The notes below the pieces were generated by a model. That model was not told where the DNA came from. It ran no database searches and was given only the letters and a program-made list of their open reading frames with translations. From the NCBI RefSeq assembly GCF_000429325.1, contig NZ_KE386886.1, positions 81,653-145,652 on the forward strand: a stretch of 64,000 nt of DNA, in the 5' to 3' direction. Below are positions 1 to 64,000 of this stretch, piece after piece. The translations under genes were made by a program, and so were the position numbers. This stretch comes from Fundidesulfovibrio putealis DSM 16056. Its GTDB lineage: Bacteria; Desulfobacterota; Desulfovibrionia; Desulfovibrionales; Desulfovibrionaceae. How positions within the stretch are numbered: position 1 is the stretch's first letter; each line of letters begins with the position of its first letter.

Positions 1-157
1 GACGCTCGTGCACGACGTGCGCGGGAAGGTCGGCGGGCACGTCCGGCCCGCCCGTGACGAACACCACCCGGTTTGGGGCCAGGGCGCGCACGATGGCCAG
101 GGAGCGCATGTAATGGCCCAGGCCCAGCACGTGCTGGCAGTAGAAGACGATGGTCAT
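1..157 (-). CDS. MurG-like (GT28-type) glycosyltransferase, N-terminal fragment
   Basis: Only the first 52 codons lie in the window; the gene runs off the left edge. The visible N-terminus is a beta strand followed by GLGHYMRSLAIVRAL, the glycine-rich first loop and helix of GT28/MurG-like GT-B transferases. Nearly the same motif (GLGHIRRTMAIASHL) begins the complete protein at 3297-4493, so the two are probably paralogues acting in one pathway. The ATG is at 157 on the complement. The sugar donor and acceptor cannot be read from this fragment. It is separated from the next minus-strand gene by about 160 bp, so it may form a separate unit. Confidence 0.7.
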   Translation of the reverse strand, partial: MTIVFYCQHVLGLGHYMRSLAIVRALAPNRVVFVTGGPDVPADLPAHVVHER

Positions 158-225
158 CGGGGGATACTCCGGTGGGCGTAAGTCGTGTCGCATGCCGAAG
201 TGTGCAATAGCATGAAAACGTCCCG

Positions 226-249
226 CAAAACCAGAGCAAAATGGTTTTG
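226..249. terminator. A/T-rich stem-loop between minus-strand genes
   Basis: CAAAACCA at 226-233 is the exact reverse complement of TGGTTTTG at 242-249, with an 8-nt loop. It lies between the stop of the phosphatase gene (321) and the start of the gene at 157, where a terminator would be expected. There is no clear U-tract on either strand, so the call is weak. Nothing else is seen in 158-320. Confidence 0.3.
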
Positions 250-320
250 ATTACTCGGTCGCCCGGAGCGCCGGATTGGGCCAGGAGAGCGCACAGCAGG
301 AGCGCAGGACGAACGCGCGG

Positions 321-911
321 TCACAGGGTCTGGTTCCAGGCTTCGATCCGCAGGCAGCCGTCTCGTGCGCGCAGGACATGCAGGGCGCGCGGCGCCAGGA
401 TTTTGGGCTCGCAGGGCAGGTAGTCGCGCCCTTTGAGGGCGTAGAGCACCGCGCGCAGAACGCCCTCGTGGGTCACGACCAGCACGGACTCCCCGACGTG
501 GCGCGCGGCTATGTCCATCAGGCAGTTCCAGGCGCGCTCCAGCACGGCCCTGCGGTCCTCGCCGCCGGGAGGGGTGAAGGCCCAGCCCAGGGCCTCCTGC
601 GGTGCCAGGAGTCCCTGTTCGCGGAGATCGGCCACGGTGCGCCCGGTCCACTCTCCGAAGGCCTGCTCGCGAAGATCCGGCAGGGGCACGGGACCTAGCC
701 CCAGCGGATCGCCCACAATGCGCGCTGTGTGCATGGCCCGTCCCAGCGGGCTTGAATACAGTGCGGAAAAATTGAACGGAGCAAGCGTCCCGGCCCAGGA
801 GCGCGCCGCTTCCAACCCGTCTGGCGTCAGCGGCGAATCCTCATGCCCCTGGATGCGCCCGGCGGCGTTCCACTCGGTGCGGGCGTGCCGGATGAGCGCC
901 AGGAGCGTCAC
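321..911 (-). CDS. Histidine phosphatase family protein (phosphoglycerate mutase-like)
   Basis: A 196-residue protein of usual length for a stand-alone histidine phosphatase. The catalytic motif near the N-terminus reads RHARTEW (R8-H9), where the family usually has RHG, so the third residue is a mild variant. SPLGRAMHTARI supplies the second arginine region, and VTHEGVLRA near residue 142 carries the second catalytic histidine. It should remove phosphate from a small phosphorylated metabolite in the cytoplasm; the substrate is unknown. The GTG start at 911 overlaps the TGA of the upstream glycosyltransferase (GTGA), giving tight translational coupling. This suggests it dephosphorylates an intermediate of the same glycan pathway. 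Confidence 0.8.
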   Translation of the reverse strand: MTLLALIRHARTEWNAAGRIQGHEDSPLTPDGLEAARSWAGTLAPFNFSALYSSPLGRAMHTARIVGDPLGLGPVPLPDLREQAFGEWTGRTVADLREQGLLAPQEALGWAFTPPGGEDRRAVLERAWNCLMDIAARHVGESVLVVTHEGVLRAVLYALKGRDYLPCEPKILAPRALHVLRARDGCLRIEAWNQTL

Positions 912-2014
912 GCGTGAGCCCCGGCCAGACGCCTCAGATGCAGGTCCACCTGCATGAAGTTGACCGCTGCGTCGTGGCGGGCGCGCACGTTCTGCATGGC
1001 CGCGCGGCCCATGGCCCTGCGCCGCTCCGGATCGTCCAGAAGGGAGACCACGGCGGCGCGGTAGGCGCTCACGTCCAGGAACGGGGTCAGGATGCCGGTT
1101 TCGCCCTGGCGCATCACTTCGGGGATGCCGCCGTTGTCGAAGGCGACGACGGGCAACCCGGCTGCCTGGGCCTCCAGGTAGACCATGCCCAGGCTCTCGC
1201 GGATGCCGGGGAAGGCGAACAGGTCGGCTGCGGAGTACACCTCGAAGAGCTTCTCGCGCGGCACCTGCCCCAGGAAGCGGCAGCGCCCGGGCAGGTCCTC
1301 CCGCGCGAGTTTTTCCAGTTCCTGGCGGGTTTCGCCGTCGCCAGCCAGCACCAGCTCGAAATCGCGCCGCAACCCGGACAGGCTGGCCAGCAGGAAGCGC
1401 AGCCCCTGGGTCTTCACGTCGTCGCGGAACATGGCCACGGACAGCACCACGGGGCGATCCCCCACGCCCCACTCGGCCCGCAGGCGCGCCCTGGCCTGCG
1501 CGTTAAAAGCGAACGCGTCGGGATCAATGCCCGGAGGCACGTAGCACAGGCGGTCATCAGGCAGCAGACGGCGCAGGTTCTCCATGTCTTCCAGCCGGTT
1601 GGAGAAGACCATGTCGGCGGCCAGCAGGCTTCGCCGGTTCAGCTCGAACCCCAGGCGGGTGGCCAGACTCTTGCGCCTCTTGGTGGAATAGATGCCCTGG
1701 AAGATGGCGTAGGGCACGCCCAGGGTCCTGGCGGCGTAGGGGCCGATGACGTCCGGGGACTTGTAGTAGGCGTGATGGGTGAGCCACACATCCGGGCGAA
1801 CCCGCCAGCCGTGGGCGGCCCGGAAGGCCTCGAACGCAGCCACCGGCCACATGTACGGGCGAGAGGCCAGATTGCGGGCGCGAAACCGGCTGGGGATGGT
1901 TATCTCATGCCCCTGACCGCGCAGAAAGCGCGTCAGCCCGAGCGCGGTGGTCAGGTCGCCGCTGGGACGCGGGTGATCCAGGGGCTTGAACGGGGCGTAA
2001 AACGCTATTTTCAT
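908..2014 (-). CDS. Glycosyltransferase family 4 protein
   Basis: A 368-residue GT-B enzyme. The N-terminal Rossmann half opens with MKIAFYAPFKPL and a glycine-rich substrate loop. The C-terminal half has the GT4 signature ESLGMVYLEAQAAGLPVV near residues 270-290, including the E-x7-E pair that contacts the sugar nucleotide, followed by a GGIPEVM segment. It should transfer a sugar from a nucleotide-sugar to a growing surface glycan at the cytoplasmic face. Its ATG overlaps the stop of the upstream gene by 4 bp and its stop overlaps the phosphatase start, so all belong to one operon. Donor and acceptor cannot be deduced. Confidence 0.85.
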   Translation of the reverse strand: MKIAFYAPFKPLDHPRPSGDLTTALGLTRFLRGQGHEITIPSRFRARNLASRPYMWPVAAFEAFRAAHGWRVRPDVWLTHHAYYKSPDVIGPYAARTLGVPYAIFQGIYSTKRRKSLATRLGFELNRRSLLAADMVFSNRLEDMENLRRLLPDDRLCYVPPGIDPDAFAFNAQARARLRAEWGVGDRPVVLSVAMFRDDVKTQGLRFLLASLSGLRRDFELVLAGDGETRQELEKLAREDLPGRCRFLGQVPREKLFEVYSAADLFAFPGIRESLGMVYLEAQAAGLPVVAFDNGGIPEVMRQGETGILTPFLDVSAYRAAVVSLLDDPERRRAMGRAAMQNVRARHDAAVNFMQVDLHLRRLAGAHA

Positions 2015-3300
2015 GACGCTCCCGGCAGATGCTTTCGGAAAATTCCGGCCAGCTCCCGCACCAGTATGCGGTTGTCGAAGCCCTCCAGCACGCGCTGGCG
2101 GGCTGCGGGCAGCACGCGCGAACGCAGCTCCCCGTCCGTGAGCAGCCGACGGGCCGCGTCAGCCAGGGCGGCGTGGTCGCCGGGCTCCACCAGCAGGCCG
2201 TGCTCCCCGCTCACGATGAGCTCCGGGATGGCCGACACCGCCGTGGACGCCACGGGGACGCCCATGGCCATGGCCTCCACCAGCACGTTGGGGATGCCGT
2301 CGCGGTCGCCGTTGGGACTCACCTCGCAACCGAGCAGAAAGAGGTCCGCCCTGTGCAGCCGCGCAAGCACCGCCTCGTGGGGCCGGGTTCCCAGCCACTC
2401 GATGCGCTCGGCGATGCCCAGGTCGCGGGCCAGGGCCTCAAGGCTTGCGCGCTCCTCGCCCGAACCGATGAGTATGTGCCTGAACTCCACGCCCTGAGCG
2501 GCCAGGGCGGCCAGGGCGCGAAACACCGTGGGCAGGCCCTTCTTGGGGGTCAGGCGGGCCACGGTGAGGATCTCGTATGGGGGCTGCGCCTTCAGCCGAA
2601 GCTCCCCCGGCTCGAACAGGGTCAGGTCGATGCCGTGGTACACCCGGTGGATAGGAGTCCCGCTGTCATTCAGGGCGTCCAGGTAGGTCTTGTTGTAGCC
2701 GGTGCAGGTGGCCACGAAGCGGGCCTTGCGGATCTTCCCGGCGAGGCTCGCCTTCTCCTGGGTGTAGATGTCCTTGGCGTGGGCCGTGAAGCTGAAGGGC
2801 AGCCCGGTGAGCGCCGAGGTGAACACCGCCACGGAGGTCGGCGAGTGAGCGAAGTGGGCGTGCAGGTGCGTGACTCCGGAACCGGGCAGCACCCTGGCCG
2901 CCAGATATCCGGCCTGGAGCAGGTGCTTGGCCGTGGCGGCCTTTCGCGTGCGGGCCAGTCTCTTGAGCATCAGGCCCAGGCCCTTCAAGTAGCGTCCGGG
3001 CTGCGCGGCAAGGCAGGCAAGGTTGGCAGAGACAAAGCGCCACACGTTGCCCGCGATGGTTTCGGGCATGTAGTCCACGCGGGCTTTTATGCGCTTGACC
3101 GACTCGTGGCTGAAGTTTTCGCGGGGGTGGCGCATGGAGAGGATGTGCACCGTGAGGCCGTTCTGCTCCAGGAGGGCTATCTCGTTGGAGATGAAGGTCT
3201 CGGAGATGCGGGGGTAGCCTTTGAGGATCATTCCGATAACAGGGCCCGAGACAGGTCCCGATGCGCCCCTGGTCACTGCGGCGAAGGACGTATTGCTCAC
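2011..3300 (-). CDS. Glycosyltransferase family 4 protein, WcaL/AmsK-like
   Basis: A 429-residue GT4 enzyme. The KGYPRISETFISNEI segment near residue 30 and HLHAHFAHSPTSVA near 145 are typical of the colanic-acid WcaL/AmsK-like branch of GT4. The C-terminal nucleotide-binding motif is GIPNVLVEAMAMGVPVAS at about 335-355, with the paired glutamates. The first 20 residues before the conserved core are low-complexity, so an internal start such as the later ATG in the VIGMILKGYP segment is possible. It is the second gene of a four-gene coupled operon (4-bp ATGA overlaps on both sides) and probably adds one sugar of the same oligosaccharide. Confidence 0.85.
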   Translation of the reverse strand: MSNTSFAAVTRGASGPVSGPVIGMILKGYPRISETFISNEIALLEQNGLTVHILSMRHPRENFSHESVKRIKARVDYMPETIAGNVWRFVSANLACLAAQPGRYLKGLGLMLKRLARTRKAATAKHLLQAGYLAARVLPGSGVTHLHAHFAHSPTSVAVFTSALTGLPFSFTAHAKDIYTQEKASLAGKIRKARFVATCTGYNKTYLDALNDSGTPIHRVYHGIDLTLFEPGELRLKAQPPYEILTVARLTPKKGLPTVFRALAALAAQGVEFRHILIGSGEERASLEALARDLGIAERIEWLGTRPHEAVLARLHRADLFLLGCEVSPNGDRDGIPNVLVEAMAMGVPVASTAVSAIPELIVSGEHGLLVEPGDHAALADAARRLLTDGELRSRVLPAARQRVLEGFDNRILVRELAGIFRKHLPGAS

Positions 3301-4493
3301 GAATCCTGCCCCCTGAACTCCTCAAGGCGCGCGGAGATGACCTCCAGGCCGGTGAAGCGGAAGTCCGAAATGCCGTGGCAGCAGCCGCGCGGATTGTCGA
3401 TGAGCGCGGTCACCTTCTCGCCCAGGGTCTCCGGGGAGAGCTCCGACCAGGGCAAAAACTCGATCAGCCCGTGGCTTTTGAACACTTCGGCCCGGATGCG
3501 CTGCTCCAGGCGCGGCTCCTCGCGCGGGACCACCAGCGACGGCTTGCACAGTGAAAGAATCTCGCAGGTGGTGTTGTAGCCGCCCATGGACACCACCACG
3601 TCTGCCAGGCCCATGAGGGCCTCCATGCGCCTGTGGAAGTGGTGGAAGCGCGCCTTCACCTTGTGGGCGCGGCGGTGGACCTCTTCCCGCATGGGCTTGG
3701 GCATGAACGGCCCCGACACCAGGATGGAGCGGAACGGCGGCTCTTCCATATTTTCGAGCATGGTCAGGTAGGCGTCCATCAGGGGGTAGCCGTCTCCGCC
3801 GCCGCCCGTGGTCACCAGCACCAGCCGCTCCTTCTTGGTGATGCTCTCCTCCTCGCGCATCTCGGCCATCTTGGCGCGCCGGGGCTGGGCGCGGGGGATG
3901 TAGCCGGTGAAGACCATCTTTTCGCTCACGGAGGGGGGAATGTCGTATTCGGCGATGGAGTCGTAGTAGTCGCGGTTTCCGTAGACCCAGATTTCCGAAT
4001 AGTATTTGTCCAGCACGTCGTAGATGCCCTTCTCGCGCCATTCGCGCCGGGTGGACTCGCTGTCGTCCATGATGTCGCGAAGCCCCAGGATGGTGCGGCA
4101 GTGCGGCATGCGGCGCTTGAGCCACTTGAGCGTGGGCAGAACCTCGCGCTTGAGGCCCAGCGGGGCCTTGTCCACGATGAACAGGTGCGGCTGGAAGGCC
4201 TTGGCCGTGGCCACAATGATGTTTCGCCGGATGTTCAGGGCGTGGCGCGCCGAGAGCCTGATGGACAGGGGGAGGTATTCCTCGTTGGTCTTTTTTATCA
4301 TGCCGGGGATGCGCACGAAGTCCACGCCTTCGGGGAAATCGAAACGCCCCACCAGGGGCGAGCCCGTCAGCAGCAGCACGTTCACGCCGTGGCCCCGAAG
4401 GTGGCTGGCTATGGCCATGGTTCTTCGGATATGGCCCAGGCCGTAGGTATCATGCGAATACATGAGAATATTGTAGGTGGACGCAGTGACCAT
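3297..4493 (-). CDS. MurG-like (GT28-type) glycosyltransferase family protein
   Basis: A 398-residue GT-B protein of the group often annotated as predicted glycosyltransferase. MYSHDTYGLGHIRRTMAIA at residues 12-30 forms the N-terminal acceptor/donor loop. VVSMGGYNTTCEIL at about 297-310 is the C-terminal UDP-sugar binding signature of GT28 enzymes, followed by KPSLVVPREEPRLEQ. No membrane segments are evident. It is the first gene of the minus-strand operon, 116 bp from the divergent HDOD gene, so that gap should contain its promoter. It is a probable paralogue of the fragment at 1-157. The substrate is unknown. Confidence 0.8.
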   Translation of the reverse strand: MVTASTYNILMYSHDTYGLGHIRRTMAIASHLRGHGVNVLLLTGSPLVGRFDFPEGVDFVRIPGMIKKTNEEYLPLSIRLSARHALNIRRNIIVATAKAFQPHLFIVDKAPLGLKREVLPTLKWLKRRMPHCRTILGLRDIMDDSESTRREWREKGIYDVLDKYYSEIWVYGNRDYYDSIAEYDIPPSVSEKMVFTGYIPRAQPRRAKMAEMREEESITKKERLVLVTTGGGGDGYPLMDAYLTMLENMEEPPFRSILVSGPFMPKPMREEVHRRAHKVKARFHHFHRRMEALMGLADVVVSMGGYNTTCEILSLCKPSLVVPREEPRLEQRIRAEVFKSHGLIEFLPWSELSPETLGEKVTALIDNPRGCCHGISDFRFTGLEVISARLEEFRGQDS

Positions 4494-4609
4494 GGCCCGA
4501 GACCTACCTCATTTTCGCACAGGTGGAAATCCCCTGCTTGCCATGGGGCTTAGGCTCGGGTACGTGTCAGGGAGCACGGACAAAGAGGCGTCGTCAGACC
4601 AGGAGGGGT

Positions 4610-5878
4610 ATGGGCACGGTCTACATCGAAGACCTGCGGCCCGGCATGGTGTTGTCCGCCGATGTACGCAGCCGACAGGGCAGGCTTCTCTTCTCGGAGG
4701 GCCTTGCCCTTGATGAACTCTCCATCCAGACGTTGAAGTTCTGGGGGGTGACGGAGACCCTTGTGCTCGGGCACGACCAGGAGTCGCTCGACCGCGAGCG
4801 CATCAAGGCCCTGGACCCCGCCGTTGCCCGCCAGGCATGGGAGGAAGCCAACCTCCGCATGAAGCTTTGCGACCCCACCCACCCCACCGTACGGGAGCTC
4901 AAGCGGGTCAGCTTCATCAACCTCATCCAGAACGGCCTGCCCGCGCCGCGCCGCCACACCCCGGAAGAGCCCGCGCACGAACCGCGCAAGCGCCCCGACC
5001 TGTCTCGCCTGGCCAGCTCCACCATCAAGCTCGCCGCCCTGCCGGGCATCGTTACCCAGGCCCTCGAGGCCCTGTCCAATCCCAACGTCTCCTACAGTTA
5101 CGTGGCCGAAATTATCGGCAAGGACACGGCCCTCTCGGCCAAGCTCCTCAAGCTGGTGAATTCCGCCCTCTACGCCTTCCCCGAGTCCGTGGACACCATC
5201 TCCAGGGCCGTCACCGTGGTGGGGGCCAACCGGCTGACCAGCCTGGCCCTTGGCGTGTCGCTCATCAATATTTTCGACTCCATCCCCCGCGAAGTGCTGG
5301 ACATGCGTTCCTTCTGGAAGCATAGCCTGGCCTGCGGCGTGCTGGCGCGGCTGCTGGCCGTCACGGCGGGGCATCCCAACGTGGAGCGCTGCTTCGTGGC
5401 GGGCCTTCTGCACGACCTGGGGCGGCTGGTGATGCTCAAAAACCACACCGCCCACGTGGCTCAGGCCGTGGCGCTGTCCCGGCGCGAGGAGATCCCCCTG
5501 CATCAGGCCGAGCGCGAGCTCTGGGGCTTCGACCACGCCGAACTTGCCGGCAAGCTCCTCACCGTATGGAAATTCCCCGCATCCCTGGAGCGGGCCGTTG
5601 CCGAGCACCACGCCCCTGGCGACCGCGCCATCCACCAGGACGCCGCCCTGGTGCACGTGGCCGACATCATGGCCCACGCCATGGCCCTTGGCCAGAGCGG
5701 CTCCGCCCTGGCGCCGCCCCTGTCCGGCGCGGCCTGGGACAGCCTGAACATTCCCCGAAGCGCCCTGGGCGCGGCAGCGGCGCAGGGTGAACGCCAGATC
5801 GACGACATCGGACACATCCTGCTCGCGGGCAACGGCAACGGCAATGGCAATGATAAAGAAAACGACAAAGCCGTCTAA
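4610..5878 (+). CDS. HDOD domain-containing signalling protein
   Basis: A 422-residue cytoplasmic protein. The first ~55 residues (VYIEDLRPGMVLSADV) resemble the small N-terminal module that precedes HD-type domains. The HDOD core starts with AALPGIVTQALEAL, continues through KLLKLVNSALY, and ends with GLLHDLGRLVM and an HHAP motif. HDOD domains are non-canonical HD folds, usually regulatory rather than phosphodiesterase enzymes. The ATG at 4610 follows AGGAGG (4601-4606); an in-frame ATG further upstream lacks such a site. The C-terminus is a short GNGNGNGN tract encoded by tandem AACGGC-like repeats. It is followed by, and probably overlaps, a GGDEF gene, suggesting a coupled c-di-GMP or stress module. 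Confidence 0.85.
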   Translation: MGTVYIEDLRPGMVLSADVRSRQGRLLFSEGLALDELSIQTLKFWGVTETLVLGHDQESLDRERIKALDPAVARQAWEEANLRMKLCDPTHPTVRELKRVSFINLIQNGLPAPRRHTPEEPAHEPRKRPDLSRLASSTIKLAALPGIVTQALEALSNPNVSYSYVAEIIGKDTALSAKLLKLVNSALYAFPESVDTISRAVTVVGANRLTSLALGVSLINIFDSIPREVLDMRSFWKHSLACGVLARLLAVTAGHPNVERCFVAGLLHDLGRLVMLKNHTAHVAQAVALSRREEIPLHQAERELWGFDHAELAGKLLTVWKFPASLERAVAEHHAPGDRAIHQDAALVHVADIMAHAMALGQSGSALAPPLSGAAWDSLNIPRSALGAAAAQGERQIDDIGHILLAGNGNGNGNDKENDKAV

Positions 5879-7862
5879 GCCGTCGCCTCCCATGGGACGT
5901 CTGGCCATCCTGGAGGAGGCCCACCGCCAGACGCTGGACGCGCTGGAGCTGGCCGCCACCATGGGCATTCCCCAGGGAGTGAAGCCGCTTGGCACCGTGG
6001 TCCAGATCCTGGAGGAGACCGCCGGACGGCTGCGCAAGCTCCTCAAGTTCAAGGCGCTGGCCTTCTTCCTGGTGCGCGAGCCCGGCGGCGAGCTGTACCT
6101 TGCCCGCTGCCATCCGCCCGGCAAGGCCCGCGACATGCAGGAGGAGATGCGCATCCTGACCGAGAGCGGCTCCGCCGCCTGGGCCCTGGAACGCAAACGC
6201 CCGGTGTTCACCTCCTCCGGCGTGTCCGACGGCCAGCTCCTGCTGCACTCCCTGACGACGGCCTCGCGCATCCGGGGCATGTTCCTGGGCCGTCTCGGCC
6301 AGGACATCAAAACGATTTCCGACGCGTCCCTGAGCCTTCTGACCATCGTGCTGCGCGGCGGGGCCTCCCTGCTGGAGGGCCTGGAGCTCTACGGGCTTTT
6401 GCGCCAGGCCAACTCCGAGCTGAAAGCCAAGGTGCGCGACCTCGAGGACTCCCAGCGTTCGCTCAAGCGCGAGATCGAGCACCGCCGCAAGGTCGAGGAG
6501 CAGCTCAAGCACATGGCCCTGCACGACCCGCTCACGGGGCTGCCCAACCGCACCCTCATGCGCGACCGCATCCAGCAGGCCATCCGCCGCTCCCAGCGCC
6601 ACAACTCCGCCGCCTACGCCGTGGCCTACATGGACTTAGACAAGTTCAAGCTGGTCAACGACACCATGGGCCACGCAGTGGGCGACAAGCTGCTCATCCA
6701 GGTGGGCGAGCGCATCGTGGCCTCAGTCAGGCAGCTGGACACCGTGGCCCGTTTCGGCGGCGACGAATTCGTGATCTTCCTGGAGGAGCTCACCTTCCCC
6801 GGCGAGGCGGTGCGCGTCATGAAGCGGGTGCGCCAGGCCCTGGCGGAACCCTTCGAGATCGACGGCAACACCATCCGCATCACCGGCAGCTTCGGCCTGG
6901 TGTTCGGCCCAGTGCGCCTCCTCAACCCCGACAGCCTGATAAAGAACGCCGACACGGCCATGCACATGGCCAAGGAGGCGGGACGAAACCGCATCAAGGT
7001 CTTCACCATGAAGATGCGCGGGCTGGCCAAGATGACCGCAGGGCTGGCCACGGAGCTTCGCCGCGCCGTGAATGCCGGTCGTACGGACGTGCTGTTCTCG
7101 CCCACGCTGTCCACCACGGACCTGCGGCTCTGCGGGTTCGAGGCCGTGCCCTGCTGGCAGACCAAGGACAAGCGTGTGTTGCGCGGCGAGGAGCTCATGG
7201 ATGTGGCCGAAAAGGCTGGCGTCGCCTGGGAGCTCTGGCGGCGGACCATCGAGAAGGCCCTGGTGCTTCTGCACGGCTGGCGGACGGAGAACGAAGCGTT
7301 CACGCGCCTTCTGGTGACGCTGCGGCTGGGACGCACCCAACTGCCGGAGACAGGCCTGGCGGACGCCGTGTGCGCCGCCCTGAAGACGGCCGAGCTGCCC
7401 GGCTCGGCCCTGCACCTGGAGATTCCCGAGGACACCCTGGCCGTGGGCGGGGAATCGCTCATAGAGCAGATCGCGGACCTCAAGGACTGCGGCGTCCGGC
7501 TGTGCGTGGGGGATTTCGGGGAACGGTTCTTCAGCTTCCAGGGCGGGCGGGGTTCAATTCTGGACAGCCTGTCCATGCAATCGCCAAAGTCGACGCGCCG
7601 GGGCGGGGATGCCCTGCAACCGGCGCTGGATTCGCTCAAGTTCCTGGCCAAGGCCCTGGACCTGCCCGCCGTCGAGGGCGGGGAACGCTCGGACAACGCC
7701 GAACTGCTCTCGACGCTTACCTGCCTGGGGCTTCAGCGCGACAGCCTGTCGCGCCCCGTTTCCGCCGAAGAGGTGGTGCAGCTGGTCATGCAGACGCAGC
7801 AGTGCTCCACCGGGTCGCCCGACGAGACAAAGCCTTCCGGCCCCGCTCAGACCACGGACTGA
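5850..7862 (+). CDS. GGDEF diguanylate cyclase with degenerate EAL domain
   Basis: About 670 residues: an N-terminal GAF-like sensor region, a coiled coil near 185-215 (LRQANSELKAKVRDLE), a GGDEF domain and an EAL-like domain. The GGDEF active site is RFGGDEF with G303, and an RQLD product-inhibition I-site sits five residues earlier (R294-D297), so cyclase activity with feedback is expected. The EAL domain is eroded: the EAL motif reads EAV (431-433), the LEITE-like motif reads LEIPED, and the DDFG motif reads GDFGER, so phosphodiesterase activity is unlikely. The start is uncertain: ATG at 5844, 5850 or 5892, none with a clear ribosome-binding site, implying coupling to the HDOD gene. Confidence 0.85.
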   Translation: MIKKTTKPSKPSPPMGRLAILEEAHRQTLDALELAATMGIPQGVKPLGTVVQILEETAGRLRKLLKFKALAFFLVREPGGELYLARCHPPGKARDMQEEMRILTESGSAAWALERKRPVFTSSGVSDGQLLLHSLTTASRIRGMFLGRLGQDIKTISDASLSLLTIVLRGGASLLEGLELYGLLRQANSELKAKVRDLEDSQRSLKREIEHRRKVEEQLKHMALHDPLTGLPNRTLMRDRIQQAIRRSQRHNSAAYAVAYMDLDKFKLVNDTMGHAVGDKLLIQVGERIVASVRQLDTVARFGGDEFVIFLEELTFPGEAVRVMKRVRQALAEPFEIDGNTIRITGSFGLVFGPVRLLNPDSLIKNADTAMHMAKEAGRNRIKVFTMKMRGLAKMTAGLATELRRAVNAGRTDVLFSPTLSTTDLRLCGFEAVPCWQTKDKRVLRGEELMDVAEKAGVAWELWRRTIEKALVLLHGWRTENEAFTRLLVTLRLGRTQLPETGLADAVCAALKTAELPGSALHLEIPEDTLAVGGESLIEQIADLKDCGVRLCVGDFGERFFSFQGGRGSILDSLSMQSPKSTRRGGDALQPALDSLKFLAKALDLPAVEGGERSDNAELLSTLTCLGLQRDSLSRPVSAEEVVQLVMQTQQCSTGSPDETKPSGPAQTTD

Positions 7863-7868
7863 TTCACG

Positions 7869-9473
7869 CTAGGCAGGGGGAACGTCCATCCCCAACTGAC
7901 GATATTCATTCAACTTGTTGCGCAGGGTGCGCACCGAGATTCCCAGCAGTTGCGCGGCCTGGGTGCGGTTGCCCGAGGTCTGGTCCAGGCTGAGAAGTAT
8001 CATCTGGCGCTCCAGCACCTCCAGGGGCACCACGCCCTGGGGCATCACGGCCAGTGCGTCGCCCGCCTCGGCTTCCAGCGGCGCCTCGCTCACAGAAGTG
8101 ATCAGCTCCATGGACACGCTCGGCTCTTCCGCCATGGGGAACTCCTCCCCCTCCAGCAGAAAGTGCGACTTCATGATGGGGCCTGGGCCGGCCAGCAGCA
8201 CGGCGCGCTCCATCAGGTTCTGCAACTCGCGCACGTTGCCGGGCCAGTCGTAGGACAAGAGCCAGTCGCGCGCCTCCACCGAGAAGGCCAGGTTGCCAAG
8301 CCCGTAGGCCTTGCGGAATTTCTCCACGAAAAAGGACGCCAGGGACAAGATGTCGTTGCCGCGCTCGCGAAGCGCCGGAAGCTTCAGCGGGATCACGTTC
8401 AGGCGGTAGTAGAGGTCCTGGCGGAACTTGGCCTCCTCCACGTACTGCTCCAGGCGGCGGTTGGTGGTGGCCAGCACGCGCACGTCCACCTTCACGGTCT
8501 CGGTGCCGCCCACGCGGTCGAACTCGCCCTCCTGCAACACGCGCAGGAGCTTGGCCTGGAGCCCCAGGTCCATCTCGGAAATTTCGTCCAGCAGGATGGT
8601 GCCGCCGCTGGCCAGCTCGAACTTGCCGAGCTTTCGGGCTATGGCCCCGGTGAAGGCCCCGCGCTCATGGCCGAAGAGTTCGCTCTCCAGCAGGTGTTCG
8701 GGCAGGGCGGCGCAGTTGAGCGCCACGAAGGGCTTGGCCGCCCGGTCGGAGTGGGCGTGCAGGAAGCGGGCGAACATCTCCTTGCCGGTGCCGGACTCGC
8801 CGGAGATGAGCACAGTTGCCTTGGACTTGGCCACCTGCCGGGCCAGTGTCAGCACGCGAAGCACCGCAGGGTGGCCGCCGATGATGGCGAAGCGCTCGCC
8901 GGTCACGCCCGGAGACGCGCCGCCGTGCACGACAGTTCCGGCACGCTGGGGCGTTGCGGCGGGTTTGGACGCGGGAACGACCTGACCCTGCTGTCCCTGC
9001 TGCACTTGGGCGGCCAGGGCCTGGGAGGCCAGGATCGCGTCTGCGGGAGTGGCGTCGTGGCTGCTCGCGTCCGGCTGGGCCTGGGGGCCTGACTGCGTGT
9101 CGCTCTCATCGCCAGAGTCGTCCGAAGGCAGCACGGCCTGGACCTTCTCCCACACCAGCGGCTCCAGCCAGTAGTCGCGCGCGCCCTGCTCCAGGAAGGC
9201 CTGGGCCTCCTGGGCGGAGCCGCGCTCGGTGAACACCACGATGGGGGGGAAGTCGCCGGACTCGCGGGCTGCGGCCAGCAGGTTCACGGCCTGATAGGTG
9301 CCGCCGATCTTGGCTTGGGTGAAGATCATGCACGGCCTGGACTTCTTGAGGTAGGCGAGCGCCCCGGCCAGGCTGTCCGCAATGCCGGCTTCCACGCCCG
9401 CTTCCCTGAACTTGGGAAACAGGGCGGTGATGGTGTGGGCTTGGGCCACGAAGAGGATCGACTTTTGCGGCAT
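7869..9473 (-). CDS. Sigma-54-dependent transcriptional activator with pseudo-receiver domain
   Basis: A 534-residue NtrC-type protein. Residues 1-115 have the receiver fold pattern but lack the N-terminal acidic pair (ILFVAQAH). The phospho-acceptor Asp position appears to be Gln ([10 protein letters not shown]), and the final lysine is Glu (YWLEPL), so phosphorylation is unlikely. A linker rich in Gln and Ala follows. The AAA+ domain is complete: Walker A GESGTGKE near 224 and the sigma-54 contact loop GAFTGA near 272. The C-terminus has a Fis-type helix-turn-helix ([20 protein letters not shown]). It converges on the GGDEF gene with a 6-bp gap. Its targets are unknown. Confidence 0.9.
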
Positions 9474-9508
9474 GAAATGCCTCTTATCCGCAAGTCAAAA
9501 GCATTTCA
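9473..9508. promoter_or_regulatory. Inverted repeat over the start of the sigma-54 activator gene
   Basis: TGAAATGC at 9473-9480 and GCATTTCA at 9501-9508 are exact inverted repeats separated by 20 bp, touching the ATG of the activator. It could be an operator for autoregulation or a 5' leader hairpin. No consensus -24/-12 promoter was found in the 9474-9655 gap. Confidence 0.3.
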
Positions 9509-9655
9509 ACGGTAGCAGGCCCTTTTTGCATGGCTTTTTCGCTGGTTAGCAAAATGCGTCCGCAGCTCGTCCCGGCGGCTCCCCAGGCGATATCTTTCTT
9601 TCCCTATTTTTACAATTTTCGTAGAATGGACCCAGAACGAAACAAGAGGCGACCC

Positions 9656-10600
9656 GTGACAAGCATCGAAACGAAATACGGCACGTTAGGCCCCGTGGAG
9701 CATGTGGAATACGAGGCCAACGGCCAGGCGTCCTTCTGCATTCCCGTCGGCCCTATCCATTTGGACACCCCGCTGGGCAGGCTCACCACTCAGCACACCA
9801 CCGACGACATGCGCCGCCCCAAGGTGGAACCCCTGCTTTTCCACCCCAACGGCGCGCTGAAATCCATCGCCCTGGAGACGCGCACCACCGTGGACACCCC
9901 GCTCGGCCCCATGGCGGCGGAGCTCCTCAGCTTCTATCCCTGCGGCAGCCTGCGCCGGGTCTTTCCGCTCAACGGCAAGCTCTCCGGCTACTGGAGCGAG
10001 AAAGAAGAGGCCACCCTGACCGCCCCCATGACCATCGCCACCCCGGCGGGGACCATCACGGCGCTCCTGGTAGGCGTGCAGTTCTACCCAGGCGGGCAGT
10101 TGCGCAGCGTGACCCTCTGGCCGGACGAGTCCGTGGAGATCGACACCCCCATCGGACGCCAGACCGCGCGCATCGGCATGGCCTTCCACAAAAGCGGCGC
10201 GCTCCGCTCCTTCGAGCCGCAGCGCATGCTCGCCGTGCCCACGGCGCTGGGCGAGATGATGGCCTACGACCCCGACGCCCTTGGCATCCACGGCGACCTG
10301 GGCTCGCTCTCCTTCCACGAGGACGGCTCAACCGCAGGTCTCGCCACCCCCCTGAACACCCTGGAAGTGACCCTGCCGGACGGCTCCGACAGGAAATTCA
10401 CCCCGGAAAAGGTGCCCAACCTGTGCGACGAGCGGGTGATGAACACCAAACCCTTGTGGATCGGCTTTTATCCGGGCAAGATATCCGTGGGCGACGAATT
10501 CCCGGAGTTCTTCCCGCTGGCCGGACATCAGTTCAAGGTGGGCAGGATGCTCCAGGACATCCTCGGCCCCATCGGCTACGCCTGCGGCTCATCAATCTGA
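9656..10600 (+). CDS. Hypothetical protein with MORN-like FYPxGxLRS beta repeats
   Basis: About 314 residues if it begins at the GTG at 9656, which follows AGAGG with a 7-nt spacer; an in-frame ATG at 9626 has no ribosome-binding site. The protein repeats, roughly every 50 residues, a beta-hairpin unit with a core like LLFHPNGALKSI, LSFYPCGSLRRV, VQFYPGGQLRSV and MAFHKSGALRSF, each followed by a DTPxGxxxA-like strand. This resembles MORN/YwqK-type repeats, but the spacing is longer and I do not recognise a named family. No signal peptide or membrane segment is visible. It is followed at 60 bp by ppnP in the same direction. Function unknown. Confidence 0.65.
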   Translation: MTSIETKYGTLGPVEHVEYEANGQASFCIPVGPIHLDTPLGRLTTQHTTDDMRRPKVEPLLFHPNGALKSIALETRTTVDTPLGPMAAELLSFYPCGSLRRVFPLNGKLSGYWSEKEEATLTAPMTIATPAGTITALLVGVQFYPGGQLRSVTLWPDESVEIDTPIGRQTARIGMAFHKSGALRSFEPQRMLAVPTALGEMMAYDPDALGIHGDLGSLSFHEDGSTAGLATPLNTLEVTLPDGSDRKFTPEKVPNLCDERVMNTKPLWIGFYPGKISVGDEFPEFFPLAGHQFKVGRMLQDILGPIGYACGSSI

Positions 10601-10660
10601 AGCCGCCCGCTCGCCCCAAGCGCGAGCCCCCAACCCGAAAACCTCTCAAGGACGGTACGC

Positions 10661-10984
10661 ATGAGCTCTCCCGAATTCTTCGAAAACGTCAAAGCCAAGG
10701 CCGTGGCCAACGTCTTTTTCCAGGGCAACGTGGTGAGCCACTCCATCTGGGACGCTTCCGGCGTGCGCCGCTCCCTGGGCGTGTGCCAGCCCGGCACCTA
10801 CACCTTCACCACCGGCGACCCCGAGATCATGGAGATCACCGCCGGGAACGTGCGGGCCAAGGTGGACGGCGAGGACGAATGGGGCGTGTACGGTCCCGGC
10901 CAGGCCTTCCACGTTCCGGCCAACACCTCCTTCGAGATGGTGGTGGAAGACGGCGTGGCCCAGTACATCTGCACCTTCGGCTAA
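10661..10984 (+). CDS. ppnP: Pyrimidine/purine nucleoside phosphorylase PpnP
   Basis: A 107-residue single cupin-like domain of the former DUF1255/YaiE family. Motifs shared with E. coli YaiE are GVCQPGTYTFTTGDPEIME, WGVYGPGQAFHVPA and the C-terminal YICTFG. Family members catalyse phosphorolysis of several nucleosides to base and ribose-1-phosphate, linking to nucleotide salvage. The length is normal (about 95-110). The ATG at 10661 follows AAGGA. A strong terminator hairpin lies just downstream, so it ends a transcription unit. Confidence 0.9.
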   Translation: MSSPEFFENVKAKAVANVFFQGNVVSHSIWDASGVRRSLGVCQPGTYTFTTGDPEIMEITAGNVRAKVDGEDEWGVYGPGQAFHVPANTSFEMVVEDGVAQYICTFG

Positions 10985-11012
10985 CCAGCCCATTGCCTGC
11001 GAGCCCATAAAT

Positions 11013-11035
11013 GGCGGAGGCCGTCCTCCGCCTTT
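11013..11035 (+). terminator. Rho-independent-like terminator after ppnP
   Basis: GGCGGAGG (11013-11020) and CCTCCGCC (11025-11032) form a perfect 8-bp stem with a CCGT loop, followed by TTTCT. It separates ppnP from the type-VI-like island. No convincing promoter motif was recognised in the rest of the 10985-11226 gap. Confidence 0.6.
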
Positions 11036-11226
11036 CTCCGTCCTTCTCCGCTCGAATCCTTGATTTTTTCTGGCGACGGATCGGCTTCTCCGCTATAAGG
11101 GTCTGAATTGCTTCCCCCCGAGGGAAGCCCGGCGCTTGTCCCCGCCGCGCGGTGTGGGATCTGTGTCCGCCAAGACCCCGGCTCCCAGGCAAACGCCTGG
11201 CAGCCGACACCTCCAGGAGTTGCCGC

Positions 11227-11874
11227 ATGCCCATGACCAGCCCCTCCCCGACAGCAGCCCCCTCCCCCAGCCTGGAATACGGGCGCGTACTTGAAGCCGC
11301 GCCGGGCGCCTTCCACGTGGAGACCTCCTTCGGCACGATCCGGGCCGTTCGTGCCGTAAGCTGCCTGGTTGAGCCGGGTCCCGGCGACAAGGTGCTCCTG
11401 TCCGTGGACATGACGGGAGGCGCGTACGTGCTCTCGGTGCTGGAGAGCGCCTCGGCCCTGACCCTGGCCGTGGACGGCGACGCCCGCTTCTGCGTGCGCG
11501 GCGGCAGCCTGACCCTGGCCGCCGACAAGGACCTGGCCCTGGCCTGCCCCGGCGAGATGGCCGCGTCCGCCGGGCAGTTGCGACTGCACGCGGGACGCGG
11601 CGAAGCCGTGATCGAGCGCGTGAGCCTTGTGGGGCGCGCCCTGAAGACGCAGTTCAAGCGCGTTTCCAGCGTGGCCAAAAGCGTGGATCAGATGTTTCGG
11701 AGCTTCACCATGCGCGCCCAGGAATCCACCCGCTTCGTGAAGGAGCACGACGAGGTGCAGGCCGGATCGCAGCGGGTGCTGGTGGAGGACCTCTGCGCCC
11801 TGCACGCCAGGAACCACTCCATGATCGCCGAGGAGCACGTGGTCATAAACGCCGACCAGATCCACATGGGCTAA
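11227..11874 (+). CDS. DUF3540 domain-containing T6SS-associated protein
   Basis: A 215-residue protein of the DUF3540 family, whose genes occur with VgrG, DUF2169 and DUF4150 genes in type VI secretion islands. The sequence has a beta-rich front half (VETSFGTIRAVRAVSCLVEP) resembling an OB/gp5-like barrel, and a helical segment near 135-190 (SSVAKSVDQMFRSFTMRA). The ATG at 11227 follows AGGAG at 11215-11219; an upstream in-frame ATG has no such site. It is the first gene of the island, 48 bp ahead of vgrG. It may act as an adaptor between a spike and its cargo; this role is inferred from context. Confidence 0.8.
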   Translation: MPMTSPSPTAAPSPSLEYGRVLEAAPGAFHVETSFGTIRAVRAVSCLVEPGPGDKVLLSVDMTGGAYVLSVLESASALTLAVDGDARFCVRGGSLTLAADKDLALACPGEMAASAGQLRLHAGRGEAVIERVSLVGRALKTQFKRVSSVAKSVDQMFRSFTMRAQESTRFVKEHDEVQAGSQRVLVEDLCALHARNHSMIAEEHVVINADQIHMG

Positions 11875-11922
11875 CGCCCGCGACGCAGGACCCCGAACAG
11901 GGACAAACGAGCCGAGGATTCC

Positions 11923-14154
11923 ATGAACAACCAGGAAGCCCACTTCACCTTCTCGGTCTCCACCCTGGAGCCGGACACCTTCCACGTGGTGCGCTTCACG
12001 GGCGCCGAGGGCCTGTCGCGCCTGTACCAATTCGATCTGACGCTCTTGTCCGAGAACGCCTCTGTGGATTTCGGCAAGGCGCTCTCCGGCACGGCCAAGT
12101 TCACCATCAAGCGCCAGGAAGGCGGCGATCTGGTCTGGCACGGCATCCTGCGGGACTTCCAGCAGTTGCAGATGGCCGACAAGCACGTCATCTACCGGGC
12201 CGTGCTGGTGCCCAAGGCCTGGCAGCTCACCCTGACCCGGCACAATCAGATCTTCCTGGACCAGGACGTCACCCAGAACATCAGCCAGTGCCTGACCGAC
12301 GGGGGGCTGTCCCAGGGGCTGGACTTTGAGCTCTCCGCGTCGCACAGCTACGACAAGCGCGAATACGTCTGTCAGTACAACGAGACCCACTTCAACTTCG
12401 CGTCCCGCTGGATGGAGCGCAACGGCTTCTATTTCTTCTTCGACCAGTCCGGCCAGCAGGAGAAGCTCGAAATCACCGACAGCCTGAACGTCCACAACCC
12501 GCACCCCGGCGGCGACACCCTGACCTACGCCGAGCAGAGCGGCCTGGACGCGGACATCGTCGGCAAGGCCGCCAAGAACTTCCGCTGCGAACAGCGCCGC
12601 CTGCCCAAGGAGGTGCTGCTGAAAGACTACAACTACCAGACCCCGAGCCTGGACATCCAGGGCAAGGCCCTGGTCAGCCAGAGCGGCTCCGGCACCGTGT
12701 ACACCCACGGCGGGCACCTGCGCACCGTCTCGGAGGCCACGTCCCTGGCCGATCTGCGCGCCCAGGGCTTCAAGTGCCGCGAGCAGGTATTCTTCGGCGA
12801 ATCAAACGCCCCTTTCCTGCAACCCGGCTACGTGGCCACCCTGGAGAAGCACTACCGCGACAGCTTCAACCAGAAGTACCTGCTGATAGAAGTGAAGCAC
12901 GAAGGCGCGCAGGAGAGCTGGCTCGTGTCTGGCATGGGGGCGGCGGGACTTGGCGACAGGCTCTTCTACCGCAACGCTTTCGCAGCCATCCCGGCAGGCG
13001 TGCAGTTCCGCTCGGAGATCACGACCCCAAAGCCCCTGATCGACGGCGCGCTCAAGGCCGTGATCGACGCCGAAGGCTCCGGCCAGTACGCGGAGCTGGA
13101 CGACCAGGGCCGCTACAAGGTCATCATGCCCTTCGACCTCTCGGGACGAAACGAAGGGCACGCCTCCACCTGGCTGCGCATGATCCAGCCCTACGCGGGC
13201 CAGAACCACGGCATGCACTTCCCGCTGCACAAGGGCACCGAGGTGGCCGTCATCCACTACGAAGGCGACCCGGACCAGCCCGTTATCGCCGGGGCCGTAC
13301 CCAACCCGGAGACCCCCTCCATGGTGACCAGCGGCAACCAGACCATGGCCAACATCACCTCCGCCGGGGGCAACCTGATCCACATCCAGGACCAGCAGGG
13401 CTCGGAGCGCATCCTGCTGCACTCCACCGCCAAAGGGGACTACATCCGCATCGGCGCGCACAACGACCCGGCCAGCTTCAGCGATGTGATGAGCGAGATG
13501 GCCAACGACGGCATCAACCTGACCACGCCCCAGTGGTTCAACGTGAAGGCCGAATTCGCCAACCAGATCGTCCTGGCGGACAATACCCAGACCACCCTGG
13601 GCGTCTATTCCTGCAACGCCATCGGCGCGAACATCACCTTCATCGTGGGCATGTCCATCACCACCAACTGCGCCGTACATACCGAATTTTCCCCCGTCTG
13701 GAAGGAGATGCGAGCCAGCGTGCAGGAGGCCGCCACCCAGAAGGACCAGATCTACGCCGACCTGCTCGTGACCGTGGGGCAGCATACGACCACCATCGGC
13801 CAGCATGACCAGACCATCGGGCAACATACTGTCACCATAGGTCAGCACGACAATACCATCGGCCAGCATACGGCCACCATTGGCCAGCATGACCAGACCA
13901 TCGGACAGCACACCGTAACCATCGGACAACACGACCAGACCATCGGCCAACACACGCTCACTATCGGCCAACATGACCAGACCATCGGGCAACATACGCT
14001 CACCATTGGACAGCACGACCAGACCATCGGACAGCACACCGTAACCATCGGCGAACTGGAGCAGAACGCCGGGGAGATCACCAGCATGGCTGCGGATGTC
14101 TCCAACCTGTGGGGGGTGGTCAACGTCGTGGCTGGAGAGGTCGGCTTCGTCTGA
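11923..14154 (+). CDS. vgrG: Type VI secretion spike protein VgrG with heptad-repeat tail
   Basis: A 743-residue VgrG. Residues ~1-550 give the gp27-like hub and gp5 OB fold: FHVVRFTGAEGLSRLYQF near the start, YVCQYNETHFNFASRWMER in the middle, and GRYKVIMPFDLSGR and YEGDPDQPVIAGAVPNPE in the OB region. Residues 617-714 are 14 tandem heptads of the form TIGQHDQ/TIGQHTV, after which the protein ends with a short hydrophobic segment. The heptad region could be a trimeric stalk extending the spike. No known toxin domain is appended, so any effector must be bound non-covalently. SD-like GAGG is seen upstream of the ATG. Confidence 0.9.
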   Translation: MNNQEAHFTFSVSTLEPDTFHVVRFTGAEGLSRLYQFDLTLLSENASVDFGKALSGTAKFTIKRQEGGDLVWHGILRDFQQLQMADKHVIYRAVLVPKAWQLTLTRHNQIFLDQDVTQNISQCLTDGGLSQGLDFELSASHSYDKREYVCQYNETHFNFASRWMERNGFYFFFDQSGQQEKLEITDSLNVHNPHPGGDTLTYAEQSGLDADIVGKAAKNFRCEQRRLPKEVLLKDYNYQTPSLDIQGKALVSQSGSGTVYTHGGHLRTVSEATSLADLRAQGFKCREQVFFGESNAPFLQPGYVATLEKHYRDSFNQKYLLIEVKHEGAQESWLVSGMGAAGLGDRLFYRNAFAAIPAGVQFRSEITTPKPLIDGALKAVIDAEGSGQYAELDDQGRYKVIMPFDLSGRNEGHASTWLRMIQPYAGQNHGMHFPLHKGTEVAVIHYEGDPDQPVIAGAVPNPETPSMVTSGNQTMANITSAGGNLIHIQDQQGSERILLHSTAKGDYIRIGAHNDPASFSDVMSEMANDGINLTTPQWFNVKAEFANQIVLADNTQTTLGVYSCNAIGANITFIVGMSITTNCAVHTEFSPVWKEMRASVQEAATQKDQIYADLLVTVGQHTTTIGQHDQTIGQHTVTIGQHDNTIGQHTATIGQHDQTIGQHTVTIGQHDQTIGQHTLTIGQHDQTIGQHTLTIGQHDQTIGQHTVTIGELEQNAGEITSMAADVSNLWGVVNVVAGEVGFV
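13771..14064 (+). repeat. 14 x 21-bp tandem repeat inside vgrG (TIGQH heptads)
   Basis: Exactly 294 bp of uninterrupted 21-bp units, each encoding a heptad. The first is TVGQHTT, then alternating TIGQHDQ-type and TIGQHT(V/L/A)-type units, and the last is TIGELEQ. Codon choices vary among units (CAT/CAC, GGC/GGA/GGG), so the protein pattern seems to be selected rather than recently expanded. Paired units make a 42-bp higher-order repeat. Confidence 0.95.
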
Positions 14155-14243
14155 GGCCGACCGGGAACACATGGGAATTTCTACCGAATCACATCGAACG
14201 GTTCTCCTGGCCGAGAACAGGGAACTGCGTAATCCGTCCGCAA

Positions 14244-14275
14244 TGAAGCCGCGCCACCAGGAACGCGCGGCTTCA
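14244..14275 (+). terminator. 11-bp hairpin between the two vgrG genes
   Basis: TGAAGCCGCGC (14244-14254) is the exact reverse complement of GCGCGGCTTCA (14265-14275), with a 10-nt loop. No U-tract follows, so it may be an attenuator, an RNA processing or stability element, or a Rho-assisted pause that sets the relative level of the second vgrG. Confidence 0.45.
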
Positions 14276-14306
14276 CGGCGCGCCGGAGCCCCAAGGACGT
14301 ACCGCA

Positions 14307-16595
14307 ATGACCGATGACTCCCGCCAGAAATTCAACTTCGACATCCAGGGGTTCGACAAGAACACCTTCCACGTGGTGCGCTTCACCGGCGAAGAGGGCC
14401 TCTCGGAGCTGTACCGCTTCGAGATCGTGCTCTACGCTGGCGACAAGGATGTGGACTTCGAGAAGGCCCTGACCAACACGGCCACCTTCAGCATCCTGCG
14501 CCCGCAGGGGAACATCCCCTTCCACGGCATCCTGGAGCGCTTCGAGCAACTCTCGCACTCCGGGCCGTACTCGTTCTACCGGGCCGTGCTGGTGCCCAAG
14601 GCCTGGTGGCTCACCCAGACCACCCACAACCAGATTTTCCTGAACCAGAACAACCAGCAGTTCCTCACCGCCGTGCTCAAAGACGGCGGCCTGAACCCAG
14701 GCATCGACTTCAAGATCACCCTCCAGCAGAACTACCCCACCTGGGACTACATCTGCCAGTACGGCGAGACGCACTTCGAGTTCGCGTCGCGCTGGATGGA
14801 GCGAGACGGCCTGTATTACTATTTCGAGCAGGGCGACTCCAGCGAGAAGCTGGTGATCACCGACACCCTCACCGCCCACACGCCCATGCCCCAGGGCGCG
14901 AGCTTCCGCTACTCGCCTCCCTCCACCATGCAGGCCGGTCACGGCGAGGAGGTGGTCACGGACTTCATCCTCACCCGCAGGCGCCTTCCCCAGAAGGTGC
15001 AGCTGAAGGACTACAACTACGAGACCCCCTCCCTGGAGGTTCAGGGCGAGGCATTGGTCAGCCAGAACGGGCAGGGCGTGCGCTACCTCTACGGGCTGCA
15101 CTTCAAGACGGCCAGCCAGGGCAACGCCCTGGCGAAAATCCGGGCCCAGGAATACCAGTGCCGCGAGCAGCTCTTCACCGGCACCTCGGCCATCCCTTTC
15201 GTGCGCCCCGGCTACACCTTCTCCATCACCGACCACTACCGCGACAGCTACAACCAGAAATACCAGACCATCGCCTGCCGTCACGAGGGCTCCCAGGAGG
15301 GCTGGCTGGTGTCGGGCCTCGGGCTTGGCGCCGACGACGCCCACAAGGAGACGCTGTATTACCGCAACACCTTCACGGCCATTCCGGCCACGGCGCAGTT
15401 CCGGGCGGAGCTCGCCACCCAGCGCCCCAGGATCGCCGGGACGCTGAACGCCAAGGTGGATGCGGCAGGCTCCGGCCAATACGCCGAGGTGGACTCCCAG
15501 GGGCGCTACAAGGTCATCCTGCCCTTCGACCTGTCCGGCCGCAAAGACGGCCACGCCTCGGCCTGGGTGCGCATGGCCCAGCCTTACGCCGGGGCGGGCT
15601 TCGGCATGCACATGCCCCTGCACAAGGGCTGCGAGGTAATTTTAAGCTTCATCGAAGGCGACCCGGACCGCCCCCTCATCGCGGCGGCCATCCCCAACCC
15701 TGAGACCCCGAGCCCGGTGACGGACCAGACCCAGACCCAGTCGCGCATCACCACGTCGGGGGGCAACCTCATCCACTTCGAGGACAAGGAAGGCAGCCAG
15801 CGCATCCTGCTCTCCAGCCCCACCCAGCAGGCCTTCGTGCGCATCGGCTCCCACAACGACCCCGACGACGAGGAGCCGCCCACCTGGAAGTTCGACTCCC
15901 AGACCACCAGCGACTCGCTGGCCAACTGGGAATGGGCCGAAAGCCCGGACGGCCTGAAACTCTTCAGCGCGGGGCCGCTCACGGTGAAGGCCCAGGAGAG
16001 CTTCGAGGTCATCATCGGCAACAAGAACGAGATCGTGGGCGGGATCGACACATCCACGGTCCTCGGGGCGCAGATCGACACGGTGATAGGCGGGCTGGTG
16101 GAGTACCAGTTCCCCAGCAAGCTGTCCTTCTCCAGCGCAGAGGAGCACCTGAAGGGCGAGATCGAGAAGGTTTACGCGACAAAATCCGAGGTCGCAGCGG
16201 AGAAGAACGCCATCACCCTGGCCTACACCAAGCTGGTGACGGACGAGACCAAGATCGTGGCCGACAAGACCGCCTTGTGCGCCACCAAGGTTGAGTTGAA
16301 CACCGCCAAGCAGGAAGTGACCGCCGAAGTGGCCCAGACCTATGCCACCAAGAACGAGATGGCCGCCCAGAAAGACACCATCGCCTTGGACTACACCCAG
16401 GCCATCGCCAACAAAACGTCCACCCTGGCCTCCAAGGAGGAGGTGCTGGCCGCCAAGAACGAGGTGGCCGGGTCGGTTGAACTGGTGCGCGGCGAGATGA
16501 ACCTCCAGGCAGGGTCCATCCAGCGCATGGCCGGCGACATCACCAACATGGCTGGAGACATCACCGCACTGGCCGGGGCCGTGCAGTACATCTAG
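14307..16595 (+). CDS. vgrG: Type VI secretion spike protein VgrG with coiled-coil tail
   Basis: A 762-residue VgrG paralogue of the preceding gene, aligning through the gp27/gp5-like body (FHVVRFTGEEGLSELYRFE, YICQYGETHFEFASRWMER, GRYKVILPFDLSGR, IEGDPDRPLIAAAIPNPE). From about residue 610 it diverges completely: a helical tail containing two related segments (VYATKSEVAAEKNAITLAY and TYATKNEMAAQKDTIALDY), then NLQAGSIQRMAGDITNMAG. The tail is predicted coiled coil, in contrast to the heptad tail of the first VgrG, although both end with a similar GDIT/AADV segment. The different tails suggest different cargo or adaptor specificity. It ends 8 bp before a palindromic hairpin. Confidence 0.9.
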   Translation: MTDDSRQKFNFDIQGFDKNTFHVVRFTGEEGLSELYRFEIVLYAGDKDVDFEKALTNTATFSILRPQGNIPFHGILERFEQLSHSGPYSFYRAVLVPKAWWLTQTTHNQIFLNQNNQQFLTAVLKDGGLNPGIDFKITLQQNYPTWDYICQYGETHFEFASRWMERDGLYYYFEQGDSSEKLVITDTLTAHTPMPQGASFRYSPPSTMQAGHGEEVVTDFILTRRRLPQKVQLKDYNYETPSLEVQGEALVSQNGQGVRYLYGLHFKTASQGNALAKIRAQEYQCREQLFTGTSAIPFVRPGYTFSITDHYRDSYNQKYQTIACRHEGSQEGWLVSGLGLGADDAHKETLYYRNTFTAIPATAQFRAELATQRPRIAGTLNAKVDAAGSGQYAEVDSQGRYKVILPFDLSGRKDGHASAWVRMAQPYAGAGFGMHMPLHKGCEVILSFIEGDPDRPLIAAAIPNPETPSPVTDQTQTQSRITTSGGNLIHFEDKEGSQRILLSSPTQQAFVRIGSHNDPDDEEPPTWKFDSQTTSDSLANWEWAESPDGLKLFSAGPLTVKAQESFEVIIGNKNEIVGGIDTSTVLGAQIDTVIGGLVEYQFPSKLSFSSAEEHLKGEIEKVYATKSEVAAEKNAITLAYTKLVTDETKIVADKTALCATKVELNTAKQEVTAEVAQTYATKNEMAAQKDTIALDYTQAIANKTSTLASKEEVLAAKNEVAGSVELVRGEMNLQAGSIQRMAGDITNMAGDITALAGAVQYI

Positions 16596-16602
16596 CGGCG
16601 CG

Positions 16603-16634
16603 TTTTTGAAAAACATGAACATGTTTTTCAAAAA
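16603..16634. terminator. Perfect 15-bp palindromic hairpin after the second vgrG
   Basis: Positions 16603-16617 and 16620-16634 are perfect inverted repeats (arms TTTTTGAAAAACATG and CATGTTTTTCAAAAA) around a 2-nt AA centre. It is strikingly A/T-rich against this genome and lies 8 bp after the vgrG stop. With terminal T/A runs on both strands it could act as a bidirectional terminator; the next gene starts at 16711. Confidence 0.6.
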
Positions 16635-16710
16635 TAAAATAAATGGTTCTCTTGGATTGGGTTTGTACACACTATGAACGTATTTTAGAACGCCACACTG
16701 GGATCAGAGC

Positions 16711-19700
16711 ATGAAAATTCTCAAAGAGCAGCACCACAGCCCCATGTTCCTGCCCACGGCCATCATGGGCCGGATGCGCCTGGTGTGCACCGTCATGGTC
16801 TATTTCGACCTGGACGACCCGGAGTCGCCCCTGCCGGACAAGGACATGTGGCCCCAGGTGATGAAGCTCCTGCCGCAGCCGCCGGTGCTCGATCCGGGCC
16901 TGGCCAAGCCACGCGCCGAGGTGCTGCTGGCCGGAAAGTGCTTCGCCCCGGACGGCCCAGGTCCCACGTCGCGGCAGGCCGCCCAGGTGAGCCTGACCGT
17001 GGGCGGCAAACAGAAGACCCTGAACGTCTTCGGCGACCGGCGCTGGACCATGGCCGGGGGAACCGCCGTGGGCATAAGCGACCCCGCGCCCTTCACGGAG
17101 ATGCCCCTGACCTGGGAGCGGGCCTTCGGCGGCGCAACGGACGCGCGAAACCCCAAAGGCCGGGGCCTGCCCGCCAAGCCCGGAGAGGCCCCGGAACTGC
17201 TGCCCAACGTGGAATATCCGGGCCAGCTGATCAGCTCCCCGAAGGACGCGCCCGAACCGGCGTCGTTCCTGCCCCGCGACGTCATGCACCCTGAGCGCCA
17301 GAAAATTGCCGGGACCTACGACGAAGCCTGGAAAACCCAGCGCTGGCCCTACTACCCCGACGATCTGGACCCGGATTTCTTCCTGAACGGCCCGCAGGAC
17401 CAGTGGGCCAAGGATTTCTTCAAGGGCGGCGAAGCCATTGAGATCGTCAACATGCACCCCAAGCGGCAGGTGATCGCCTCGCGCCTGCCGCAGTTCGCGG
17501 TTCGCCTGTTTTTGACCCGCAAGAAGGCCCCCAAAGCCCCGCCCGAAGAGGACACCTTCGAGGAGGTGACGCTTCGCCGCGACACCCTGTGGCTGTTCCC
17601 CGAGGTCGGCAAGGGCGTCATTGTCTTCCGGGGAGCCTTCGCCACCGAGCGCGACGACATGGCCGACCTGCGCTACGCCTACATGGCCACCGAGGCCATG
17701 GGCGAGACGCCCAAGGACATCTCCTGGCACCTGGAAGCCCAGAACAGGCGCGTGGCCGCCATGAAGCCGGTCAAGCCCGTGATCCCGGACGTGAACCAGA
17801 AGGTGAACCGGGAGCTGCTCAAATTCAACCGCGTCATCAAGGACATCGCCCAGACCAAGGCCCAGGCCATGGGGCTGACGCCGGTCATGCCGCGCGAACC
17901 GGCTGAGATCGGGGCAATGGGCCAACAGGCCATCGCCTCCGGGTTCGCCACCCTGGACAAGATGGAGGCCATGGCACGCCAGTTCCGGGACAAGTTCGGC
18001 TGGCGCGCGGCCCTGGACCCGGCCTCGTTCGCGTCCAAGCGGGACAAGCTCGCCCAGACTTCCCAGAAGATCGACCAGGCCACGGCCAAGGCCGCCCAGA
18101 CCAAGACCCAGCTCACGGCCATGAAAGCGGACATGATAAAAGACGCAAGCGCGCGCCTGAAGGCGGCCGCCACGCCGGAGCAGCTGGGCAAGGCGGGCAT
18201 AGACCCGGACAACCCGCTGCCCGAGCCGGGCTCCGGCCTTGGCCCCTGGCACGACCGGGGCTTTGATTTCGTCGTTCACAGCCGCCGAAATTTCGAGAAC
18301 GACCCGGCGCTCATGGCCCGCATGCACTCCATGGGGTTCAAGAACCGGACGCTGAACGCATCCTGGTGCGGCTACAACCCGGAGCCGAAAGTGGAGAACG
18401 CCCTGGACTGGGGGTTGCCCGCAGGCGGGTTCACCCTGCCCAGGGGGCTGGTGCTGCCCCGCTTCGAGGGCAGGAAGCTCACACGCATCCTGATTGCGCC
18501 GGATTGGCCGCAGACGCCGCAGATGACGGAATCCGGGGAAGCATCCTTCCTGGTTCCCGGCTCCGCCACGGCTTCGCTGTGGCTGGCTGCGCCGGACGAG
18601 AAAGCCCCCATCGTCGTGACGGGCCTGGAGATGGAAGCCCGGCTCATGGAGCAGGAGGTGGGCGACGTGTGCCACATCCTGGCCCTGCCAAGCGTGGACG
18701 CTCCCCCGCCGCCGGACGCGGCCAAGGCCCTCAAAACCGCGCCCGCCGTGCTGGTGCTCGCGCCAGCCGGGAAGCAGGCGAGCCTGAACCCGGCAGCGCC
18801 GTACCTGAAACTCTCCGACAAGGCCCAGTGGCTCACGCTGCCCAAGGGGGCCAACGGCCTGTTGGCCAGACTGGAGCAGGTGGACCTGCGCGAACTCGTC
18901 TTCGACGCCCTGCCGCCAGCCTCAATCGGCATGCCGGAAGACGAGCCCGAACCAGCCTTCGGTCCGGCCCCGCCCAAGAAGCGCCCGGCCATGCCGGACA
19001 TCGCCGGGCTGGTGCAGGCCGCAATCGGCGAGATACGTGCCTTCCACGAGGCCAGGTTCGAGCCCCTCAAGGCCACCATGAAGGACCTGGAAGCCCAGGC
19101 GCGCGAGGCCATGGCCAAGCACGGCCAGGACTACGACCGGATAATGGCCGACGCCAAGGCCGCGCCGCGCACCCCCTTCGACCAGTTGGGCGACACGATC
19201 TCCTCCGACATCCTGGCCAAGCGCGACCAGCTCAAGGCCATGGGCGCGCTGCCGCCGGACAAGGAAGCGGACATGGTCAAGGCTGCGGCCCAGGCCAAGT
19301 CCCTGGGGGCCGACTCCGAGGCCCGCTGGCAGGACGGACAGAAGCAGCTGGCCGAGGCCGCCAAGAAGATCGAGGCGGCCAAGGCCGCTCCGGGTGGTAT
19401 TCCAGAAGACATGAAGGCCCAATTCAAGGCTGCGGGCATGGACATCGAGGCCATGGTGCCGCGCACGCGCCAGGAAGTCATCGACATGCACGCTGCTGGC
19501 AGGAGCCTGTCCCAGGCCGTGCTGGGAGGCGTGGACCTCTCCGGGCTCGATCTCTCCGGCGCGGACTTCACGGGCTGCCGTCTGGCCGGGACCAAGTTCA
19601 TGGGCGCGCGCCTGGACGGCAGCCTGTTCGCCAAGTCCATGGCCCAGGGCGCGGATTTCAGCGGCGCGAGCCTCCAGGGCGCGCGCTTCGATCAGGCCAT

Positions 19701-20451
19701 GCTCATCAAGACCAGCTTCAAGAAGGCCGGGCTGCAAAACGCGGACATGCGACAGGCCAGCATGAAGCAGGCGGACATGGAAGGCGCGGACCTCTCGGGC
19801 GCGAACCTGCTCATGGCCTCCTTCAACAAGGCCAATCTGTCCAAGGCCGTATTCTCCGGGGCCACGCTCAAGCTCACCGCCATCCAGGAGTGCCTGATGG
19901 CCGGGGCGGTGCTGCGCGAGACCTCCATGGAGCGGGTGCTCATCCGCAAGTGCGATCTGTCCGGCGCGGACTTCTCCGGCGCGCTGCTTGCCAGCACCCA
20001 GCTTCAGGAGTGCACCGGCTCAGGCGTCAGCTTCGCCAAGGCCACGTTCAAGAAGGGTGCCCTGGCCGACTGCGCCCTGCCCGGCTGCGACTTCACCGGA
20101 GTTCGCGCCCAGACCCTGTGCGTGCGCGGCTGCGACCTGTCCGGCTCGGATTTCCGCAAGAGCGCATTCTCAGGCTGCCGCATCGAGGGCTCGAGCCTCA
20201 CGCGGGCCAACCTGCGCGGGGTCAGCGCGCGTGGCACGTCGTTTCCGGGCTCCGACCTGGAGGGTGCGGACTTGAATGGCGCGGACCTGCTGCTGGGCTC
20301 GCTCTCCAAGACGCGCATCGTGTCTGCGGATCTTCGCGGCGCGAACTGCTTCGGCGTGGATTTCCATAAGGCCGTGGTGGGGCAGACCCGCTTCGACGGC
20401 GCGAACCTCAAACTGACCGCCCTGCACCAGCGGGCCGATCTCCTGGAGTAG
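16711..20451 (+). CDS. DUF2169 T6SS accessory protein fused to coiled coil and pentapeptide repeats
   Basis: A 1246-residue protein. The N-terminal ~320 residues (FLPTAIMGRMRLVCTVMVY, TWERAFGGATDARNPKG, then the PYYPDDLD region) match the DUF2169 family found next to VgrG and DUF4150 genes. The middle contains a second beta-rich segment and Lys/Ala/Glu/Gln-rich helical stretches at roughly 350-500 and 770-910. From about residue 940 the protein is pentapeptide repeats (GVDLSGLDLSGADFTGCRL onward), predicted to form a long right-handed quadrilateral beta helix. No catalytic motif is visible. By context it is likely an effector adaptor or chaperone for the spike. It is followed after 2 bp by another pentapeptide gene. 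Confidence 0.85.
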   Translation: MKILKEQHHSPMFLPTAIMGRMRLVCTVMVYFDLDDPESPLPDKDMWPQVMKLLPQPPVLDPGLAKPRAEVLLAGKCFAPDGPGPTSRQAAQVSLTVGGKQKTLNVFGDRRWTMAGGTAVGISDPAPFTEMPLTWERAFGGATDARNPKGRGLPAKPGEAPELLPNVEYPGQLISSPKDAPEPASFLPRDVMHPERQKIAGTYDEAWKTQRWPYYPDDLDPDFFLNGPQDQWAKDFFKGGEAIEIVNMHPKRQVIASRLPQFAVRLFLTRKKAPKAPPEEDTFEEVTLRRDTLWLFPEVGKGVIVFRGAFATERDDMADLRYAYMATEAMGETPKDISWHLEAQNRRVAAMKPVKPVIPDVNQKVNRELLKFNRVIKDIAQTKAQAMGLTPVMPREPAEIGAMGQQAIASGFATLDKMEAMARQFRDKFGWRAALDPASFASKRDKLAQTSQKIDQATAKAAQTKTQLTAMKADMIKDASARLKAAATPEQLGKAGIDPDNPLPEPGSGLGPWHDRGFDFVVHSRRNFENDPALMARMHSMGFKNRTLNASWCGYNPEPKVENALDWGLPAGGFTLPRGLVLPRFEGRKLTRILIAPDWPQTPQMTESGEASFLVPGSATASLWLAAPDEKAPIVVTGLEMEARLMEQEVGDVCHILALPSVDAPPPPDAAKALKTAPAVLVLAPAGKQASLNPAAPYLKLSDKAQWLTLPKGANGLLARLEQVDLRELVFDALPPASIGMPEDEPEPAFGPAPPKKRPAMPDIAGLVQAAIGEIRAFHEARFEPLKATMKDLEAQAREAMAKHGQDYDRIMADAKAAPRTPFDQLGDTISSDILAKRDQLKAMGALPPDKEADMVKAAAQAKSLGADSEARWQDGQKQLAEAAKKIEAAKAAPGGIPEDMKAQFKAAGMDIEAMVPRTRQEVIDMHAAGRSLSQAVLGGVDLSGLDLSGADFTGCRLAGTKFMGARLDGSLFAKSMAQGADFSGASLQGARFDQAMLIKTSFKKAGLQNADMRQASMKQADMEGADLSGANLLMASFNKANLSKAVFSGATLKLTAIQECLMAGAVLRETSMERVLIRKCDLSGADFSGALLASTQLQECTGSGVSFAKATFKKGALADCALPGCDFTGVRAQTLCVRGCDLSGSDFRKSAFSGCRIEGSSLTRANLRGVSARGTSFPGSDLEGADLNGADLLLGSLSKTRIVSADLRGANCFGVDFHKAVVGQTRFDGANLKLTALHQRADLLE

Positions 20452-20453
20452 CC

Positions 20454-21512
20454 ATGACCCACCAGGACATACTGGACGCCGCCCGCGACCGCCGCCCCGT
20501 CATCGGCGCGGACCTCTCGGGGCTGGACCTCGCCAGCGCGGACCTCACCGGCATCCGCTTCGAGCGCGTCAGCTTCAAGGGGGCCACTCTGGCCGGGGCC
20601 ATCATCAAGGACGCCGGGTTCAAAAGCTGTGACTTCTCCGGCGCGACCCTCGACGGCTGCGACCTGACCAAGATGAACCTCTCCAAGTCCGTGTTCGCCG
20701 GGGCCAGCCTCAAGGGCGTCACCACCATGATGACGCTGCTCTCCAGTTCCGACTTCACCGGAGCCGACCTCAGCGGCGCGAAGCTCTACTGGTCCGTGGT
20801 GGAGAAGGCCAGATTCGACGGCGCGAAGCTCACCGGGGCAACGCTCGAAAAGCTCACCCTGCGCAACTCCAGCTTCGCCAAGGTGGACTTGGCCGGAGCC
20901 GTGTTCGTCAAGGCCCTGCTCACCGGCTGCGACCTGAAAGGCGTGGCCTTCAAGGACGTGCGCTTCGACAAGGCGCTGCTCACCGGCTGCGACCTGTCCG
21001 GCCAGGATTTCTCGGGGCTTACGCTCAATCAGGTGAATTTTTCGAACTCCAACATGGCCGGGGCGAAGTTCGTCAAGGCGCGGCTTGGCTACTGCCACTT
21101 CGGCAAGGCCAATCTGGAGGGCGCGGACTTCACCGGGGCGGACGGCTCCAAGTCGCTCTATCTGGGGGCCAACCTGAAGACCGCCAAGCTTAACGGGGGC
21201 ACGTTCGTGAACTCGTCCTTCAGCGAGGCGAACCTTGCGGCGGCGGACCTCACGGGCGCGACGCTCTTCAAGTGCGGCTTTTCCAAGGCCGTGTGCCGGG
21301 GCGCGAAGTTCATCGGGTGCGACCTGCGCCACGCGGATTTTTCACGCACGGACTGCACGGCTGCGGACTTCACCCGCGCCGTGATGACCATGGCCAACCT
21401 GCACATGATGATTGACGAGCACGCCGTGTACGACATGACAGAGCGCGCGCTGACGCGCCCCACCAACAAAGACATGGCCGAGGCGGAAGCCTTCACACCG
21501 GTCCAGGCATAG
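20454..21512 (+). CDS. Pentapeptide repeat-containing protein
   Basis: A 352-residue protein made almost entirely of A(D/N)LxG-type pentapeptides, for example ADLSGLDLASADLTGIRF at the N-terminus, with occasional Cys at the central position. The first ~12 residues (MTHQDILDAARD) form a capping helix, and the last ~35 residues leave the repeat. It starts 2 bp after the stop of the DUF2169 gene with GGAG in that gene's last codons, so the two are co-translated. The repeat type matches the C-terminal domain of the upstream protein, suggesting duplication or a side-by-side beta-helix complex. It is likely structural or an adaptor; a gyrase-mimic role is unsupported. Confidence 0.85.
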   Translation: MTHQDILDAARDRRPVIGADLSGLDLASADLTGIRFERVSFKGATLAGAIIKDAGFKSCDFSGATLDGCDLTKMNLSKSVFAGASLKGVTTMMTLLSSSDFTGADLSGAKLYWSVVEKARFDGAKLTGATLEKLTLRNSSFAKVDLAGAVFVKALLTGCDLKGVAFKDVRFDKALLTGCDLSGQDFSGLTLNQVNFSNSNMAGAKFVKARLGYCHFGKANLEGADFTGADGSKSLYLGANLKTAKLNGGTFVNSSFSEANLAAADLTGATLFKCGFSKAVCRGAKFIGCDLRHADFSRTDCTAADFTRAVMTMANLHMMIDEHAVYDMTERALTRPTNKDMAEAEAFTPVQA

Positions 21513-21523
21513 GAGACGCAATC

Positions 21524-21925
21524 ATGTTCGCACTGACGCTCGGAGCCGGAGTGGATTTCGCCTTCCCGGACGTGTGCCTGACGCCCATCGTGGTGCCGGT
21601 TCCCATCCCGTATCCCAACATCTCGGAGTCCATCACCACGCAGCCTGCGGCGGACAACATCACCATCGACTGCATGCCGGTGATCAACCTGATGTCCATG
21701 GGGCTGGTGAGCGAGGGGGACGAACCGGGCGTGGAGATGGGGGTGGTGTCGCACATGGAGTCGGGGATGACCGACTATACGCTGGGGTGCATTACGATTT
21801 TCATGGACGCCGCGCCCTGCCAGCGGCTGACCAGCCTGACGCGCCAGAATTGCCTCGTCGAACTGCCCAACGCCGTTGGGATGACTATTGCGCCGAGCCA
21901 GGTGACGGTGTTGACGCTGGGGTGA
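21524..21925 (+). CDS. DUF4150 PAAR-like tip protein
   Basis: A 133-residue protein of the DUF4150 family, a PAAR-like group that sharpens VgrG spikes. The N-terminus is MFALTLGAGVDFAFPDVCLT, followed by a Pro-rich stretch. The AADNITIDCMPVINL segment and the conserved late motif AAPCQRLTSLTRQN are typical. The protein has no C-terminal extension, so it does not itself carry a toxin. It lies 11 bp after the pentapeptide gene with GGAG just upstream. It completes the spike set of two VgrGs plus tip, and ends the island's main operon at a strong hairpin. Confidence 0.85.
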   Translation: MFALTLGAGVDFAFPDVCLTPIVVPVPIPYPNISESITTQPAADNITIDCMPVINLMSMGLVSEGDEPGVEMGVVSHMESGMTDYTLGCITIFMDAAPCQRLTSLTRQNCLVELPNAVGMTIAPSQVTVLTLG

Positions 21926-21975
21926 TCGTTCCGTCTGCGAATTGAGCGTCAACGACGCGAAGCGGAAAGCCGGGT

Positions 21976-21999
21976 CCAGGGGGAGGCTTCTCCCCCTGG
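21976..21999. terminator. Bidirectional terminator-like hairpin between convergent genes
   Basis: CCAGGGGGAG (21976-21985) and CTCCCCCTGG (21990-21999) form a perfect 10-bp stem with a GCTT loop, between the DUF4150 gene (plus) and the gene ending at 22029 (minus). The following CCGCCGGAGGC resembles the flank of an intergenic element I associate with Desulfovibrio genomes, from memory only. Confidence 0.55.
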
Positions 22000-22028
22000 C
22001 CGCCGGAGGCATCTTCTGCCTTTCTGAT

Positions 22029-22733
22029 TTATCTACCAGTCTTGGTCGGCGTGGGCGGCGTCTCTGAGGCCTGTTTGGCCGTAGCGGCAGCCGATTTCGG
22101 CGCTGGCTGCACGGATTGCGGCGTGTGGTCGGGCGATACGCGCGGCGTGCCTTCTGGCGTCTGCTTTTCCGGCGCGGGCGCGCCGGGGTCGTGCATTGGT
22201 TCTTCTTGTATGGCCAGCTGGTCCTGCGGCGAGAGCTGGTCCAGGGCCATGTTGCACAGCGGAGTGGGGCTTGGCAGCTCGTCGGTCACCAGGGCCTTGG
22301 CCCACAACAGGTCCGTGTCGTCCAGGCGGGCGTCGTCATAGAGCCCCCACAGGCCGGAATAGAACAGCTCGGCACGCTGCTTCAGGAAATCAGGCCGATA
22401 TTGAAGGATCAAAAACGGTTGGCCGTCGTTCAACCCCACGAAGTTTCCGGCGCGGGTGACGCAGGTGGCGGTGTCGGTGCGGGTCTTTATCTTGTTCATG
22501 TCGAAGTACCCGCGCGCCTCCACGACCTTCTTGTTGTTGATGTCGTAGTAGACCGCCCAGGTGACGCGGCTGAAGTAGGAGTAGCGGTCCATGGCCTCCT
22601 GCACGGTCATGGTGGCGTCAAAGGGAAAGCGGGCCTTCTGCACCATCTGGATGTCATTTAGCGGCATGGCCTGAGCGGCGGCGGCAAGCCCCAGGACTGC
22701 GGCGAGCAGCGCTGAAAATACGAACGCCCTCAC
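22029..22733 (-). CDS. Exported hypothetical protein with Pro/Ala-rich tail
   Basis: A 234-residue protein starting at GTG 22733, which overlaps the stop of the NlpC/P60 gene (GTGA). Residues 1-22 form a signal peptide (FVFSALLAAVLGLAAAAQA) with a likely AxA cleavage site, so it is periplasmic or secreted. The mature part has a compact domain to about residue 165, then a disordered Pro/Thr/Ala/Lys-rich tail of about 55 residues. No catalytic motif or known family is recognised. The coupling to a cell-wall hydrolase suggests a partner, regulator or inhibitor of that enzyme. Confidence 0.7.
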   Translation of the reverse strand: MRAFVFSALLAAVLGLAAAAQAMPLNDIQMVQKARFPFDATMTVQEAMDRYSYFSRVTWAVYYDINNKKVVEARGYFDMNKIKTRTDTATCVTRAGNFVGLNDGQPFLILQYRPDFLKQRAELFYSGLWGLYDDARLDDTDLLWAKALVTDELPSPTPLCNMALDQLSPQDQLAIQEEPMHDPGAPAPEKQTPEGTPRVSPDHTPQSVQPAPKSAAATAKQASETPPTPTKTGR

Positions 22734-23329
22734 GGCCTGTTCTCCCCTGCTGCCAAAACCCGGCGAGCGCCCGCGTAGTTCTTGCTCCAGTACGCGCCGG
22801 AGAGGTCGTCCACGGCCACCTGCCCGGAGTGGCGCGAACTGTGGATGAAGCGCCCCTGCGACAAGTAAATGCCCACGTGCCCGACCCTCTCCCCTCCTCC
22901 GCCTGAACTCCCAGCGCTCCCAGACCCGAAAAACACCAGATCGCCTGGACGCAGCGCCGAGGCGGCCACGGGCGTCCCGGCCCGGAACTGCTGACCCGAG
23001 GTGCGCGGCAGGGAGGCTCCGGCCTTGGCGTAGGCCCAACTGGTGAAGCCGGAACAGTCGAACCCGGCGGGAGTCGCGCCGCCGTACACGTAGCCGCGCC
23101 CAAGCTGGGAGCTGGCCGCGCCAAGAAGCCTGCCGGAAAGCGCTGCGGGATCGGCGGCCCAGGGGCGCTCGCCGCGCAGGAGGCTCAGATAGTTGGCGAT
23201 GTCCTGGGAGGTAGAGACGGGGGATTCGTGGATTCTGGCGGCGCGGTCGCGGTGCCCGGCTCCGAGCGCGGCGAAACCAGCCGCCACGACCAGGAAAAGT
23301 GCCAGCACCCATTTTGCGGCTGTGGTCAT
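22730..23329 (-). CDS. NlpC/P60 family peptidoglycan hydrolase
   Basis: A 199-residue protein. Residues ~6-23 are a signal or anchor helix (WVLALFLVVAAGFAALG). The NlpC/P60 domain follows: GYVYGGATPAGFDCSGF with catalytic Cys92, RPGDLVFFG, GHVGIYLSQGRFIHS with His151, and a third polar residue region at His163. Such enzymes cleave the D-Glu-(meso)Dap bond of peptide stems. The ATG at 23329 is chosen because the signal sequence starts there; the reading frame upstream is open but not protein-like. The island context makes a T6SS effector role conceivable, but the signal peptide argues for ordinary export. Confidence 0.85.
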   Translation of the reverse strand: MTTAAKWVLALFLVVAAGFAALGAGHRDRAARIHESPVSTSQDIANYLSLLRGERPWAADPAALSGRLLGAASSQLGRGYVYGGATPAGFDCSGFTSWAYAKAGASLPRTSGQQFRAGTPVAASALRPGDLVFFGSGSAGSSGGGGERVGHVGIYLSQGRFIHSSRHSGQVAVDDLSGAYWSKNYAGARRVLAAGENRP

Positions 23330-23443
23330 CGATTGCGCTCCCGCACCTGGAAAGAGTGTTGTCCTAGCCGTGCCGGTTGGTCTATAGCATGCTTTGAAAC
23401 AAAGCAAAATCCTCTTCGCGAAACCATAAGCAAAGGCTGGGCC

Positions 23444-24226
23444 ATGACCAAGAGCATCTGGGTGACCATCCTGGAAAAGGACGAGGAAAAGGGACGCGCC
23501 CTGTTCGAGGCGATCCACCGCTACGGCCTGGGAGTGAACGGTCACTTCTGGGTGGACGACCTGGAAAAGATGCAGTGGGCGGGAGCGTTCTCCGAAATAT
23601 CCAAGCCCGAGACCGCCGTGTGGGTGGTGAAAGGGACGCCAGCCAGCTTTGCGGATGAGACCAAGCGCTACGGCCTCGCCATGTTGGCGGCCATGGTGCA
23701 GGCCATGAAGGGCCACGGCTTCCCCATCGTGCTGCTGCCTGATGGCGGCGCGCTGGACCCGGCCACGTTGCCAACGCCCTTGAAGGGCGCGATCATCGCC
23801 GCAGACGACGCGACCCTCATGCCCAAGCTGGTGGCCAAGGCCAACACCCCCGTGCCCAAGCTCGCCGTGGACTACCGCCTGGACATCCACCCGCTGCCGG
23901 GCCTGGGCCAGTGGTTCGAGATCGGCCCTGCCGAAGGTCACCAGTGGGCGGGCGCGATCTTCGGCGTGGCTGGAGAAGGATCAGAGGTGGACGCCCACGG
24001 TGCAGGCCCGCGAGGCACCGTGCCGGAAAAGGCTACGCTTGAGTACCCCATGAAGGGCGTGAAGTTCGCCATGGGCGAGAACGAGTTCACGGCCTGGGCG
24101 GTTAAGAACGCCCTGGACGACAAGAGTTCGTATTACGTGCGGGTGAAGGGCTACCCCAAGAGCGCGGCGTTCGGGTCGTTCCCCGAAGGCGACGAGGCCG
24201 AGATGTACGTGGTGAGCCTGAAATAG
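23444..24226 (+). CDS. Hypothetical cytoplasmic protein
   Basis: A 260-residue protein starting at ATG 23444 with AAAGG about 7 nt upstream, divergent from the NlpC/P60 gene (114-bp gap). It opens with MTKSIWVTILEKDEEKGRALF and has mixed alpha/beta character without signal peptide or membrane helices. The segment HPLPGLGQWFEIGP is followed by a Gly-rich stretch; no catalytic motif stands out and I do not recognise the family. A strong terminator follows. Its place between the exported pair and the sheath gene does not reveal its role. Confidence 0.65.
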   Translation: MTKSIWVTILEKDEEKGRALFEAIHRYGLGVNGHFWVDDLEKMQWAGAFSEISKPETAVWVVKGTPASFADETKRYGLAMLAAMVQAMKGHGFPIVLLPDGGALDPATLPTPLKGAIIAADDATLMPKLVAKANTPVPKLAVDYRLDIHPLPGLGQWFEIGPAEGHQWAGAIFGVAGEGSEVDAHGAGPRGTVPEKATLEYPMKGVKFAMGENEFTAWAVKNALDDKSSYYVRVKGYPKSAAFGSFPEGDEAEMYVVSLK

Positions 24227-24260
24227 CCCCGGCTCGGGCTTGCAAGACCGCCAACACCGT

Positions 24261-24302
24261 CCGGCTGCGCCTCCCGCAGGATGCGCAGCCGGTTTCGTTT
24301 TT
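24261..24302 (+). terminator. Rho-independent terminator
   Basis: CCGGCTGCGC (24261-24270) pairs perfectly with GCGCAGCCGG (24283-24292), with a 12-nt loop and the T-rich tail TTTCGTTTTT. It terminates the gene ending at 24226. Confidence 0.8.
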
Positions 24303-24448
24303 CCAGGGCGGCACACGCCAAGTTGGGCCGGGAGGAAACCGGAAGGGGAAATCTGGCGTCATAGACAGTATACGCTCCCGCTGTCCGGCGAAGAGGCCCA
24401 ATTCCCCGCGCCCGAGACGCGACAGTGGGAATGTCCATGGAGGCTGCA

Positions 24449-24703
24449 ATGTCCCTAGCCCGATCAAACCCCTTGCCCGCCCAGGCCGCTCCCTTGATAG
24501 AGCTGCGTTTCCTGGTCCCTCCGGCCATGGTGGAAACCGCCCGACAGGCCATGGCCCCGTACGCCAGAGCCAGCGTCCTGCCCGAAGGCTCGCCCGGCCA
24601 GCCCGCCACGGATCGCGAGCATCAACTGCCCGCCATGCCGGTCACGGGGCTGGCATTCACCGGGGTCACCCGCAAGGAACTGGAAGCCCTGCTTCGGGAG
24701 TGA
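24449..24703 (+). CDS. Small hypothetical protein
   Basis: An 84-residue reading frame whose ATG at 24449 follows GGAGG (24439-24443) at 5 nt, which is the main evidence that it is real. It has a conserved-looking beta strand IELRFLVPP, an Ala-rich helix and a C-terminal FTGVTRKELEALLRE helix. No family is recognised. It follows a terminator by about 150 bp and converges on the sheath gene. It may act with the neighbouring sheath fusion, but this is speculation. Confidence 0.45.
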   Translation: MSLARSNPLPAQAAPLIELRFLVPPAMVETARQAMAPYARASVLPEGSPGQPATDREHQLPAMPVTGLAFTGVTRKELEALLRE

Positions 24704-24855
24704 GCGCCGCTCCGCCTTCATGAACCGGGCAGGCTCCTGCGCCGACCATGCATTCTTCCCGGCCTGCGCAATCTCGCGACGCCAAGGCAGGCGCAAGCAC
24801 CCGGCTGCGCGCGAGCGGCCTGAACGCCCGGCCTGCGCCAAGCTGCACCGGTCCG

Positions 24856-26460
24856 TCACCAGCCGAAGCCGAAGGTCAGCCGTTCCCCGCCCATCACGGC
24901 GCGCGGCGGCGTGAAGGCGATGGTCACGGGGATGCGCCCGCCCTCCTTCTGACCAGGCTCCTGGCCAGCGTCCACGGTCAGGTCCGGAGGCGGAGTCTGG
25001 TCCGTCTGGTTGAAGAGATCCATCAGGGCCTGGCGCACCGCCCCGGCCGGGTCGTCCTGGGCCGAATCGGGAGCGTTCTCGCGCGCCTGAAGCAGGTGGC
25101 TCACCACGCGCCCGAAGAACAGCTGGAACACGAACGAGCCGCCGTCCAGCGCGGTCTGCCTGGGCAGCATGGCCATGTCGCGGCCGCGCGCACCCACCAC
25201 CGGGGAGAACCCGGCCTCCAGAAGCTCCGCGATGCGGTTCTCGTCGAAAAGCCCCTGCGTGGCAGCAGGACCTTCGCCGCCGTCGAACACGGCAAGCTCC
25301 TCCAGATATATCGTCCGGTAGTCCGCAAGGCGCGACGGCCAGCCGTACTGGATCACGCTCTTGGCGGCCAGCGTCCCGACTGCCCAGGCCGGGGAGAGCC
25401 ACAGGGGCGCGGACTCGGTGAAGGCCACCGGGCGGGCCGCATTGCCCGGACCATACGGCGCGCGCGACAGGAACGCGTTCAGCGTGAGCATGAGGCGCGA
25501 CGCGCCGGGATGCTCCGCCAGCTTGCGGAACTTGGCGTACTGGGCGTCGGCGAAGGCGGCCTTCAGGTAGCCGAGCCTTGAGAGCTCGCGCCAGGACCCT
25601 ACGCGGAAGAAATCAAGCGTCACCGAGGCCGCCACCGGCACCAGCAGGGTGTCCGCGAAGGCCAGCACCTGCCCCAGAAGCTCGATGCTGGCGGGCGAGT
25701 TGTCGAAGCCCTGGTCCACCAGGGCCAGATGCGGGGTATCCTGGATCAGCTGCGCGGCCAGCACGCCCAGGGCGTCGGCCAGGGTCTCCGGCGACACCGG
25801 GCACAAAAGCAGGCGCACCCGCCCGCCCTCCTTCACCCCGGCCTTGCGGGCCAGACACTCGGCCCCGCGCCAGGCCGCCTCGTAGGTGCGAAACTGCGGG
25901 TCGGCAAAGACTGCCGCCAGGGCACGCGCCAGAAGCGTCTCCGCCTGGGCCTGCCATCCGGCCAGATTGGCCCCCGTGGCCGACGCACCCCCGGCAGGCG
26001 AAGCCTGCGTGGCCACCATGGAAAGAATATCGTCGATGGCGTCGGCGTTGGCCCCGGAGCTGGCTGAGCCCTGCTCTGGCGCTGCCTGGGGCAGGGCCAG
26101 GTCAAGCTCCAGCCCGGGCCACTGGCGCCTTACGTCCGCCGCCACGGCCTGGGGCGCGGATCCTGCGCTGCGGGCCTGGGACAGGAACATCCGGCAGGCC
26201 TCCAGCTCGGCCAGATAGGGCGTGTTCTTCACCAGATTCTCCGGCCTGAACCCGGCAAGCGAGGTCACGGCCACGTCCAGGCCGCCCTGGGGACAGACGT
26301 CTCGCGGCAGTTCCACCCAGAAGCGCGGCCCGATATCGGCCAGGGCCTCGTCCAGAGTGTAGATGTCGGCCTCAGTCAGGCGCGGCTTGTACCCGCTGGC
26401 CGGGACCGGCCCGAAGGGGGCCAGGGCGAGTATGGTGTAGGGGCTGACCGATACGGACAT
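24856..26460 (-). CDS. Contractile sheath protein: apparent TssB-TssC fusion
   Basis: A 534-residue protein. Residues ~1-125 resemble TssB/VipA: ILALAPFGPVP, a LTEADIYTLDEALADIGPRF segment as in the TssB helix, and FRPENLVKNTPYLAELE. After a linker rich in Ala/Gly/Ser, residues ~150-534 resemble TssC/VipB: FADPQFRTYEAAWRGAECL, a GFDNSP patch, a long FRVGSWRELSRLGY region, APLWLSPAWAVGTL, and a C-terminal VTIAFTPPRAVMGG sheath-like strand. In standard T6SS the two subunits are separate genes (about 165 and 490 residues). The ATG has AAGGAG just upstream. No second sheath, tube (Hcp) or ClpV gene is next to it. It could be a divergent or orphan sheath. Confidence 0.7.
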   Translation of the reverse strand: MSVSVSPYTILALAPFGPVPASGYKPRLTEADIYTLDEALADIGPRFWVELPRDVCPQGGLDVAVTSLAGFRPENLVKNTPYLAELEACRMFLSQARSAGSAPQAVAADVRRQWPGLELDLALPQAAPEQGSASSGANADAIDDILSMVATQASPAGGASATGANLAGWQAQAETLLARALAAVFADPQFRTYEAAWRGAECLARKAGVKEGGRVRLLLCPVSPETLADALGVLAAQLIQDTPHLALVDQGFDNSPASIELLGQVLAFADTLLVPVAASVTLDFFRVGSWRELSRLGYLKAAFADAQYAKFRKLAEHPGASRLMLTLNAFLSRAPYGPGNAARPVAFTESAPLWLSPAWAVGTLAAKSVIQYGWPSRLADYRTIYLEELAVFDGGEGPAATQGLFDENRIAELLEAGFSPVVGARGRDMAMLPRQTALDGGSFVFQLFFGRVVSHLLQARENAPDSAQDDPAGAVRQALMDLFNQTDQTPPPDLTVDAGQEPGQKEGGRIPVTIAFTPPRAVMGGERLTFGFGW

Positions 26461-26926
26461 GGGAACTCCTTGGGGGCGGATTTTGCCTTCCGTAGCACGA
26501 CGCCCTCATGTTTCCCAAGCGAAAAGCGCTGATTCACCGCTCCGGGGGGGCAGGATCGATTGCTGCCGGGCCAACGGCACGAGCGTTGCATGTCTGCATT
26601 GCATAAACATGGCGCGAGCTCCCAGGGATCACCGATGACGACCGTGGACACCGCCCAGCCCCTGATGCAGGCCTCGCGTGTCGTCAAACAACCGACAGAT
26701 GGGCGACGACAAGGCGACGGGCGTGACGCCATATCTGGAAGCTCTCCCTTAACTTTTTGTGATTTCGTCCGAAACACTCAGTAGGCGAATGAAAACGCAT
26801 CCGAAGTATTTCGACACAAGTATTGCTAAAATCAGGGAATATTCATAAAGGCGGCAGAACTCACTGGATTTATTCATCTGAAACCAGTGCGCTCCCGCAT
26901 AATCCCGGAACGGAAGGCGAAAGATC
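26461..26926. other. 466-bp divergent intergenic region
   Basis: This gap separates the sheath gene (minus) from the start of the large glycan operon (plus). It includes a 7-G run near 26552-26558, a TGCAT-rich patch near 26578-26604, and a distinctly A/T-richer stretch at about 26745-26885 that is the likely promoter area of the glycan operon. I could not place convincing -35/-10 or -24/-12 boxes and see no JUMPstart element. No protein-like reading frame is present. Confidence 0.5.
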
Positions 26927-27685
26927 ATGAGCGGCAAATCACTCTGCGAACGAATGGTGCACCCCTCGCCGGAGGAACCCGACCACCCGTTCACCCAGGC
27001 CGCCCCGCTCGACGTGTTGTGCGTGATTCCCGCCAGAGGCGGCTCCAAGGGCATCCCCAACAAAAACATTGCGGACCTCCACGGCAAGCCCCTTATCAGC
27101 TATACCATTGAGGCGGCCCGGCGCTCCCTGGCCTTTTCCAGGATCATCGTATCCACGGACAGCGAGCGCATCGCCGAAGTCGCCCGCGAACACGGCGCGG
27201 AAGTCCCCTTCATGCGTCCACGGCGGCTCTCCTCGGACCACGCCGTGTCCAGCGAAGTGGTCGACCACCTGCTGGGGGTCCTGCTCGAGCGCGAGAACTA
27301 CAGACCCCAGGCCTACGCGACGCTTTACCCCACCAGCCCTTTCAGGAGGCCGGGAACCATCGCGTATCTGGTCTCGAAGCTTTCCGAAGGGTTCCTGGAC
27401 GTCCTGACTGCCAAGCCTATCCCCCCTCGGACGGAATACTTCGTCCATCAGGCTGGAAGCCTCTCGCGCATGCGCCCGCAGTCCGACGACGCAGCCCTCC
27501 TGGCTCCCTTCAGACCCTACGGGTATTTTTCCGGCCACAGGCTCGACAACCAGGGCGACCGCAGACGATTCATCCACTTTCTTGAGGACAAGCTCTCGCT
27601 CGTGGACATCGACACGCCCGCCGACCTCGCCCTGGCCGAGCGCCTGATCGCGCGGGGCTTATTCCCACGAGCCTCCGATGAGTGA
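26927..27685 (+). CDS. Acylneuraminate cytidylyltransferase-family CMP-sugar synthetase
   Basis: A 252-residue protein. After 25 non-conserved residues the core starts with CVIPARGGSKGIPNKNI, the canonical CTP-binding loop of NeuA/CMP-Kdo synthetases. It continues with IIVSTDSERIAEVA, the segment YPTSPFRRPGTI, and the late motif LVDIDTPADLALAE. It should activate a 2-keto-3-deoxy acid sugar as a CMP derivative. The ATG at 26927 follows GGAAGG. It is the first gene of an eleven-gene coupled operon and one of two intact NeuA homologues in the window (the other at 47648), so it probably serves a different sugar. Confidence 0.85.
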   Translation: MSGKSLCERMVHPSPEEPDHPFTQAAPLDVLCVIPARGGSKGIPNKNIADLHGKPLISYTIEAARRSLAFSRIIVSTDSERIAEVAREHGAEVPFMRPRRLSSDHAVSSEVVDHLLGVLLERENYRPQAYATLYPTSPFRRPGTIAYLVSKLSEGFLDVLTAKPIPPRTEYFVHQAGSLSRMRPQSDDAALLAPFRPYGYFSGHRLDNQGDRRRFIHFLEDKLSLVDIDTPADLALAERLIARGLFPRASDE

Positions 27686-29072
27686 TGACGCTCTCCCCAT
27701 GCCCATCCTCATGGCCATCTTCTCCCGCGACGCAGCCGAAGCAGGCCTCTTCCTGGAGGAGATCGGGCACATTCCCCTGTTCGAGCGCGCCGTCAGGCTC
27801 ATTGCGAACATCCGGGGAGGCAGGGCCATGCTGGCCACCAACCTGCCCCAGGCCGCCGCGCTCTGCGCCGAGCTTGGGATAGAGCGCATCGACCTGGACG
27901 GATGGGAGCAGGATTCGCCGCCCTACCGCGAGTCTTTGGCCGCATGGCTGGAAAAGCGGGACGCGTCCGCTCAGGCCGCCATGATAGTGGACCCGCGATA
28001 CTGTTTTCTCGGGCCTGAGCTTCTTGAGCGCGCCCTGGCCCGCTTCCGGCAATCCGGCACGACCGTGCTCGTCAGCGCGGGGCCTACGCAGGACAATCCG
28101 GCGCAGGTGATGCTCGGCCTGAAGATCCTTCACACGGGCCAGATCACCTTCCTGGAGGACCGGGAAAGCTCCGGTTTCGCCTGGCTCAAGCAATTCAACG
28201 CCTCCCAGGCCCAGGTCGGTAACGAGGCCCCCTACCGCGCCACCAGGCCGTTCCCCTTCTTCTGGGACAGAGCCCCCGCCGCTGCGGACGCGGATTCGCC
28301 TCTGGCCGCGCTGTGCCACCTGGCCTATTCCCCGGGGCAGGGCTACCACATGGTAAACACGCGCAAGCTCCGCCTGCCCTACTACCAGGAAAGCGTCATA
28401 ACCGCTTATTATTTCAGGGAGGACCAGAACCTCGCCAGGAGGCTGCAAAGCACCTACTGGCTGGACAGGCACCTGCCCCGCAACCTCCTGGGCCTAAGCC
28501 CCTTCGGCCCCACGTCCGGCCCCGCCGCGTTCTGCATCCAGAGCGACAATGGCCCACTCTTCTGCCTGCCCGACCGCAAGCCCTCGTCGCGCGCCGTGCT
28601 GCGCCTCTGGCCTTATCGCAAGGGTGTCATCCTCTCCGGGGACGCTCTGGAAATCGACATCGCTGAGAAGGAGAAGCTGCCCTATCCGCTCATGGGGTTC
28701 CGGTCCTTCCCGGCTTGCGCGCTCCCCCAGGACGCCCTGGAACGCTGGGACGGCTTCCTGTTCGCCCTGTTGGAACACGACAAGGACGAACCCGACCACC
28801 TGGAGCCCTTGCCCCTGCGTAATTCCCCCTACGCGTACGATCCCGCAAGGCGCGCCATGATCAACGCCTCGGGCGAACTCATTACCGGCAGGCAACAGTT
28901 CGCGCCGGTATACACCCGCAACAGCGCCTTCACGGTCTTCAGGCCGGGGCAGGCCAGGCTGGCCATTAATGCGCTCTCGCAGGAAGCTGCCGAGGCTTTC
29001 CCCATCCCGGAACGTGAATCGATCGCAGTGGAGGACTCCTTCGATGTCGAAGTGGCTCGATCCCATCTCTGA
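27678..29072 (+). CDS. Degenerate NeuA-like nucleotidyltransferase, extended
   Basis: A 464-residue protein, overlapping the preceding gene by 8 bp. Its first ~160 residues follow the NeuA fold order, but the CTP-binding RGGSK loop is lost: IFSRDAAEAGLFLEEI replaces it. IPLFERAVRLIANIRGG, AMLATN and FLGPELLERALARF keep the family pattern. The extreme C-terminus (ESIAVEDSFDVEVARSHL) resembles the family's terminal IDTPEDLxLAE element. A ~250-residue unrecognised insertion lies between. Cytidylyltransferase activity seems unlikely; a regulatory or scaffold role, or a new substrate, is possible. No ribosome-binding site is visible, so expression relies on coupling. Confidence 0.55.
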   Translation: MSDDALPMPILMAIFSRDAAEAGLFLEEIGHIPLFERAVRLIANIRGGRAMLATNLPQAAALCAELGIERIDLDGWEQDSPPYRESLAAWLEKRDASAQAAMIVDPRYCFLGPELLERALARFRQSGTTVLVSAGPTQDNPAQVMLGLKILHTGQITFLEDRESSGFAWLKQFNASQAQVGNEAPYRATRPFPFFWDRAPAAADADSPLAALCHLAYSPGQGYHMVNTRKLRLPYYQESVITAYYFREDQNLARRLQSTYWLDRHLPRNLLGLSPFGPTSGPAAFCIQSDNGPLFCLPDRKPSSRAVLRLWPYRKGVILSGDALEIDIAEKEKLPYPLMGFRSFPACALPQDALERWDGFLFALLEHDKDEPDHLEPLPLRNSPYAYDPARRAMINASGELITGRQQFAPVYTRNSAFTVFRPGQARLAINALSQEAAEAFPIPERESIAVEDSFDVEVARSHL

Positions 29073-30357
29073 TGCGCAGAACAGGTTCCTCTCCTGCCTG
29101 CTCCAGGGCGAGGAGAGCCTTTCGAGGCAGGATACCGCTGCCGCCGCCAAGGTCATCCAGGACGCCGGGCGGTTGCTGGGCTCCCTCTCCGACTTGATCT
29201 TCAGGGAGTTTCACAGCGCCGTACCCCTTGACCGGTTCTGCTCGGACGCAGCCAGCAACCCGGACAATGCACTGTATTGCCAGGAAATATTCCATGCGCA
29301 GCATCTGTCGTACTATTCCCGGCGCGAGGTTTTCCTGTCCGGGGCTCTCCAGGCCAGGCTGGACAGGCTCGTGGGGCTGCACGCCAAGGCAGTCTCAAAG
29401 GAAAAGCTCCTGTCGGGCGACGCGCCCGGAGCCCTTGAGGGCCTTGTGGAAGCGGTCCGCACGGACTCCGCGCTCTACGGCCCTCTCGAAAACGCCCTGA
29501 AGGCCCTCGCCAGTGCGGTCGATGCGGATTTCATCCGCTTCGACCTGGAGCGCGTGGTCCGCCACCCCGGCTTCAGGAACCCCTGGGGCATCGCCCTGGC
29601 CGCAGGCACGATCCTGGTGGCCGGACTGGACGGGGGAGTGGACGTTCTGGACCACTCCGGGGAACACCTGGGCCGCCATGAGATGGACCTGTTGCGCCCG
29701 GTCGGCTGCCCTTCCCCGCAGGACGAGACCGCGTTCTTCATCAATTCCGACTCGCGGCTGGTCAAGGTCAGCCCCGAAAAAGGGCTCCTGGCCCAGACAA
29801 GCCTGAGAGACATCCTGGACCTGCCTGCGCAGGCGATGTTCACCGGAGCGGCGCATCACCAAGGGCTGACGTACTGCCCCTGCCACGCCCTGGACCCCGG
29901 GATCCTTCCGGCCTGCGCCGCAGTCTGGGATGAACGGACCGGCACGGCCTCGCTCGCTCCCCTGCCGGGACAGGGCACCCCCTTCGCTTCGGCGGGCGCC
30001 CAGGGGATCAATCTCGCGGACGCCATGCATTTCACCGTCTCCCGGCTGGACGCGCCTGAGGCCCCCCTGTTCCGGTTCGACCCGCTGTTGCTGCCCATGC
30101 ACGTCAAGGGCTACGCGCAAGGAGGAGGGATGCACTTCATTCACGACGCCACCACCCTGCTGGCGTTCTCAGGATCGGGCCGCCTGCGAGGGCGGATACG
30201 TCCGGGAGGCTTCATCGGACGCCTCACGGAAATTGTCGGCCTCGCCGTGAGCGAGGACGGCTCCAGGCTGTACGTCCTCGACTGGTACAACAAATGCCTG
30301 TTCATCCTTAACGCAACCATCGCCTGGGCGGGCGAATCAGCCGAAGGCCACTCATGA
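29044..30357 (+). CDS. Hypothetical protein, helical N-terminus and beta-propeller-like C-terminus
   Basis: A 437-residue protein starting at ATG 29044 after GGAGGA, overlapping the previous gene by 29 bp. The N-terminal ~160 residues look helical (DPISDAQNRFLSCLLQGEE). From about residue 180 it shows blade-like repeats such as PWGIALAAGTILVAGLDGG, HHQGLTYCPCHALDPG and EIVGLAVSEDGSRLYVLDW, which suggests an NHL/WD-like propeller. No signal peptide or catalytic motif is recognised. Its position within a sugar-activation operon suggests a glycan-related binding function, but the role is unknown. It ends with a 4-bp ATGA overlap. Confidence 0.6.
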   Translation: MSKWLDPISDAQNRFLSCLLQGEESLSRQDTAAAAKVIQDAGRLLGSLSDLIFREFHSAVPLDRFCSDAASNPDNALYCQEIFHAQHLSYYSRREVFLSGALQARLDRLVGLHAKAVSKEKLLSGDAPGALEGLVEAVRTDSALYGPLENALKALASAVDADFIRFDLERVVRHPGFRNPWGIALAAGTILVAGLDGGVDVLDHSGEHLGRHEMDLLRPVGCPSPQDETAFFINSDSRLVKVSPEKGLLAQTSLRDILDLPAQAMFTGAAHHQGLTYCPCHALDPGILPACAAVWDERTGTASLAPLPGQGTPFASAGAQGINLADAMHFTVSRLDAPEAPLFRFDPLLLPMHVKGYAQGGGMHFIHDATTLLAFSGSGRLRGRIRPGGFIGRLTEIVGLAVSEDGSRLYVLDWYNKCLFILNATIAWAGESAEGHS

Positions 30358-31886
30358 CTACCGACAATCACAAGATGCTCGACCTGGACGACCTCGCGGC
30401 CAAGACGCGCGAGCTCAAATCCCAAGGAAAGCGGGTAATTCTCTGCCACGGCGTGTTCGACCTGCTGCATATCGGGCACATCCGCTATTTCAAGCGGGCC
30501 AGGACCCTGGGCGACGTCCTGCTGGTGACGCTCACGCCGGACCGCTACGTGGACAAAGGCCCCCAGCGCCCCGCCTTCCCGGAATCGCTGCGCCTGGAAG
30601 CCCTGGCCTCCCTGGACTGCGTGGATTTCGTCGCCGTGAACAAATGGCCCACCGCCGAGGATACTTTGCGGCTGCTGCGCCCCGACGTCTACGTCAAGGG
30701 CGCGGAGTTCAAAGACCTGGCCAGCGACCCCGCAGGCAAGATCGCCCAGGAAGCCGCCGTCTGCGAAGAGGTGGGGACCACCCTCGCCTTTGCCGAGGAC
30801 ATCGTTTTCAGCTCCTCGAACCTCATCAACAGGTTCTTCTCGAACCTTCCCGAGGAGATCAGGCAGTACCTCCAGCTTTTCAAGCAGCGCTACTCCCAGG
30901 AGGACATCCTCCAGACCCTGGACCGCATGGCCGACCTGAAGGTCCTGGTGGTCGGGGACACCATCATCGACGACTACCACTACTGCGAAGCCATGGGGAA
31001 ATCCTCGAAGGACCCGATACTGGTCCTGAAATACGATTCCCACGATCTTTTCGCCGGGGGCGCTGCCGCAGTGGCCAACCACGTGGCGGGTTTCGCCTCG
31101 AAGGTCACGCTGCTGTCGGTGCTTGGAAGCACGGACACGCATGAGGATTTCCTACGCGCGCAACTCTCCCCCAACATCGAGCCGATCTTCCACGTCAAGG
31201 ACGGGGCGTGCACCACCCTCAAGCGCCGCTTCATCGACGGCTACTCCACCAATAAGCTCTTCGAGGTCTGCTTCATGGACCCCACGCCCCTCGCGTCGGA
31301 AAAGGACCAGGCCATGGCGCAGGAGATCACCCGGCTGGCCGCCTCCCACGACCTGGTGCTCGTTTCCGACTTCGGGCACGGAGCCATCGGCCCGGCCTGC
31401 AAGGACGCCATAGCCGCCCTGCGCGTCCCGGTGGCCGTCAATACCCAGGCCAACGCGGGCAACAGGGGCTTCAACACCATAAGCCGCTACCCCGGAGCAA
31501 GCCTGGCCTGCATCGCCGAGCACGAACTGCGCCTGGAGACCCGCTCGGAGCGGGGCGCGATACGCCCGATCATGGAAAAGCTGGCCCAGGACCTCGGCCT
31601 CTCGGCCTTCGCCGTCACCAGAGGACGCCTGGGCTGCGCCCTGTACGACAGGCGCTCCGGCAGTTTCGTCACCGTCCCATCCTTCGCCACCAGGGTCACC
31701 GACCGGGTGGGGGCCGGAGACGCCTTCCTGGCCCTGGCCGCTATGTCGCACGCGTTGCAGGTCGAGCTTGAGCTTCTCGGATTCCTGGGGAGCATCATGG
31801 GCACCCTGGCCGTCAGCGTCATCGGGAACAAAAAGGCCATCGCCAAGAAAGAGGCCAGAAACTACATCATAGCGTTGCTCAAATGA
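30354..31886 (+). CDS. Cytidylyltransferase-PfkB kinase fusion (inverted HldE-like)
   Basis: A 510-residue bifunctional protein. The N-terminal ~165 residues are a cytidylyltransferase: CHGVFDLLHIGHIRYFKRA (HIGH motif) near 35-52, then the loop YVKGAEF. Residues ~190-510 are a PfkB/ribokinase-type kinase: LVVGDTIIDDYHY near 200, GGAAAVANHVA, and the catalytic GAGDAF near 453. In HldE the kinase precedes the nucleotidyltransferase; here the order is reversed. It may phosphorylate a sugar and then activate it as an NDP-sugar. The ATGA overlaps on both sides show coupling. The actual substrate is not deducible; it could be a heptose or a related sugar. Confidence 0.8.
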   Translation: MTTDNHKMLDLDDLAAKTRELKSQGKRVILCHGVFDLLHIGHIRYFKRARTLGDVLLVTLTPDRYVDKGPQRPAFPESLRLEALASLDCVDFVAVNKWPTAEDTLRLLRPDVYVKGAEFKDLASDPAGKIAQEAAVCEEVGTTLAFAEDIVFSSSNLINRFFSNLPEEIRQYLQLFKQRYSQEDILQTLDRMADLKVLVVGDTIIDDYHYCEAMGKSSKDPILVLKYDSHDLFAGGAAAVANHVAGFASKVTLLSVLGSTDTHEDFLRAQLSPNIEPIFHVKDGACTTLKRRFIDGYSTNKLFEVCFMDPTPLASEKDQAMAQEITRLAASHDLVLVSDFGHGAIGPACKDAIAALRVPVAVNTQANAGNRGFNTISRYPGASLACIAEHELRLETRSERGAIRPIMEKLAQDLGLSAFAVTRGRLGCALYDRRSGSFVTVPSFATRVTDRVGAGDAFLALAAMSHALQVELELLGFLGSIMGTLAVSVIGNKKAIAKKEARNYIIALLK

Positions 31887-32848
31887 ACACGACACAATTC
31901 CCCGCATTCGACAGATCCCGCCTCAGGCTCAGGCCGCTGTCCGAAAGGACCCACGACATGTCCCTCGCGGAAACCATGGACCTGGAATTTCCGGGCGTCG
32001 CGGCCGAACCGTTCGCAACGGTCGGCCGGGCCATGAGGCAGGCGCGGCGCGACGGCGCTTCCGTGATCCTCATGATGGGCGCGCACGTCATCCGGGCTGG
32101 GACCCAGCGCTTCCTGATCGACCTCATGGAGCAGGGGCTCATCACCTGCCTTGCCGTCAACGGAGCCGGGGTCATCCATGACTTCGAGCTTGCGCTTGGC
32201 GGGGCCACCACAGAGAGCGTCCGGGAATACCTGCGCGACGGGCGCTTCGGCCTGTGGAACGAGACCGGGACCATAAACGACATCGTCAGCCGCGCCGCAG
32301 CGGACAACGATGGCATCGGTTCGGCCATGGGCCGCTTCATCGAAGAGGCCGGGCTCCCCCATCAGGACCTGTCGGTGCTCGCCGCCGCGCACCGCTTTGG
32401 CGTGCTCGCCACGTGCCACAGCTGCATCGGCCAGGACATCGTCCACGAGCACCCCAACTGCGACGGCGCAGCCTGGGGCAAGGCCAGCTACCTGGACTTC
32501 CTGCGCTTCGCCGCCCAGGTGGAGCGCGTGGAAGGAGGCGTCTGCCTGAACCTCGGCAGCGCGGTCATGGGGCCGGAGGTGTTCCTGAAGGCCCTGGCCA
32601 TGGCCCGCAACGTGGCCGCGACCGAAGGGCGCGCCATAGACCGCTTCACCACCCTGGTCACCGATCTGGCGGACCTGCCGCCGGACTCCTCCGTCGAGCC
32701 GCCGAAGTCCGATCACCGCTACTACTTCAGGCCCTGGAAGACCCTGCTCTCGCGCAGCGTGGCCTCCGGGGGAACCAGCCACTACGCCCAGGCTCCTCAT
32801 CGGGTGAGCGTGCCGCAAATCTGGGCCGCCGCGACGGGCCGCCCATGA
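31883..32848 (+). CDS. Deoxyhypusine synthase-like family protein (tentative)
   Basis: A 321-residue protein. The central part (VILMMGAHVIRAGTQRFLI, LITCLAVNGAGVIHDFELA, GGATTESVREYL) resembles the NAD-binding Rossmann-like core of the deoxyhypusine synthase superfamily, and GSAVMGPEVFLKALAMARN occurs later. I did not confirm the catalytic lysine, so function is not certain. Deoxyhypusine synthases themselves act on eIF5A/IF5A, which bacteria lack; bacterial relatives include homospermidine synthases. It sits between the kinase fusion and a radical SAM gene with 4-bp overlaps, so it probably acts on the operon's small-molecule substrate. Confidence 0.45.
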   Translation: MNTTQFPAFDRSRLRLRPLSERTHDMSLAETMDLEFPGVAAEPFATVGRAMRQARRDGASVILMMGAHVIRAGTQRFLIDLMEQGLITCLAVNGAGVIHDFELALGGATTESVREYLRDGRFGLWNETGTINDIVSRAAADNDGIGSAMGRFIEEAGLPHQDLSVLAAAHRFGVLATCHSCIGQDIVHEHPNCDGAAWGKASYLDFLRFAAQVERVEGGVCLNLGSAVMGPEVFLKALAMARNVAATEGRAIDRFTTLVTDLADLPPDSSVEPPKSDHRYYFRPWKTLLSRSVASGGTSHYAQAPHRVSVPQIWAAATGRP

Positions 32849-33918
32849 GCGCGGACCCCTACCGCATCGACTCCCACAAGCTGCTCTTCCACCCAAGGAG
32901 AGTCGCGGACTGGCTGGAGGGCAGGCCCACCGCGCCCATCTACATGGAGATAAGCCCCAGCGGCTCCTGCAACCACCGCTGCGCCTTCTGCGGGCTGGAC
33001 TTCATGGGGTACAAAAAAAGGCTGCTGCCGACGGAGCTGCTCCTCAAGCGGCAGGGCGAAATGGCGGCCCTGGGCCTTCGCAGCGTGATGTACGCCGGAG
33101 AAGGCGAACCCTTCCTCCATCCGGACATGCCCGCCATCGCCCGCTCCGCCAGGGAAGACGGCCTGGACGTGGCCTTCACCACCAACGCCTCCCGCTTCAC
33201 GCGGAAAATCCTGGAAGACACGCTCCCCGCCTGCACCTGGGTCAAGGCCAGCGTCAACGCGGGGACCAGGGAAACATACGCGCGGGTGCATGGTGTGAAG
33301 CCCGCCGAGTTCACCAAAGTCCTGGAGAACCTCCGCATGGCCGCAGACATCAAGCGGCAGAGGAACCTAGACGTCACTCTCGGGCTCCAGACCATTCTGC
33401 TGCCCGAGAACGCGGCAGAGATGGAAAGCCTGGCTCTTTTCAGCCGGGAGGCCGGGCTGGACTACTTCGTGGTGAAGCCCTACTCCCAGCACCCCCAGGG
33501 CCTGTCGAAATCCTACGAGGCAGTCCGCTACGAAGAGCTCGAGGCCATGGCCGGGAAGCTGGAAGCCCTGGCCACGCCGGAGTTCTCGGTGATATTCCGC
33601 AGGGAATCCATGGCCAGGTGGAACAACGCGGACAAAAGCTATCCGCGCTGCCTGGCCACGCCGTTCTGGTCCTACCTGGATTCAGGGGGCGGCGTCTGGG
33701 GATGCAGCGTGCACCTTGGCGACGAGCGGTTCCTGCACGGCAACATCCTGAGCGAGACCATGGAGGAGATCTGGTTCGGGGAGCGCCGGGCCAGCTCCCT
33801 GAGCTTCGTGTCCCGGGAGCTGGACGCCACAGGGTGCAGGACGAACTGCCGCATGGAAATGGTCAACCGCTACCTGCACGAGCTCAGCCACCCCGGCGGC
33901 CACGTCAATTTCATCTGA
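32845..33918 (+). CDS. Radical SAM protein, SPASM-like C-terminus
   Basis: A 357-residue enzyme. The [4Fe-4S]-SAM cluster motif CNHRCAFC (Cx3Cx2C) lies near residue 43, after the strand MEISPSGSC. The GEGEP segment in YAGEGEPFLHPDMP is the SAM-binding GGE-like motif. The C-terminal part has additional cysteines (CLATPFWS, WGCSVHLG and CRTNC) consistent with a SPASM/twitch domain holding an auxiliary cluster. The ATG at 32845 overlaps the previous stop. Such enzymes do radical chemistry on peptides or small molecules; here the substrate is presumably a sugar intermediate. Exact reaction unknown. Confidence 0.85.
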   Translation: MSADPYRIDSHKLLFHPRRVADWLEGRPTAPIYMEISPSGSCNHRCAFCGLDFMGYKKRLLPTELLLKRQGEMAALGLRSVMYAGEGEPFLHPDMPAIARSAREDGLDVAFTTNASRFTRKILEDTLPACTWVKASVNAGTRETYARVHGVKPAEFTKVLENLRMAADIKRQRNLDVTLGLQTILLPENAAEMESLALFSREAGLDYFVVKPYSQHPQGLSKSYEAVRYEELEAMAGKLEALATPEFSVIFRRESMARWNNADKSYPRCLATPFWSYLDSGGGVWGCSVHLGDERFLHGNILSETMEEIWFGERRASSLSFVSRELDATGCRTNCRMEMVNRYLHELSHPGGHVNFI

Positions 33919-33946
33919 CATGTCCCTTCAACGGTGAGATCACGCC

Positions 33947-36175
33947 ATGCGCAGCCTCATAGTCATACCCCGGTTCTACAATGTGTTCGGAGCCAACTAC
34001 GACTTTCCGGTCGGCCTGGGCTACATCCTCGCGAGCCTCAAGACCGCCGGGCACGAGACCTTCGTGTTGAACCTGAACCAGGACCCGGCCCCCGTGGCGG
34101 AGCTGGTCGAACAGGCTCTCCTGGAATACCGGCCTGCGGCCCTGCTCACCGGCGGGCTTTCCCCGCATTTTCCCAGGATCAAGCCAATCCTGGAGACAGC
34201 CAGGAGGATTTCCCCGTCCGTGACCACCATCTGCGGGGGCGGCATCATCACGGCGGAGCCGGAACTGATGATGGAGCACCTCCCCCTGGACGTTGGGGTG
34301 ATCGGCGAAGGGGAGGCCACCGTAGCCGAATTGGCGGCAGCGCTGGACAGCGGCTCGCCGCTTTCCGGCGTGGACGGCGTGATCTACCGCGACGACTCGG
34401 GAAAACCCGTGCGCAGCGCAGCGCGCGCCGCCATCAAGGACATCGACGCTATCCCCATGCCGGACTACGCCAGCCTGGACCTGCCCGCGTATTTCAAGTC
34501 CCAGGCCCAGAACGACGGCCTGATCTTCAACTACACCGAGCAGCCGCGCATGGTGCCCCTGGTGGGCAGCCGCTCCTGCCCCTACAAGTGCACGTTCTGC
34601 TTCCACCCCCTGGGACACAAATACCGCCAACGCTCCATCGACAGCCTGATGGCCGAGTCCACCCTCCTGGTGGAGCAGTACGGCGCGAACTTCCTGATGA
34701 TCCAGGACGAGCTGTTCTCCACGCGCACCAACAAGGAGCGTCTGGTCGAGTTCTGCGACCGGGTGCGCAGCCTGGGCGTCAAGTGGGGGACCTCGCTGCG
34801 CGCGGACAGCGTGGACCGGGACATCCTGGCCATGTGCAAGGCCTCCGGCTGCGTGTTTCTGTCCTACGGAGTGGAGAGCGCCTCCAATGAGATTTTGCGG
34901 AGCCTGAAGAAGAAGACCACCATCGAAGAGATTGAAAACGCCCTGGAAGCCACCTACGATTCAAAGATATGCCTCGTCGGCAACATTATTTTCGGAGACC
35001 GCAGGGAAACCCCCCAGACCATCCAGGAGTCCGTGGACTGGTGGCTTTCCCACCGCAAGTACCTGCTGCGCGTCTCCTACATCGCGCCCTATCCGGGGAG
35101 CGAGCTGTACCGGCACGCCCTGCAGACCGGCGTCATCCCGGACAAGGCCTGGCTCATCCCCCAGTACCACTCCATGCGCCTGAACATGACCGGCATGGCC
35201 CATGACGAATTCTTCGGACTGGCCGACAAATGGGCTGCGCACAGCTACCGCGAAGTGCTCATTCCGGCGGAGATCACCCACGTGGAAGAGACCGGGAACG
35301 ATCCGGTGAAAGGCCCCCTGCACACGCTGGAGGCCGTCTGTCCGCACTGCGGCGGCCACCCCGCATGGACAAGGCTGAACCAGCCCTGGTTCTCCATCTC
35401 CTTCGGGCACCTGACCATGGCCTGCCGGGAGTGCGGCCAGAAATTCCATACTCTGCCCCTGCCCCAGGAGCTGGCCATCCAGCAACTGCTGGATAGGCTG
35501 GACGGCAAGCCGTTCGCGGTGCTCCACCAGGAGCAGGAGTTCAATTTCCCCGCTAAGATATCCACCCGCCTCATGCGTGCGGCAACAGCCGTGGTCAGCG
35601 AGACCCCGGACACCCAGGTTCCGCCATATCTCGCTGAACGCGGGCATGGCCGCTTCACCGCTGCCGAGGCGCTGGCGGGCATGGACGTCCGGGACGTGGC
35701 CCTGCCGCTGGAAAACGGCGTCGAACCGGCGCTTCCCGTCATCAGGAGGCTTTCATCCCTGGGGCTGCGCGTGCATCCGCTGATCTGCTTCCCCGAATCG
35801 CGCCACGCCATGGCGACCATCAAGAAAGCCTACGGGGAAGCGCGGCTCGCCCAGGCAAGGAGGTATCTCGCGGTGGCCAGGAAACAGTTCCCTATTTCAG
35901 AAGAGATGGACCTGCTCTCGGTCCGGCTGGGCGACGCGGCCCGCGCCGAGCAGGGCTACCGGGACATGACGGCCCGCTGGCCGGAATACGACGCGGGCTA
36001 TCTGGCCCTGGCCAGGCTGTTCATGGCGCAGGGACGTCTAGAGGAGGCGGACCGGCTGCTGCGGCTGGCCCTGGTGCGGCTTCCCGGCAACCAAGCCCTG
36101 GCGGGATTGGCCCGCGAGACGCTCGCGGCGCAGGGGGCGGGTAGGCCCGCTGCCGTGCAGGCGGGCGCGGCATGA
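33947..36175 (+). CDS. B12-binding-type radical SAM protein with zinc ribbon and TPR tail
   Basis: A 742-residue protein. Residues ~1-150 are a B12-binding-like Rossmann domain (PVGLGYILASLKTAGHE, TTICGGGIITAEPE). The radical SAM core has GSRSCPYKCTFCFHPLGH (CPYKCTFC) at about residues 205-215 and ESASNEILRSLKKKT later. Around 465-500 is a zinc-ribbon-like pair CPHCGG...CRECGQ. The last ~120 residues (ARRYLAVARKQFP, DAGYLALARLFMAQGRLEEADR) are TPR-like. This composition is larger than usual for the family. It may catalyse a C-C bond formation or methylation in the glycan pathway. Confidence 0.8.
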   Translation: MRSLIVIPRFYNVFGANYDFPVGLGYILASLKTAGHETFVLNLNQDPAPVAELVEQALLEYRPAALLTGGLSPHFPRIKPILETARRISPSVTTICGGGIITAEPELMMEHLPLDVGVIGEGEATVAELAAALDSGSPLSGVDGVIYRDDSGKPVRSAARAAIKDIDAIPMPDYASLDLPAYFKSQAQNDGLIFNYTEQPRMVPLVGSRSCPYKCTFCFHPLGHKYRQRSIDSLMAESTLLVEQYGANFLMIQDELFSTRTNKERLVEFCDRVRSLGVKWGTSLRADSVDRDILAMCKASGCVFLSYGVESASNEILRSLKKKTTIEEIENALEATYDSKICLVGNIIFGDRRETPQTIQESVDWWLSHRKYLLRVSYIAPYPGSELYRHALQTGVIPDKAWLIPQYHSMRLNMTGMAHDEFFGLADKWAAHSYREVLIPAEITHVEETGNDPVKGPLHTLEAVCPHCGGHPAWTRLNQPWFSISFGHLTMACRECGQKFHTLPLPQELAIQQLLDRLDGKPFAVLHQEQEFNFPAKISTRLMRAATAVVSETPDTQVPPYLAERGHGRFTAAEALAGMDVRDVALPLENGVEPALPVIRRLSSLGLRVHPLICFPESRHAMATIKKAYGEARLAQARRYLAVARKQFPISEEMDLLSVRLGDAARAEQGYRDMTARWPEYDAGYLALARLFMAQGRLEEADRLLRLALVRLPGNQALAGLARETLAAQGAGRPAAVQAGAA

Positions 36176-36951
36176 CCGCTCGCACGCTGGTGGTGGGCGG
36201 CACGCGCGGCTCCGGCCTGGCCTTCGCAAGGCTCCTGGCGGACACGGGGCGGACGGTCACGGTGCTCGGCAGGAGGCCCCCCCTGGAGGAGCTCCCGACC
36301 GGCATAGAGTACCTCCAGGCCGACCTGTCCCGCGTAGAAGAGCTGGACCGCGTCCTGAAAGACTTCACCGCGCAACGCGGCCCTGTCTCGTATCTGGCGT
36401 TTTTCCAGAGATTTCGTGGCGACGGCGACAGCTGGACCTCGGAAATCGACATCACCCTGGACAGCACCCGGCGGGTCATGGACGCCCTGGACGGCGCATT
36501 CGCCCCGGAGGGAGACAAGGCCGTCCTGCTGGTGGGCTCTCCCGCCGCGACGCTGATCGCGGGGGAACAGCCCCTGGGCTACCATGTGGCCAAGGCGGGC
36601 CTGGTCCAGATGGCCAGGTACTACGCCGTGGCCCTGGGGCGCAGGGGAATTCGGGTGAACTGCCTCTCTCCGGGGGCAGTGCTCAAGCGGGAATCCGAGG
36701 CCTTCTACCTGTCCAACCGGGAGCTGCTGGACCTCTACGCGCAGATCGTCCCCCTGGGCCGCATGGGCCACGCCGAGGAGATCGCCCGCGCGGCCCTTTT
36801 CCTGCTGAGCCCCGAATCGTCGTACATCACCGGCCAGAACATCGTCGCGGACGGCGGCCTCTCGCTCCTGTGGCAGGAAGGCCTCGCCCGCAGAATCTCC
36901 GCACTCGAACATCCCGGGGACTCCCTGGGAAACCAGAAGGGACGCACGTGA
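36172..36951 (+). CDS. SDR family NAD(P)-dependent oxidoreductase
   Basis: A 259-residue classical SDR. The cofactor loop is VVGGTRGSGLAFARLL (TGxxxGxG variant), and the active site is YHVAKAG with Tyr137 and Lys141. The serine before it lies in LVGSPAATLI. The late motif RMGHAEEIARAALFLLS plus SYITGQNIVADGG is typical of SDRs that reduce beta-keto or sugar substrates. It overlaps the radical SAM gene by 4 bp (ATGA) and the following methyltransferase by GTGA. It probably reduces or oxidises a keto group on the pathway sugar; the substrate is unknown. Confidence 0.85.
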   Translation: MTARTLVVGGTRGSGLAFARLLADTGRTVTVLGRRPPLEELPTGIEYLQADLSRVEELDRVLKDFTAQRGPVSYLAFFQRFRGDGDSWTSEIDITLDSTRRVMDALDGAFAPEGDKAVLLVGSPAATLIAGEQPLGYHVAKAGLVQMARYYAVALGRRGIRVNCLSPGAVLKRESEAFYLSNRELLDLYAQIVPLGRMGHAEEIARAALFLLSPESSYITGQNIVADGGLSLLWQEGLARRISALEHPGDSLGNQKGRT

Positions 36952-38210
36952 ACCACGTCAGCTTCATCCGCCGCGATTGCAGGCTCTGCGGCAGCTCCAA
37001 CCTGGAAGGCTGCCTGGAACTGGCCTCCACCCCCCTGGCCGACGACTACAGGTCTCCGGATATGCTGGAGATCCCCCAGCCGCTGCTCCCGCTGCGGCTC
37101 ATGCTCTGCCGCGACTGCGGCTTCAGCCAGCTCGAGCACGTGGTGCCCTCCGAAGGCATCTACCGGGACTACATCTACCGCACGGCCAGCTCGCTGGGCC
37201 TGTCCAGCCACTTCGGGCGCTACGCCAGGGACGTGGCGCAACAGCTGTCCCTCGCGCCCGGGGGCCTGGCCGTGGACCTGGGCAGCAACGACGGCGCGCT
37301 GTTGGCGGCCTTCAAGGAGCTCGGCCTGCGGGTCCTTGGCTGCGAACCGGCCACAGCCATCGCGCGCGACGCGACGGAGCGGGGCCTGGAGACCTGGCCC
37401 GAGTTCTTCGGCCCGGACATCGCACGGGAGATCGTCAGCCGCAAAGGGCGGGCCAGCGTGGTCACCTGCAACAACCTCTACGCCAACATCGACGACCTCA
37501 AGTCCATGACCGCCGCCGTGCTGTCCATTCTGGAGCAGGACGGCGTCTTCGTGTTCGAGAGCTTCTACATGGGCTCGATGATGCGCAACATGGTGTTCGA
37601 TTTCATCTACCACGAGCACCTCTCCTACTTCACGATCGCGCCGCTGAAGGAGTTCTTCGCGAAAAACGGCATGGAGCTCCTGGACGTCCAGCCCGTGTCC
37701 ACCAAGGGCGGGTCCATCCGCTGTTTCGTGCAGCCCAAAGGAGGCAAAAGGCCGGTGTCGGCACGCGTCGATGAATTCATCCAGGCCGAAAAACGGGACG
37801 GACTCCAGACCATGGCCGCCTTCACTGACTTCGCGGCCAGGATAGACTCGGCCCGCAAGACCCTGGCGGACAAGCTCGACACGCTTGGCGGCCCCCTCGC
37901 GGCGTACGGCGCGTCCGCCACCACCACCACGCTCGCCTATCATTTCGATCTGCTGTCTCGCATCGACTACTTTGTGGACGAAAACGAGGACAAGATTGGC
38001 CTTGTGAGCCCTGGCGCGCACATCCCGGTGCTGGCCCCGGAAGCGCTCCTGGAACGCAGGCCGGAGCACGTGCTCGTCGCGGCGTGGCGCTACTGGGAAC
38101 CCATCGCCAGGAAGAACGCCCGCTACCTGCGCGAGGGGGGCGCGTTCATCATCCCCCTGCCCGAGTTGCGCATCGTCACGGGAGCCGACCTGGAGGGCCT
38201 GCATGCCTGA
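36948..38210 (+). CDS. C-methyltransferase-type class I SAM methyltransferase
   Basis: A 420-residue protein starting at GTG 36948, which overlaps the SDR stop. Its N-terminal zinc-binding module has CRLCGSSN and CRDCGFSQLEHV. The SAM-binding motif is AVDLGSNDGALLAAF near residue 105. The C-terminal domain (AAYGASATTTTLAYHF, DYFVDENEDKIG) is that of NDP-sugar C-methyltransferases such as TylC3-like enzymes. It would methylate a carbon of a keto-sugar. A homologue with the same architecture lies at 40642-41949 on the other strand. Confidence 0.8.
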   Translation: MNHVSFIRRDCRLCGSSNLEGCLELASTPLADDYRSPDMLEIPQPLLPLRLMLCRDCGFSQLEHVVPSEGIYRDYIYRTASSLGLSSHFGRYARDVAQQLSLAPGGLAVDLGSNDGALLAAFKELGLRVLGCEPATAIARDATERGLETWPEFFGPDIAREIVSRKGRASVVTCNNLYANIDDLKSMTAAVLSILEQDGVFVFESFYMGSMMRNMVFDFIYHEHLSYFTIAPLKEFFAKNGMELLDVQPVSTKGGSIRCFVQPKGGKRPVSARVDEFIQAEKRDGLQTMAAFTDFAARIDSARKTLADKLDTLGGPLAAYGASATTTTLAYHFDLLSRIDYFVDENEDKIGLVSPGAHIPVLAPEALLERRPEHVLVAAWRYWEPIARKNARYLREGGAFIIPLPELRIVTGADLEGLHA

Positions 38211-39363
38211 TAACGCAGCAGCCCGGCCCCGCAGACCCTTCGTGGACTTTTACGGAGAGCACGCGGTGTCCCCCGTGGCCCAGGACATCTCGGACCTGGA
38301 AAAGCACCTGCGCAGGCGCAACGCCCTGTACATGCACCTTGGCCTCCCCCCGGCCTGGGTCCGCAACCTGAGCGTCATCGAGTTCGGACCCGGCGGCGGG
38401 CACAACGCCCTGCACACCCTGAGGCTTGGCCCCAGACGCTACGTGCTGGTGGACGCCAACCCCGCAGGGCTGGCCTCGGTTCAGCAGCTGCTGGCCGCAG
38501 GCATCGAATCGGGAGTGGTGGAGATCGCCCGGAGCCTCATCGAGGAATACGACAGCGCCGAGCGCTTCGATCTGGTGCTGTGCGAGGGGGTGATCCCCGG
38601 CCAGCTCGATCCCTCGGCGTTTCTCAGGCGCGTGGCACGCTTCGCCAGGCCCGGAGGCGTGGTGGTGGCCACTTGCGCGGACAGCGTCTCCTATTGCCCG
38701 GAGATTCTGCGCAGGGTCATGGCGGACCTCATCGCGCCGCCCACGCTGCCCATGGAGCAGCGCCTGTCTGCCCTGCTCCCGGTCTTCTCGCCGCACCTGG
38801 CGACCCTGGAGGGCATGAGTAGGCCGCACGAGGACTGGATCATCGACAACCTGCTCCAGCCGCTCATCGGCAAGTACTTCTCCATCCTGGAGGCCATCGA
38901 GGCCCTGCATCCGGAGTTCGACATCCACGGATCCTCGCCGCGCTTCATCACGGACTGGCGCTGGTACAAGTCGCTGCACGCCGACCCGCCGCAGTTCAAC
39001 CACGCCGCCGCCCTGGCCTGCATGGCCTCCATGCACAACTTCCTGGACCACTCCATCCTGACGGCCCCACGCGATCCGCAGAGCAACAGGCCCATGATGG
39101 AAACCTGCGACGCGATCTTCGAGGCGTACCTGGGCTTCCAGAACAGCGCCGACCCGAGCGCCGCCACCGGCATTCTCGCCCTGACCCGCACCCTCTGCGG
39201 GCACGTTTGGGAGTTTTCCGAGTCCACCGCCGGGGCCTTCGAGGACTTCGCCCGCTGGCTGGAGACATTCCTCGACACCGGCAGGAACATCGACCACGGA
39301 CGGTTCGCGCCGCTGTTCGGGCGCGGGCAGCAGTACCTCTCCTTCATCCGGTGCGGGCAGTGA
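38203..39363 (+). CDS. Class I SAM-dependent methyltransferase
   Basis: A 386-residue protein. The SAM-binding glycine motif is SVIEFGPGGGHNALHTL at about residues 62-78, followed by acidic VLVDANP and a DLVLCEGVIPGQ motif. The second half (from ~residue 185) is a poorly known helical domain with WRWYKSLHADPP. It overlaps the previous gene by 8 bp and the next by GTGA. It could methylate the sugar ring or a phosphate-linked acceptor; the position is unknown. No zinc motif as in the preceding gene. Confidence 0.75.
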   Translation: MPDNAAARPRRPFVDFYGEHAVSPVAQDISDLEKHLRRRNALYMHLGLPPAWVRNLSVIEFGPGGGHNALHTLRLGPRRYVLVDANPAGLASVQQLLAAGIESGVVEIARSLIEEYDSAERFDLVLCEGVIPGQLDPSAFLRRVARFARPGGVVVATCADSVSYCPEILRRVMADLIAPPTLPMEQRLSALLPVFSPHLATLEGMSRPHEDWIIDNLLQPLIGKYFSILEAIEALHPEFDIHGSSPRFITDWRWYKSLHADPPQFNHAAALACMASMHNFLDHSILTAPRDPQSNRPMMETCDAIFEAYLGFQNSADPSAATGILALTRTLCGHVWEFSESTAGAFEDFARWLETFLDTGRNIDHGRFAPLFGRGQQYLSFIRCGQ

Positions 39364-40541
39364 CTCCGGGGAATATCCTGCGCCAGGCCGCACGCGCCGC
39401 AGAGCATGCGCTCTTCGTGGCCCTGGCCCTGTTGATGCGGCTTGTCCGGCCCCTGGCGTTGGTCCGCGTCGGCAAGGTCGCCACGGGGCGCATCGGCCAC
39501 TTCGCGGCGGACTGTGAGCTCTACCTCTGCCAGCGCGAGCTGGGGCTCGCCCCGAAGCGGTGCATCGACCTCTTCCATCCGGAGGAGTTCGTCTCCAACC
39601 AGGCCCTGCTGGCCATGCTGCGCAGGAATATGACCATCCATCCGCTGTTCAGGAAGCTCGACGAGGCCAACCGGACCCTGCCGGGCTGGGAGCGGCACAC
39701 GGTGGACATCTTCCGCAAATCGCGCGACGTGGAGTGCCTGCTCTCGCGCACCACCGCGCGCACCTCCTTCACGCAAGAAGAGGAGGCGCGGGGCCGCCAG
39801 ACCCTCCGGAAGCTCGGCGTGCCGCACGACAGCCCCTTCATTGCGCTCTACGGCAGGGACAGCGCGTACCTTGCCTCCACGTTCCCCTCGTGGGACTGGA
39901 GCTACCACGACTACCGGGACATGGACGTGGCCGACTTCAAGCCCTGCGCAGCCGCGCTGGCGCAGGAAGGCTATCACGTGGTCCGCATGGGTTCGCAGGT
40001 GAAGGAGCCCCTGGAGCATGAATCGCCGAAGGTGGTCGATTACGCCACCTCCGGGCATCGCGACGAGTTCGCGGACATCTACCTGAGCGCCAAATGCCGC
40101 TTCTTCATCGGCGTGCCGGGGGGGATCGTCGCTCTGCCCATGATCCACCGGGTCCCGACGCTCTACGTGAACTTCATCCCGCTGGAATACATCCAGGCCT
40201 GGAACCCCTACGACATGTTCATCCCCAAGAAGCTCTGGTGCGAGAAAAAAGAGCGCTTGCTCACCTTCGGGGAGATTCTCGGTTCAGGGCTGGGCAGGCA
40301 GCTCATGTCCCAGGCCTACGTCGGAAACGGCGTCCGCGTCGTTAACAACACCCCGGAAGAGCTGCGCGACGCCGCCCTGGAGATGGATCAACGCATGAAG
40401 GGGAGCTGGGAGGACACGCTGGAGGATAAGGAGATGCAACGGGCTTTCTGGGGTCTCTTCAAGGCCAGCGAACTGAACGCCTGCTTCAACGCCCGCATCG
40501 CGTCGTCATTTCTGAGGGCCAACACTGAGCTTGTCCGCTAG
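39360..40541 (+). CDS. Putative TIGR04372-family glycosyltransferase
   Basis: A 393-residue protein starting at GTG 39360, overlapping the previous stop. The N-terminal hydrophobic helix (HALFVALALLMRLVRPLALV) may anchor it to the membrane. It is followed by VGKVATGRIGHFAADCELYL, a signature I associate with the TIGR04372 glycosyltransferases. The later segments FIGVPGGIVALPMIHRVP and VNFIPLEYIQAWNPYDMFI fit a GT-B nucleotide-sugar site. As last gene of the operon it should transfer the finished sugar to an acceptor. A hairpin follows. Confidence 0.65.
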   Translation: MTPGNILRQAARAAEHALFVALALLMRLVRPLALVRVGKVATGRIGHFAADCELYLCQRELGLAPKRCIDLFHPEEFVSNQALLAMLRRNMTIHPLFRKLDEANRTLPGWERHTVDIFRKSRDVECLLSRTTARTSFTQEEEARGRQTLRKLGVPHDSPFIALYGRDSAYLASTFPSWDWSYHDYRDMDVADFKPCAAALAQEGYHVVRMGSQVKEPLEHESPKVVDYATSGHRDEFADIYLSAKCRFFIGVPGGIVALPMIHRVPTLYVNFIPLEYIQAWNPYDMFIPKKLWCEKKERLLTFGEILGSGLGRQLMSQAYVGNGVRVVNNTPEELRDAALEMDQRMKGSWEDTLEDKEMQRAFWGLFKASELNACFNARIASSFLRANTELVR

Positions 40542-40547
40542 CGTCGC

Positions 40548-40581
40548 GTCCCTGAAAAACAGGATCATGTTCTTCAGGGAC
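40548..40581. terminator. Stem-loop between convergent glycan operons
   Basis: GTCCCTGAA (40548-40556) and TTCAGGGAC (40573-40581) pair perfectly, and the inner AACA/TGTT can extend the stem. It lies 6 bp beyond the plus-strand operon's last stop and before the minus-strand operon's last stop (40642), so it may serve both. Confidence 0.55.
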
Positions 40582-40641
40582 AAGCTTATTCTCGACGCCT
40601 TATCCGCACAGCACCTGCGCGTTCATGGCGAGTCCGCGACA

Positions 40642-41949
40642 TTAAGACGGCCTGTCCTTTTGCCATGCTTCGACCGCAACTTCCGCCCTGTCCAGGGCGG
40701 CGTGGAAATCCGCCGGGGAAAGAACCGACAGGCTCACGTAGGGCGTTTGCAGCGTCTCGGCCAGCCGCGCCTGCACCGTAGCCTCGTTCTCGTTGTTCAC
40801 GGCAAGCAGGACCAGGGACCTGCCCCCGCGCTGCCTGAGCCAGTCCAGGGGAAGGATGGGAACTGCGCCGTACGGCATGAACTTGCCCTGGCGTTGCGGC
40901 TGGTCGTCGATGACTGCTTCCACCAGTCCGGCGAGGTCGAAGCCTCCCAGGAGGGTGGCTCCCCGGCATCCCGCGCCGTAGAGGGCCACGGCGGCGCCCT
41001 TCTCCTTGGCGCGCGCCAGCAGCGCCTTGAGGCGCGCCGCGTAGAGCGCGGCCCTTGTGCCGAACTGCCTGGCCAGGGCAACGCTTTCCGGGTCGGAGTA
41101 CGAGGCGTGAGCGCTGCCTGAGCCGCTGCCGGACGACAACACGTCTGCACGGCCCAGAGCTTCTCCGGACTCGTGGCCGGGTGTGGTGCTGTTTTTCCTG
41201 GCCAGCACGGTCAGGGCCGTGCCGCTGAAATTGAAATTGCGTTCCTCGACCAACCCGAAGCCGTTGGCCTCCAGCAGGGCGCGCAGCGTGCGCCGGGTGA
41301 AGTACGTGATGTGCTCCTCCCACATGCAGCTGGCGTCCCCCATGCTAAAAGCCGGTTCGGAGTCCGGCACGTCCAGCAGCAGCTCGGCTCCCGGCTCCAG
41401 CAGGGAGGCCACGCAGGCGAGAAAGGCGTGGGGGTCCTCCACGTGCTCCAGCACCTGGCGCGCCGCCACGGCTTTGAAAAGGCCATGCGTGCCAACCAGC
41501 GTCCGGCAGAGCTTTGCATCGAGCATGCTCCGGTACACCCGGTGCCCGCGCCGCTCCGCTTCGTTCGCTGCAACGGGGTTGGGCTCCACCCCCACCAGAT
41601 CCGCGCACCCGCGCCGCCTCAGTTCGTCCAGGAACAGGCCATCGTTGCAGGCAATCTCAACAACCGGCCCCGCCATGGCACCGGTCGAGAGCATGGCCGC
41701 CTCATCCGCGCCGTGTGGCTGAGGCTTCCAGGAACTGAAGCAGTAGTTGTAGTCCAGGTAGAGCTTTTCGGGCGGGACAGGGTCCAGTATCTGGGAGAGG
41801 CCGCAATCCAGGCAGACGTGCAGCGCCAGGGGATGCACCAGGGCCACGGGCTCCTCCGGGCTGGAGAGAAGGGCGTGCGCCACGGGCAACCGCCCCAGGT
41901 CCAGGACTTCCTCGAAACGCTCCCCCCGGCACAATCTGCATGTTTTCAC
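40642..41949 (-). CDS. C-methyltransferase-type class I SAM methyltransferase
   Basis: A 435-residue protein starting at GTG 41949, overlapping the cupin gene's stop. The N-terminal zinc-binding CRLCRGE and CLDCGLSQ motifs, SAM site VVEIACNDGLFLDEL and C-terminal VALYGAGCRGATLL match the C-methyltransferase architecture of the gene at 36948. A linker near residues 275-295 has repeated Gly/Ser (SSGSGSGSAH). It may C-methylate the same or a related sugar. It ends the minus-strand operon. Confidence 0.8.
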   Translation of the reverse strand: MKTCRLCRGERFEEVLDLGRLPVAHALLSSPEEPVALVHPLALHVCLDCGLSQILDPVPPEKLYLDYNYCFSSWKPQPHGADEAAMLSTGAMAGPVVEIACNDGLFLDELRRRGCADLVGVEPNPVAANEAERRGHRVYRSMLDAKLCRTLVGTHGLFKAVAARQVLEHVEDPHAFLACVASLLEPGAELLLDVPDSEPAFSMGDASCMWEEHITYFTRRTLRALLEANGFGLVEERNFNFSGTALTVLARKNSTTPGHESGEALGRADVLSSGSGSGSAHASYSDPESVALARQFGTRAALYAARLKALLARAKEKGAAVALYGAGCRGATLLGGFDLAGLVEAVIDDQPQRQGKFMPYGAVPILPLDWLRQRGGRSLVLLAVNNENEATVQARLAETLQTPYVSLSVLSPADFHAALDRAEVAVEAWQKDRPS

Positions 41950-42476
41950 GCGGCCCCCCGCTCCTTGATACTTGTGATGAGTTGCCCGACGAACGCCTTC
42001 GCCCCGGCCTCGTCGTCCGCGCCTGGAGCCCAAGCCGGAACGACCATGTTCCCGGCGCGGAACGGACCGGTGACGGCTTCCTGAAACACGAACACGTCCG
42101 ATTCAAAAATAAGGCTGTGGCAGACGCCAGCCGGAATCCGGCAGGAGAACGCCCGCCCCGTGCCCGGCTCGCCCAGAGGCAAAACGTCCGAGACCCCGCC
42201 CTGCCCGTCGAACACCACAAGGCTGGCCGCCCCGGAGACCACCTGCAGCGACTCGTCCTTGTCCACATGGAAATGGGGCGGCACGTACACGTCCGCCAGG
42301 TGCGCGATGAGCATCCCGTGCAGCAGGCTCTCCGGGCCGGGATGAAAACAGACCCGGCACCGGCCCGACCCGTTGGCCCTGGCCTGCTCCACCAGAAAGT
42401 CCACCATGCGCCCGTCCGCCGCGCCAAGGCCGCTTTCGGCGTAATAGACCTGCGGGTTCACCATCCTGAGGTTCAC
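41946..42476 (-). CDS. WbuC-like cupin-fold protein
   Basis: A 176-residue protein. The cupin motif PPHFHVDKDESLQVVSG, with VVFDGQGGVSDVLPLG after it, fits the WbuC family of small cupin metalloproteins found in O-antigen loci. The start is probably the GTG at 42476, with GGAG just upstream; an ATG at 42464 is a shorter alternative. The next gene upstream stops only 8 bp before. The HxH pair in PHFHVD and a downstream His could bind metal. The reaction is unknown; in O-antigen clusters such proteins are thought to act as sugar-modifying or regulatory enzymes. Confidence 0.65.
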   Translation of the reverse strand: MNLRMVNPQVYYAESGLGAADGRMVDFLVEQARANGSGRCRVCFHPGPESLLHGMLIAHLADVYVPPHFHVDKDESLQVVSGAASLVVFDGQGGVSDVLPLGEPGTGRAFSCRIPAGVCHSLIFESDVFVFQEAVTGPFRAGNMVVPAWAPGADDEAGAKAFVGQLITSIKERGAA

Positions 42477-42484
42477 GGCGCTCC

Positions 42485-43555
42485 TCACACGAAGGCCAGA
42501 TGGTCCCGGTCGGCTTCCAGGAACTCCAGCACGAGGCTGTTCTTGCCGTTGGCCACGCAGTGGTGCGAGCAATGGCGTGAGGGGTCTATCGTGAAGAACT
42601 TGTCCTTCCCGTCCATCCAGAAGTCCCGGAAACGCCTCTCCCTGATGGAGCCCAGAAGTCCGCAGCCGAGGTTGTAGGCCTTGTCCTGGCAGGAATAGAC
42701 GTTCAGGTCCGCCCCGACCACGGTGAGCAACTGCAGGTACGGACACCACGTGTAGGGTTTGGTGAACTTCTCGTCCAGCAGGTGGTAGCTGTCGAATATC
42801 TCGAAATCCGGCCCGGCCAGCTCGTTTTTGGCGCGCTCGGCCTGGAGCTTCACCTCGGTGAGGATGGGGGCGTGGTAGGCGTTGTTCTCTGCCGCGTCGT
42901 TGCTGATGATGCAGGGGCCGTACTTCACGGAATCCACCCCCACGTCCCGCAGCCTAGCGGTCAGGTCGTAAATATAGGGCGCGTTGTCCTTGTCGATCAC
43001 CAGGCTCACCCCCAGGAAACAGGAGCCCCCGAGGCGCTTGAAGGCCTCCATGTTCGCGAGCACCTTAGCGAACTCGTTGCGGCCCACCCCCCGGTAGGCC
43101 GCGTAGCTGTCCGCGTCCCAGCCGTCCATGGAGACCCGCAGCCACGACCCATGTTCGGCGAGGGCCTCGGCGGCTTCGCCGCGCAGCAGCGCGCCGTTGG
43201 TCAGGGAGGCGGTCTTCACGCCCCCGGCGGCCAGCCCGCGCACGCACTCCGCCAGATGGGGCCAGCAGAAGGGGTCGCCCCCTCCGGAAAAGGTCACGGC
43301 CTTGACCCCCATGCTGGTAAAGTCTTCGACCAGTTCCAGCATCTTCCCGCGCGAGACCGTGGCCCTGGGGTCCATGTCCTGGCCCAGTTGCAGGTTCGCC
43401 GCGCGGTAGGCGCAGTAGCGGCAGTTGTGGGAGCAGACGTTGGTCGGCTTGAACCGTATGTGCAGGGGCGCGTGGACCTGACCTGATTCGCGCGGCAACG
43501 CCCCCACTACGTCGGGAAAATGGAAGGCCTTGAGTTTCGTGTATTTGATGGCCAT
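42485..43555 (-). CDS. Radical SAM protein with SPASM-like C-terminus
   Basis: A 356-residue enzyme. The cluster motif CSHNCRYC follows FKPTNV, and the SAM motif is TFSGGGDPFCWP. The C-terminal half has a Cys-rich set (CPYLQLL, CQDKAYNLGC, CSHHC) fitting an auxiliary Fe-S cluster. Architecture resembles the enzyme at 32845, but the sequences are clearly different. It is co-transcribed with methyltransferases and transketolase-like subunits, so it may modify a sugar or an activated precursor. Exact reaction unknown. Confidence 0.85.
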   Translation of the reverse strand: MAIKYTKLKAFHFPDVVGALPRESGQVHAPLHIRFKPTNVCSHNCRYCAYRAANLQLGQDMDPRATVSRGKMLELVEDFTSMGVKAVTFSGGGDPFCWPHLAECVRGLAAGGVKTASLTNGALLRGEAAEALAEHGSWLRVSMDGWDADSYAAYRGVGRNEFAKVLANMEAFKRLGGSCFLGVSLVIDKDNAPYIYDLTARLRDVGVDSVKYGPCIISNDAAENNAYHAPILTEVKLQAERAKNELAGPDFEIFDSYHLLDEKFTKPYTWCPYLQLLTVVGADLNVYSCQDKAYNLGCGLLGSIRERRFRDFWMDGKDKFFTIDPSRHCSHHCVANGKNSLVLEFLEADRDHLAFV

Positions 43556-43562
43556 GGCAACC

Positions 43563-44225
43563 TTACTCGAAGTAGATGAATTCGTAATCGCCGCGATATC
43601 CGCTCTGGCCGAAGAACCATACCCAGTCCTCCGGGGCCATGAACGTCTCGCAGGTCAATGCCCAGCACTGGAGGTTGGTCAGCTCCGCCTCGTCGCGGAA
43701 ACTCTCCAGCACCACATACCCGTCCCGCGCGACCCGCGACAATTCGCCGAGCGCGCCGTGCGCCGTGCGCGGGGGGAGGTTGAAAAGCGTCATGACCGAC
43801 AGGGCCAGGTCGAACTCCCCGTCCCGGTACGGCAGCGGCTGGGCGGCGTCGTGCAGGCGCAGCGAGTCCCTGATCTCCGGCTTGGCGTTTTCCAGGGCGT
43901 AGGACGAGACGTCCAGACCGGCCAGGCGCGCCCCCGGCAGCAGGAGGCTCAATTCGTAGAGCAGGTAGCCCTTGCCGCACCCCACGTCGAGCACGCCGGA
44001 ACCGACGTGGAGCCCGTAGCGCTCCACCAGCGCCCTGGCCACGGGAGCCCAGCGGCCATCGTAGGAGTGGCCGCCGTACCCGAAGCGGCGGTCGCCGTCC
44101 CAGTAGTCCTGCCCGTAGCGCTTGGCCACGCGCATGCACTCGGGCTTTTCTGGAGACATGCGCTCCAGATAGTTGCGCCGGGTGCGGGTGTGCAGCGGGG
44201 TGACGATGGAGACCAGTTCGCCCAT
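43563..44225 (-). CDS. Class I SAM-dependent methyltransferase
   Basis: A 220-residue protein. Its ATG at 44225 shares one base with the stop of the transketolase subunit gene and has AGGAGG just upstream. The SAM-binding motif is GVLDVGCGKGYLLYEL at about 87-102, with GLDVSSYAL and LALSVMTLFNLPP. No zinc module is present. It might O- or N-methylate a pathway intermediate; no substrate clue is seen. Confidence 0.85.
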   Translation of the reverse strand: MGELVSIVTPLHTRTRRNYLERMSPEKPECMRVAKRYGQDYWDGDRRFGYGGHSYDGRWAPVARALVERYGLHVGSGVLDVGCGKGYLLYELSLLLPGARLAGLDVSSYALENAKPEIRDSLRLHDAAQPLPYRDGEFDLALSVMTLFNLPPRTAHGALGELSRVARDGYVVLESFRDEAELTNLQCWALTCETFMAPEDWVWFFGQSGYRGDYEFIYFE

Positions 44226-45166
44226 CAGGACCTCCTGGCGCGCGGGCCGGACAGTAGCGCCCGGGCCGCTTCCGCCGCGCGGGCGGGCGTAAGCCCGAAA
44301 TGCTCCAGCAGCTCGTCCTGGGAGCCGTAATGCCCGGACGGCTCGTCGGGAAGCCCCATGCGATGAAGCGCGGGGGGAATGAACTGCGCTTCGGCCAGGA
44401 GCTCCGCCACCGCCCCGCCCAGACCGCCCGAGAGAACGCCTTCCTCGATTGAGACCACGGCCCGCGCCCGGCTGGCCGCGTCGAGGATGGCCTCCCGGTC
44501 CAGGGGTTTCACCGTGTGGCAGTGCAGCACGGTTGCGCTCACGCCGCCGCCCGCCAGCATGTCCGCCGCGTCCAGGGCGATGCGCGCGGCGATCCCGGTG
44601 GTGACGAAGAGGACCTCGCCGCCCTCGCGCAGCATGCTGGCCTTGCCGTACTGCGCAGGAGCGGCCAGCGTGCTGACGACCCTGTCCCCCCCCTTGGCCA
44701 GGCGGATGTAGACTGGCCCGTCCTGGTCGAGTGTCTGGGGCATGAGGGCGCGCATCTGCTGCGCGTCGCACGGCGCCAGGATGCTGAGCCCCGGCAGGGA
44801 GCGCAGGCTGGACAGGTCCTCCACGGCCATGTGCGTGGGGCCGAGGGGGGAATAGACGAGCCCGCCCCCGCTGCCGATCAGGCGGACCTTGGCCTTGTGC
44901 AGGCAGAGGTCCAGGTAGATCTGCTCGAAGGCGCGCCGCGCCAGGAAGACCCCTATGGTGTTGAGGTAGACGACGCGCCCCTCCATGGCCAGCCCGGCGG
45001 CCATGCCCAGCAAGGCCTGCTCGCTTATGCCTTCCATCAGGAACCGCCCGGGCATCTCGGCGCGCATGGCGTCCAGGGACCCCGCGCCCAGGTCGGAGCC
45101 GATGAACATGACGCGCTCGTCGGCCTTGGCCAGCTCATGAACCATTTCCAGGCAGGCCTTACGCAT
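44225..45166 (-). CDS. Transketolase-like C-terminal subunit
   Basis: A 313-residue protein covering the pyrimidine-binding and C-terminal domains of transketolase/DXS-type enzymes: VMFIGSDLGAGSLDAM, the glutamate-bearing MEGISEQALLGMAAGLAM, and the terminal VVSIEEGVLSGGLGGAVAELL. It forms the second half of a split transketolase together with the gene at 45159. It contains an 8-G run on its coding strand near 44686-44693. Split transketolases in surface-glycan clusters are thought to transfer two-carbon units to unusual sugars, which fits the location. Confidence 0.85.
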   Translation of the reverse strand: MRKACLEMVHELAKADERVMFIGSDLGAGSLDAMRAEMPGRFLMEGISEQALLGMAAGLAMEGRVVYLNTIGVFLARRAFEQIYLDLCLHKAKVRLIGSGGGLVYSPLGPTHMAVEDLSSLRSLPGLSILAPCDAQQMRALMPQTLDQDGPVYIRLAKGGDRVVSTLAAPAQYGKASMLREGGEVLFVTTGIAARIALDAADMLAGGGVSATVLHCHTVKPLDREAILDAASRARAVVSIEEGVLSGGLGGAVAELLAEAQFIPPALHRMGLPDEPSGHYGSQDELLEHFGLTPARAAEAARALLSGPRARRS

Positions 45167-45986
45167 GACATTTCTCCATGGCCTCGGCGAGGGACGCGCA
45201 CTGCTGGTCGTCGAGCCTGCTCTTGTGGTGCCAGGCGGGGTTGTTCTCCGCCGGGGGGATGCCGCAGCCCTTCACAGTGCGGCAGATGAGTGCACTGGGG
45301 CGTCCGGCGTCGAACGGCAGGGCGGCGAAGGCGCTCTCCAGGGCGGGGACGTCGTGTCCGTCCACCTCGCGGACGCGGAACCCGAAGGCTTCCCACTTGG
45401 CGGCCAGCGGCTCCAGCGGGCAGACCTCCTCCACCGGGCCGTAGGACTGCTGGGAATTGGCGTCCACCACCACGCAGAGGTTGGAGAGCCCATGCTTGGC
45501 GGCGTGCAGCGCGGCCTCCCACACGGAGCCCTCCTGGCATTCGCCGTCCCCCATCACCACGAAAACCCGCTGGGAAAGACCGGCCAGCCTGGCGTGAAGC
45601 GCCATGCCCAGCCCAAGGGGCAGGCCGTGCCCCAGGCTGCCGGTGTAGGCCTCCACGCCTGGCACCTTGGGATCGGGGTGGCCTCCGAGAATCCCGTCGA
45701 AGCGGCAGAAACGCTCAAGCTCGCTCTTGGGGAAGAATCCTTTGTCCGCAAGAAGCACGAACAGCGCCAGGCAGCCGTGCCCCTTGGACAGGATCATCCT
45801 GTCGCGTCCCGCCCACCTGGGCAGGGCCGGGTCGTAACGCAGCACGCCGTCGTAGAGCACGCGCAGGATCTCCATCAGCGACAAAGACGGTCCCACGTGC
45901 CCCCTTCCCGCACAGGCCAGCGTGCCCAGCAGCACGCGACGCAGTTCCAGGGAGCGGGCATCCAGGCGGATTGGTTCGGCGCTCAC
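45159..45986 (-). CDS. Transketolase-like N-terminal subunit
   Basis: A 275-residue protein with the ThDP-binding domain: SKGHGCLALF and GSLGHGLPLGLGMA, then the metal motif GDGECQEGSVWEAA ending in DAN. The stop overlaps the following subunit by 8 bp, so the two should assemble one-to-one. A complete transketolase is usually one ~660-residue chain; the split form totals about 588. Its substrates are unknown, but it may add a two-carbon unit to an aldose or ketosugar in this glycan pathway. Confidence 0.85.
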   Translation of the reverse strand: MSAEPIRLDARSLELRRVLLGTLACAGRGHVGPSLSLMEILRVLYDGVLRYDPALPRWAGRDRMILSKGHGCLALFVLLADKGFFPKSELERFCRFDGILGGHPDPKVPGVEAYTGSLGHGLPLGLGMALHARLAGLSQRVFVVMGDGECQEGSVWEAALHAAKHGLSNLCVVVDANSQQSYGPVEEVCPLEPLAAKWEAFGFRVREVDGHDVPALESAFAALPFDAGRPSALICRTVKGCGIPPAENNPAWHHKSRLDDQQCASLAEAMEKCHA

Positions 45987-47005
45987 TCGAAGTCTCCTTC
46001 AGATATCCCCTGGCGGGCCAGGGCGAGCATGTTCCTGGCCGCGTCCAGGCGGACGGCGGCGATGCCGGGGTCCGCGTGATGGCCGGGCAGGAACGGATTG
46101 AGCATGATGGCGCACCAGGCAAGGGCAGCCACCGGGTATAGCGCGGCGAGCCTGCCCGCCAGGCCGGGATCGCCCTGCGCGTAGAGGCGCACGGTCCGCT
46201 TCACGAAATCCGTCCGCTGGGCGGGGCGCATGCGGTTTCCGGGGTGCAGCAGCACGTCGCACAGCATCTTGGCCGGGTCGTCGCGCCCGAAATATTCGAA
46301 GTCGAGAAAACAGACTGACCCGTCCGTCCTGACCAGGGCGTTATGAAATCCCAGGTCCGACGGGCTGAGCGTCCAGGGTCCGGCGACCGGCTCGCCCTGC
46401 GCGAACGCCTTCAGGGCGGGGACCAGCTCGGCGCGCACGAACCGGAGCATGTCTCCGTGGTCGCTCCGCTCGGCCTCGACCTCCAGCAGTGCCTGGAACC
46501 TCAGGGCTGTGCCGCGCGAGAGCGGCCCCCAGCCGGGGCAGGCGTCGGGACAGTCCTCCCAGGCCTCCCCGGTCTCCCGCAGGACCGAAGCGGACGCCGG
46601 AGGCAGGCAGGCCGCGCCCTCCAGACGCGAATAGCCCCGGAGCCTCTCCAGGAAGGCGAGCATCTCGTCCAGGTGCGCCTCTCCCGGCTGGTGCACGGGC
46701 TCACCGAGGACGTACTCATAGATGCCGACCTGGGCCTCGTCGTCCCTGGCCACCGGCCTGGGCACTGCCGTCTCGCCGCGCGCCTCCAGGAAGCCCAGGG
46801 CGGAAAACTCCACATCCAGGCGGCTTCGGCCTTCCGCAGTGGGCGCGGGATACACCTTGGCCGCCAGCCGTTCCCCTCCGGCAAGGGACAGCAGGAAGAC
46901 GCGGCTGTTGCCGCCGTTTCCCGCCGCTGCAACAGACGCGCCGGATAGCCCCAGGCGGGTAAGCGCCATCAGAAGGTTGGATTCTGCCCGGTCAGCCGAC
47001 ACCAT
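45983..47005 (-). CDS. Aminoglycoside-phosphotransferase-fold kinase, probable sugar kinase
   Basis: A 340-residue protein of the APH/choline kinase fold. The lysine region is RLAAKVYP. The catalytic loop reads SPSDLGFHNAL, where the usual HGD is PSD, keeping the catalytic Asp and the Asn. The DFG equivalent is FLDFEYFG. It overlaps the next gene downstream by 4 bp and the upstream HAD gene by 37 bp. It is probably a small-molecule kinase producing a phosphorylated sugar for the operon's transketolase or cytidylyltransferase. Confidence 0.7.
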   Translation of the reverse strand: MVSADRAESNLLMALTRLGLSGASVAAAGNGGNSRVFLLSLAGGERLAAKVYPAPTAEGRSRLDVEFSALGFLEARGETAVPRPVARDDEAQVGIYEYVLGEPVHQPGEAHLDEMLAFLERLRGYSRLEGAACLPPASASVLRETGEAWEDCPDACPGWGPLSRGTALRFQALLEVEAERSDHGDMLRFVRAELVPALKAFAQGEPVAGPWTLSPSDLGFHNALVRTDGSVCFLDFEYFGRDDPAKMLCDVLLHPGNRMRPAQRTDFVKRTVRLYAQGDPGLAGRLAALYPVAALAWCAIMLNPFLPGHHADPGIAAVRLDAARNMLALARQGISEGDFE

Positions 47006-47601
47006 ACGTCTCTCCAGGAGCCCGCCCGGCCAACCCCTGCCGGGGTGATGACCGTGCCGGTTTGGTCATACAAAATCCGGGCCACTCCTTCCGGAAAGCA
47101 TTCGTGACCCAACACTTCAGGAAGGTCGTCAAGAAAGTGGGTGGGGTTGAGGGCTGCAATGCGCGCGAGCTTCTCCTGCCGGGTCTGCTCGAAAAAAACG
47201 CTGCCTGGGTCCAGCGGACCGCCAGGATGCAGGAGGTTCTTCGCCTCCAGGCAGGTCATGGCCGCCTCCCGCAGGTCCACATGCCCGAACGGGTGGTGGG
47301 CGTGCCGGGTCTTGTGGCTCACCACCGCCAGCCGCGCCCCGGACGCCGCGAGCGCCTCCAGGCACTGCCTGGCCTGGGGAGCCACCTCGGCCTCCTGGAT
47401 ACGCTCGCCGTAGACCTCGGCCTGGAGTTCGCGCCAGAGGCTCTCGCCATCGGGAAGCGCCCGCACCACGCGGCGGACAGCGTTCTTGTCCGCCGCCACA
47501 TCCGGGGAGACGAGCCCCTTTTCCAGCGCCAGGGTCCGGAAAAGGCTGCCGTACAGGATGAGCGTGTTGTCCAGGTCCGAGGCCAGAAACAGAGGGAGCA
47601 T
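46969..47601 (-). CDS. HAD superfamily phosphatase-like protein
   Basis: A 210-residue protein. The catalytic DLDNTLI motif (residues 9-15; DxDxT) is followed by VVSHKT (motif II Ser/Thr position) and LDDLPEVL (motif IV acidic pair) near the end. It should hydrolyse a phosphate ester in the cytoplasm. It is first in the minus-strand operon, only 46 bp from the divergent NeuA gene, so a compact divergent promoter is expected there. Kinase next to phosphatase suggests a phospho-intermediate. Confidence 0.75.
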   Translation of the reverse strand: MLPLFLASDLDNTLILYGSLFRTLALEKGLVSPDVAADKNAVRRVVRALPDGESLWRELQAEVYGERIQEAEVAPQARQCLEALAASGARLAVVSHKTRHAHHPFGHVDLREAAMTCLEAKNLLHPGGPLDPGSVFFEQTRQEKLARIAALNPTHFLDDLPEVLGHECFPEGVARILYDQTGTVITPAGVGRAGSWRDVWCRLTGQNPTF

Positions 47602-47647
47602 GCCTTGTCAACCGTTCCTTTTTGAGGGTAGTTGATGCTGCATAAAA

Positions 47648-48364
47648 ATGCAGACCGAACAAACATTTCGCGGCCGGGTCGTCGCAGTCGTCACCGCCAG
47701 GGGGGGCTCCAAGGGCGTGCCCGGGAAAAATCTGCGCCTCCTGCGGGGCAGGCCGCTCATAGACTGGACCGTGGCGGCGGCGCTCGGGAGCGCCTCCCTC
47801 GCCCGGACCATCGTCTCCACCGACTGTGAAGCCATCGCCGGCGCGGCGCGTGAAGCCGGGGCGGAGGTTCCCTTCATACGCCCGCCGCACCTGGCCACGG
47901 ACACGGCCACCCAGCTGGAGGTGATCCGCCATGCCCTGGGCTGGCTGGCCGGACATGGTGAGTGCCCCGAATACGTGCTCACGCTCCAACCCACCTCCCC
48001 GCTACGCACCTCGCAGGACATCGACGCCGCCGTAGGGCTGGCCCTGTCGCACCGGGCGCGGGCCGTGGTCGGAGTCGCCCCGGTCCAGCATCACCCAAGC
48101 CTCATGCGCACCCTCGGTCCAGACGGCGGCCTGAGCCCCTATCTGGCCGACCCGGCGCACAACTCCAGACGCCAGGACCACGAGGCGCTGTATGCGATCA
48201 ACGGAGCCATCTACGTGAACCGCTGCGCGGACCTGCTCGAGTCCGGCCAGTTCAGCCCGGCTGGCGCGCTGGCGTACGTGATGCCTGCGGAACGCTCTAT
48301 AGACATTGACGAAGCCTGGCAATTCCAGGTGGCCGAAGCACTTCTGACCGGAGTCGCGCCATGA
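47648..48364 (+). CDS. neuA: CMP-nonulosonate synthetase (NeuA/LegF-like)
   Basis: A 238-residue acylneuraminate cytidylyltransferase. The CTP loop is VVTARGGSKGVPGKNL, followed by IVSTDCEAIAGAARE, LQPTSPLRTSQDIDAAV and the terminal ERSIDIDEAWQF. It activates a nonulosonic acid (sialic or legionaminic type) with CTP. It is immediately followed, by ATGA overlaps, by the synthase and the 2-epimerase genes. With LegB and LegC homologues nearby, the product may be CMP-legionaminate; a sialic acid is equally possible from this gene alone. Confidence 0.9.
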   Translation: MQTEQTFRGRVVAVVTARGGSKGVPGKNLRLLRGRPLIDWTVAAALGSASLARTIVSTDCEAIAGAAREAGAEVPFIRPPHLATDTATQLEVIRHALGWLAGHGECPEYVLTLQPTSPLRTSQDIDAAVGLALSHRARAVVGVAPVQHHPSLMRTLGPDGGLSPYLADPAHNSRRQDHEALYAINGAIYVNRCADLLESGQFSPAGALAYVMPAERSIDIDEAWQFQVAEALLTGVAP

Positions 48365-49419
48365 CCGCCTCCACCGTGGACTTGCGCCGCGTCGGTGAAC
48401 CCGGCCAGCCCTGCCTGATCATCGCGGAGGCGGGCGTCAACCACAACGGCGACATGGCCCTGGCCCTGAAGCTGGTGGACGCCGCCCGCCAGGCAGGCGC
48501 GGACGCGGTCAAGTTCCAGACTTTCAAGGCCTCGCTTTTGGCCTCGCGCAGTGCCCCCAAGGCAGCCTACCAGCTGCGCTCCACGGACGCTGGCGAGTCC
48601 CAGCAGGCCATGCTCGAGCGCCTCCAACTCTCCCGCGCGGACCACCTGCCGCTCATGGAGCGCTGCCACGCAGCCGGGATGGCCTTCCTGTCCTCGCCCT
48701 TCGACCTGGAAAGCCTCGCCCTGCTCGATTCGCTGGGCCTACCCGCCCTCAAGATACCCTCCGGCGAGATCACTAATCCGGAATTTCTCAAAGCCGCCGC
48801 CCGGCTGGGCAAACCCATCATCCTCTCCACCGGCATGTCCTGGCTGGGGGAGGTAGAGGCTGCCGTCCGGGCCATCGAGGACGCAGGAAACCCGCCACTG
48901 GTGCTGCTGCATTGCGTCAGCGCCTACCCATCCGACCCCGCCGACTCCAACCTGCGGGCCATGGAGACCCTGGCCAGGGCTTTCGGCAAGCCGGTGGGCT
49001 GGTCGGACCACACCATGGGCATCGAGACGTCCCTGGCCGCTGTGGCGCTCGGAGCCTGCGTGGTGGAAAAGCATTTCACGCTGGACTGCTCCATGCCCGG
49101 CCCGGACCACAGGGCCTCGCTCGAACCCGACGGACTGGCCGCCCTGGTGCGGGGGGTGCGCATCGTGGAGTCCGCGTTGGGCGACGGCCTCAAACGCCCG
49201 GCCCGGTCCGAGGCCGACACGGCCCGCGTGGCCCGCAAAAGCCTTACCGCCGCCCGGGACATCCGCGCGGGAGAGGCGCTGTCCGGGGCCATGGTGCTGG
49301 TCAGGCGTCCAGGCGACGGCTTGTCGCCCTCCTCCCTGGAGCTTCTGCTTGGCCGCCGCGCCGCCCAGGACATCCCGGAGGGGAGCCTCCTCAGCCTGGA
49401 CCACTTCACCAAGCCATGA
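48361..49419 (+). CDS. neuB: Nonulosonate synthase (NeuB/LegI-like)
   Basis: A 352-residue NeuB-family enzyme that condenses a 2-acetamido hexose with phosphoenolpyruvate. It begins its core with IIAEAGVNHNGDMALAL and has DAVKFQTFKA, LKIPSGEITNPEFL and STGMSW of the TIM barrel. The C-terminal antifreeze-like SAF domain is RKSLTAARDIRAGEAL onward. ATGA overlaps with the flanking genes indicate stoichiometric production. Confidence 0.9.
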   Translation: MTASTVDLRRVGEPGQPCLIIAEAGVNHNGDMALALKLVDAARQAGADAVKFQTFKASLLASRSAPKAAYQLRSTDAGESQQAMLERLQLSRADHLPLMERCHAAGMAFLSSPFDLESLALLDSLGLPALKIPSGEITNPEFLKAAARLGKPIILSTGMSWLGEVEAAVRAIEDAGNPPLVLLHCVSAYPSDPADSNLRAMETLARAFGKPVGWSDHTMGIETSLAAVALGACVVEKHFTLDCSMPGPDHRASLEPDGLAALVRGVRIVESALGDGLKRPARSEADTARVARKSLTAARDIRAGEALSGAMVLVRRPGDGLSPSSLELLLGRRAAQDIPEGSLLSLDHFTKP

Positions 49420-50588
49420 GGGCCATCGGCGTCCTTACCGGAGCGCGGGCCGACTACTCCATCTACCGCCCCATCCTGGCCGCAATGGCTGCGGACCCAA
49501 GGCTTCGCCCCCTGCTTTTCGTCACCGGAATGCACCTCTCCCCCGAGCACGGCATGACCGTCTCCGAGATCGAGGCGGACGGGTACGCCATCGCCGAGAG
49601 GATCGAATGCCTGCAAGGCTCGGATTCGCCCGGCGCGGTCGCCCAGGCCATGGGGCGCGCCCTCTCGGGCATGGCCCGAGCGCTTGAGCGCCACCGGCCA
49701 GACCTGCTTCTTGTGCTGGGGGACCGCTTCGAGATGTTCGCCGGGGCCTCGGCGGCGGTGCCGCTGTCCATCCCCCTGGCCCACGTCCACGGCGGCGAGG
49801 TGACCTACGGGGCCATGGACGAGAGCTTCCGCCACGCTATCACCAAGCTCTCCCACCTGCATTTTGCCAGCACCGCACGCTACGCCGAGCGCATCCTCCA
49901 GATGGGCGAGGAGCCCTGGCGGATCAAGGCTTGCGGCGCGCCTGCGCTGGACGGCCTGCTGTCCATGGAGCTTCCCGGAGCGGACGAGCTCTCCGCCGAG
50001 ATCGGGTTCGACTGCCGCCGCCCGTTCCTGCTGGTCACATTTCATCCCGCCACCCGCGACCCTCAAGATGCGGCGTCCCAGGCCGATATGTTTTTCAGCG
50101 CCCTGGCCCAGGCCAGGCTCCCCGTGCTGGCGACCGCGCCCAACGCCGACCCCGGCGGACGCGCGGCCCGGCGCGCCCTGGAGAAATTCGCCACGGACAA
50201 CCCCGACGTCATGATCATCGACCACCTGGGGGCCAGGCGATACGCCGCCTGCATGCGCTGCGCCGCAGCCATGGCCGGGAACTCCTCCAGCGGGATTATC
50301 GAGGCGGCCTCGTTCGAGCTGCCCGTGGTAAACGTCGGCTCGCGCCAGGAGGGCAGGATCAGGGCAGCCAACGTGCTGGACGCGCCGCTTGAGCCCACGG
50401 CCATGAGCAGCGCCTTGTCGCGAGCCCTGGCCCCGGAGTTCCGCGCCAGCCTCAAAGGACTGGTAAATCCCTACGGCCAGGGGAAGGCCTCGGCGACCAT
50501 AGTGGAAACCCTGGCTACGGTCGATCTCGGTCCGGGGCTTCTGCGCAAACTGTTTCACGACCTGCACCAGGGAGACCACAACCAGTGA
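49416..50588 (+). CDS. neuC: Hydrolysing UDP/GDP-sugar 2-epimerase (NeuC/LegG-like)
   Basis: A 390-residue GT-B-fold epimerase. VLTGARADYSIYRPIL is the N-terminal signature of hydrolysing 2-epimerases, and later VHGGEVTYGAMDESFRH and GNSSSGIIEAASF bind the nucleotide sugar. It would release ManNAc (NeuC) or 6-deoxy-diacetamidomannose (LegG). It starts at ATG 49416, overlapping the neuB stop. The presence of LegB/LegC homologues favours the GDP-linked Leg substrate. Confidence 0.9.
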   Translation: MRAIGVLTGARADYSIYRPILAAMAADPRLRPLLFVTGMHLSPEHGMTVSEIEADGYAIAERIECLQGSDSPGAVAQAMGRALSGMARALERHRPDLLLVLGDRFEMFAGASAAVPLSIPLAHVHGGEVTYGAMDESFRHAITKLSHLHFASTARYAERILQMGEEPWRIKACGAPALDGLLSMELPGADELSAEIGFDCRRPFLLVTFHPATRDPQDAASQADMFFSALAQARLPVLATAPNADPGGRAARRALEKFATDNPDVMIIDHLGARRYAACMRCAAAMAGNSSSGIIEAASFELPVVNVGSRQEGRIRAANVLDAPLEPTAMSSALSRALAPEFRASLKGLVNPYGQGKASATIVETLATVDLGPGLLRKLFHDLHQGDHNQ

Positions 50589-51229
50589 AGCCGATCCTGC
50601 TGACCAAAACCACCCTCTGGTGCCGCGCGGCCTCGGAGTTTTTCCTGGCCCTGCGCCCCGACGCCATGGTGTTCGCGGGGGAAAACGGCGACCCCATGCC
50701 CGAGGCGTTGCGCGAGACGTCCATGATCGTCTCCTTCCTGAGCCCCTGGATCGTGCCAGCCAGTGCGCTGGAGGCCTGCGCCGGACCTGCCGTGAATTTC
50801 CACCCCGCACCGCCGGAGTATCCCGGCATCGGCTGCTACAACTTCGCCCTGTACGACGCCGCCCCGCTCTACGGAGCCACCTGCCACCACATGTCCCCTG
50901 TGCCCGACACGGGAAGGCTCGTGGCGGTGCGCCGCTTCCCCATGTACCCGACGGACACCGTGAGCCTGCTGAAAGAGCGCACCATGGTGCACCTTCTGGC
51001 CCTGTTCTACGAAATCGCCGCCCTGCTGGCCCAGGGCGCGCCCCTGCCCGAGTGCGCCGAGACCTGGACGCGCAAGCCCTACCTGCGCCGCGAGTTGGAC
51101 GAACTGGGCCGCGTCACCCCGGACATGTATCCGGACGAGATCAGACGCCGGGTCGCGGCCATGCGCTTCCCCGGCGCGCCGGGAGCCTTCCTGGAGCTGG
51201 CCGGGGTGCGCTTCGAGGCCGCCGGTTGA
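50585..51229 (+). CDS. Formyltransferase-fold protein (sugar N-formyltransferase?)
   Basis: A 214-residue protein with the formyltransferase triad: Asn71 and His73 in AVNFHPAPPEYPG and Asp108 in PDTGRLV. This is the conserved N-H-D set of GART/Fmt-type enzymes that use 10-formyl-THF. It lacks the tRNA-binding C-terminal domain of methionyl-tRNA formyltransferase (normal total about 310). The GTG start overlaps the neuC stop, so it belongs to the nonulosonate operon and may formylate an amino group of the sugar. The acceptor amine is inferred, not shown. Confidence 0.7.
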   Translation: MKPILLTKTTLWCRAASEFFLALRPDAMVFAGENGDPMPEALRETSMIVSFLSPWIVPASALEACAGPAVNFHPAPPEYPGIGCYNFALYDAAPLYGATCHHMSPVPDTGRLVAVRRFPMYPTDTVSLLKERTMVHLLALFYEIAALLAQGAPLPECAETWTRKPYLRRELDELGRVTPDMYPDEIRRRVAAMRFPGAPGAFLELAGVRFEAAG

Positions 51230-51277
51230 GGCCGGGCTATCGCCAATTTCCCAAACAATCCGAACACACAGGCAGTC

Positions 51278-52474
51278 ATGTCGACCCATCGCCTCATTCA
51301 CATGTTTCATCCCGGCAACGCACTCGGAGCCATGTGCTCTGTGGAGAGGCTGGCCCGACAGGCGGGCGCGACCCCTGGCCCGGCTCCCACCGTGCTGCTC
51401 CATTTTCCCTTCGTGCCCACGTCCCAGCTGGAAATCATGGCGGACATCATCGCCGCCCTCACCGCGTCCAAGGGCTGGGCGCGGCCGAGGATTCTCCAGG
51501 CAGACGAGATGAACGCCATCCTCGGCGCGCAGGGAGCGGAGTCCCCGCAGGCGGCCGAGCGCCTGCGCGACTGGCTGGGCGGCCCCCCCCCCCAGGAGAT
51601 CCACTACGTGCACACCGTGGTGGCCAAGGCGGCGGAACTCTCCATGAGGGCCTACCCGGAAGCCAGGAGAGTCTCCTTCGGAGACGCCCTGGGCATCCTG
51701 CACAACGATGGCTACCACCTGGCCCAGTACGCCGGGCTCTCCCTGGCCGAGCGCGAGGCCGCCGGACGCGCCCACGCGCGCCTCACCGCGACCGGAGCGC
51801 TTCCCCAGGCCACAACCGTGGCCTGCCTGCTCCCCTCGGACCAGAAAGGCGACTTCGTGCCGGGCAAGGAACTTCTGGTCGTTCCCAGGGACATGGCCCG
51901 CGCCATCATCGACGGCAGTGCGGAAGAACTGGCGGAACTCCAAGCGTACTCCCAGGCCTTGCTGGAGCGCCTGCCCGCTCCCAGGTTTCTCTTCCTGACG
52001 GAAAACATCGTGGAGGCCAGCTACTCCACCTTCGAGAACGCAGTGGCCCTTCAGGAGGAGATGATCAGGCGGCACGCGCCTCCCGGTTCGTCCATCATCA
52101 TCAAGGCCCATCCCCTGAGCACCCTGGATGTGCATGGAGAGCTGGCTCGGCGTCTGGCCGGGGACTATTCGGCCGAGGTGCTGGACGAGGTGGCCGGGCG
52201 GTACCCGGTGGAGTTCATGAAAAGCCTGGTGGAGGCCTGCCAGCCCCTGTGCTGGTCCTACGGCACGCTCAGCCTGTCCTATCTGTACGGAAAGACGCCG
52301 CTGCACGTCATCGACGACGGCCTGATCCGGCGCTACATGGACCCGGCCCGCTGGGAATCCATGCGCAACTCCATGCGCCTGATCCTCGAGCCCCTGGACA
52401 ACCTCCGCACGTGGGACGGCGCGAGCCCGCTGTGGTCGGGAACGTATGAGACGCCGGAGACCGGGCAGCAATAG
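51278..52474 (+). CDS. Polysialyltransferase-like glycosyltransferase, probably phase variable
   Basis: A 398-residue GT-B protein that resembles the alpha-2,8-polysialyltransferase family. The HP motif is IIKAHPLS near residue 275, and a Ser/Thr-rich WSYGTLSLSYLYG motif near 327-339 resembles the S-motif of bacterial sialyltransferases. It would use the CMP-sugar produced by the adjacent neuABC genes. Codons 102-106 contain 11 consecutive C residues, the longest such run in the window, so expression may switch by slippage. It starts 48 bp after the formyltransferase gene. Confidence 0.7.
   Translation: MSTHRLIHMFHPGNALGAMCSVERLARQAGATPGPAPTVLLHFPFVPTSQLEIMADIIAALTASKGWARPRILQADEMNAILGAQGAESPQAAERLRDWLGGPPPQEIHYVHTVVAKAAELSMRAYPEARRVSFGDALGILHNDGYHLAQYAGLSLAEREAAGRAHARLTATGALPQATTVACLLPSDQKGDFVPGKELLVVPRDMARAIIDGSAEELAELQAYSQALLERLPAPRFLFLTENIVEASYSTFENAVALQEEMIRRHAPPGSSIIIKAHPLSTLDVHGELARRLAGDYSAEVLDEVAGRYPVEFMKSLVEACQPLCWSYGTLSLSYLYGKTPLHVIDDGLIRRYMDPARWESMRNSMRLILEPLDNLRTWDGASPLWSGTYETPETGQQ
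51583..51593 (+). repeat. 11-bp poly-C tract within the polysialyltransferase-like gene
   Basis: Eleven consecutive C residues are read as part of GGC CCC CCC CCC CAG, giving Gly-Pro-Pro-Pro-Gln. A gain of one C would leave an open but wrong frame to about 52449; a loss of one C would terminate at or before 51998. Either would remove the HP and S motifs from the protein. Confidence 0.95.
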
Positions 52475-52565
52475 CCACCCAGCCAGTTTCCCCGGCTCGC
52501 CGGAAAGCGGCGCGGGTGCGCCCCCTGCCGCTGGCGGAGCGGGGCATGGGCGCAAAGCCCCGGTG

Positions 52566-53582
52566 CTACACGGCGTAGATTGAGGTCTTGATGAAGTCCG
52601 GGTGGGCGGCGATGAATTCTGCCACCCTGGCAAGCCCCTGCTCCAGGCTCACCGTGGGCCGCCAGTTCAGCTTTTCCCCGGCCAGGGTGTTGTCGCATAC
52701 CAGGGTGAGCACCTCGCTGGCCTGGGGGCGCACGCGCGACGGGTCCAGGCGCACCGGCTTGCCGCAACCCAGCAGACGCAGGACCGCTTCCACGATGTCC
52801 CCTATGCTGGACACGCTGCCGCCGCCCACGTTGATGATCTCTCCCAGGCAGTCGGCGGTGGCCGCCGCCAGAAAACCCGCCACGGTATCCTCCACGAAGG
52901 TCATGTCGCGGATGGGGTCCAGGGAGCCCAGGCGGATTTCCGGTTCGAAAAGTGCCTGGCTGATGATGGTCGGGATGACCGCCCTGGCCGACTGGCGGGG
53001 GCCGTAGGCGTTGAAGGGGCGCACGGTGACCACGGGAAGCCCGAACGAGCGGTGGTAGCTTTCCGCGAGCTTGTCCGCCGCGATCTTGCTGGCCGAATAC
53101 GGGGATTGCCCCTGCAGGGGGTGCGCTTCGTTTATCGGCGTGTACAGCGCGGTTCCGTACACCTCGGAGGTGGAGGTGTGGACCACCCGCTCCACCCCGT
53201 GGACGCGCGCCGCCTCGAAGATGTTGCAGCTGCCTTCGATGTTGGTCCTGATGTAGCTCTTGGGGGCGGCGTAGGAGTACGGTATGCCTATCAAGGCCGC
53301 CAGATGGAAGACGATCTCCTTGCCCTTCACCTGGCGGTGCACGAAATCCTGGTCCTCCACATTGCCGGCAACCACCGTGAGCCCCGCCCTGGCGTCTTTC
53401 GGGAGGAATTCCAGGTTTCCCCACCCGCTCTGGGAGCTGTAGCGGATCATGGCCGTCACTTCCGCCCCGGAGGCGATCAGCGCCTGGCACAGATGGCTTC
53501 CGATGAAGCCACCGGCCCCGGTCAGCAGGATTTTCTTGCCGGAAAGACTGGAGGTCGATGCGTGATCGTTCATTGGTTTCAT
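52566..53582 (-). CDS. legB: NAD-dependent 4,6-dehydratase (LegB-like)
   Basis: A 338-residue extended SDR. The Rossmann motif is KILLTGAGGFIGSHLC, the active site is YSASKIAADKL (YxxxK), and HTSTSEVYGTALYTPI and RPFNAYGPRQ are typical of the LegB/EDH_00030 dehydratase family. It would convert GDP-GlcNAc (or UDP-GlcNAc) to the 4-keto-6-deoxy sugar, the substrate of LegC. The start is taken at ATG 53582 rather than TTG 53591. No good ribosome-binding site is seen. It is divergent from the PtmE/LegC genes, sharing a 300-bp intergenic region. Confidence 0.8.
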   Translation of the reverse strand: MKPMNDHASTSSLSGKKILLTGAGGFIGSHLCQALIASGAEVTAMIRYSSQSGWGNLEFLPKDARAGLTVVAGNVEDQDFVHRQVKGKEIVFHLAALIGIPYSYAAPKSYIRTNIEGSCNIFEAARVHGVERVVHTSTSEVYGTALYTPINEAHPLQGQSPYSASKIAADKLAESYHRSFGLPVVTVRPFNAYGPRQSARAVIPTIISQALFEPEIRLGSLDPIRDMTFVEDTVAGFLAAATADCLGEIINVGGGSVSSIGDIVEAVLRLLGCGKPVRLDPSRVRPQASEVLTLVCDNTLAGEKLNWRPTVSLEQGLARVAEFIAAHPDFIKTSIYAV

Positions 53583-53836
53583 CCGGAGCAAGTGTTTGTG
53601 GGAATCAATCGGAGGAGTTCACTTCCCCTGATATATTTACCATATGCTTCGTCGGGTGTCGAACCACGAGGACGGCCTGGATCAGGACTAACTCCCGGCG
53701 ACGGAAATCTGACGGGGCACGCCCCGGCCAGCGCCCCTGGCGCGCAGTCGCGCCGTCTGCAACCGGGATAGGGTACCCTCGCAATCATGGAGTATTTATT
53801 GCATTAATTCCGGCGCAGTCGGCGCGCTGCCCTCGA

Positions 53837-53866
53837 TTGACAGCCCGACAAACACTCTGGTAGCCC
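53837..53866 (+). promoter_or_regulatory. Possible sigma-70-type promoter of the ptmE-legC operon
   Basis: A perfect -35 hexamer TTGACA lies at 53837-53842. An 18-bp spacer leads to TAGCCC at 53861-53866, a weak -10 match. The chosen translation start is 49 bp further on. The remainder of the 53583-53878 gap contains a TATATTTACCATATG patch near 53633-53645 that may serve the legB side. Confidence 0.3.
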
Positions 53867-53914
53867 TAGGACACTAAAATGTTTAGTCATCCGCCAACTT
53901 CCGCAAAGGACAGA

Positions 53915-54946
53915 ATGGATCTCGCCCGTTTCCTCCTGCCGGAAAACAGCTCCCTCCTGGACGCCATGAAGGCCATCGACGGCAACACCCAGGAGGTGGT
54001 TTTCGCCCACGACGCGCAGGGCCGGGTAAGCGGCCTCATCACCGACGGCGACATCCGCCGGGGACTCATCCGCGGGCTGGGCCTTGACGCCCCCGTCCAG
54101 GAAGTGATGACCAGGGACTTCCACAAGGTCGCGCCCGGAACCGGCCGGGCGTTGGTCCTCGACCTCATGCGGGCCATCCAGATTCGCCACGTCCCGGTGA
54201 TCGGCGCGGACGGCAGCCTGTGCGGAATCCACTTCCTGCGCGACCTCCTGGGGGTCCAGGAGCGCAGCAACGTCGCCGTCATCATGGCCGGAGGCAAGGG
54301 CGTGCGCCTGCGACCGATCACCCGGAACCTCCCCAAGCCGCTGGTCCAGGTCGCCGGACGCCCCATCATCGAAAGGCTGGTGCTCCATCTGGTAAGCCAC
54401 GGCATCAGGAAGATTTATCTTTCGATCAACTATCTGGGCTCGATGATTCAGGACCATTTCCAGAATGGAAACCGCTTCGGGTGCTCCATCGAGTACCTCG
54501 TGGAGGAGCGCGAACTCGGCACCGGCGGCGCTCTCGCGCTGCTGCCAGAGCGGCCTGCGCACCCTCTCCTGGTACTCAACGGCGACCTGCTCACCCAGGC
54601 CGACATCGGACGCCTGCTGGACTTTCACCAGGACCAGCAGGTGAAGGCCACCCTGGCCGTCACCGGCTACCGGCACGTGGTGCCCTACGGCGTGGCCGAC
54701 GTGAAAAACGGCAGGCTCGAGCGGCTGGTGGAGAAGCCCAGCCTGGACTTCCAGGTGAACTCGGGGATCTACGTGCTGGACCCCTCGCTCATCGACATGA
54801 TCGAACCCGGCGTGGATTACCCCATGACCAGGCTGATCGACGCGTGCCTGGAAAAGTCGCTTGGCGTGGGCGTGTTCCCGCTCGAGGACGAATGGCGCGA
54901 CATCGGGAGCTTCAACGAACTTTTCGCCGCCAGGACGGGTGAGTGA
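53915..54946 (+). CDS. ptmE: CBS-domain sugar-1-phosphate nucleotidyltransferase (PtmE/LegX-like)
   Basis: A 343-residue protein. Two CBS motifs (residues ~1-115; VVFAHDAQGRVSGLITDGDI and HVPVIGADGSLCGIHFL) precede a nucleotidyltransferase domain starting at AVIMAGGKGVRLRPITRNLPK. LVLNGDLL and the late VEKP are further active-site motifs. This architecture is that of PtmE, the glucosamine-1-phosphate guanylyltransferase of the legionaminic acid route. The start at ATG 53915 follows AAAGGA; an upstream ATG at 53879 has none. The CBS pair may sense adenylates or the product. Confidence 0.8.
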   Translation: MDLARFLLPENSSLLDAMKAIDGNTQEVVFAHDAQGRVSGLITDGDIRRGLIRGLGLDAPVQEVMTRDFHKVAPGTGRALVLDLMRAIQIRHVPVIGADGSLCGIHFLRDLLGVQERSNVAVIMAGGKGVRLRPITRNLPKPLVQVAGRPIIERLVLHLVSHGIRKIYLSINYLGSMIQDHFQNGNRFGCSIEYLVEERELGTGGALALLPERPAHPLLVLNGDLLTQADIGRLLDFHQDQQVKATLAVTGYRHVVPYGVADVKNGRLERLVEKPSLDFQVNSGIYVLDPSLIDMIEPGVDYPMTRLIDACLEKSLGVGVFPLEDEWRDIGSFNELFAARTGE

Positions 54947-56106
54947 GCATGACCATCGACAGCATCCTGGAGCGGATCGAGCGAGTGCTCGCCGGGTTCC
55001 CGAGGCCGGTGGCCCTGCACGAACCCCTCCTGGGAGAGGCGGAGCGGGAGGCCGTGGCCCGATGCGTGGAATCCGGCTGGGTCTCCTACCTCGGCCCGGA
55101 TGTGGAGCGCCTGGAGCGGCGGCTGGAGGAAATACACGGGGGCGGCCACGCCGTGGCCACGGCCAGCGGGACGGCTGCCCTGCACCTGGCCCTGGTCCTG
55201 GTCGGCGTCCAGCCGGGCGACGAAGTCCTCATGCCACCCCTCACCTTCGCGGCCACGGCGAACGCCGCCGTGTACGCAGGAGCGACGCCCCATTTCGTGG
55301 ACATCGAGCCCCGCTCGCTCGGCGCATGCCCCGAACGGCTGGAGCGCCATCTGGCCCGGACCGTCGAGACCGTCTCCGGACAGGCGCGCAACAAGGCCAC
55401 GGGCAGGCGCGTTGCGGCCCTGGTGGCCGTGCACGTGTTCGGCCATCCGGCCATGACCAAGGAATTGGAAGATGTGTGCCGACGCTTCGGTATCATCCTG
55501 GTTGAGGACGCGGCGGAGTCCCTGGGCAGTCTTCAGGACGGCGTCCCGGTGGGGCGGCGCGGCGCGGCCTCGGCCCTGAGCTTCAACGGCAACAAGATCG
55601 TCACGGCGGGGGGCGGCGGCGCGCTCCTGTGCCCCGACGCAAAATCCGCCGCCCTGGCGCGCCACCTGGCCACCACGGCCAAGGCCCCGCACCCCTGGAA
55701 GCTCGGGCATGACCGCCTGGGCTTCAACTACCGCATGCCCAACCTCAACGCGTCCCTGGCCCTGGCCCAGCTCGGCCGCCTGGACGAATTCCTGGCCCGC
55801 AAGCGGACCCTGGCCTCCCGCTACGCCGAGGCCTTCGCCGGTCTCGAAGGAGCGCGCGTCCTGGCCGAACCGCCCGGCTCGCGCAGCAACTACTGGCTGA
55901 ACACGATCCTCCTGGAGGACAGCCTGCTTCCGGTACGGGACGAGCTTTTCGGGAAGATCCGCGAGGCCGGGATACTGATCCGCCCCGCCTGGGAGCTCGT
56001 AAGCTCCCTGCCCCACTTCGCCCATTGCCCCCGCTCCGGCCTGGAGGTCAGCCAGGACATGCAGCCGCGAGTGGTCAACCTGCCGAGCAGCGCGGCACTG
56101 GCCTGA
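54943..56106 (+). CDS. legC: PLP-dependent sugar aminotransferase (LegC-like)
   Basis: A 387-residue DegT/DnrJ/EryC1-type aminotransferase. The PLP lysine is in SFNGNKIVT (about Lys218), with VEDAAESLGS and GGGALLC flanking it. It matches the LegC group, which makes the 4-amino-6-deoxy sugar from the LegB product. The GTG start at 54943 overlaps the ptmE stop; an ATG at 54949 is a short alternative. It completes a dehydratase-aminotransferase pair split across divergent operons. Confidence 0.85.
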   Translation: MSMTIDSILERIERVLAGFPRPVALHEPLLGEAEREAVARCVESGWVSYLGPDVERLERRLEEIHGGGHAVATASGTAALHLALVLVGVQPGDEVLMPPLTFAATANAAVYAGATPHFVDIEPRSLGACPERLERHLARTVETVSGQARNKATGRRVAALVAVHVFGHPAMTKELEDVCRRFGIILVEDAAESLGSLQDGVPVGRRGAASALSFNGNKIVTAGGGGALLCPDAKSAALARHLATTAKAPHPWKLGHDRLGFNYRMPNLNASLALAQLGRLDEFLARKRTLASRYAEAFAGLEGARVLAEPPGSRSNYWLNTILLEDSLLPVRDELFGKIREAGILIRPAWELVSSLPHFAHCPRSGLEVSQDMQPRVVNLPSSAALA

Positions 56107-56127
56107 GGCCGACAAAGCGAGCCCGCC

Positions 56128-57042
56128 ATGATCGAAGCCCTGTACGTCGAGACGTCGTCCCTGTGCAATCTGTCCTGCGTCTATTGCTACCGGACAGGGC
56201 GGGACTACTCCTCCAAGAACCGCAACATGCCGCTTGGCCTGTTCAAGAAGATCGTCGCAGACTGCGTTCGGGAACGCGAAGCCCTGTTCAGCGAGAGAAA
56301 ACCGGACATTTTCCTGCACAGCTACGGCGAACCGACCCTGAACCCCCACCTTGAGGAGATGGTCGCCACGGCCTGCGGCGCGCAGATCTTCGGCCAGATA
56401 CGCTTCGTCTCCAATCTCCTGGCGCTCGCCCCGGAAAGGTACCGTGCATTTTTCGATGCGGGTTTGACCGGCCTGTACTTCTCCCTGGACAGCCTGGACC
56501 CCGGCCATGTCAGCGCGACAAGGCGGGGCACCGACCTGCAGCGACTGCTCGAATCCGTCACGGTCCTGGCCGGTGACTACGCGGACAAGCTGTGCCCGAT
56601 ATCGGTGCTGACCACCGTCAACAAGGACGAACTGCCCCGTGTGGGAGAGTTCCTGCACGGGCTTGGCATGCGCACCTGGAACATCCAACTGCTCAACACG
56701 CGAAAAGGACGCTTCGGGCTGGACAGGGACGTCGTGTCCCGCCTGAAAGACGAACTCCTGCGCAGATTCTCCGGGATGACCATCAATTTCGAGGAAGAGT
56801 CGATCATGGCCTGCCGCCAGCCCTTCACCACGCTGGAGATCAACGCCATGGGGTATCTGACCCCGTGCTGCTCCATGACCAACCACGACGTGACCCACTT
56901 CGGCAACGTGGCTGAGGCCAGCCTGGCCGAACTCTGCTTCGGCGAAGCCTACGTGGCGTTCCGGGAAGAGTTCAGGACGCGCCAGCCCAAGGCCTGCGCG
57001 AACTGCCCCTACTATCTGGCCCGCGCGGCCAGCCCTTCGTAA
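56128..57042 (+). CDS. Radical SAM/SPASM protein
   Basis: A 304-residue enzyme. The cluster motif CNLSCVYC lies at residues 13-20 and the SAM motif is LHSYGEPTLNPHLEE. SPASM-type cysteines at the end include the TPCCSMT segment and KACANCPYY. It is the third gene of the ptmE operon (21 bp after legC), which differs from known Leg loci. Its 3' end overlaps the convergent glycosyltransferase gene by 31 bp. The reaction is unknown. Confidence 0.85.
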   Translation: MIEALYVETSSLCNLSCVYCYRTGRDYSSKNRNMPLGLFKKIVADCVREREALFSERKPDIFLHSYGEPTLNPHLEEMVATACGAQIFGQIRFVSNLLALAPERYRAFFDAGLTGLYFSLDSLDPGHVSATRRGTDLQRLLESVTVLAGDYADKLCPISVLTTVNKDELPRVGEFLHGLGMRTWNIQLLNTRKGRFGLDRDVVSRLKDELLRRFSGMTINFEEESIMACRQPFTTLEINAMGYLTPCCSMTNHDVTHFGNVAEASLAELCFGEAYVAFREEFRTRQPKACANCPYYLARAASPS

Positions 57043-58238
57043 TAGCTCAGCATCTTCTCTCTGGTCCTCGCCCTGTCGAAAAGCAGGGGCGCTTTCTCCA
57101 TGTTGGTCCGGGCCATGCGGTCGACCAGGGCGTCGTCGTTCATGGCGCGCACCAGGGCGTCCGCGATTTCATCCGGATAGAGGTTGCGCGCGAACAGGAT
57201 GTTCTCCTCGTCCAGGTGGGCGGTGATGGGCGCAAGGGGCGAGACCACGGGCACGGTCCCCATGGCCATGGCCTCGGCCAACACGTTGGGCATCCCGTCG
57301 GACAGGGTCGGGGCGAGCATCACCCGGGACGAAGCCAGGGATTGCAGCAATTCGGGCCTGTCTATGCGCCCTTCCAGGGTGCAGTTGCGGCGTATCCCGT
57401 CGGGCAGTGCCGCGAACCACAGGCGGATGTCCTCCTGGCTCATGGCGGTCATGCGTACGGTGCAGGGCGCGATGCGCTCCCAGCACAGCTTCAGGGCCTC
57501 GAACACCGGATAGGCCGTGGACTGGGCGCAGTTGTAGGCCTTGGGCCAGAGAATCCTGCGCTCCCTCCTGGAGGGCGCATCCCGGACGAGCCCGCGCAGT
57601 TCGGCTGCGTCCACTCCCCCCGTGGCCAGCACCGGCCCCACCGGTGCGGTTCGGGCTTCGGTCAGGCCGAGCGAGCGGGCCACCTCGATGTTGTAGGCGT
57701 TGTCGCTGAAATAGCCGTCGCAGGTGTGCAGGATTTCCAGGATGCGGGGGCGGTGTTCGTCCAGGAGGCGGTCCATGGTCAGGTCTGGCCCCCAGTCCTG
57801 GACCACCCACTTGCCCACAGGCCCCGCTACGAAGTTCTTGCGCACATGAAGCAGGAAATACGAGGCGTAGCGGATGCCGATCGTCTGGATGACGTCGGGT
57901 TTCCACTCGGCGAGTATCCTGCCCAGCCACCGTCCGGCGATGTTGCCCTGGCCCAGCGTGCCGAAACGGGCGACAAAACGGCGCAACTCCTGCCCCGCGC
58001 AGTTCCCCGGATAGAGGTTGACGCGACTGCCGGGCGTGATCCCCGGTACGGGCGGGCACTGGCTGACGTAGGTGGTCACGGGCCAGTCGTCGGGCGGGGA
58101 GCCCGTGGGCATGGAGAACAGCCTGACATCGAAACCGGACCCCTTGAAGAGGTCGATCCAGTTGCGGGCGTGCGAGCTTTCGCCGCGACCGATGAAGAGA
58201 ATGCGGGGAGGCGCGCCGCCTGCGCTGCTGGCCGTCAT
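57012..58238 (-). CDS. Glycosyltransferase family 4 protein
   Basis: A 408-residue GT-B protein. It begins with ILFIGRGESSHARNW and has the GT4 motif SDGMPNVLAEAMAMGTVPVV near residue 308-328, with the paired glutamates. It would add a sugar to the surface glycan. It lies downstream of the hexapeptide transferase gene (7 bp gap) on the minus strand. Its last 31 bp overlap antiparallel with the radical SAM gene. Acceptor and donor unknown. Confidence 0.8.
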   Translation of the reverse strand: MTASSAGGAPPRILFIGRGESSHARNWIDLFKGSGFDVRLFSMPTGSPPDDWPVTTYVSQCPPVPGITPGSRVNLYPGNCAGQELRRFVARFGTLGQGNIAGRWLGRILAEWKPDVIQTIGIRYASYFLLHVRKNFVAGPVGKWVVQDWGPDLTMDRLLDEHRPRILEILHTCDGYFSDNAYNIEVARSLGLTEARTAPVGPVLATGGVDAAELRGLVRDAPSRRERRILWPKAYNCAQSTAYPVFEALKLCWERIAPCTVRMTAMSQEDIRLWFAALPDGIRRNCTLEGRIDRPELLQSLASSRVMLAPTLSDGMPNVLAEAMAMGTVPVVSPLAPITAHLDEENILFARNLYPDEIADALVRAMNDDALVDRMARTNMEKAPLLFDRARTREKMLSYYEGLAARAR

Positions 58239-58245
58239 GCGCGGC

Positions 58246-58887
58246 TTATCCGCCGTGGCCGTCGGCGGGCGCTGCGGGCCGCGACCGTTCCAGCGGCTTG
58301 AGGGGCTTGGCCGGATTGCCTCCGCAGGCCGTCCAGGCGGGCATGTCCTTGGTCACGACGCTGCCCGGCGCGATGATCGCGCCCTCGCCGATGGTCACGC
58401 CCTTGAGGATGATGGCGTTGAACCCGATCCAGACCTTGGAGCCGATGACCACGGGCTTCATGGTGACCTTGGACCAGTCCTGCGACTGGCCGATGGCCCG
58501 GCCGCCGGAGGCGATGTAGTCCTCGAAGCACAGGCGGACGTCGTCCTTGCGCTCCTCCCAGTAGAGCGAGTGGTGGTCGGAATCGATGATATTGATGTTC
58601 CAGGACATCAGGACGTCGTCGCCGACGATGATTTCCCTGGCGCAGTCGAAGTTGACGTTCCCCAACTGGCAGCGCGCGCCAACCGTTATCCTGGCCCTGG
58701 GCTGAATGAAATTGAAGACCGAATAGATGTGCGACTGTTCGCCGATGGTGATATTGACGAAGTCCGGCTCTGGTTCCTCAAGATAATTGATGTTCGAATG
58801 CGACGTGACGAGGCTGGTATCATGCACGCGGGCGTGCTGCTTGTACTTTCGCCAATTGTTGTGGTCAGGCGCTCCAAAAACGAACAT
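58246..58887 (-). CDS. Left-handed beta-helix (hexapeptide) acyltransferase
   Basis: A 213-residue transferase of the LbH/WbbJ-like type. Residues ~60-180 hold hexapeptide turns (ARITVGARCQLGNVNFD, IVGDDVLMSWNINI) with the active His in IDSDHHSLY, then VVIGSKVWIGFNAIILKGVTIGEGAIIAPGS with more repeats. The C-terminus is WTACGGNPAKPLKPL. It could O- or N-acetylate the sugar made by the nearby Leg genes, a step for which no classical PglD-like LegH is seen. The N-terminus lacks the Rossmann domain of PglD. Confidence 0.8.
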   Translation of the reverse strand: MFVFGAPDHNNWRKYKQHARVHDTSLVTSHSNINYLEEPEPDFVNITIGEQSHIYSVFNFIQPRARITVGARCQLGNVNFDCAREIIVGDDVLMSWNINIIDSDHHSLYWEERKDDVRLCFEDYIASGGRAIGQSQDWSKVTMKPVVIGSKVWIGFNAIILKGVTIGEGAIIAPGSVVTKDMPAWTACGGNPAKPLKPLERSRPAAPADGHGG

Positions 58888-59458
58888 TCACCCCTCCTTG
58901 CTTCACGGGCGCGCAGGCCTCGCGCCCCTGTGAGCGCTCCTACCATGCAAAGATCATTCTTTTTTCGGATAATGCCAAAACGAAAGCGTGTAAAGAATCA
59001 AACCCGCGCACATGCGCGCCAGGCCCAACGCTGGACATCGCCACCAGGCCCCGCTAAAATCAAAAAAAGCCGCCAATCCCCTTGAAGAGCACGCCATTTT
59101 CCTGACAGAATAACCAGCGGCCCGGACACCTCCGGCACCCCCCGCCTGGGCGCGCGTATCCGGGACGCCTCTGTTTGCACGATAAATGCATGTCGCGTGC
59201 GCCCGGATATCGCCAGAACTGGCCCAGTCCTGGCCCAATTCTGGCCAACTCTCTGGAGGATGCGGCGTTTTCAGGGCGCGGCAAGCTGACGGACAGGCCT
59301 GAAAGCCTAAGCGACGCGCCGGAAAACGCGATTGACCGAGTCGGCTTCGGCGCGACCTGGAGCCTTAAGCGGCCCCACGTCCCGACCGATAGGCCTGAGA
59401 GCGCACGAGGCGGCCTCCGCCACGAAAAAGACCGGCCTGGAGCCGGAGGAAGTGTCCC
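58888..59458. promoter_or_regulatory. 571-bp divergent regulatory region with repeats and leader hairpins
   Basis: Between the acyltransferase (minus) and reductase (plus) genes. It holds three 11-bp direct repeats CTGGCCCAGTC, CTGGCCCAATT and CTGGCCAACTC at 59219-59251. Two related 19-mers follow (59288-59306 and 59384-59402; 3 mismatches). Two hairpins precede the reductase start: GGCGG-CCT-CCGCC (59409-59421), and CCGGC-CTGGA-GCCGG (59432-59446), the latter touching the Shine-Dalgarno GGAGGA at 59445-59450. An A/T-rich patch near 58945-58998 may be a promoter for the minus side. Confidence 0.55.
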
Positions 59459-60331
59459 ATGAGGATAATGGTGCTTGGCGCCAGCGGCATGCTGGGCCAC
59501 CAGCTGGTCCGCCAACTCTGCGCCCGCCACAGGGTGCTGGGCGTCCTGCGCCGGGAGCTTGGCTCTTACGCGGCCCACGGGCTCTTCACCCCGGACAACG
59601 CGGCTGGCGGCGTGGACATCCGACGCCCCGAGACGCTTGTCCCGGTGATGGACTCGTTCGGGCCGGAGGTGGTGGTCAACGCGGCGGGCCTGGTCAAGCA
59701 GCGCCCCGACGCCTCGGACACGCTGGCCTGCTTGGAGGCCAATGCGGTCTTCCCGCACAGGCTGGCCCGGCTCTGCCAGCAGGCCAAGGCCCGGCTCATC
59801 CATTTCAGCACGGACTGCGTGTTCTCCGGCGGCTCCGGACCCATCCCGGACGACGCCCCGCACGACGCCCGCGACGTCTACGGGCGCACCAAGTCCCTCG
59901 GTGAGGTGACCGGGCCTGGGTGCCTGACCCTGCGCACGTCCATGATCGGCCTGGAGATCGAAAACCGGCGCGGCCTGGTGGAGTGGTTCCTGGCCCAGCG
60001 CGGCGTGGTGCGCGGGTACACCAGGGCGTTCTTCTCGGGCCTCACCACCCTGGAGCTGTCGCGGGTGGTGGAGATGCTCCTCGACGCGCCCGGCGAACTC
60101 CACGGCGCCTACAATCTGAGCGCCGCGCCCATCAGCAAGCATGCCCTGCTGGCCCGGCTCGGCGAACTGGCCGGACATCCGGCCATCCTGGTGGAAGACG
60201 ACTCCCTGGCCGTGGACCGCTCCCTGGACTCGTCGCGGTTCCAGAGGGATTTCGGATACGCTCCCCCGTCCTGGGAGGAGATGCTCCTTGAGTTGGCACA
60301 ACAGATAAGGACCCATCATCATGTTCTTTGA
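59459..60331 (+). CDS. RmlD-like NDP-4-keto-sugar reductase
   Basis: A 290-residue SDR of the RmlD type. The Rossmann motif is IMVLGASGMLGHQLV, and the active-site YGRTKSLGE (YxxxK) follows STDCVFSGG. In UDP-L-QuiNAc/L-RhaNAc biosynthesis a WbvR reductase of this kind acts after a 4,6-dehydratase/epimerase, and both other genes follow here. SD GGAGGA lies about 8 nt before the ATG. It overlaps the next gene by 11 bp. Confidence 0.8.
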   Translation: MRIMVLGASGMLGHQLVRQLCARHRVLGVLRRELGSYAAHGLFTPDNAAGGVDIRRPETLVPVMDSFGPEVVVNAAGLVKQRPDASDTLACLEANAVFPHRLARLCQQAKARLIHFSTDCVFSGGSGPIPDDAPHDARDVYGRTKSLGEVTGPGCLTLRTSMIGLEIENRRGLVEWFLAQRGVVRGYTRAFFSGLTTLELSRVVEMLLDAPGELHGAYNLSAAPISKHALLARLGELAGHPAILVEDDSLAVDRSLDSSRFQRDFGYAPPSWEEMLLELAQQIRTHHHVL

Positions 60332-61352
60332 AGGCAAGACCGTTCTGGTCACCGGCGGCACCGGCTCCATGGGCTCCACCCTGGTCAAGCGCATCCTCGG
60401 CGGCGAACGCGGCTGTCCGCGCAAGCTCATCGTGTTCTCGCGCGACGAGGCCAAGCAGCACGACATGCGCATGAACTACCTGAACCGCACCGTGGGCACG
60501 GACGAGACCATCTACTCGAACTTCGCCCGGGTGCTGGAATTCCGCATCGGCGACGTGCGCGACTACGGCGACGTCTGCTCGGCGGTGCGCGACGCGGACA
60601 TCGTGATAAGCGCCGCCGCGCTCAAGCAGGTGCCAACCTGTGAATATTTCCCGGAGCAGGCCGTGCTCACCAACTGCACGGGGGCGGCCAACATCGTCCG
60701 GGCCATCCGCGACAACGGCTACCCGGTGCAGACGGTCATGGGCATCTCCACGGACAAGGCCGCCAAGCCCGTAAACGTGATGGGCATGACCAAGGCCATC
60801 CAGGAGCGCATCTTCACTACGGCCAACATCGTGGCCCCGTCCTGCCGGTTCGTGTGCGTGCGCTACGGCAACGTGCTGGCCTCGCGCGGGTCGGTGATCC
60901 CGCTGTTCCTCAAGCAGATCGAATGCGGCGGGCCGCTGACCCTCACCAGCCCGGACATGACGCGCTTCCTGCTGTCGCTGGACGCCGCCGTGGACACCGT
61001 GTTCGCCGCCTTCGAGCGGGCCTTGCCCGGCGAGATCTTCGTGCCCAAGATCCCTTCGGCCAACATCAAGGTGCTGGTCGAAGAACTGCTGGCCGGACGC
61101 GACCTGAAGATCCAGGTCACCGGCATCCGCCCCGGTGAGAAGATCCACGAGATCCTCGTCTCCGAGGAGGAAGGCCCGCGCACCGTGGACCTGGGCGACT
61201 ACTACGCCATGGGTCCCATGCTCCCCGAGCTCGCCCCGGAACGTCCCGGACTCGAGCGCCTGGGCGGCGAGTACAACTCGCGCGACGCCGTCATGGACAG
61301 GGCGGACACCAGGGCCTTCCTCGCGGCCAACGGGTTCGCCTGGAAAGGCTGA
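60321..61352 (+). CDS. Inverting UDP-GlcNAc 4,6-dehydratase (CapE/WbjB/WbvB-like)
   Basis: A 343-residue short FlaA1-type SDR. The cofactor loop is VLVTGGTGSMGSTLVK; the active-site lysine is in MGMTKAIQE (Met154-Lys158), where Met replaces the usual Tyr as in inverting dehydratases. ISTDKAAKPVNVMG and GIRPGEKIHEIL are family motifs. It would invert C5 and produce a 4-keto-6-deoxy-L-sugar nucleotide for the reductase upstream. It is a full-length enzyme without a membrane domain. Confidence 0.9.
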   Translation: MFFEGKTVLVTGGTGSMGSTLVKRILGGERGCPRKLIVFSRDEAKQHDMRMNYLNRTVGTDETIYSNFARVLEFRIGDVRDYGDVCSAVRDADIVISAAALKQVPTCEYFPEQAVLTNCTGAANIVRAIRDNGYPVQTVMGISTDKAAKPVNVMGMTKAIQERIFTTANIVAPSCRFVCVRYGNVLASRGSVIPLFLKQIECGGPLTLTSPDMTRFLLSLDAAVDTVFAAFERALPGEIFVPKIPSANIKVLVEELLAGRDLKIQVTGIRPGEKIHEILVSEEEGPRTVDLGDYYAMGPMLPELAPERPGLERLGGEYNSRDAVMDRADTRAFLAANGFAWKG

Positions 61353-61363
61353 GAGGAGCTCCC

Positions 61364-62464
61364 GTGAAGATCATGACCATCCTGGGCACCAGGCCGGAGA
61401 TCATCCGCCTGAGCCGCCTGATACCCACCCTGGACGGACTTTGCGACCACGTCCTGGTGCACACCGGGCAGAACCACGACGCCAGGCTCTCGGACATCTT
61501 TTTCCAGGAGCTTGGCGTGCGCCCTCCCGATCACCATCTGGGCATCGCGGGGAGCACTCCGGGCGAGCGCATCGGCCAGATCATCGCCGGATGCGAACGG
61601 CTGTTTCTGGAGGAGCGCCCGGACAGGCTGCTCATCCTGGGCGACACGGACAGCGGGCTGTCCGCACTGCCCGCCAAGCGCCTGGGAATCCCGGTTTACC
61701 ACATGGAGGCGGGCAACCGCTGCCACGACGACCGCGTGCCCGAAGAGGTGAACCGGCGGGTGATCGACCACGTGAGCGACATGCTGCTGCCCTACACCGA
61801 AGGCAGCCGCAGAAACCTGCTGCGAGAAGGCGTCCACCCCGCGCGGGTCCTGGTCACGGGGAACCCCATCCGCGAGGTGCTGGAGCACTACATGGACAAG
61901 GCCCAGGAGTCGCATGCCGTGGAGGACCTGGGGCTCACCTCCGGGGGCTACGTGCTGGTCACCGCGCACCGGGCCGAAAACGTGGATGTGCCGGAGCGGC
62001 TCTCAAGCCTCGCCCAGGCCCTGGACGCGGTGCAGCGCGAGCTGGGCCTGCCGGTGCTGGTGAGCACCCATCCGCGCACGGCGGCCATGCTCACGCGCCA
62101 CGGCGTCGCCCTGGACAATCCCAGCGTGCGCTTCCTTGAGCCCTTCGGCTTTTTCGATTTCATCAGCCTCCAGTCCCAGGCCGCGCTGGTGCTCACGGAC
62201 AGCGGCACGGTGCAGGAGGAGTGCTGCCTGCTGGGCGTGCCCGCCGTCACCCTGCGCGACACCACCGAGCGCCCCGAGACCCTGGAATGCGGGAGCAACG
62301 TCCTCTCGGGCGTGGAACCCGGCAAGGTGCTGGCCTGCGTCCGGGCGGCCATGACCCTGAACCGGGAATGGCAGCCGCCTGCCGAATACCTGTCGCAAAA
62401 CGTCAGCTCGGTCGTGGCCCGCATCATCCTGGGCATGCCCCCGGCAGCCGGAGGCGCAGCATGA
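61364..62464 (+). CDS. wecB: Non-hydrolysing UDP-GlcNAc 2-epimerase (WecB/WbvD-like)
   Basis: A 366-residue GT-B epimerase. The start is GTG 61364 with GAGGAG five nt upstream. TILGTRPEIIRLSRLI and VHTGQNHDARLS are N-terminal signature motifs, while YHMEAGNRCHDDRVPEEVN and TDSGTVQEECCLLGVP bind the UDP sugar. It may act on the 6-deoxy-L-sugar in the UDP-L-RhaNAc/L-QuiNAc route or supply UDP-ManNAc. Overlaps the next GT2 gene by ATGA. Confidence 0.85.
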   Translation: MKIMTILGTRPEIIRLSRLIPTLDGLCDHVLVHTGQNHDARLSDIFFQELGVRPPDHHLGIAGSTPGERIGQIIAGCERLFLEERPDRLLILGDTDSGLSALPAKRLGIPVYHMEAGNRCHDDRVPEEVNRRVIDHVSDMLLPYTEGSRRNLLREGVHPARVLVTGNPIREVLEHYMDKAQESHAVEDLGLTSGGYVLVTAHRAENVDVPERLSSLAQALDAVQRELGLPVLVSTHPRTAAMLTRHGVALDNPSVRFLEPFGFFDFISLQSQAALVLTDSGTVQEECCLLGVPAVTLRDTTERPETLECGSNVLSGVEPGKVLACVRAAMTLNREWQPPAEYLSQNVSSVVARIILGMPPAAGGAA

Positions 62465-63594
62465 GCCGCACCCCGCACTTTTCCATCATGGTGCCCACCT
62501 ACAATCAGGCGGGCTATCTGGTAGCGGCGCTAAACAGCCTGATCGCCCAGAACGACCCGGACTGGGAGGCCGTGGTGGTGGACGACGGCTCCACCGACGA
62601 CACCCCCCAGGTGCTGGAGGCCTGCCAGTTCAAGGACCCGCGCATCCGGGCCATCCGGCAGGAGAACGGCGGCACCGCCGCCGCCCTGAACACCGCCCTG
62701 GCGAACTGCCGGGGAACCTGGGTGGGCTGGCTCTCCTCCGACGACCTCTTCGAGCCGGACAAGCTCGCGATCCACCGCCAAGCCATGGCCGAGCATCCCG
62801 ACATCCGCTTCTTCCACACCCACTTCTACCATCTGGAGGAAGACACCGGCATGAAGACCGCCCCGGAGCACTGGCGGCCCATCCCGGAGCCGGGCCTCCA
62901 GGTGGCGCGGTTCTTCTCCGGAAACTACGTCTCGGGCATCACCATCTGCGTGGAGCGCCAGGCCATGCTGGCCGCCGCACCCTTCCGCGCAGACCTGCGC
63001 CACGCCCAGGACTTCGGCCTGTGGGTGGCGCTGTCCCAGGCGCACCGCTCGCACTTCATCGACCGGCGCACGGCCGTCATGCGCTGGCACGCCTCCCAGA
63101 CCACCAACGCCTTCCCTGTGGCCGGGCTCTACGACTCGGCCTGGGCCTTGATCGACTTCCTGAACGCGAACCGGTTCGAGGCGCTGTTCCCGGCCCTGGA
63201 CCTTCTCGACCCGACGCAGGCCCGGACCGCAGTCGACGAGACCCTGGCCATATGCCTGAGTCCGGCCTCGTTTCTCTACCAGCTGGGCTACACCCCGGCC
63301 ATGATGGAGCGGCTTCTGGAGTGGATGCAGGCCCCGGAAGGCGGAGCCTCCAGGGAGCAGGCGCGCGCCCAAATCAACGAGGCCGTGGGGACCCGCGCCT
63401 TCGAGGACGCCCCGGACCAGGTGAAGGCCATCTTCCGCCGGGTCCTGGCCCACGAAGGGGCCTTCGCCTATGCCCCGCACTCCGTGGTGGACTTCATCCG
63501 CCGCACCATCGCCTCGCCCGTCACCGACGCCAGGAAGCGGCGCAATCTGGTCCGCTACCTGGACAAGAAAAAGGGCGAATGGAAAAGCCTCTAA
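62461..63594 (+). CDS. Glycosyltransferase family 2 protein
   Basis: A 377-residue GT-A enzyme. FSIMVPTYNQAGYLVAALNS begins the nucleotide-binding fold, VVVDDGSTDDTPQVLEA carries the DDGSTD motif, and WLSSDDLFEPDKL the metal-binding DxD-like SDD. The region YVSGITICVERQA and WHASQTTN follow. The C-terminal ~100 residues are helical. It likely adds the sugar made by the three preceding genes to the polymer. Confidence 0.85.
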   Translation: MSRTPHFSIMVPTYNQAGYLVAALNSLIAQNDPDWEAVVVDDGSTDDTPQVLEACQFKDPRIRAIRQENGGTAAALNTALANCRGTWVGWLSSDDLFEPDKLAIHRQAMAEHPDIRFFHTHFYHLEEDTGMKTAPEHWRPIPEPGLQVARFFSGNYVSGITICVERQAMLAAAPFRADLRHAQDFGLWVALSQAHRSHFIDRRTAVMRWHASQTTNAFPVAGLYDSAWALIDFLNANRFEALFPALDLLDPTQARTAVDETLAICLSPASFLYQLGYTPAMMERLLEWMQAPEGGASREQARAQINEAVGTRAFEDAPDQVKAIFRRVLAHEGAFAYAPHSVVDFIRRTIASPVTDARKRRNLVRYLDKKKGEWKSL

Positions 63595-64000
63595 CCACCA
63601 CGCATGTCAGCGAAGAAATTCAGGAGCAAGGGCGCATGGAACAGTCTCTGAAAAGCAACGTCGAGATGTGGAAGATCCTTCAGGAGCGCGACTATTTCGC
63701 CACCCACCCCTGCTATCGGCAGGAAGACGGGTCCCTGCTCACGAAAGCCTCCGACGACCAGATCATCGAGCGCTTCATGGACCTTGCGGCCAAGAAGCGC
63801 GTGGCGGTGATCGGCTGCGGCTACGGGCGCGACGTGGCGGTGATCGCCCCCAAGGTCGGGCACGTCTGGGGCATCGACGTAAGCGAGCTCATCCTGGGCA
63901 AGGCCGTGGCCTACCTGCGCGAGCGCGGCTGCGACAACTTCACCCCCGTGCTGGCCGAGCGCTGGAAGGAGGACCTGCCGGGCGGGCTGGATCTGGTGTA
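63579..64000 (+). CDS. SAM-dependent methyltransferase, truncated by the window edge
   Basis: The first ~140 codons only. After MEKPLTTTHVSEEIQEQ the sequence has the SAM motif RVAVIGCGYGRDVAVIAP and GIDVSELILGKA. The ATG at 63579 overlaps the GT2 stop by 16 bp and has AAGGG just upstream; ATG 63636 is an alternative. It may methylate the terminal residue of the glycan. Its 3' end lies beyond the window. Confidence 0.75.
   Translation, partial: MEKPLTTTHVSEEIQEQGRMEQSLKSNVEMWKILQERDYFATHPCYRQEDGSLLTKASDDQIIERFMDLAAKKRVAVIGCGYGRDVAVIAPKVGHVWGIDVSELILGKAVAYLRERGCDNFTPVLAERWKEDLPGGLDLV

Follow-up and report, generated by a model that had tools for sequence, protein, structure and literature searches.

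A run of 11 C in the gene of a putative legionaminate-type glycosyltransferase: slippery proline codons, probably of ordinary origin

We consider it probable, though well short of certain, that the gene at 51278-52474 of the window (the whole 64,000-nt stretch of DNA that was analysed) encodes a legionaminate-type transferase and carries a slippery run of proline codons of ordinary origin, not an evolved on/off switch. Its neighbours, together with a remote family similarity, suggest an enzyme that would take a nonulosonate of the legionaminic acid type from its CMP-activated form and add it to a glycan of the cell surface. The genome is rich in C, and the run itself most likely reflects the usual choice of codons for proline.

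The legionaminic acid-type gene cluster

The genes on both sides of the transferase gene were assigned as follows.

47648-48364, forward strand: CMP-nonulosonate synthetase-like cytidylyltransferase of LegF/NeuA/PseF type (PF02348; TIGR03584 at 130.8 bits, below the cut-off of 205.7)
48361-49419, forward strand: NeuB/LegI-type nonulosonate synthase (TIGR03569 at 434 bits, above the cut-off)
49416-50588, forward strand: NeuC/LegG-type hydrolysing 2-epimerase (TIGR03568 at 418.8 bits, above the cut-off; start taken from the ATGA overlap)
50585-51229, forward strand: formyltransferase-like gene, for which sugar N-formylation is predicted (PF00551, E 3e-9)
52566-53591, reverse strand: LegB-like NAD-dependent 4,6-dehydratase (TIGR04180 at 397 bits, below the cut-off of 475)
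53879-54946, forward strand: PtmE-like protein with CBS and (sugar-1-phosphate) nucleotidyltransferase domains (PF00571 and PF00483; homologues in three other Leg loci)
54943-56106, forward strand: LegC aminotransferase (TIGR04181 at 443.7 bits, above the cut-off)
58246-58887, reverse strand: hexapeptide acetyltransferase, WbbJ/WcaF-like (44% identical to the gene adjoining LegC in a relative's locus)

The genes starting at 47648, 48361, 49416 and 50585 share one orientation and overlap one another at ATGA- or GTGA-type junctions, and the transferase gene begins 48 bases further on. From this spacing, the transferase gene is probably the last gene of a five-gene operon. A scan for sigma-70 promoters gave no match.

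LegB, LegC and PtmE belong to the legionaminic acid pathway. The LegB-like and LegC genes stand beside the NeuB- and NeuC-type genes, as expected of a legionaminic acid cluster. Given the LegB-like, LegC and PtmE-like neighbours, a derivative of CMP-legionaminic acid is the most likely activated sugar, rather than CMP-Neu5Ac. The initial annotation had described the neighbours as neuABC-like and had proposed sialylation of a capsule. The first description holds for the NeuB, NeuC and cytidylyltransferase types, while the LegB-, LegC- and PtmE-like genes point to legionaminic acid. The second finds no support, as the cluster is of the legionaminic type and the genes scanned included none recognised as serving capsule export.

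The cluster resembles the CMP-legionaminic acid pathway of Campylobacter jejuni and other bacteria in its grouping of LegB-, LegC-, PtmE-, NeuC/LegG-, NeuB/LegI- and LegF-type genes. It differs from that pathway in that the N-acetyltransferase LegH was not found in the cluster, where only the formyltransferase-like gene and the hexapeptide gene at 58246 were seen. It is possible that the formyltransferase-like gene (50585-51229) makes an N-formyl legionaminic acid derivative.

Two members of the genus of the window also have Leg loci, with LegB, LegC, NeuB, NeuC and PtmE-like genes. One of these loci (L064) was annotated further, and it contains a PglD-type acetyltransferase as well as a Maf-domain (PF01973) protein (L064:11138-12982) immediately after its PtmE-like gene, a place at which the cluster in the window has no such protein. 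In the window, the formyltransferase-like gene and the gene of the HP-type transferase take the place of that acetyltransferase and Maf-domain protein.

Two other groups of genes were observed in the window. One, at 44225-47601 and divergent from the Leg operon, consists of a two-subunit transketolase-like pair with APH-like and HAD-like genes after it. The other, at 11923-26460, belongs to a type VI secretion cluster and contains two VgrG-like proteins, a DUF2169-pentapeptide protein, a second pentapeptide protein and a VipB-like gene at 24856.

The putative transferase and its sugar donor

The transferase gene and its motifs, with the definition of the D/E-D/E-G motif taken from PMC2169525, are as follows.

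51278-52474, forward strand: putative nonulosonate (legionaminate-type) glycosyltransferase, polysialyltransferase-like, 398 aa
51680-51694, forward strand: GDALG, a degenerate form of the D/E-D/E-G motif (the relative has GDSFG)
52103-52114, forward strand: HP motif KAHP, residues 276-279, exact (KPHP in the relative)
52250-52282, forward strand: Ser-containing motif CWSYGTLSLSY

A search of 348 genomes of the order gave the protein in only one besides this. It was found in no further genome among 395 sampled from the phylum, nor in the genome_contigs, viral_contigs and plasmids collections scanned. The sole relative found (L018:9159-10337) belongs to another genus of the same family and is 32% identical. 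Its gene is also grouped with LegB, LegC, PtmE-like and cytidylyltransferase genes. The gene at 39207 of the window was considered as a paralogue of 51278-52474 and was rejected.

The HP motif takes part in donor binding in the polysialyltransferase of N. meningitidis (PMC2169525). The product of 51278-52474 had no Pfam or NCBIfam match, and the relative matched PF07388 (A-2_8-polyST) over the HP region with E 8e-5 and 22.7-23.5 bits, at the cut-off of 23.3. The protein is like CAZy family GT38 and PF07388 in its exact HP motif, its similar length and the match of its relative. It is unlike them in that the query itself has no significant match, the D/E-D/E-G motif is degenerate and the donor is probably CMP-legionaminate. 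The strict form of this motif was not found at the expected place, where GDALG and GDSFG stand, and strict GT38 membership accordingly does not apply. The product had been called polysialyltransferase-like at the outset. This description stands as far as the HP motif and the relative at the PF07388 cut-off are concerned; it does not extend to the D/E-D/E-G motif or to a family match of the query.

Structure prediction gave two models (pLDDT 50 and 47), both from a two-sequence alignment. Both models, which are of low confidence, matched GT-B proteins, with the polysialyltransferase structures 5wcn/5wc6 (probability 0.89-1.00) among the best matches; UDP-GlcNAc 2-epimerases rank ahead of polysialyltransferase among the fold matches. 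Prediction from the two sequences was poor whichever of them was taken as the query, and the matches are hints at most. A sequence search against solved structures gave noise alone.

The order of the fold matches, the missing strict D/E-D/E-G motif and the lack of a direct match of the query to Pfam or NCBIfam are what one would expect if the protein were a glycosyltransferase with another donor, next to the Leg genes by coincidence and not specific for a CMP-nonulosonate. We regard this as improbable, because the single relative found matches PF07388 and is itself encoded in a Leg locus, and the gene in the window stands in the same direction behind the cytidylyltransferase, NeuB and NeuC genes in a probable operon. 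The product of 51278-52474 is probably a GT-B, HP-motif transferase of polysialyltransferase type with a legionaminate donor.

The C11 tract and the predicted effect of slippage

The tract lies within this gene.

51583-51593, forward strand: 11-C homopolymer in codons 102-106, encoding Gly-Pro-Pro-Pro-Gln

The sequence agrees with the first description of the tract in both place and codons. It covers GGC CCC CCC CCC CAG, from the third base of codon 102 through codons 103-105 to the first base of codon 106. The tract was also correctly described as the longest homopolymer in the window, the runner-up being 8 C at 44686-44693.

Single-C changes alter the product of 51278-52474. With one C fewer, the frame closes after 122 aa at a stop codon that ends at 51647, and not by 51998 as had been predicted. 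Gain of one C, as predicted, leads to a wrong frame that stays open until 52449. The tract is N-terminal to every conserved motif of the protein, and a frameshift in it would remove all of them.

Homopolymers are prone to error, and the tract length could in principle be a fault of sequencing or assembly, with a shorter or longer true allele. Long poly-C/G stretches resembling artefacts do stand at contig ends in the assemblies of the genus relatives. We consider such a fault very improbable here: the tract is in the interior of a contig of 306 kb, and with 11 C a frame of 398 codons of coding composition stays open. The base composition by codon position of ORF 51278-52474 (0.67/0.48/0.86) is of the coding type, unlike that of the two long ORFs that overlap it.

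In N. meningitidis, homopolymers of at least 8 nt are mostly variable (PMC5084427), and mismatch repair has no effect on switching at 10-13 nt in Neisseria (PMC4085013). Loss of mismatch repair was rejected as a source of instability in the present genome, as MutS and MutL are both present, and it matters little at 11 nt (PMC4085013). For the same reason, the presence of MutS and MutL is compatible with slippage. Since 11 nt is within the variable range of Neisseria and mismatch repair is no bar, length variants probably arise. These −1 and +1 variants without the catalytic motifs would probably appear as mutations of a slippery sequence. A slipped allele should lose the transfer step alone, because the tract precedes the motifs and the gene is the last of the probable operon.

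Abundance of C tracts and the case for phase variation

Long C/G tracts are near chance level in abundance and show no clear excess in the genome. The G+C content of the window is 66%, and the 4.7-Mb genome contains seven C/G runs of at least 10, five of them of at least 11. To obtain expected numbers, Markov models (order 2-4) were fitted to the window; extending them to the genome is an approximation. By this approximation, 5 runs of at least 11 were observed genome-wide against 2.0-3.4 expected, and 7 runs of at least 10 against 8-13 expected. For the 64-kb window alone the Markov expectation was 0.03-0.05. When the genes of the window were resampled with synonymous codons, 24% of trials contained one or more runs of at least 11. 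Local codon usage favours such runs, with CCC making up 48% of proline codons and GGC 59% of glycine codons. Given the peptide Gly-Pro-Pro-Pro-Gln and this usage, the probability of 11 C was 0.065.

Four of the seven genome runs of at least 10 are outside recognisable genes. A thioredoxin-reductase/AhpF-like gene has a second 11-C run close to its start (G000:C5:176646-176656), which could serve as an internal comparison for slippage at 51583-51593, and a rhodanese/ferritin-like gene has a run of 10 C; these names were read from the sequence without a family search. The idea of a genome with many poly-C switches was rejected, as the other coding runs of at least 10 are only in these thioredoxin-reductase-like and rhodanese-like genes. 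In relatives, runs of at least 11 were found in housekeeping genes, in proline or glycine linkers and in intergenic DNA. The near-chance frequency of the runs and their presence in other types of gene indicate that the tract alone is no evidence for selection. In assemblies of the genus relatives, long poly-C/G stretches at contig ends (for example G001:C3:1-70) are probably instrument artefacts and inflate the counts of C tracts.

The species is represented by one genome, and comparison of tract length among related genomes came down to the one relative, of another genus and 32% identical. It does not have the tract: no more than 5 consecutive C occur in its aligned DNA. The Leg loci of the two genus members have no C or G run of 11, and L064 has one run of 8 G. 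This absence of conservation is weak evidence, because one relative alone is comparable.

The initial annotation had read the tract as a phase-variable switch, and the gene has much in common with siaD of N. meningitidis serogroup B: an in-frame poly-C run in a polysialyltransferase-like gene, neighbours for nonulosonate synthesis and truncation on frameshift. It differs from siaD in its legionaminic-type neighbours in place of those for CMP-Neu5Ac, in having no identified capsule locus and in that tracts are not clearly enriched. In a contingency locus of this kind, slipped-strand mispairing would switch the transferase on (C11) and off (C10, C12), and the nonulosonate would be present on or missing from the surface glycan. 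The length and base of the tract would suit such a switch, 11 nt being enough in Neisseria, as would its position before the conserved motifs, all of which the −1 product of 122 aa lacks. A surface glycan function is of the right type for a contingency locus, switching of the last gene of an operon would leave the pathway genes undisturbed, and siaD is a precedent (Hammerschmidt 1996, as cited in PMC5084427). We nevertheless think this explanation unlikely, if worth keeping in mind, and phase variation is not supported by the present data. In meningococcal genomes repeats are significantly above expectation (PMC5084427), whereas long tracts here show no clear genome excess; the relative and the related Leg loci are without the tract; no length variant turned up in the genomes searched; and a tract of equal length lies in a redox gene. 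More doubtful still is the fuller form of the idea, a contingency locus for an N-formylated legionaminic acid derivative in which a polysialyltransferase-like enzyme replaces a Maf transferase, in a bacterium with no known record of phase variation.

A legionaminate-type transferase gene with a slippery run of ordinary origin is the reading that we prefer. Were the tract to work as a switch, poly-C phase variation of nonulosonates on the cell surface would no longer be confined to the host-adapted bacteria in which it is known. As of 2020, no bacterial enzyme had been reported for the transfer of legionaminic acid to cell surfaces (PMC7439481), and since then C. jejuni Maf4 has been put forward as a legionaminic acid transferase (PMC9298399). 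The transferase in the window is of the HP type, in contrast to the Maf-domain protein in the Leg locus L064 of its genus relative. Even without switching, the gene is a candidate for a CMP-legionaminate transferase of the polysialyltransferase type.
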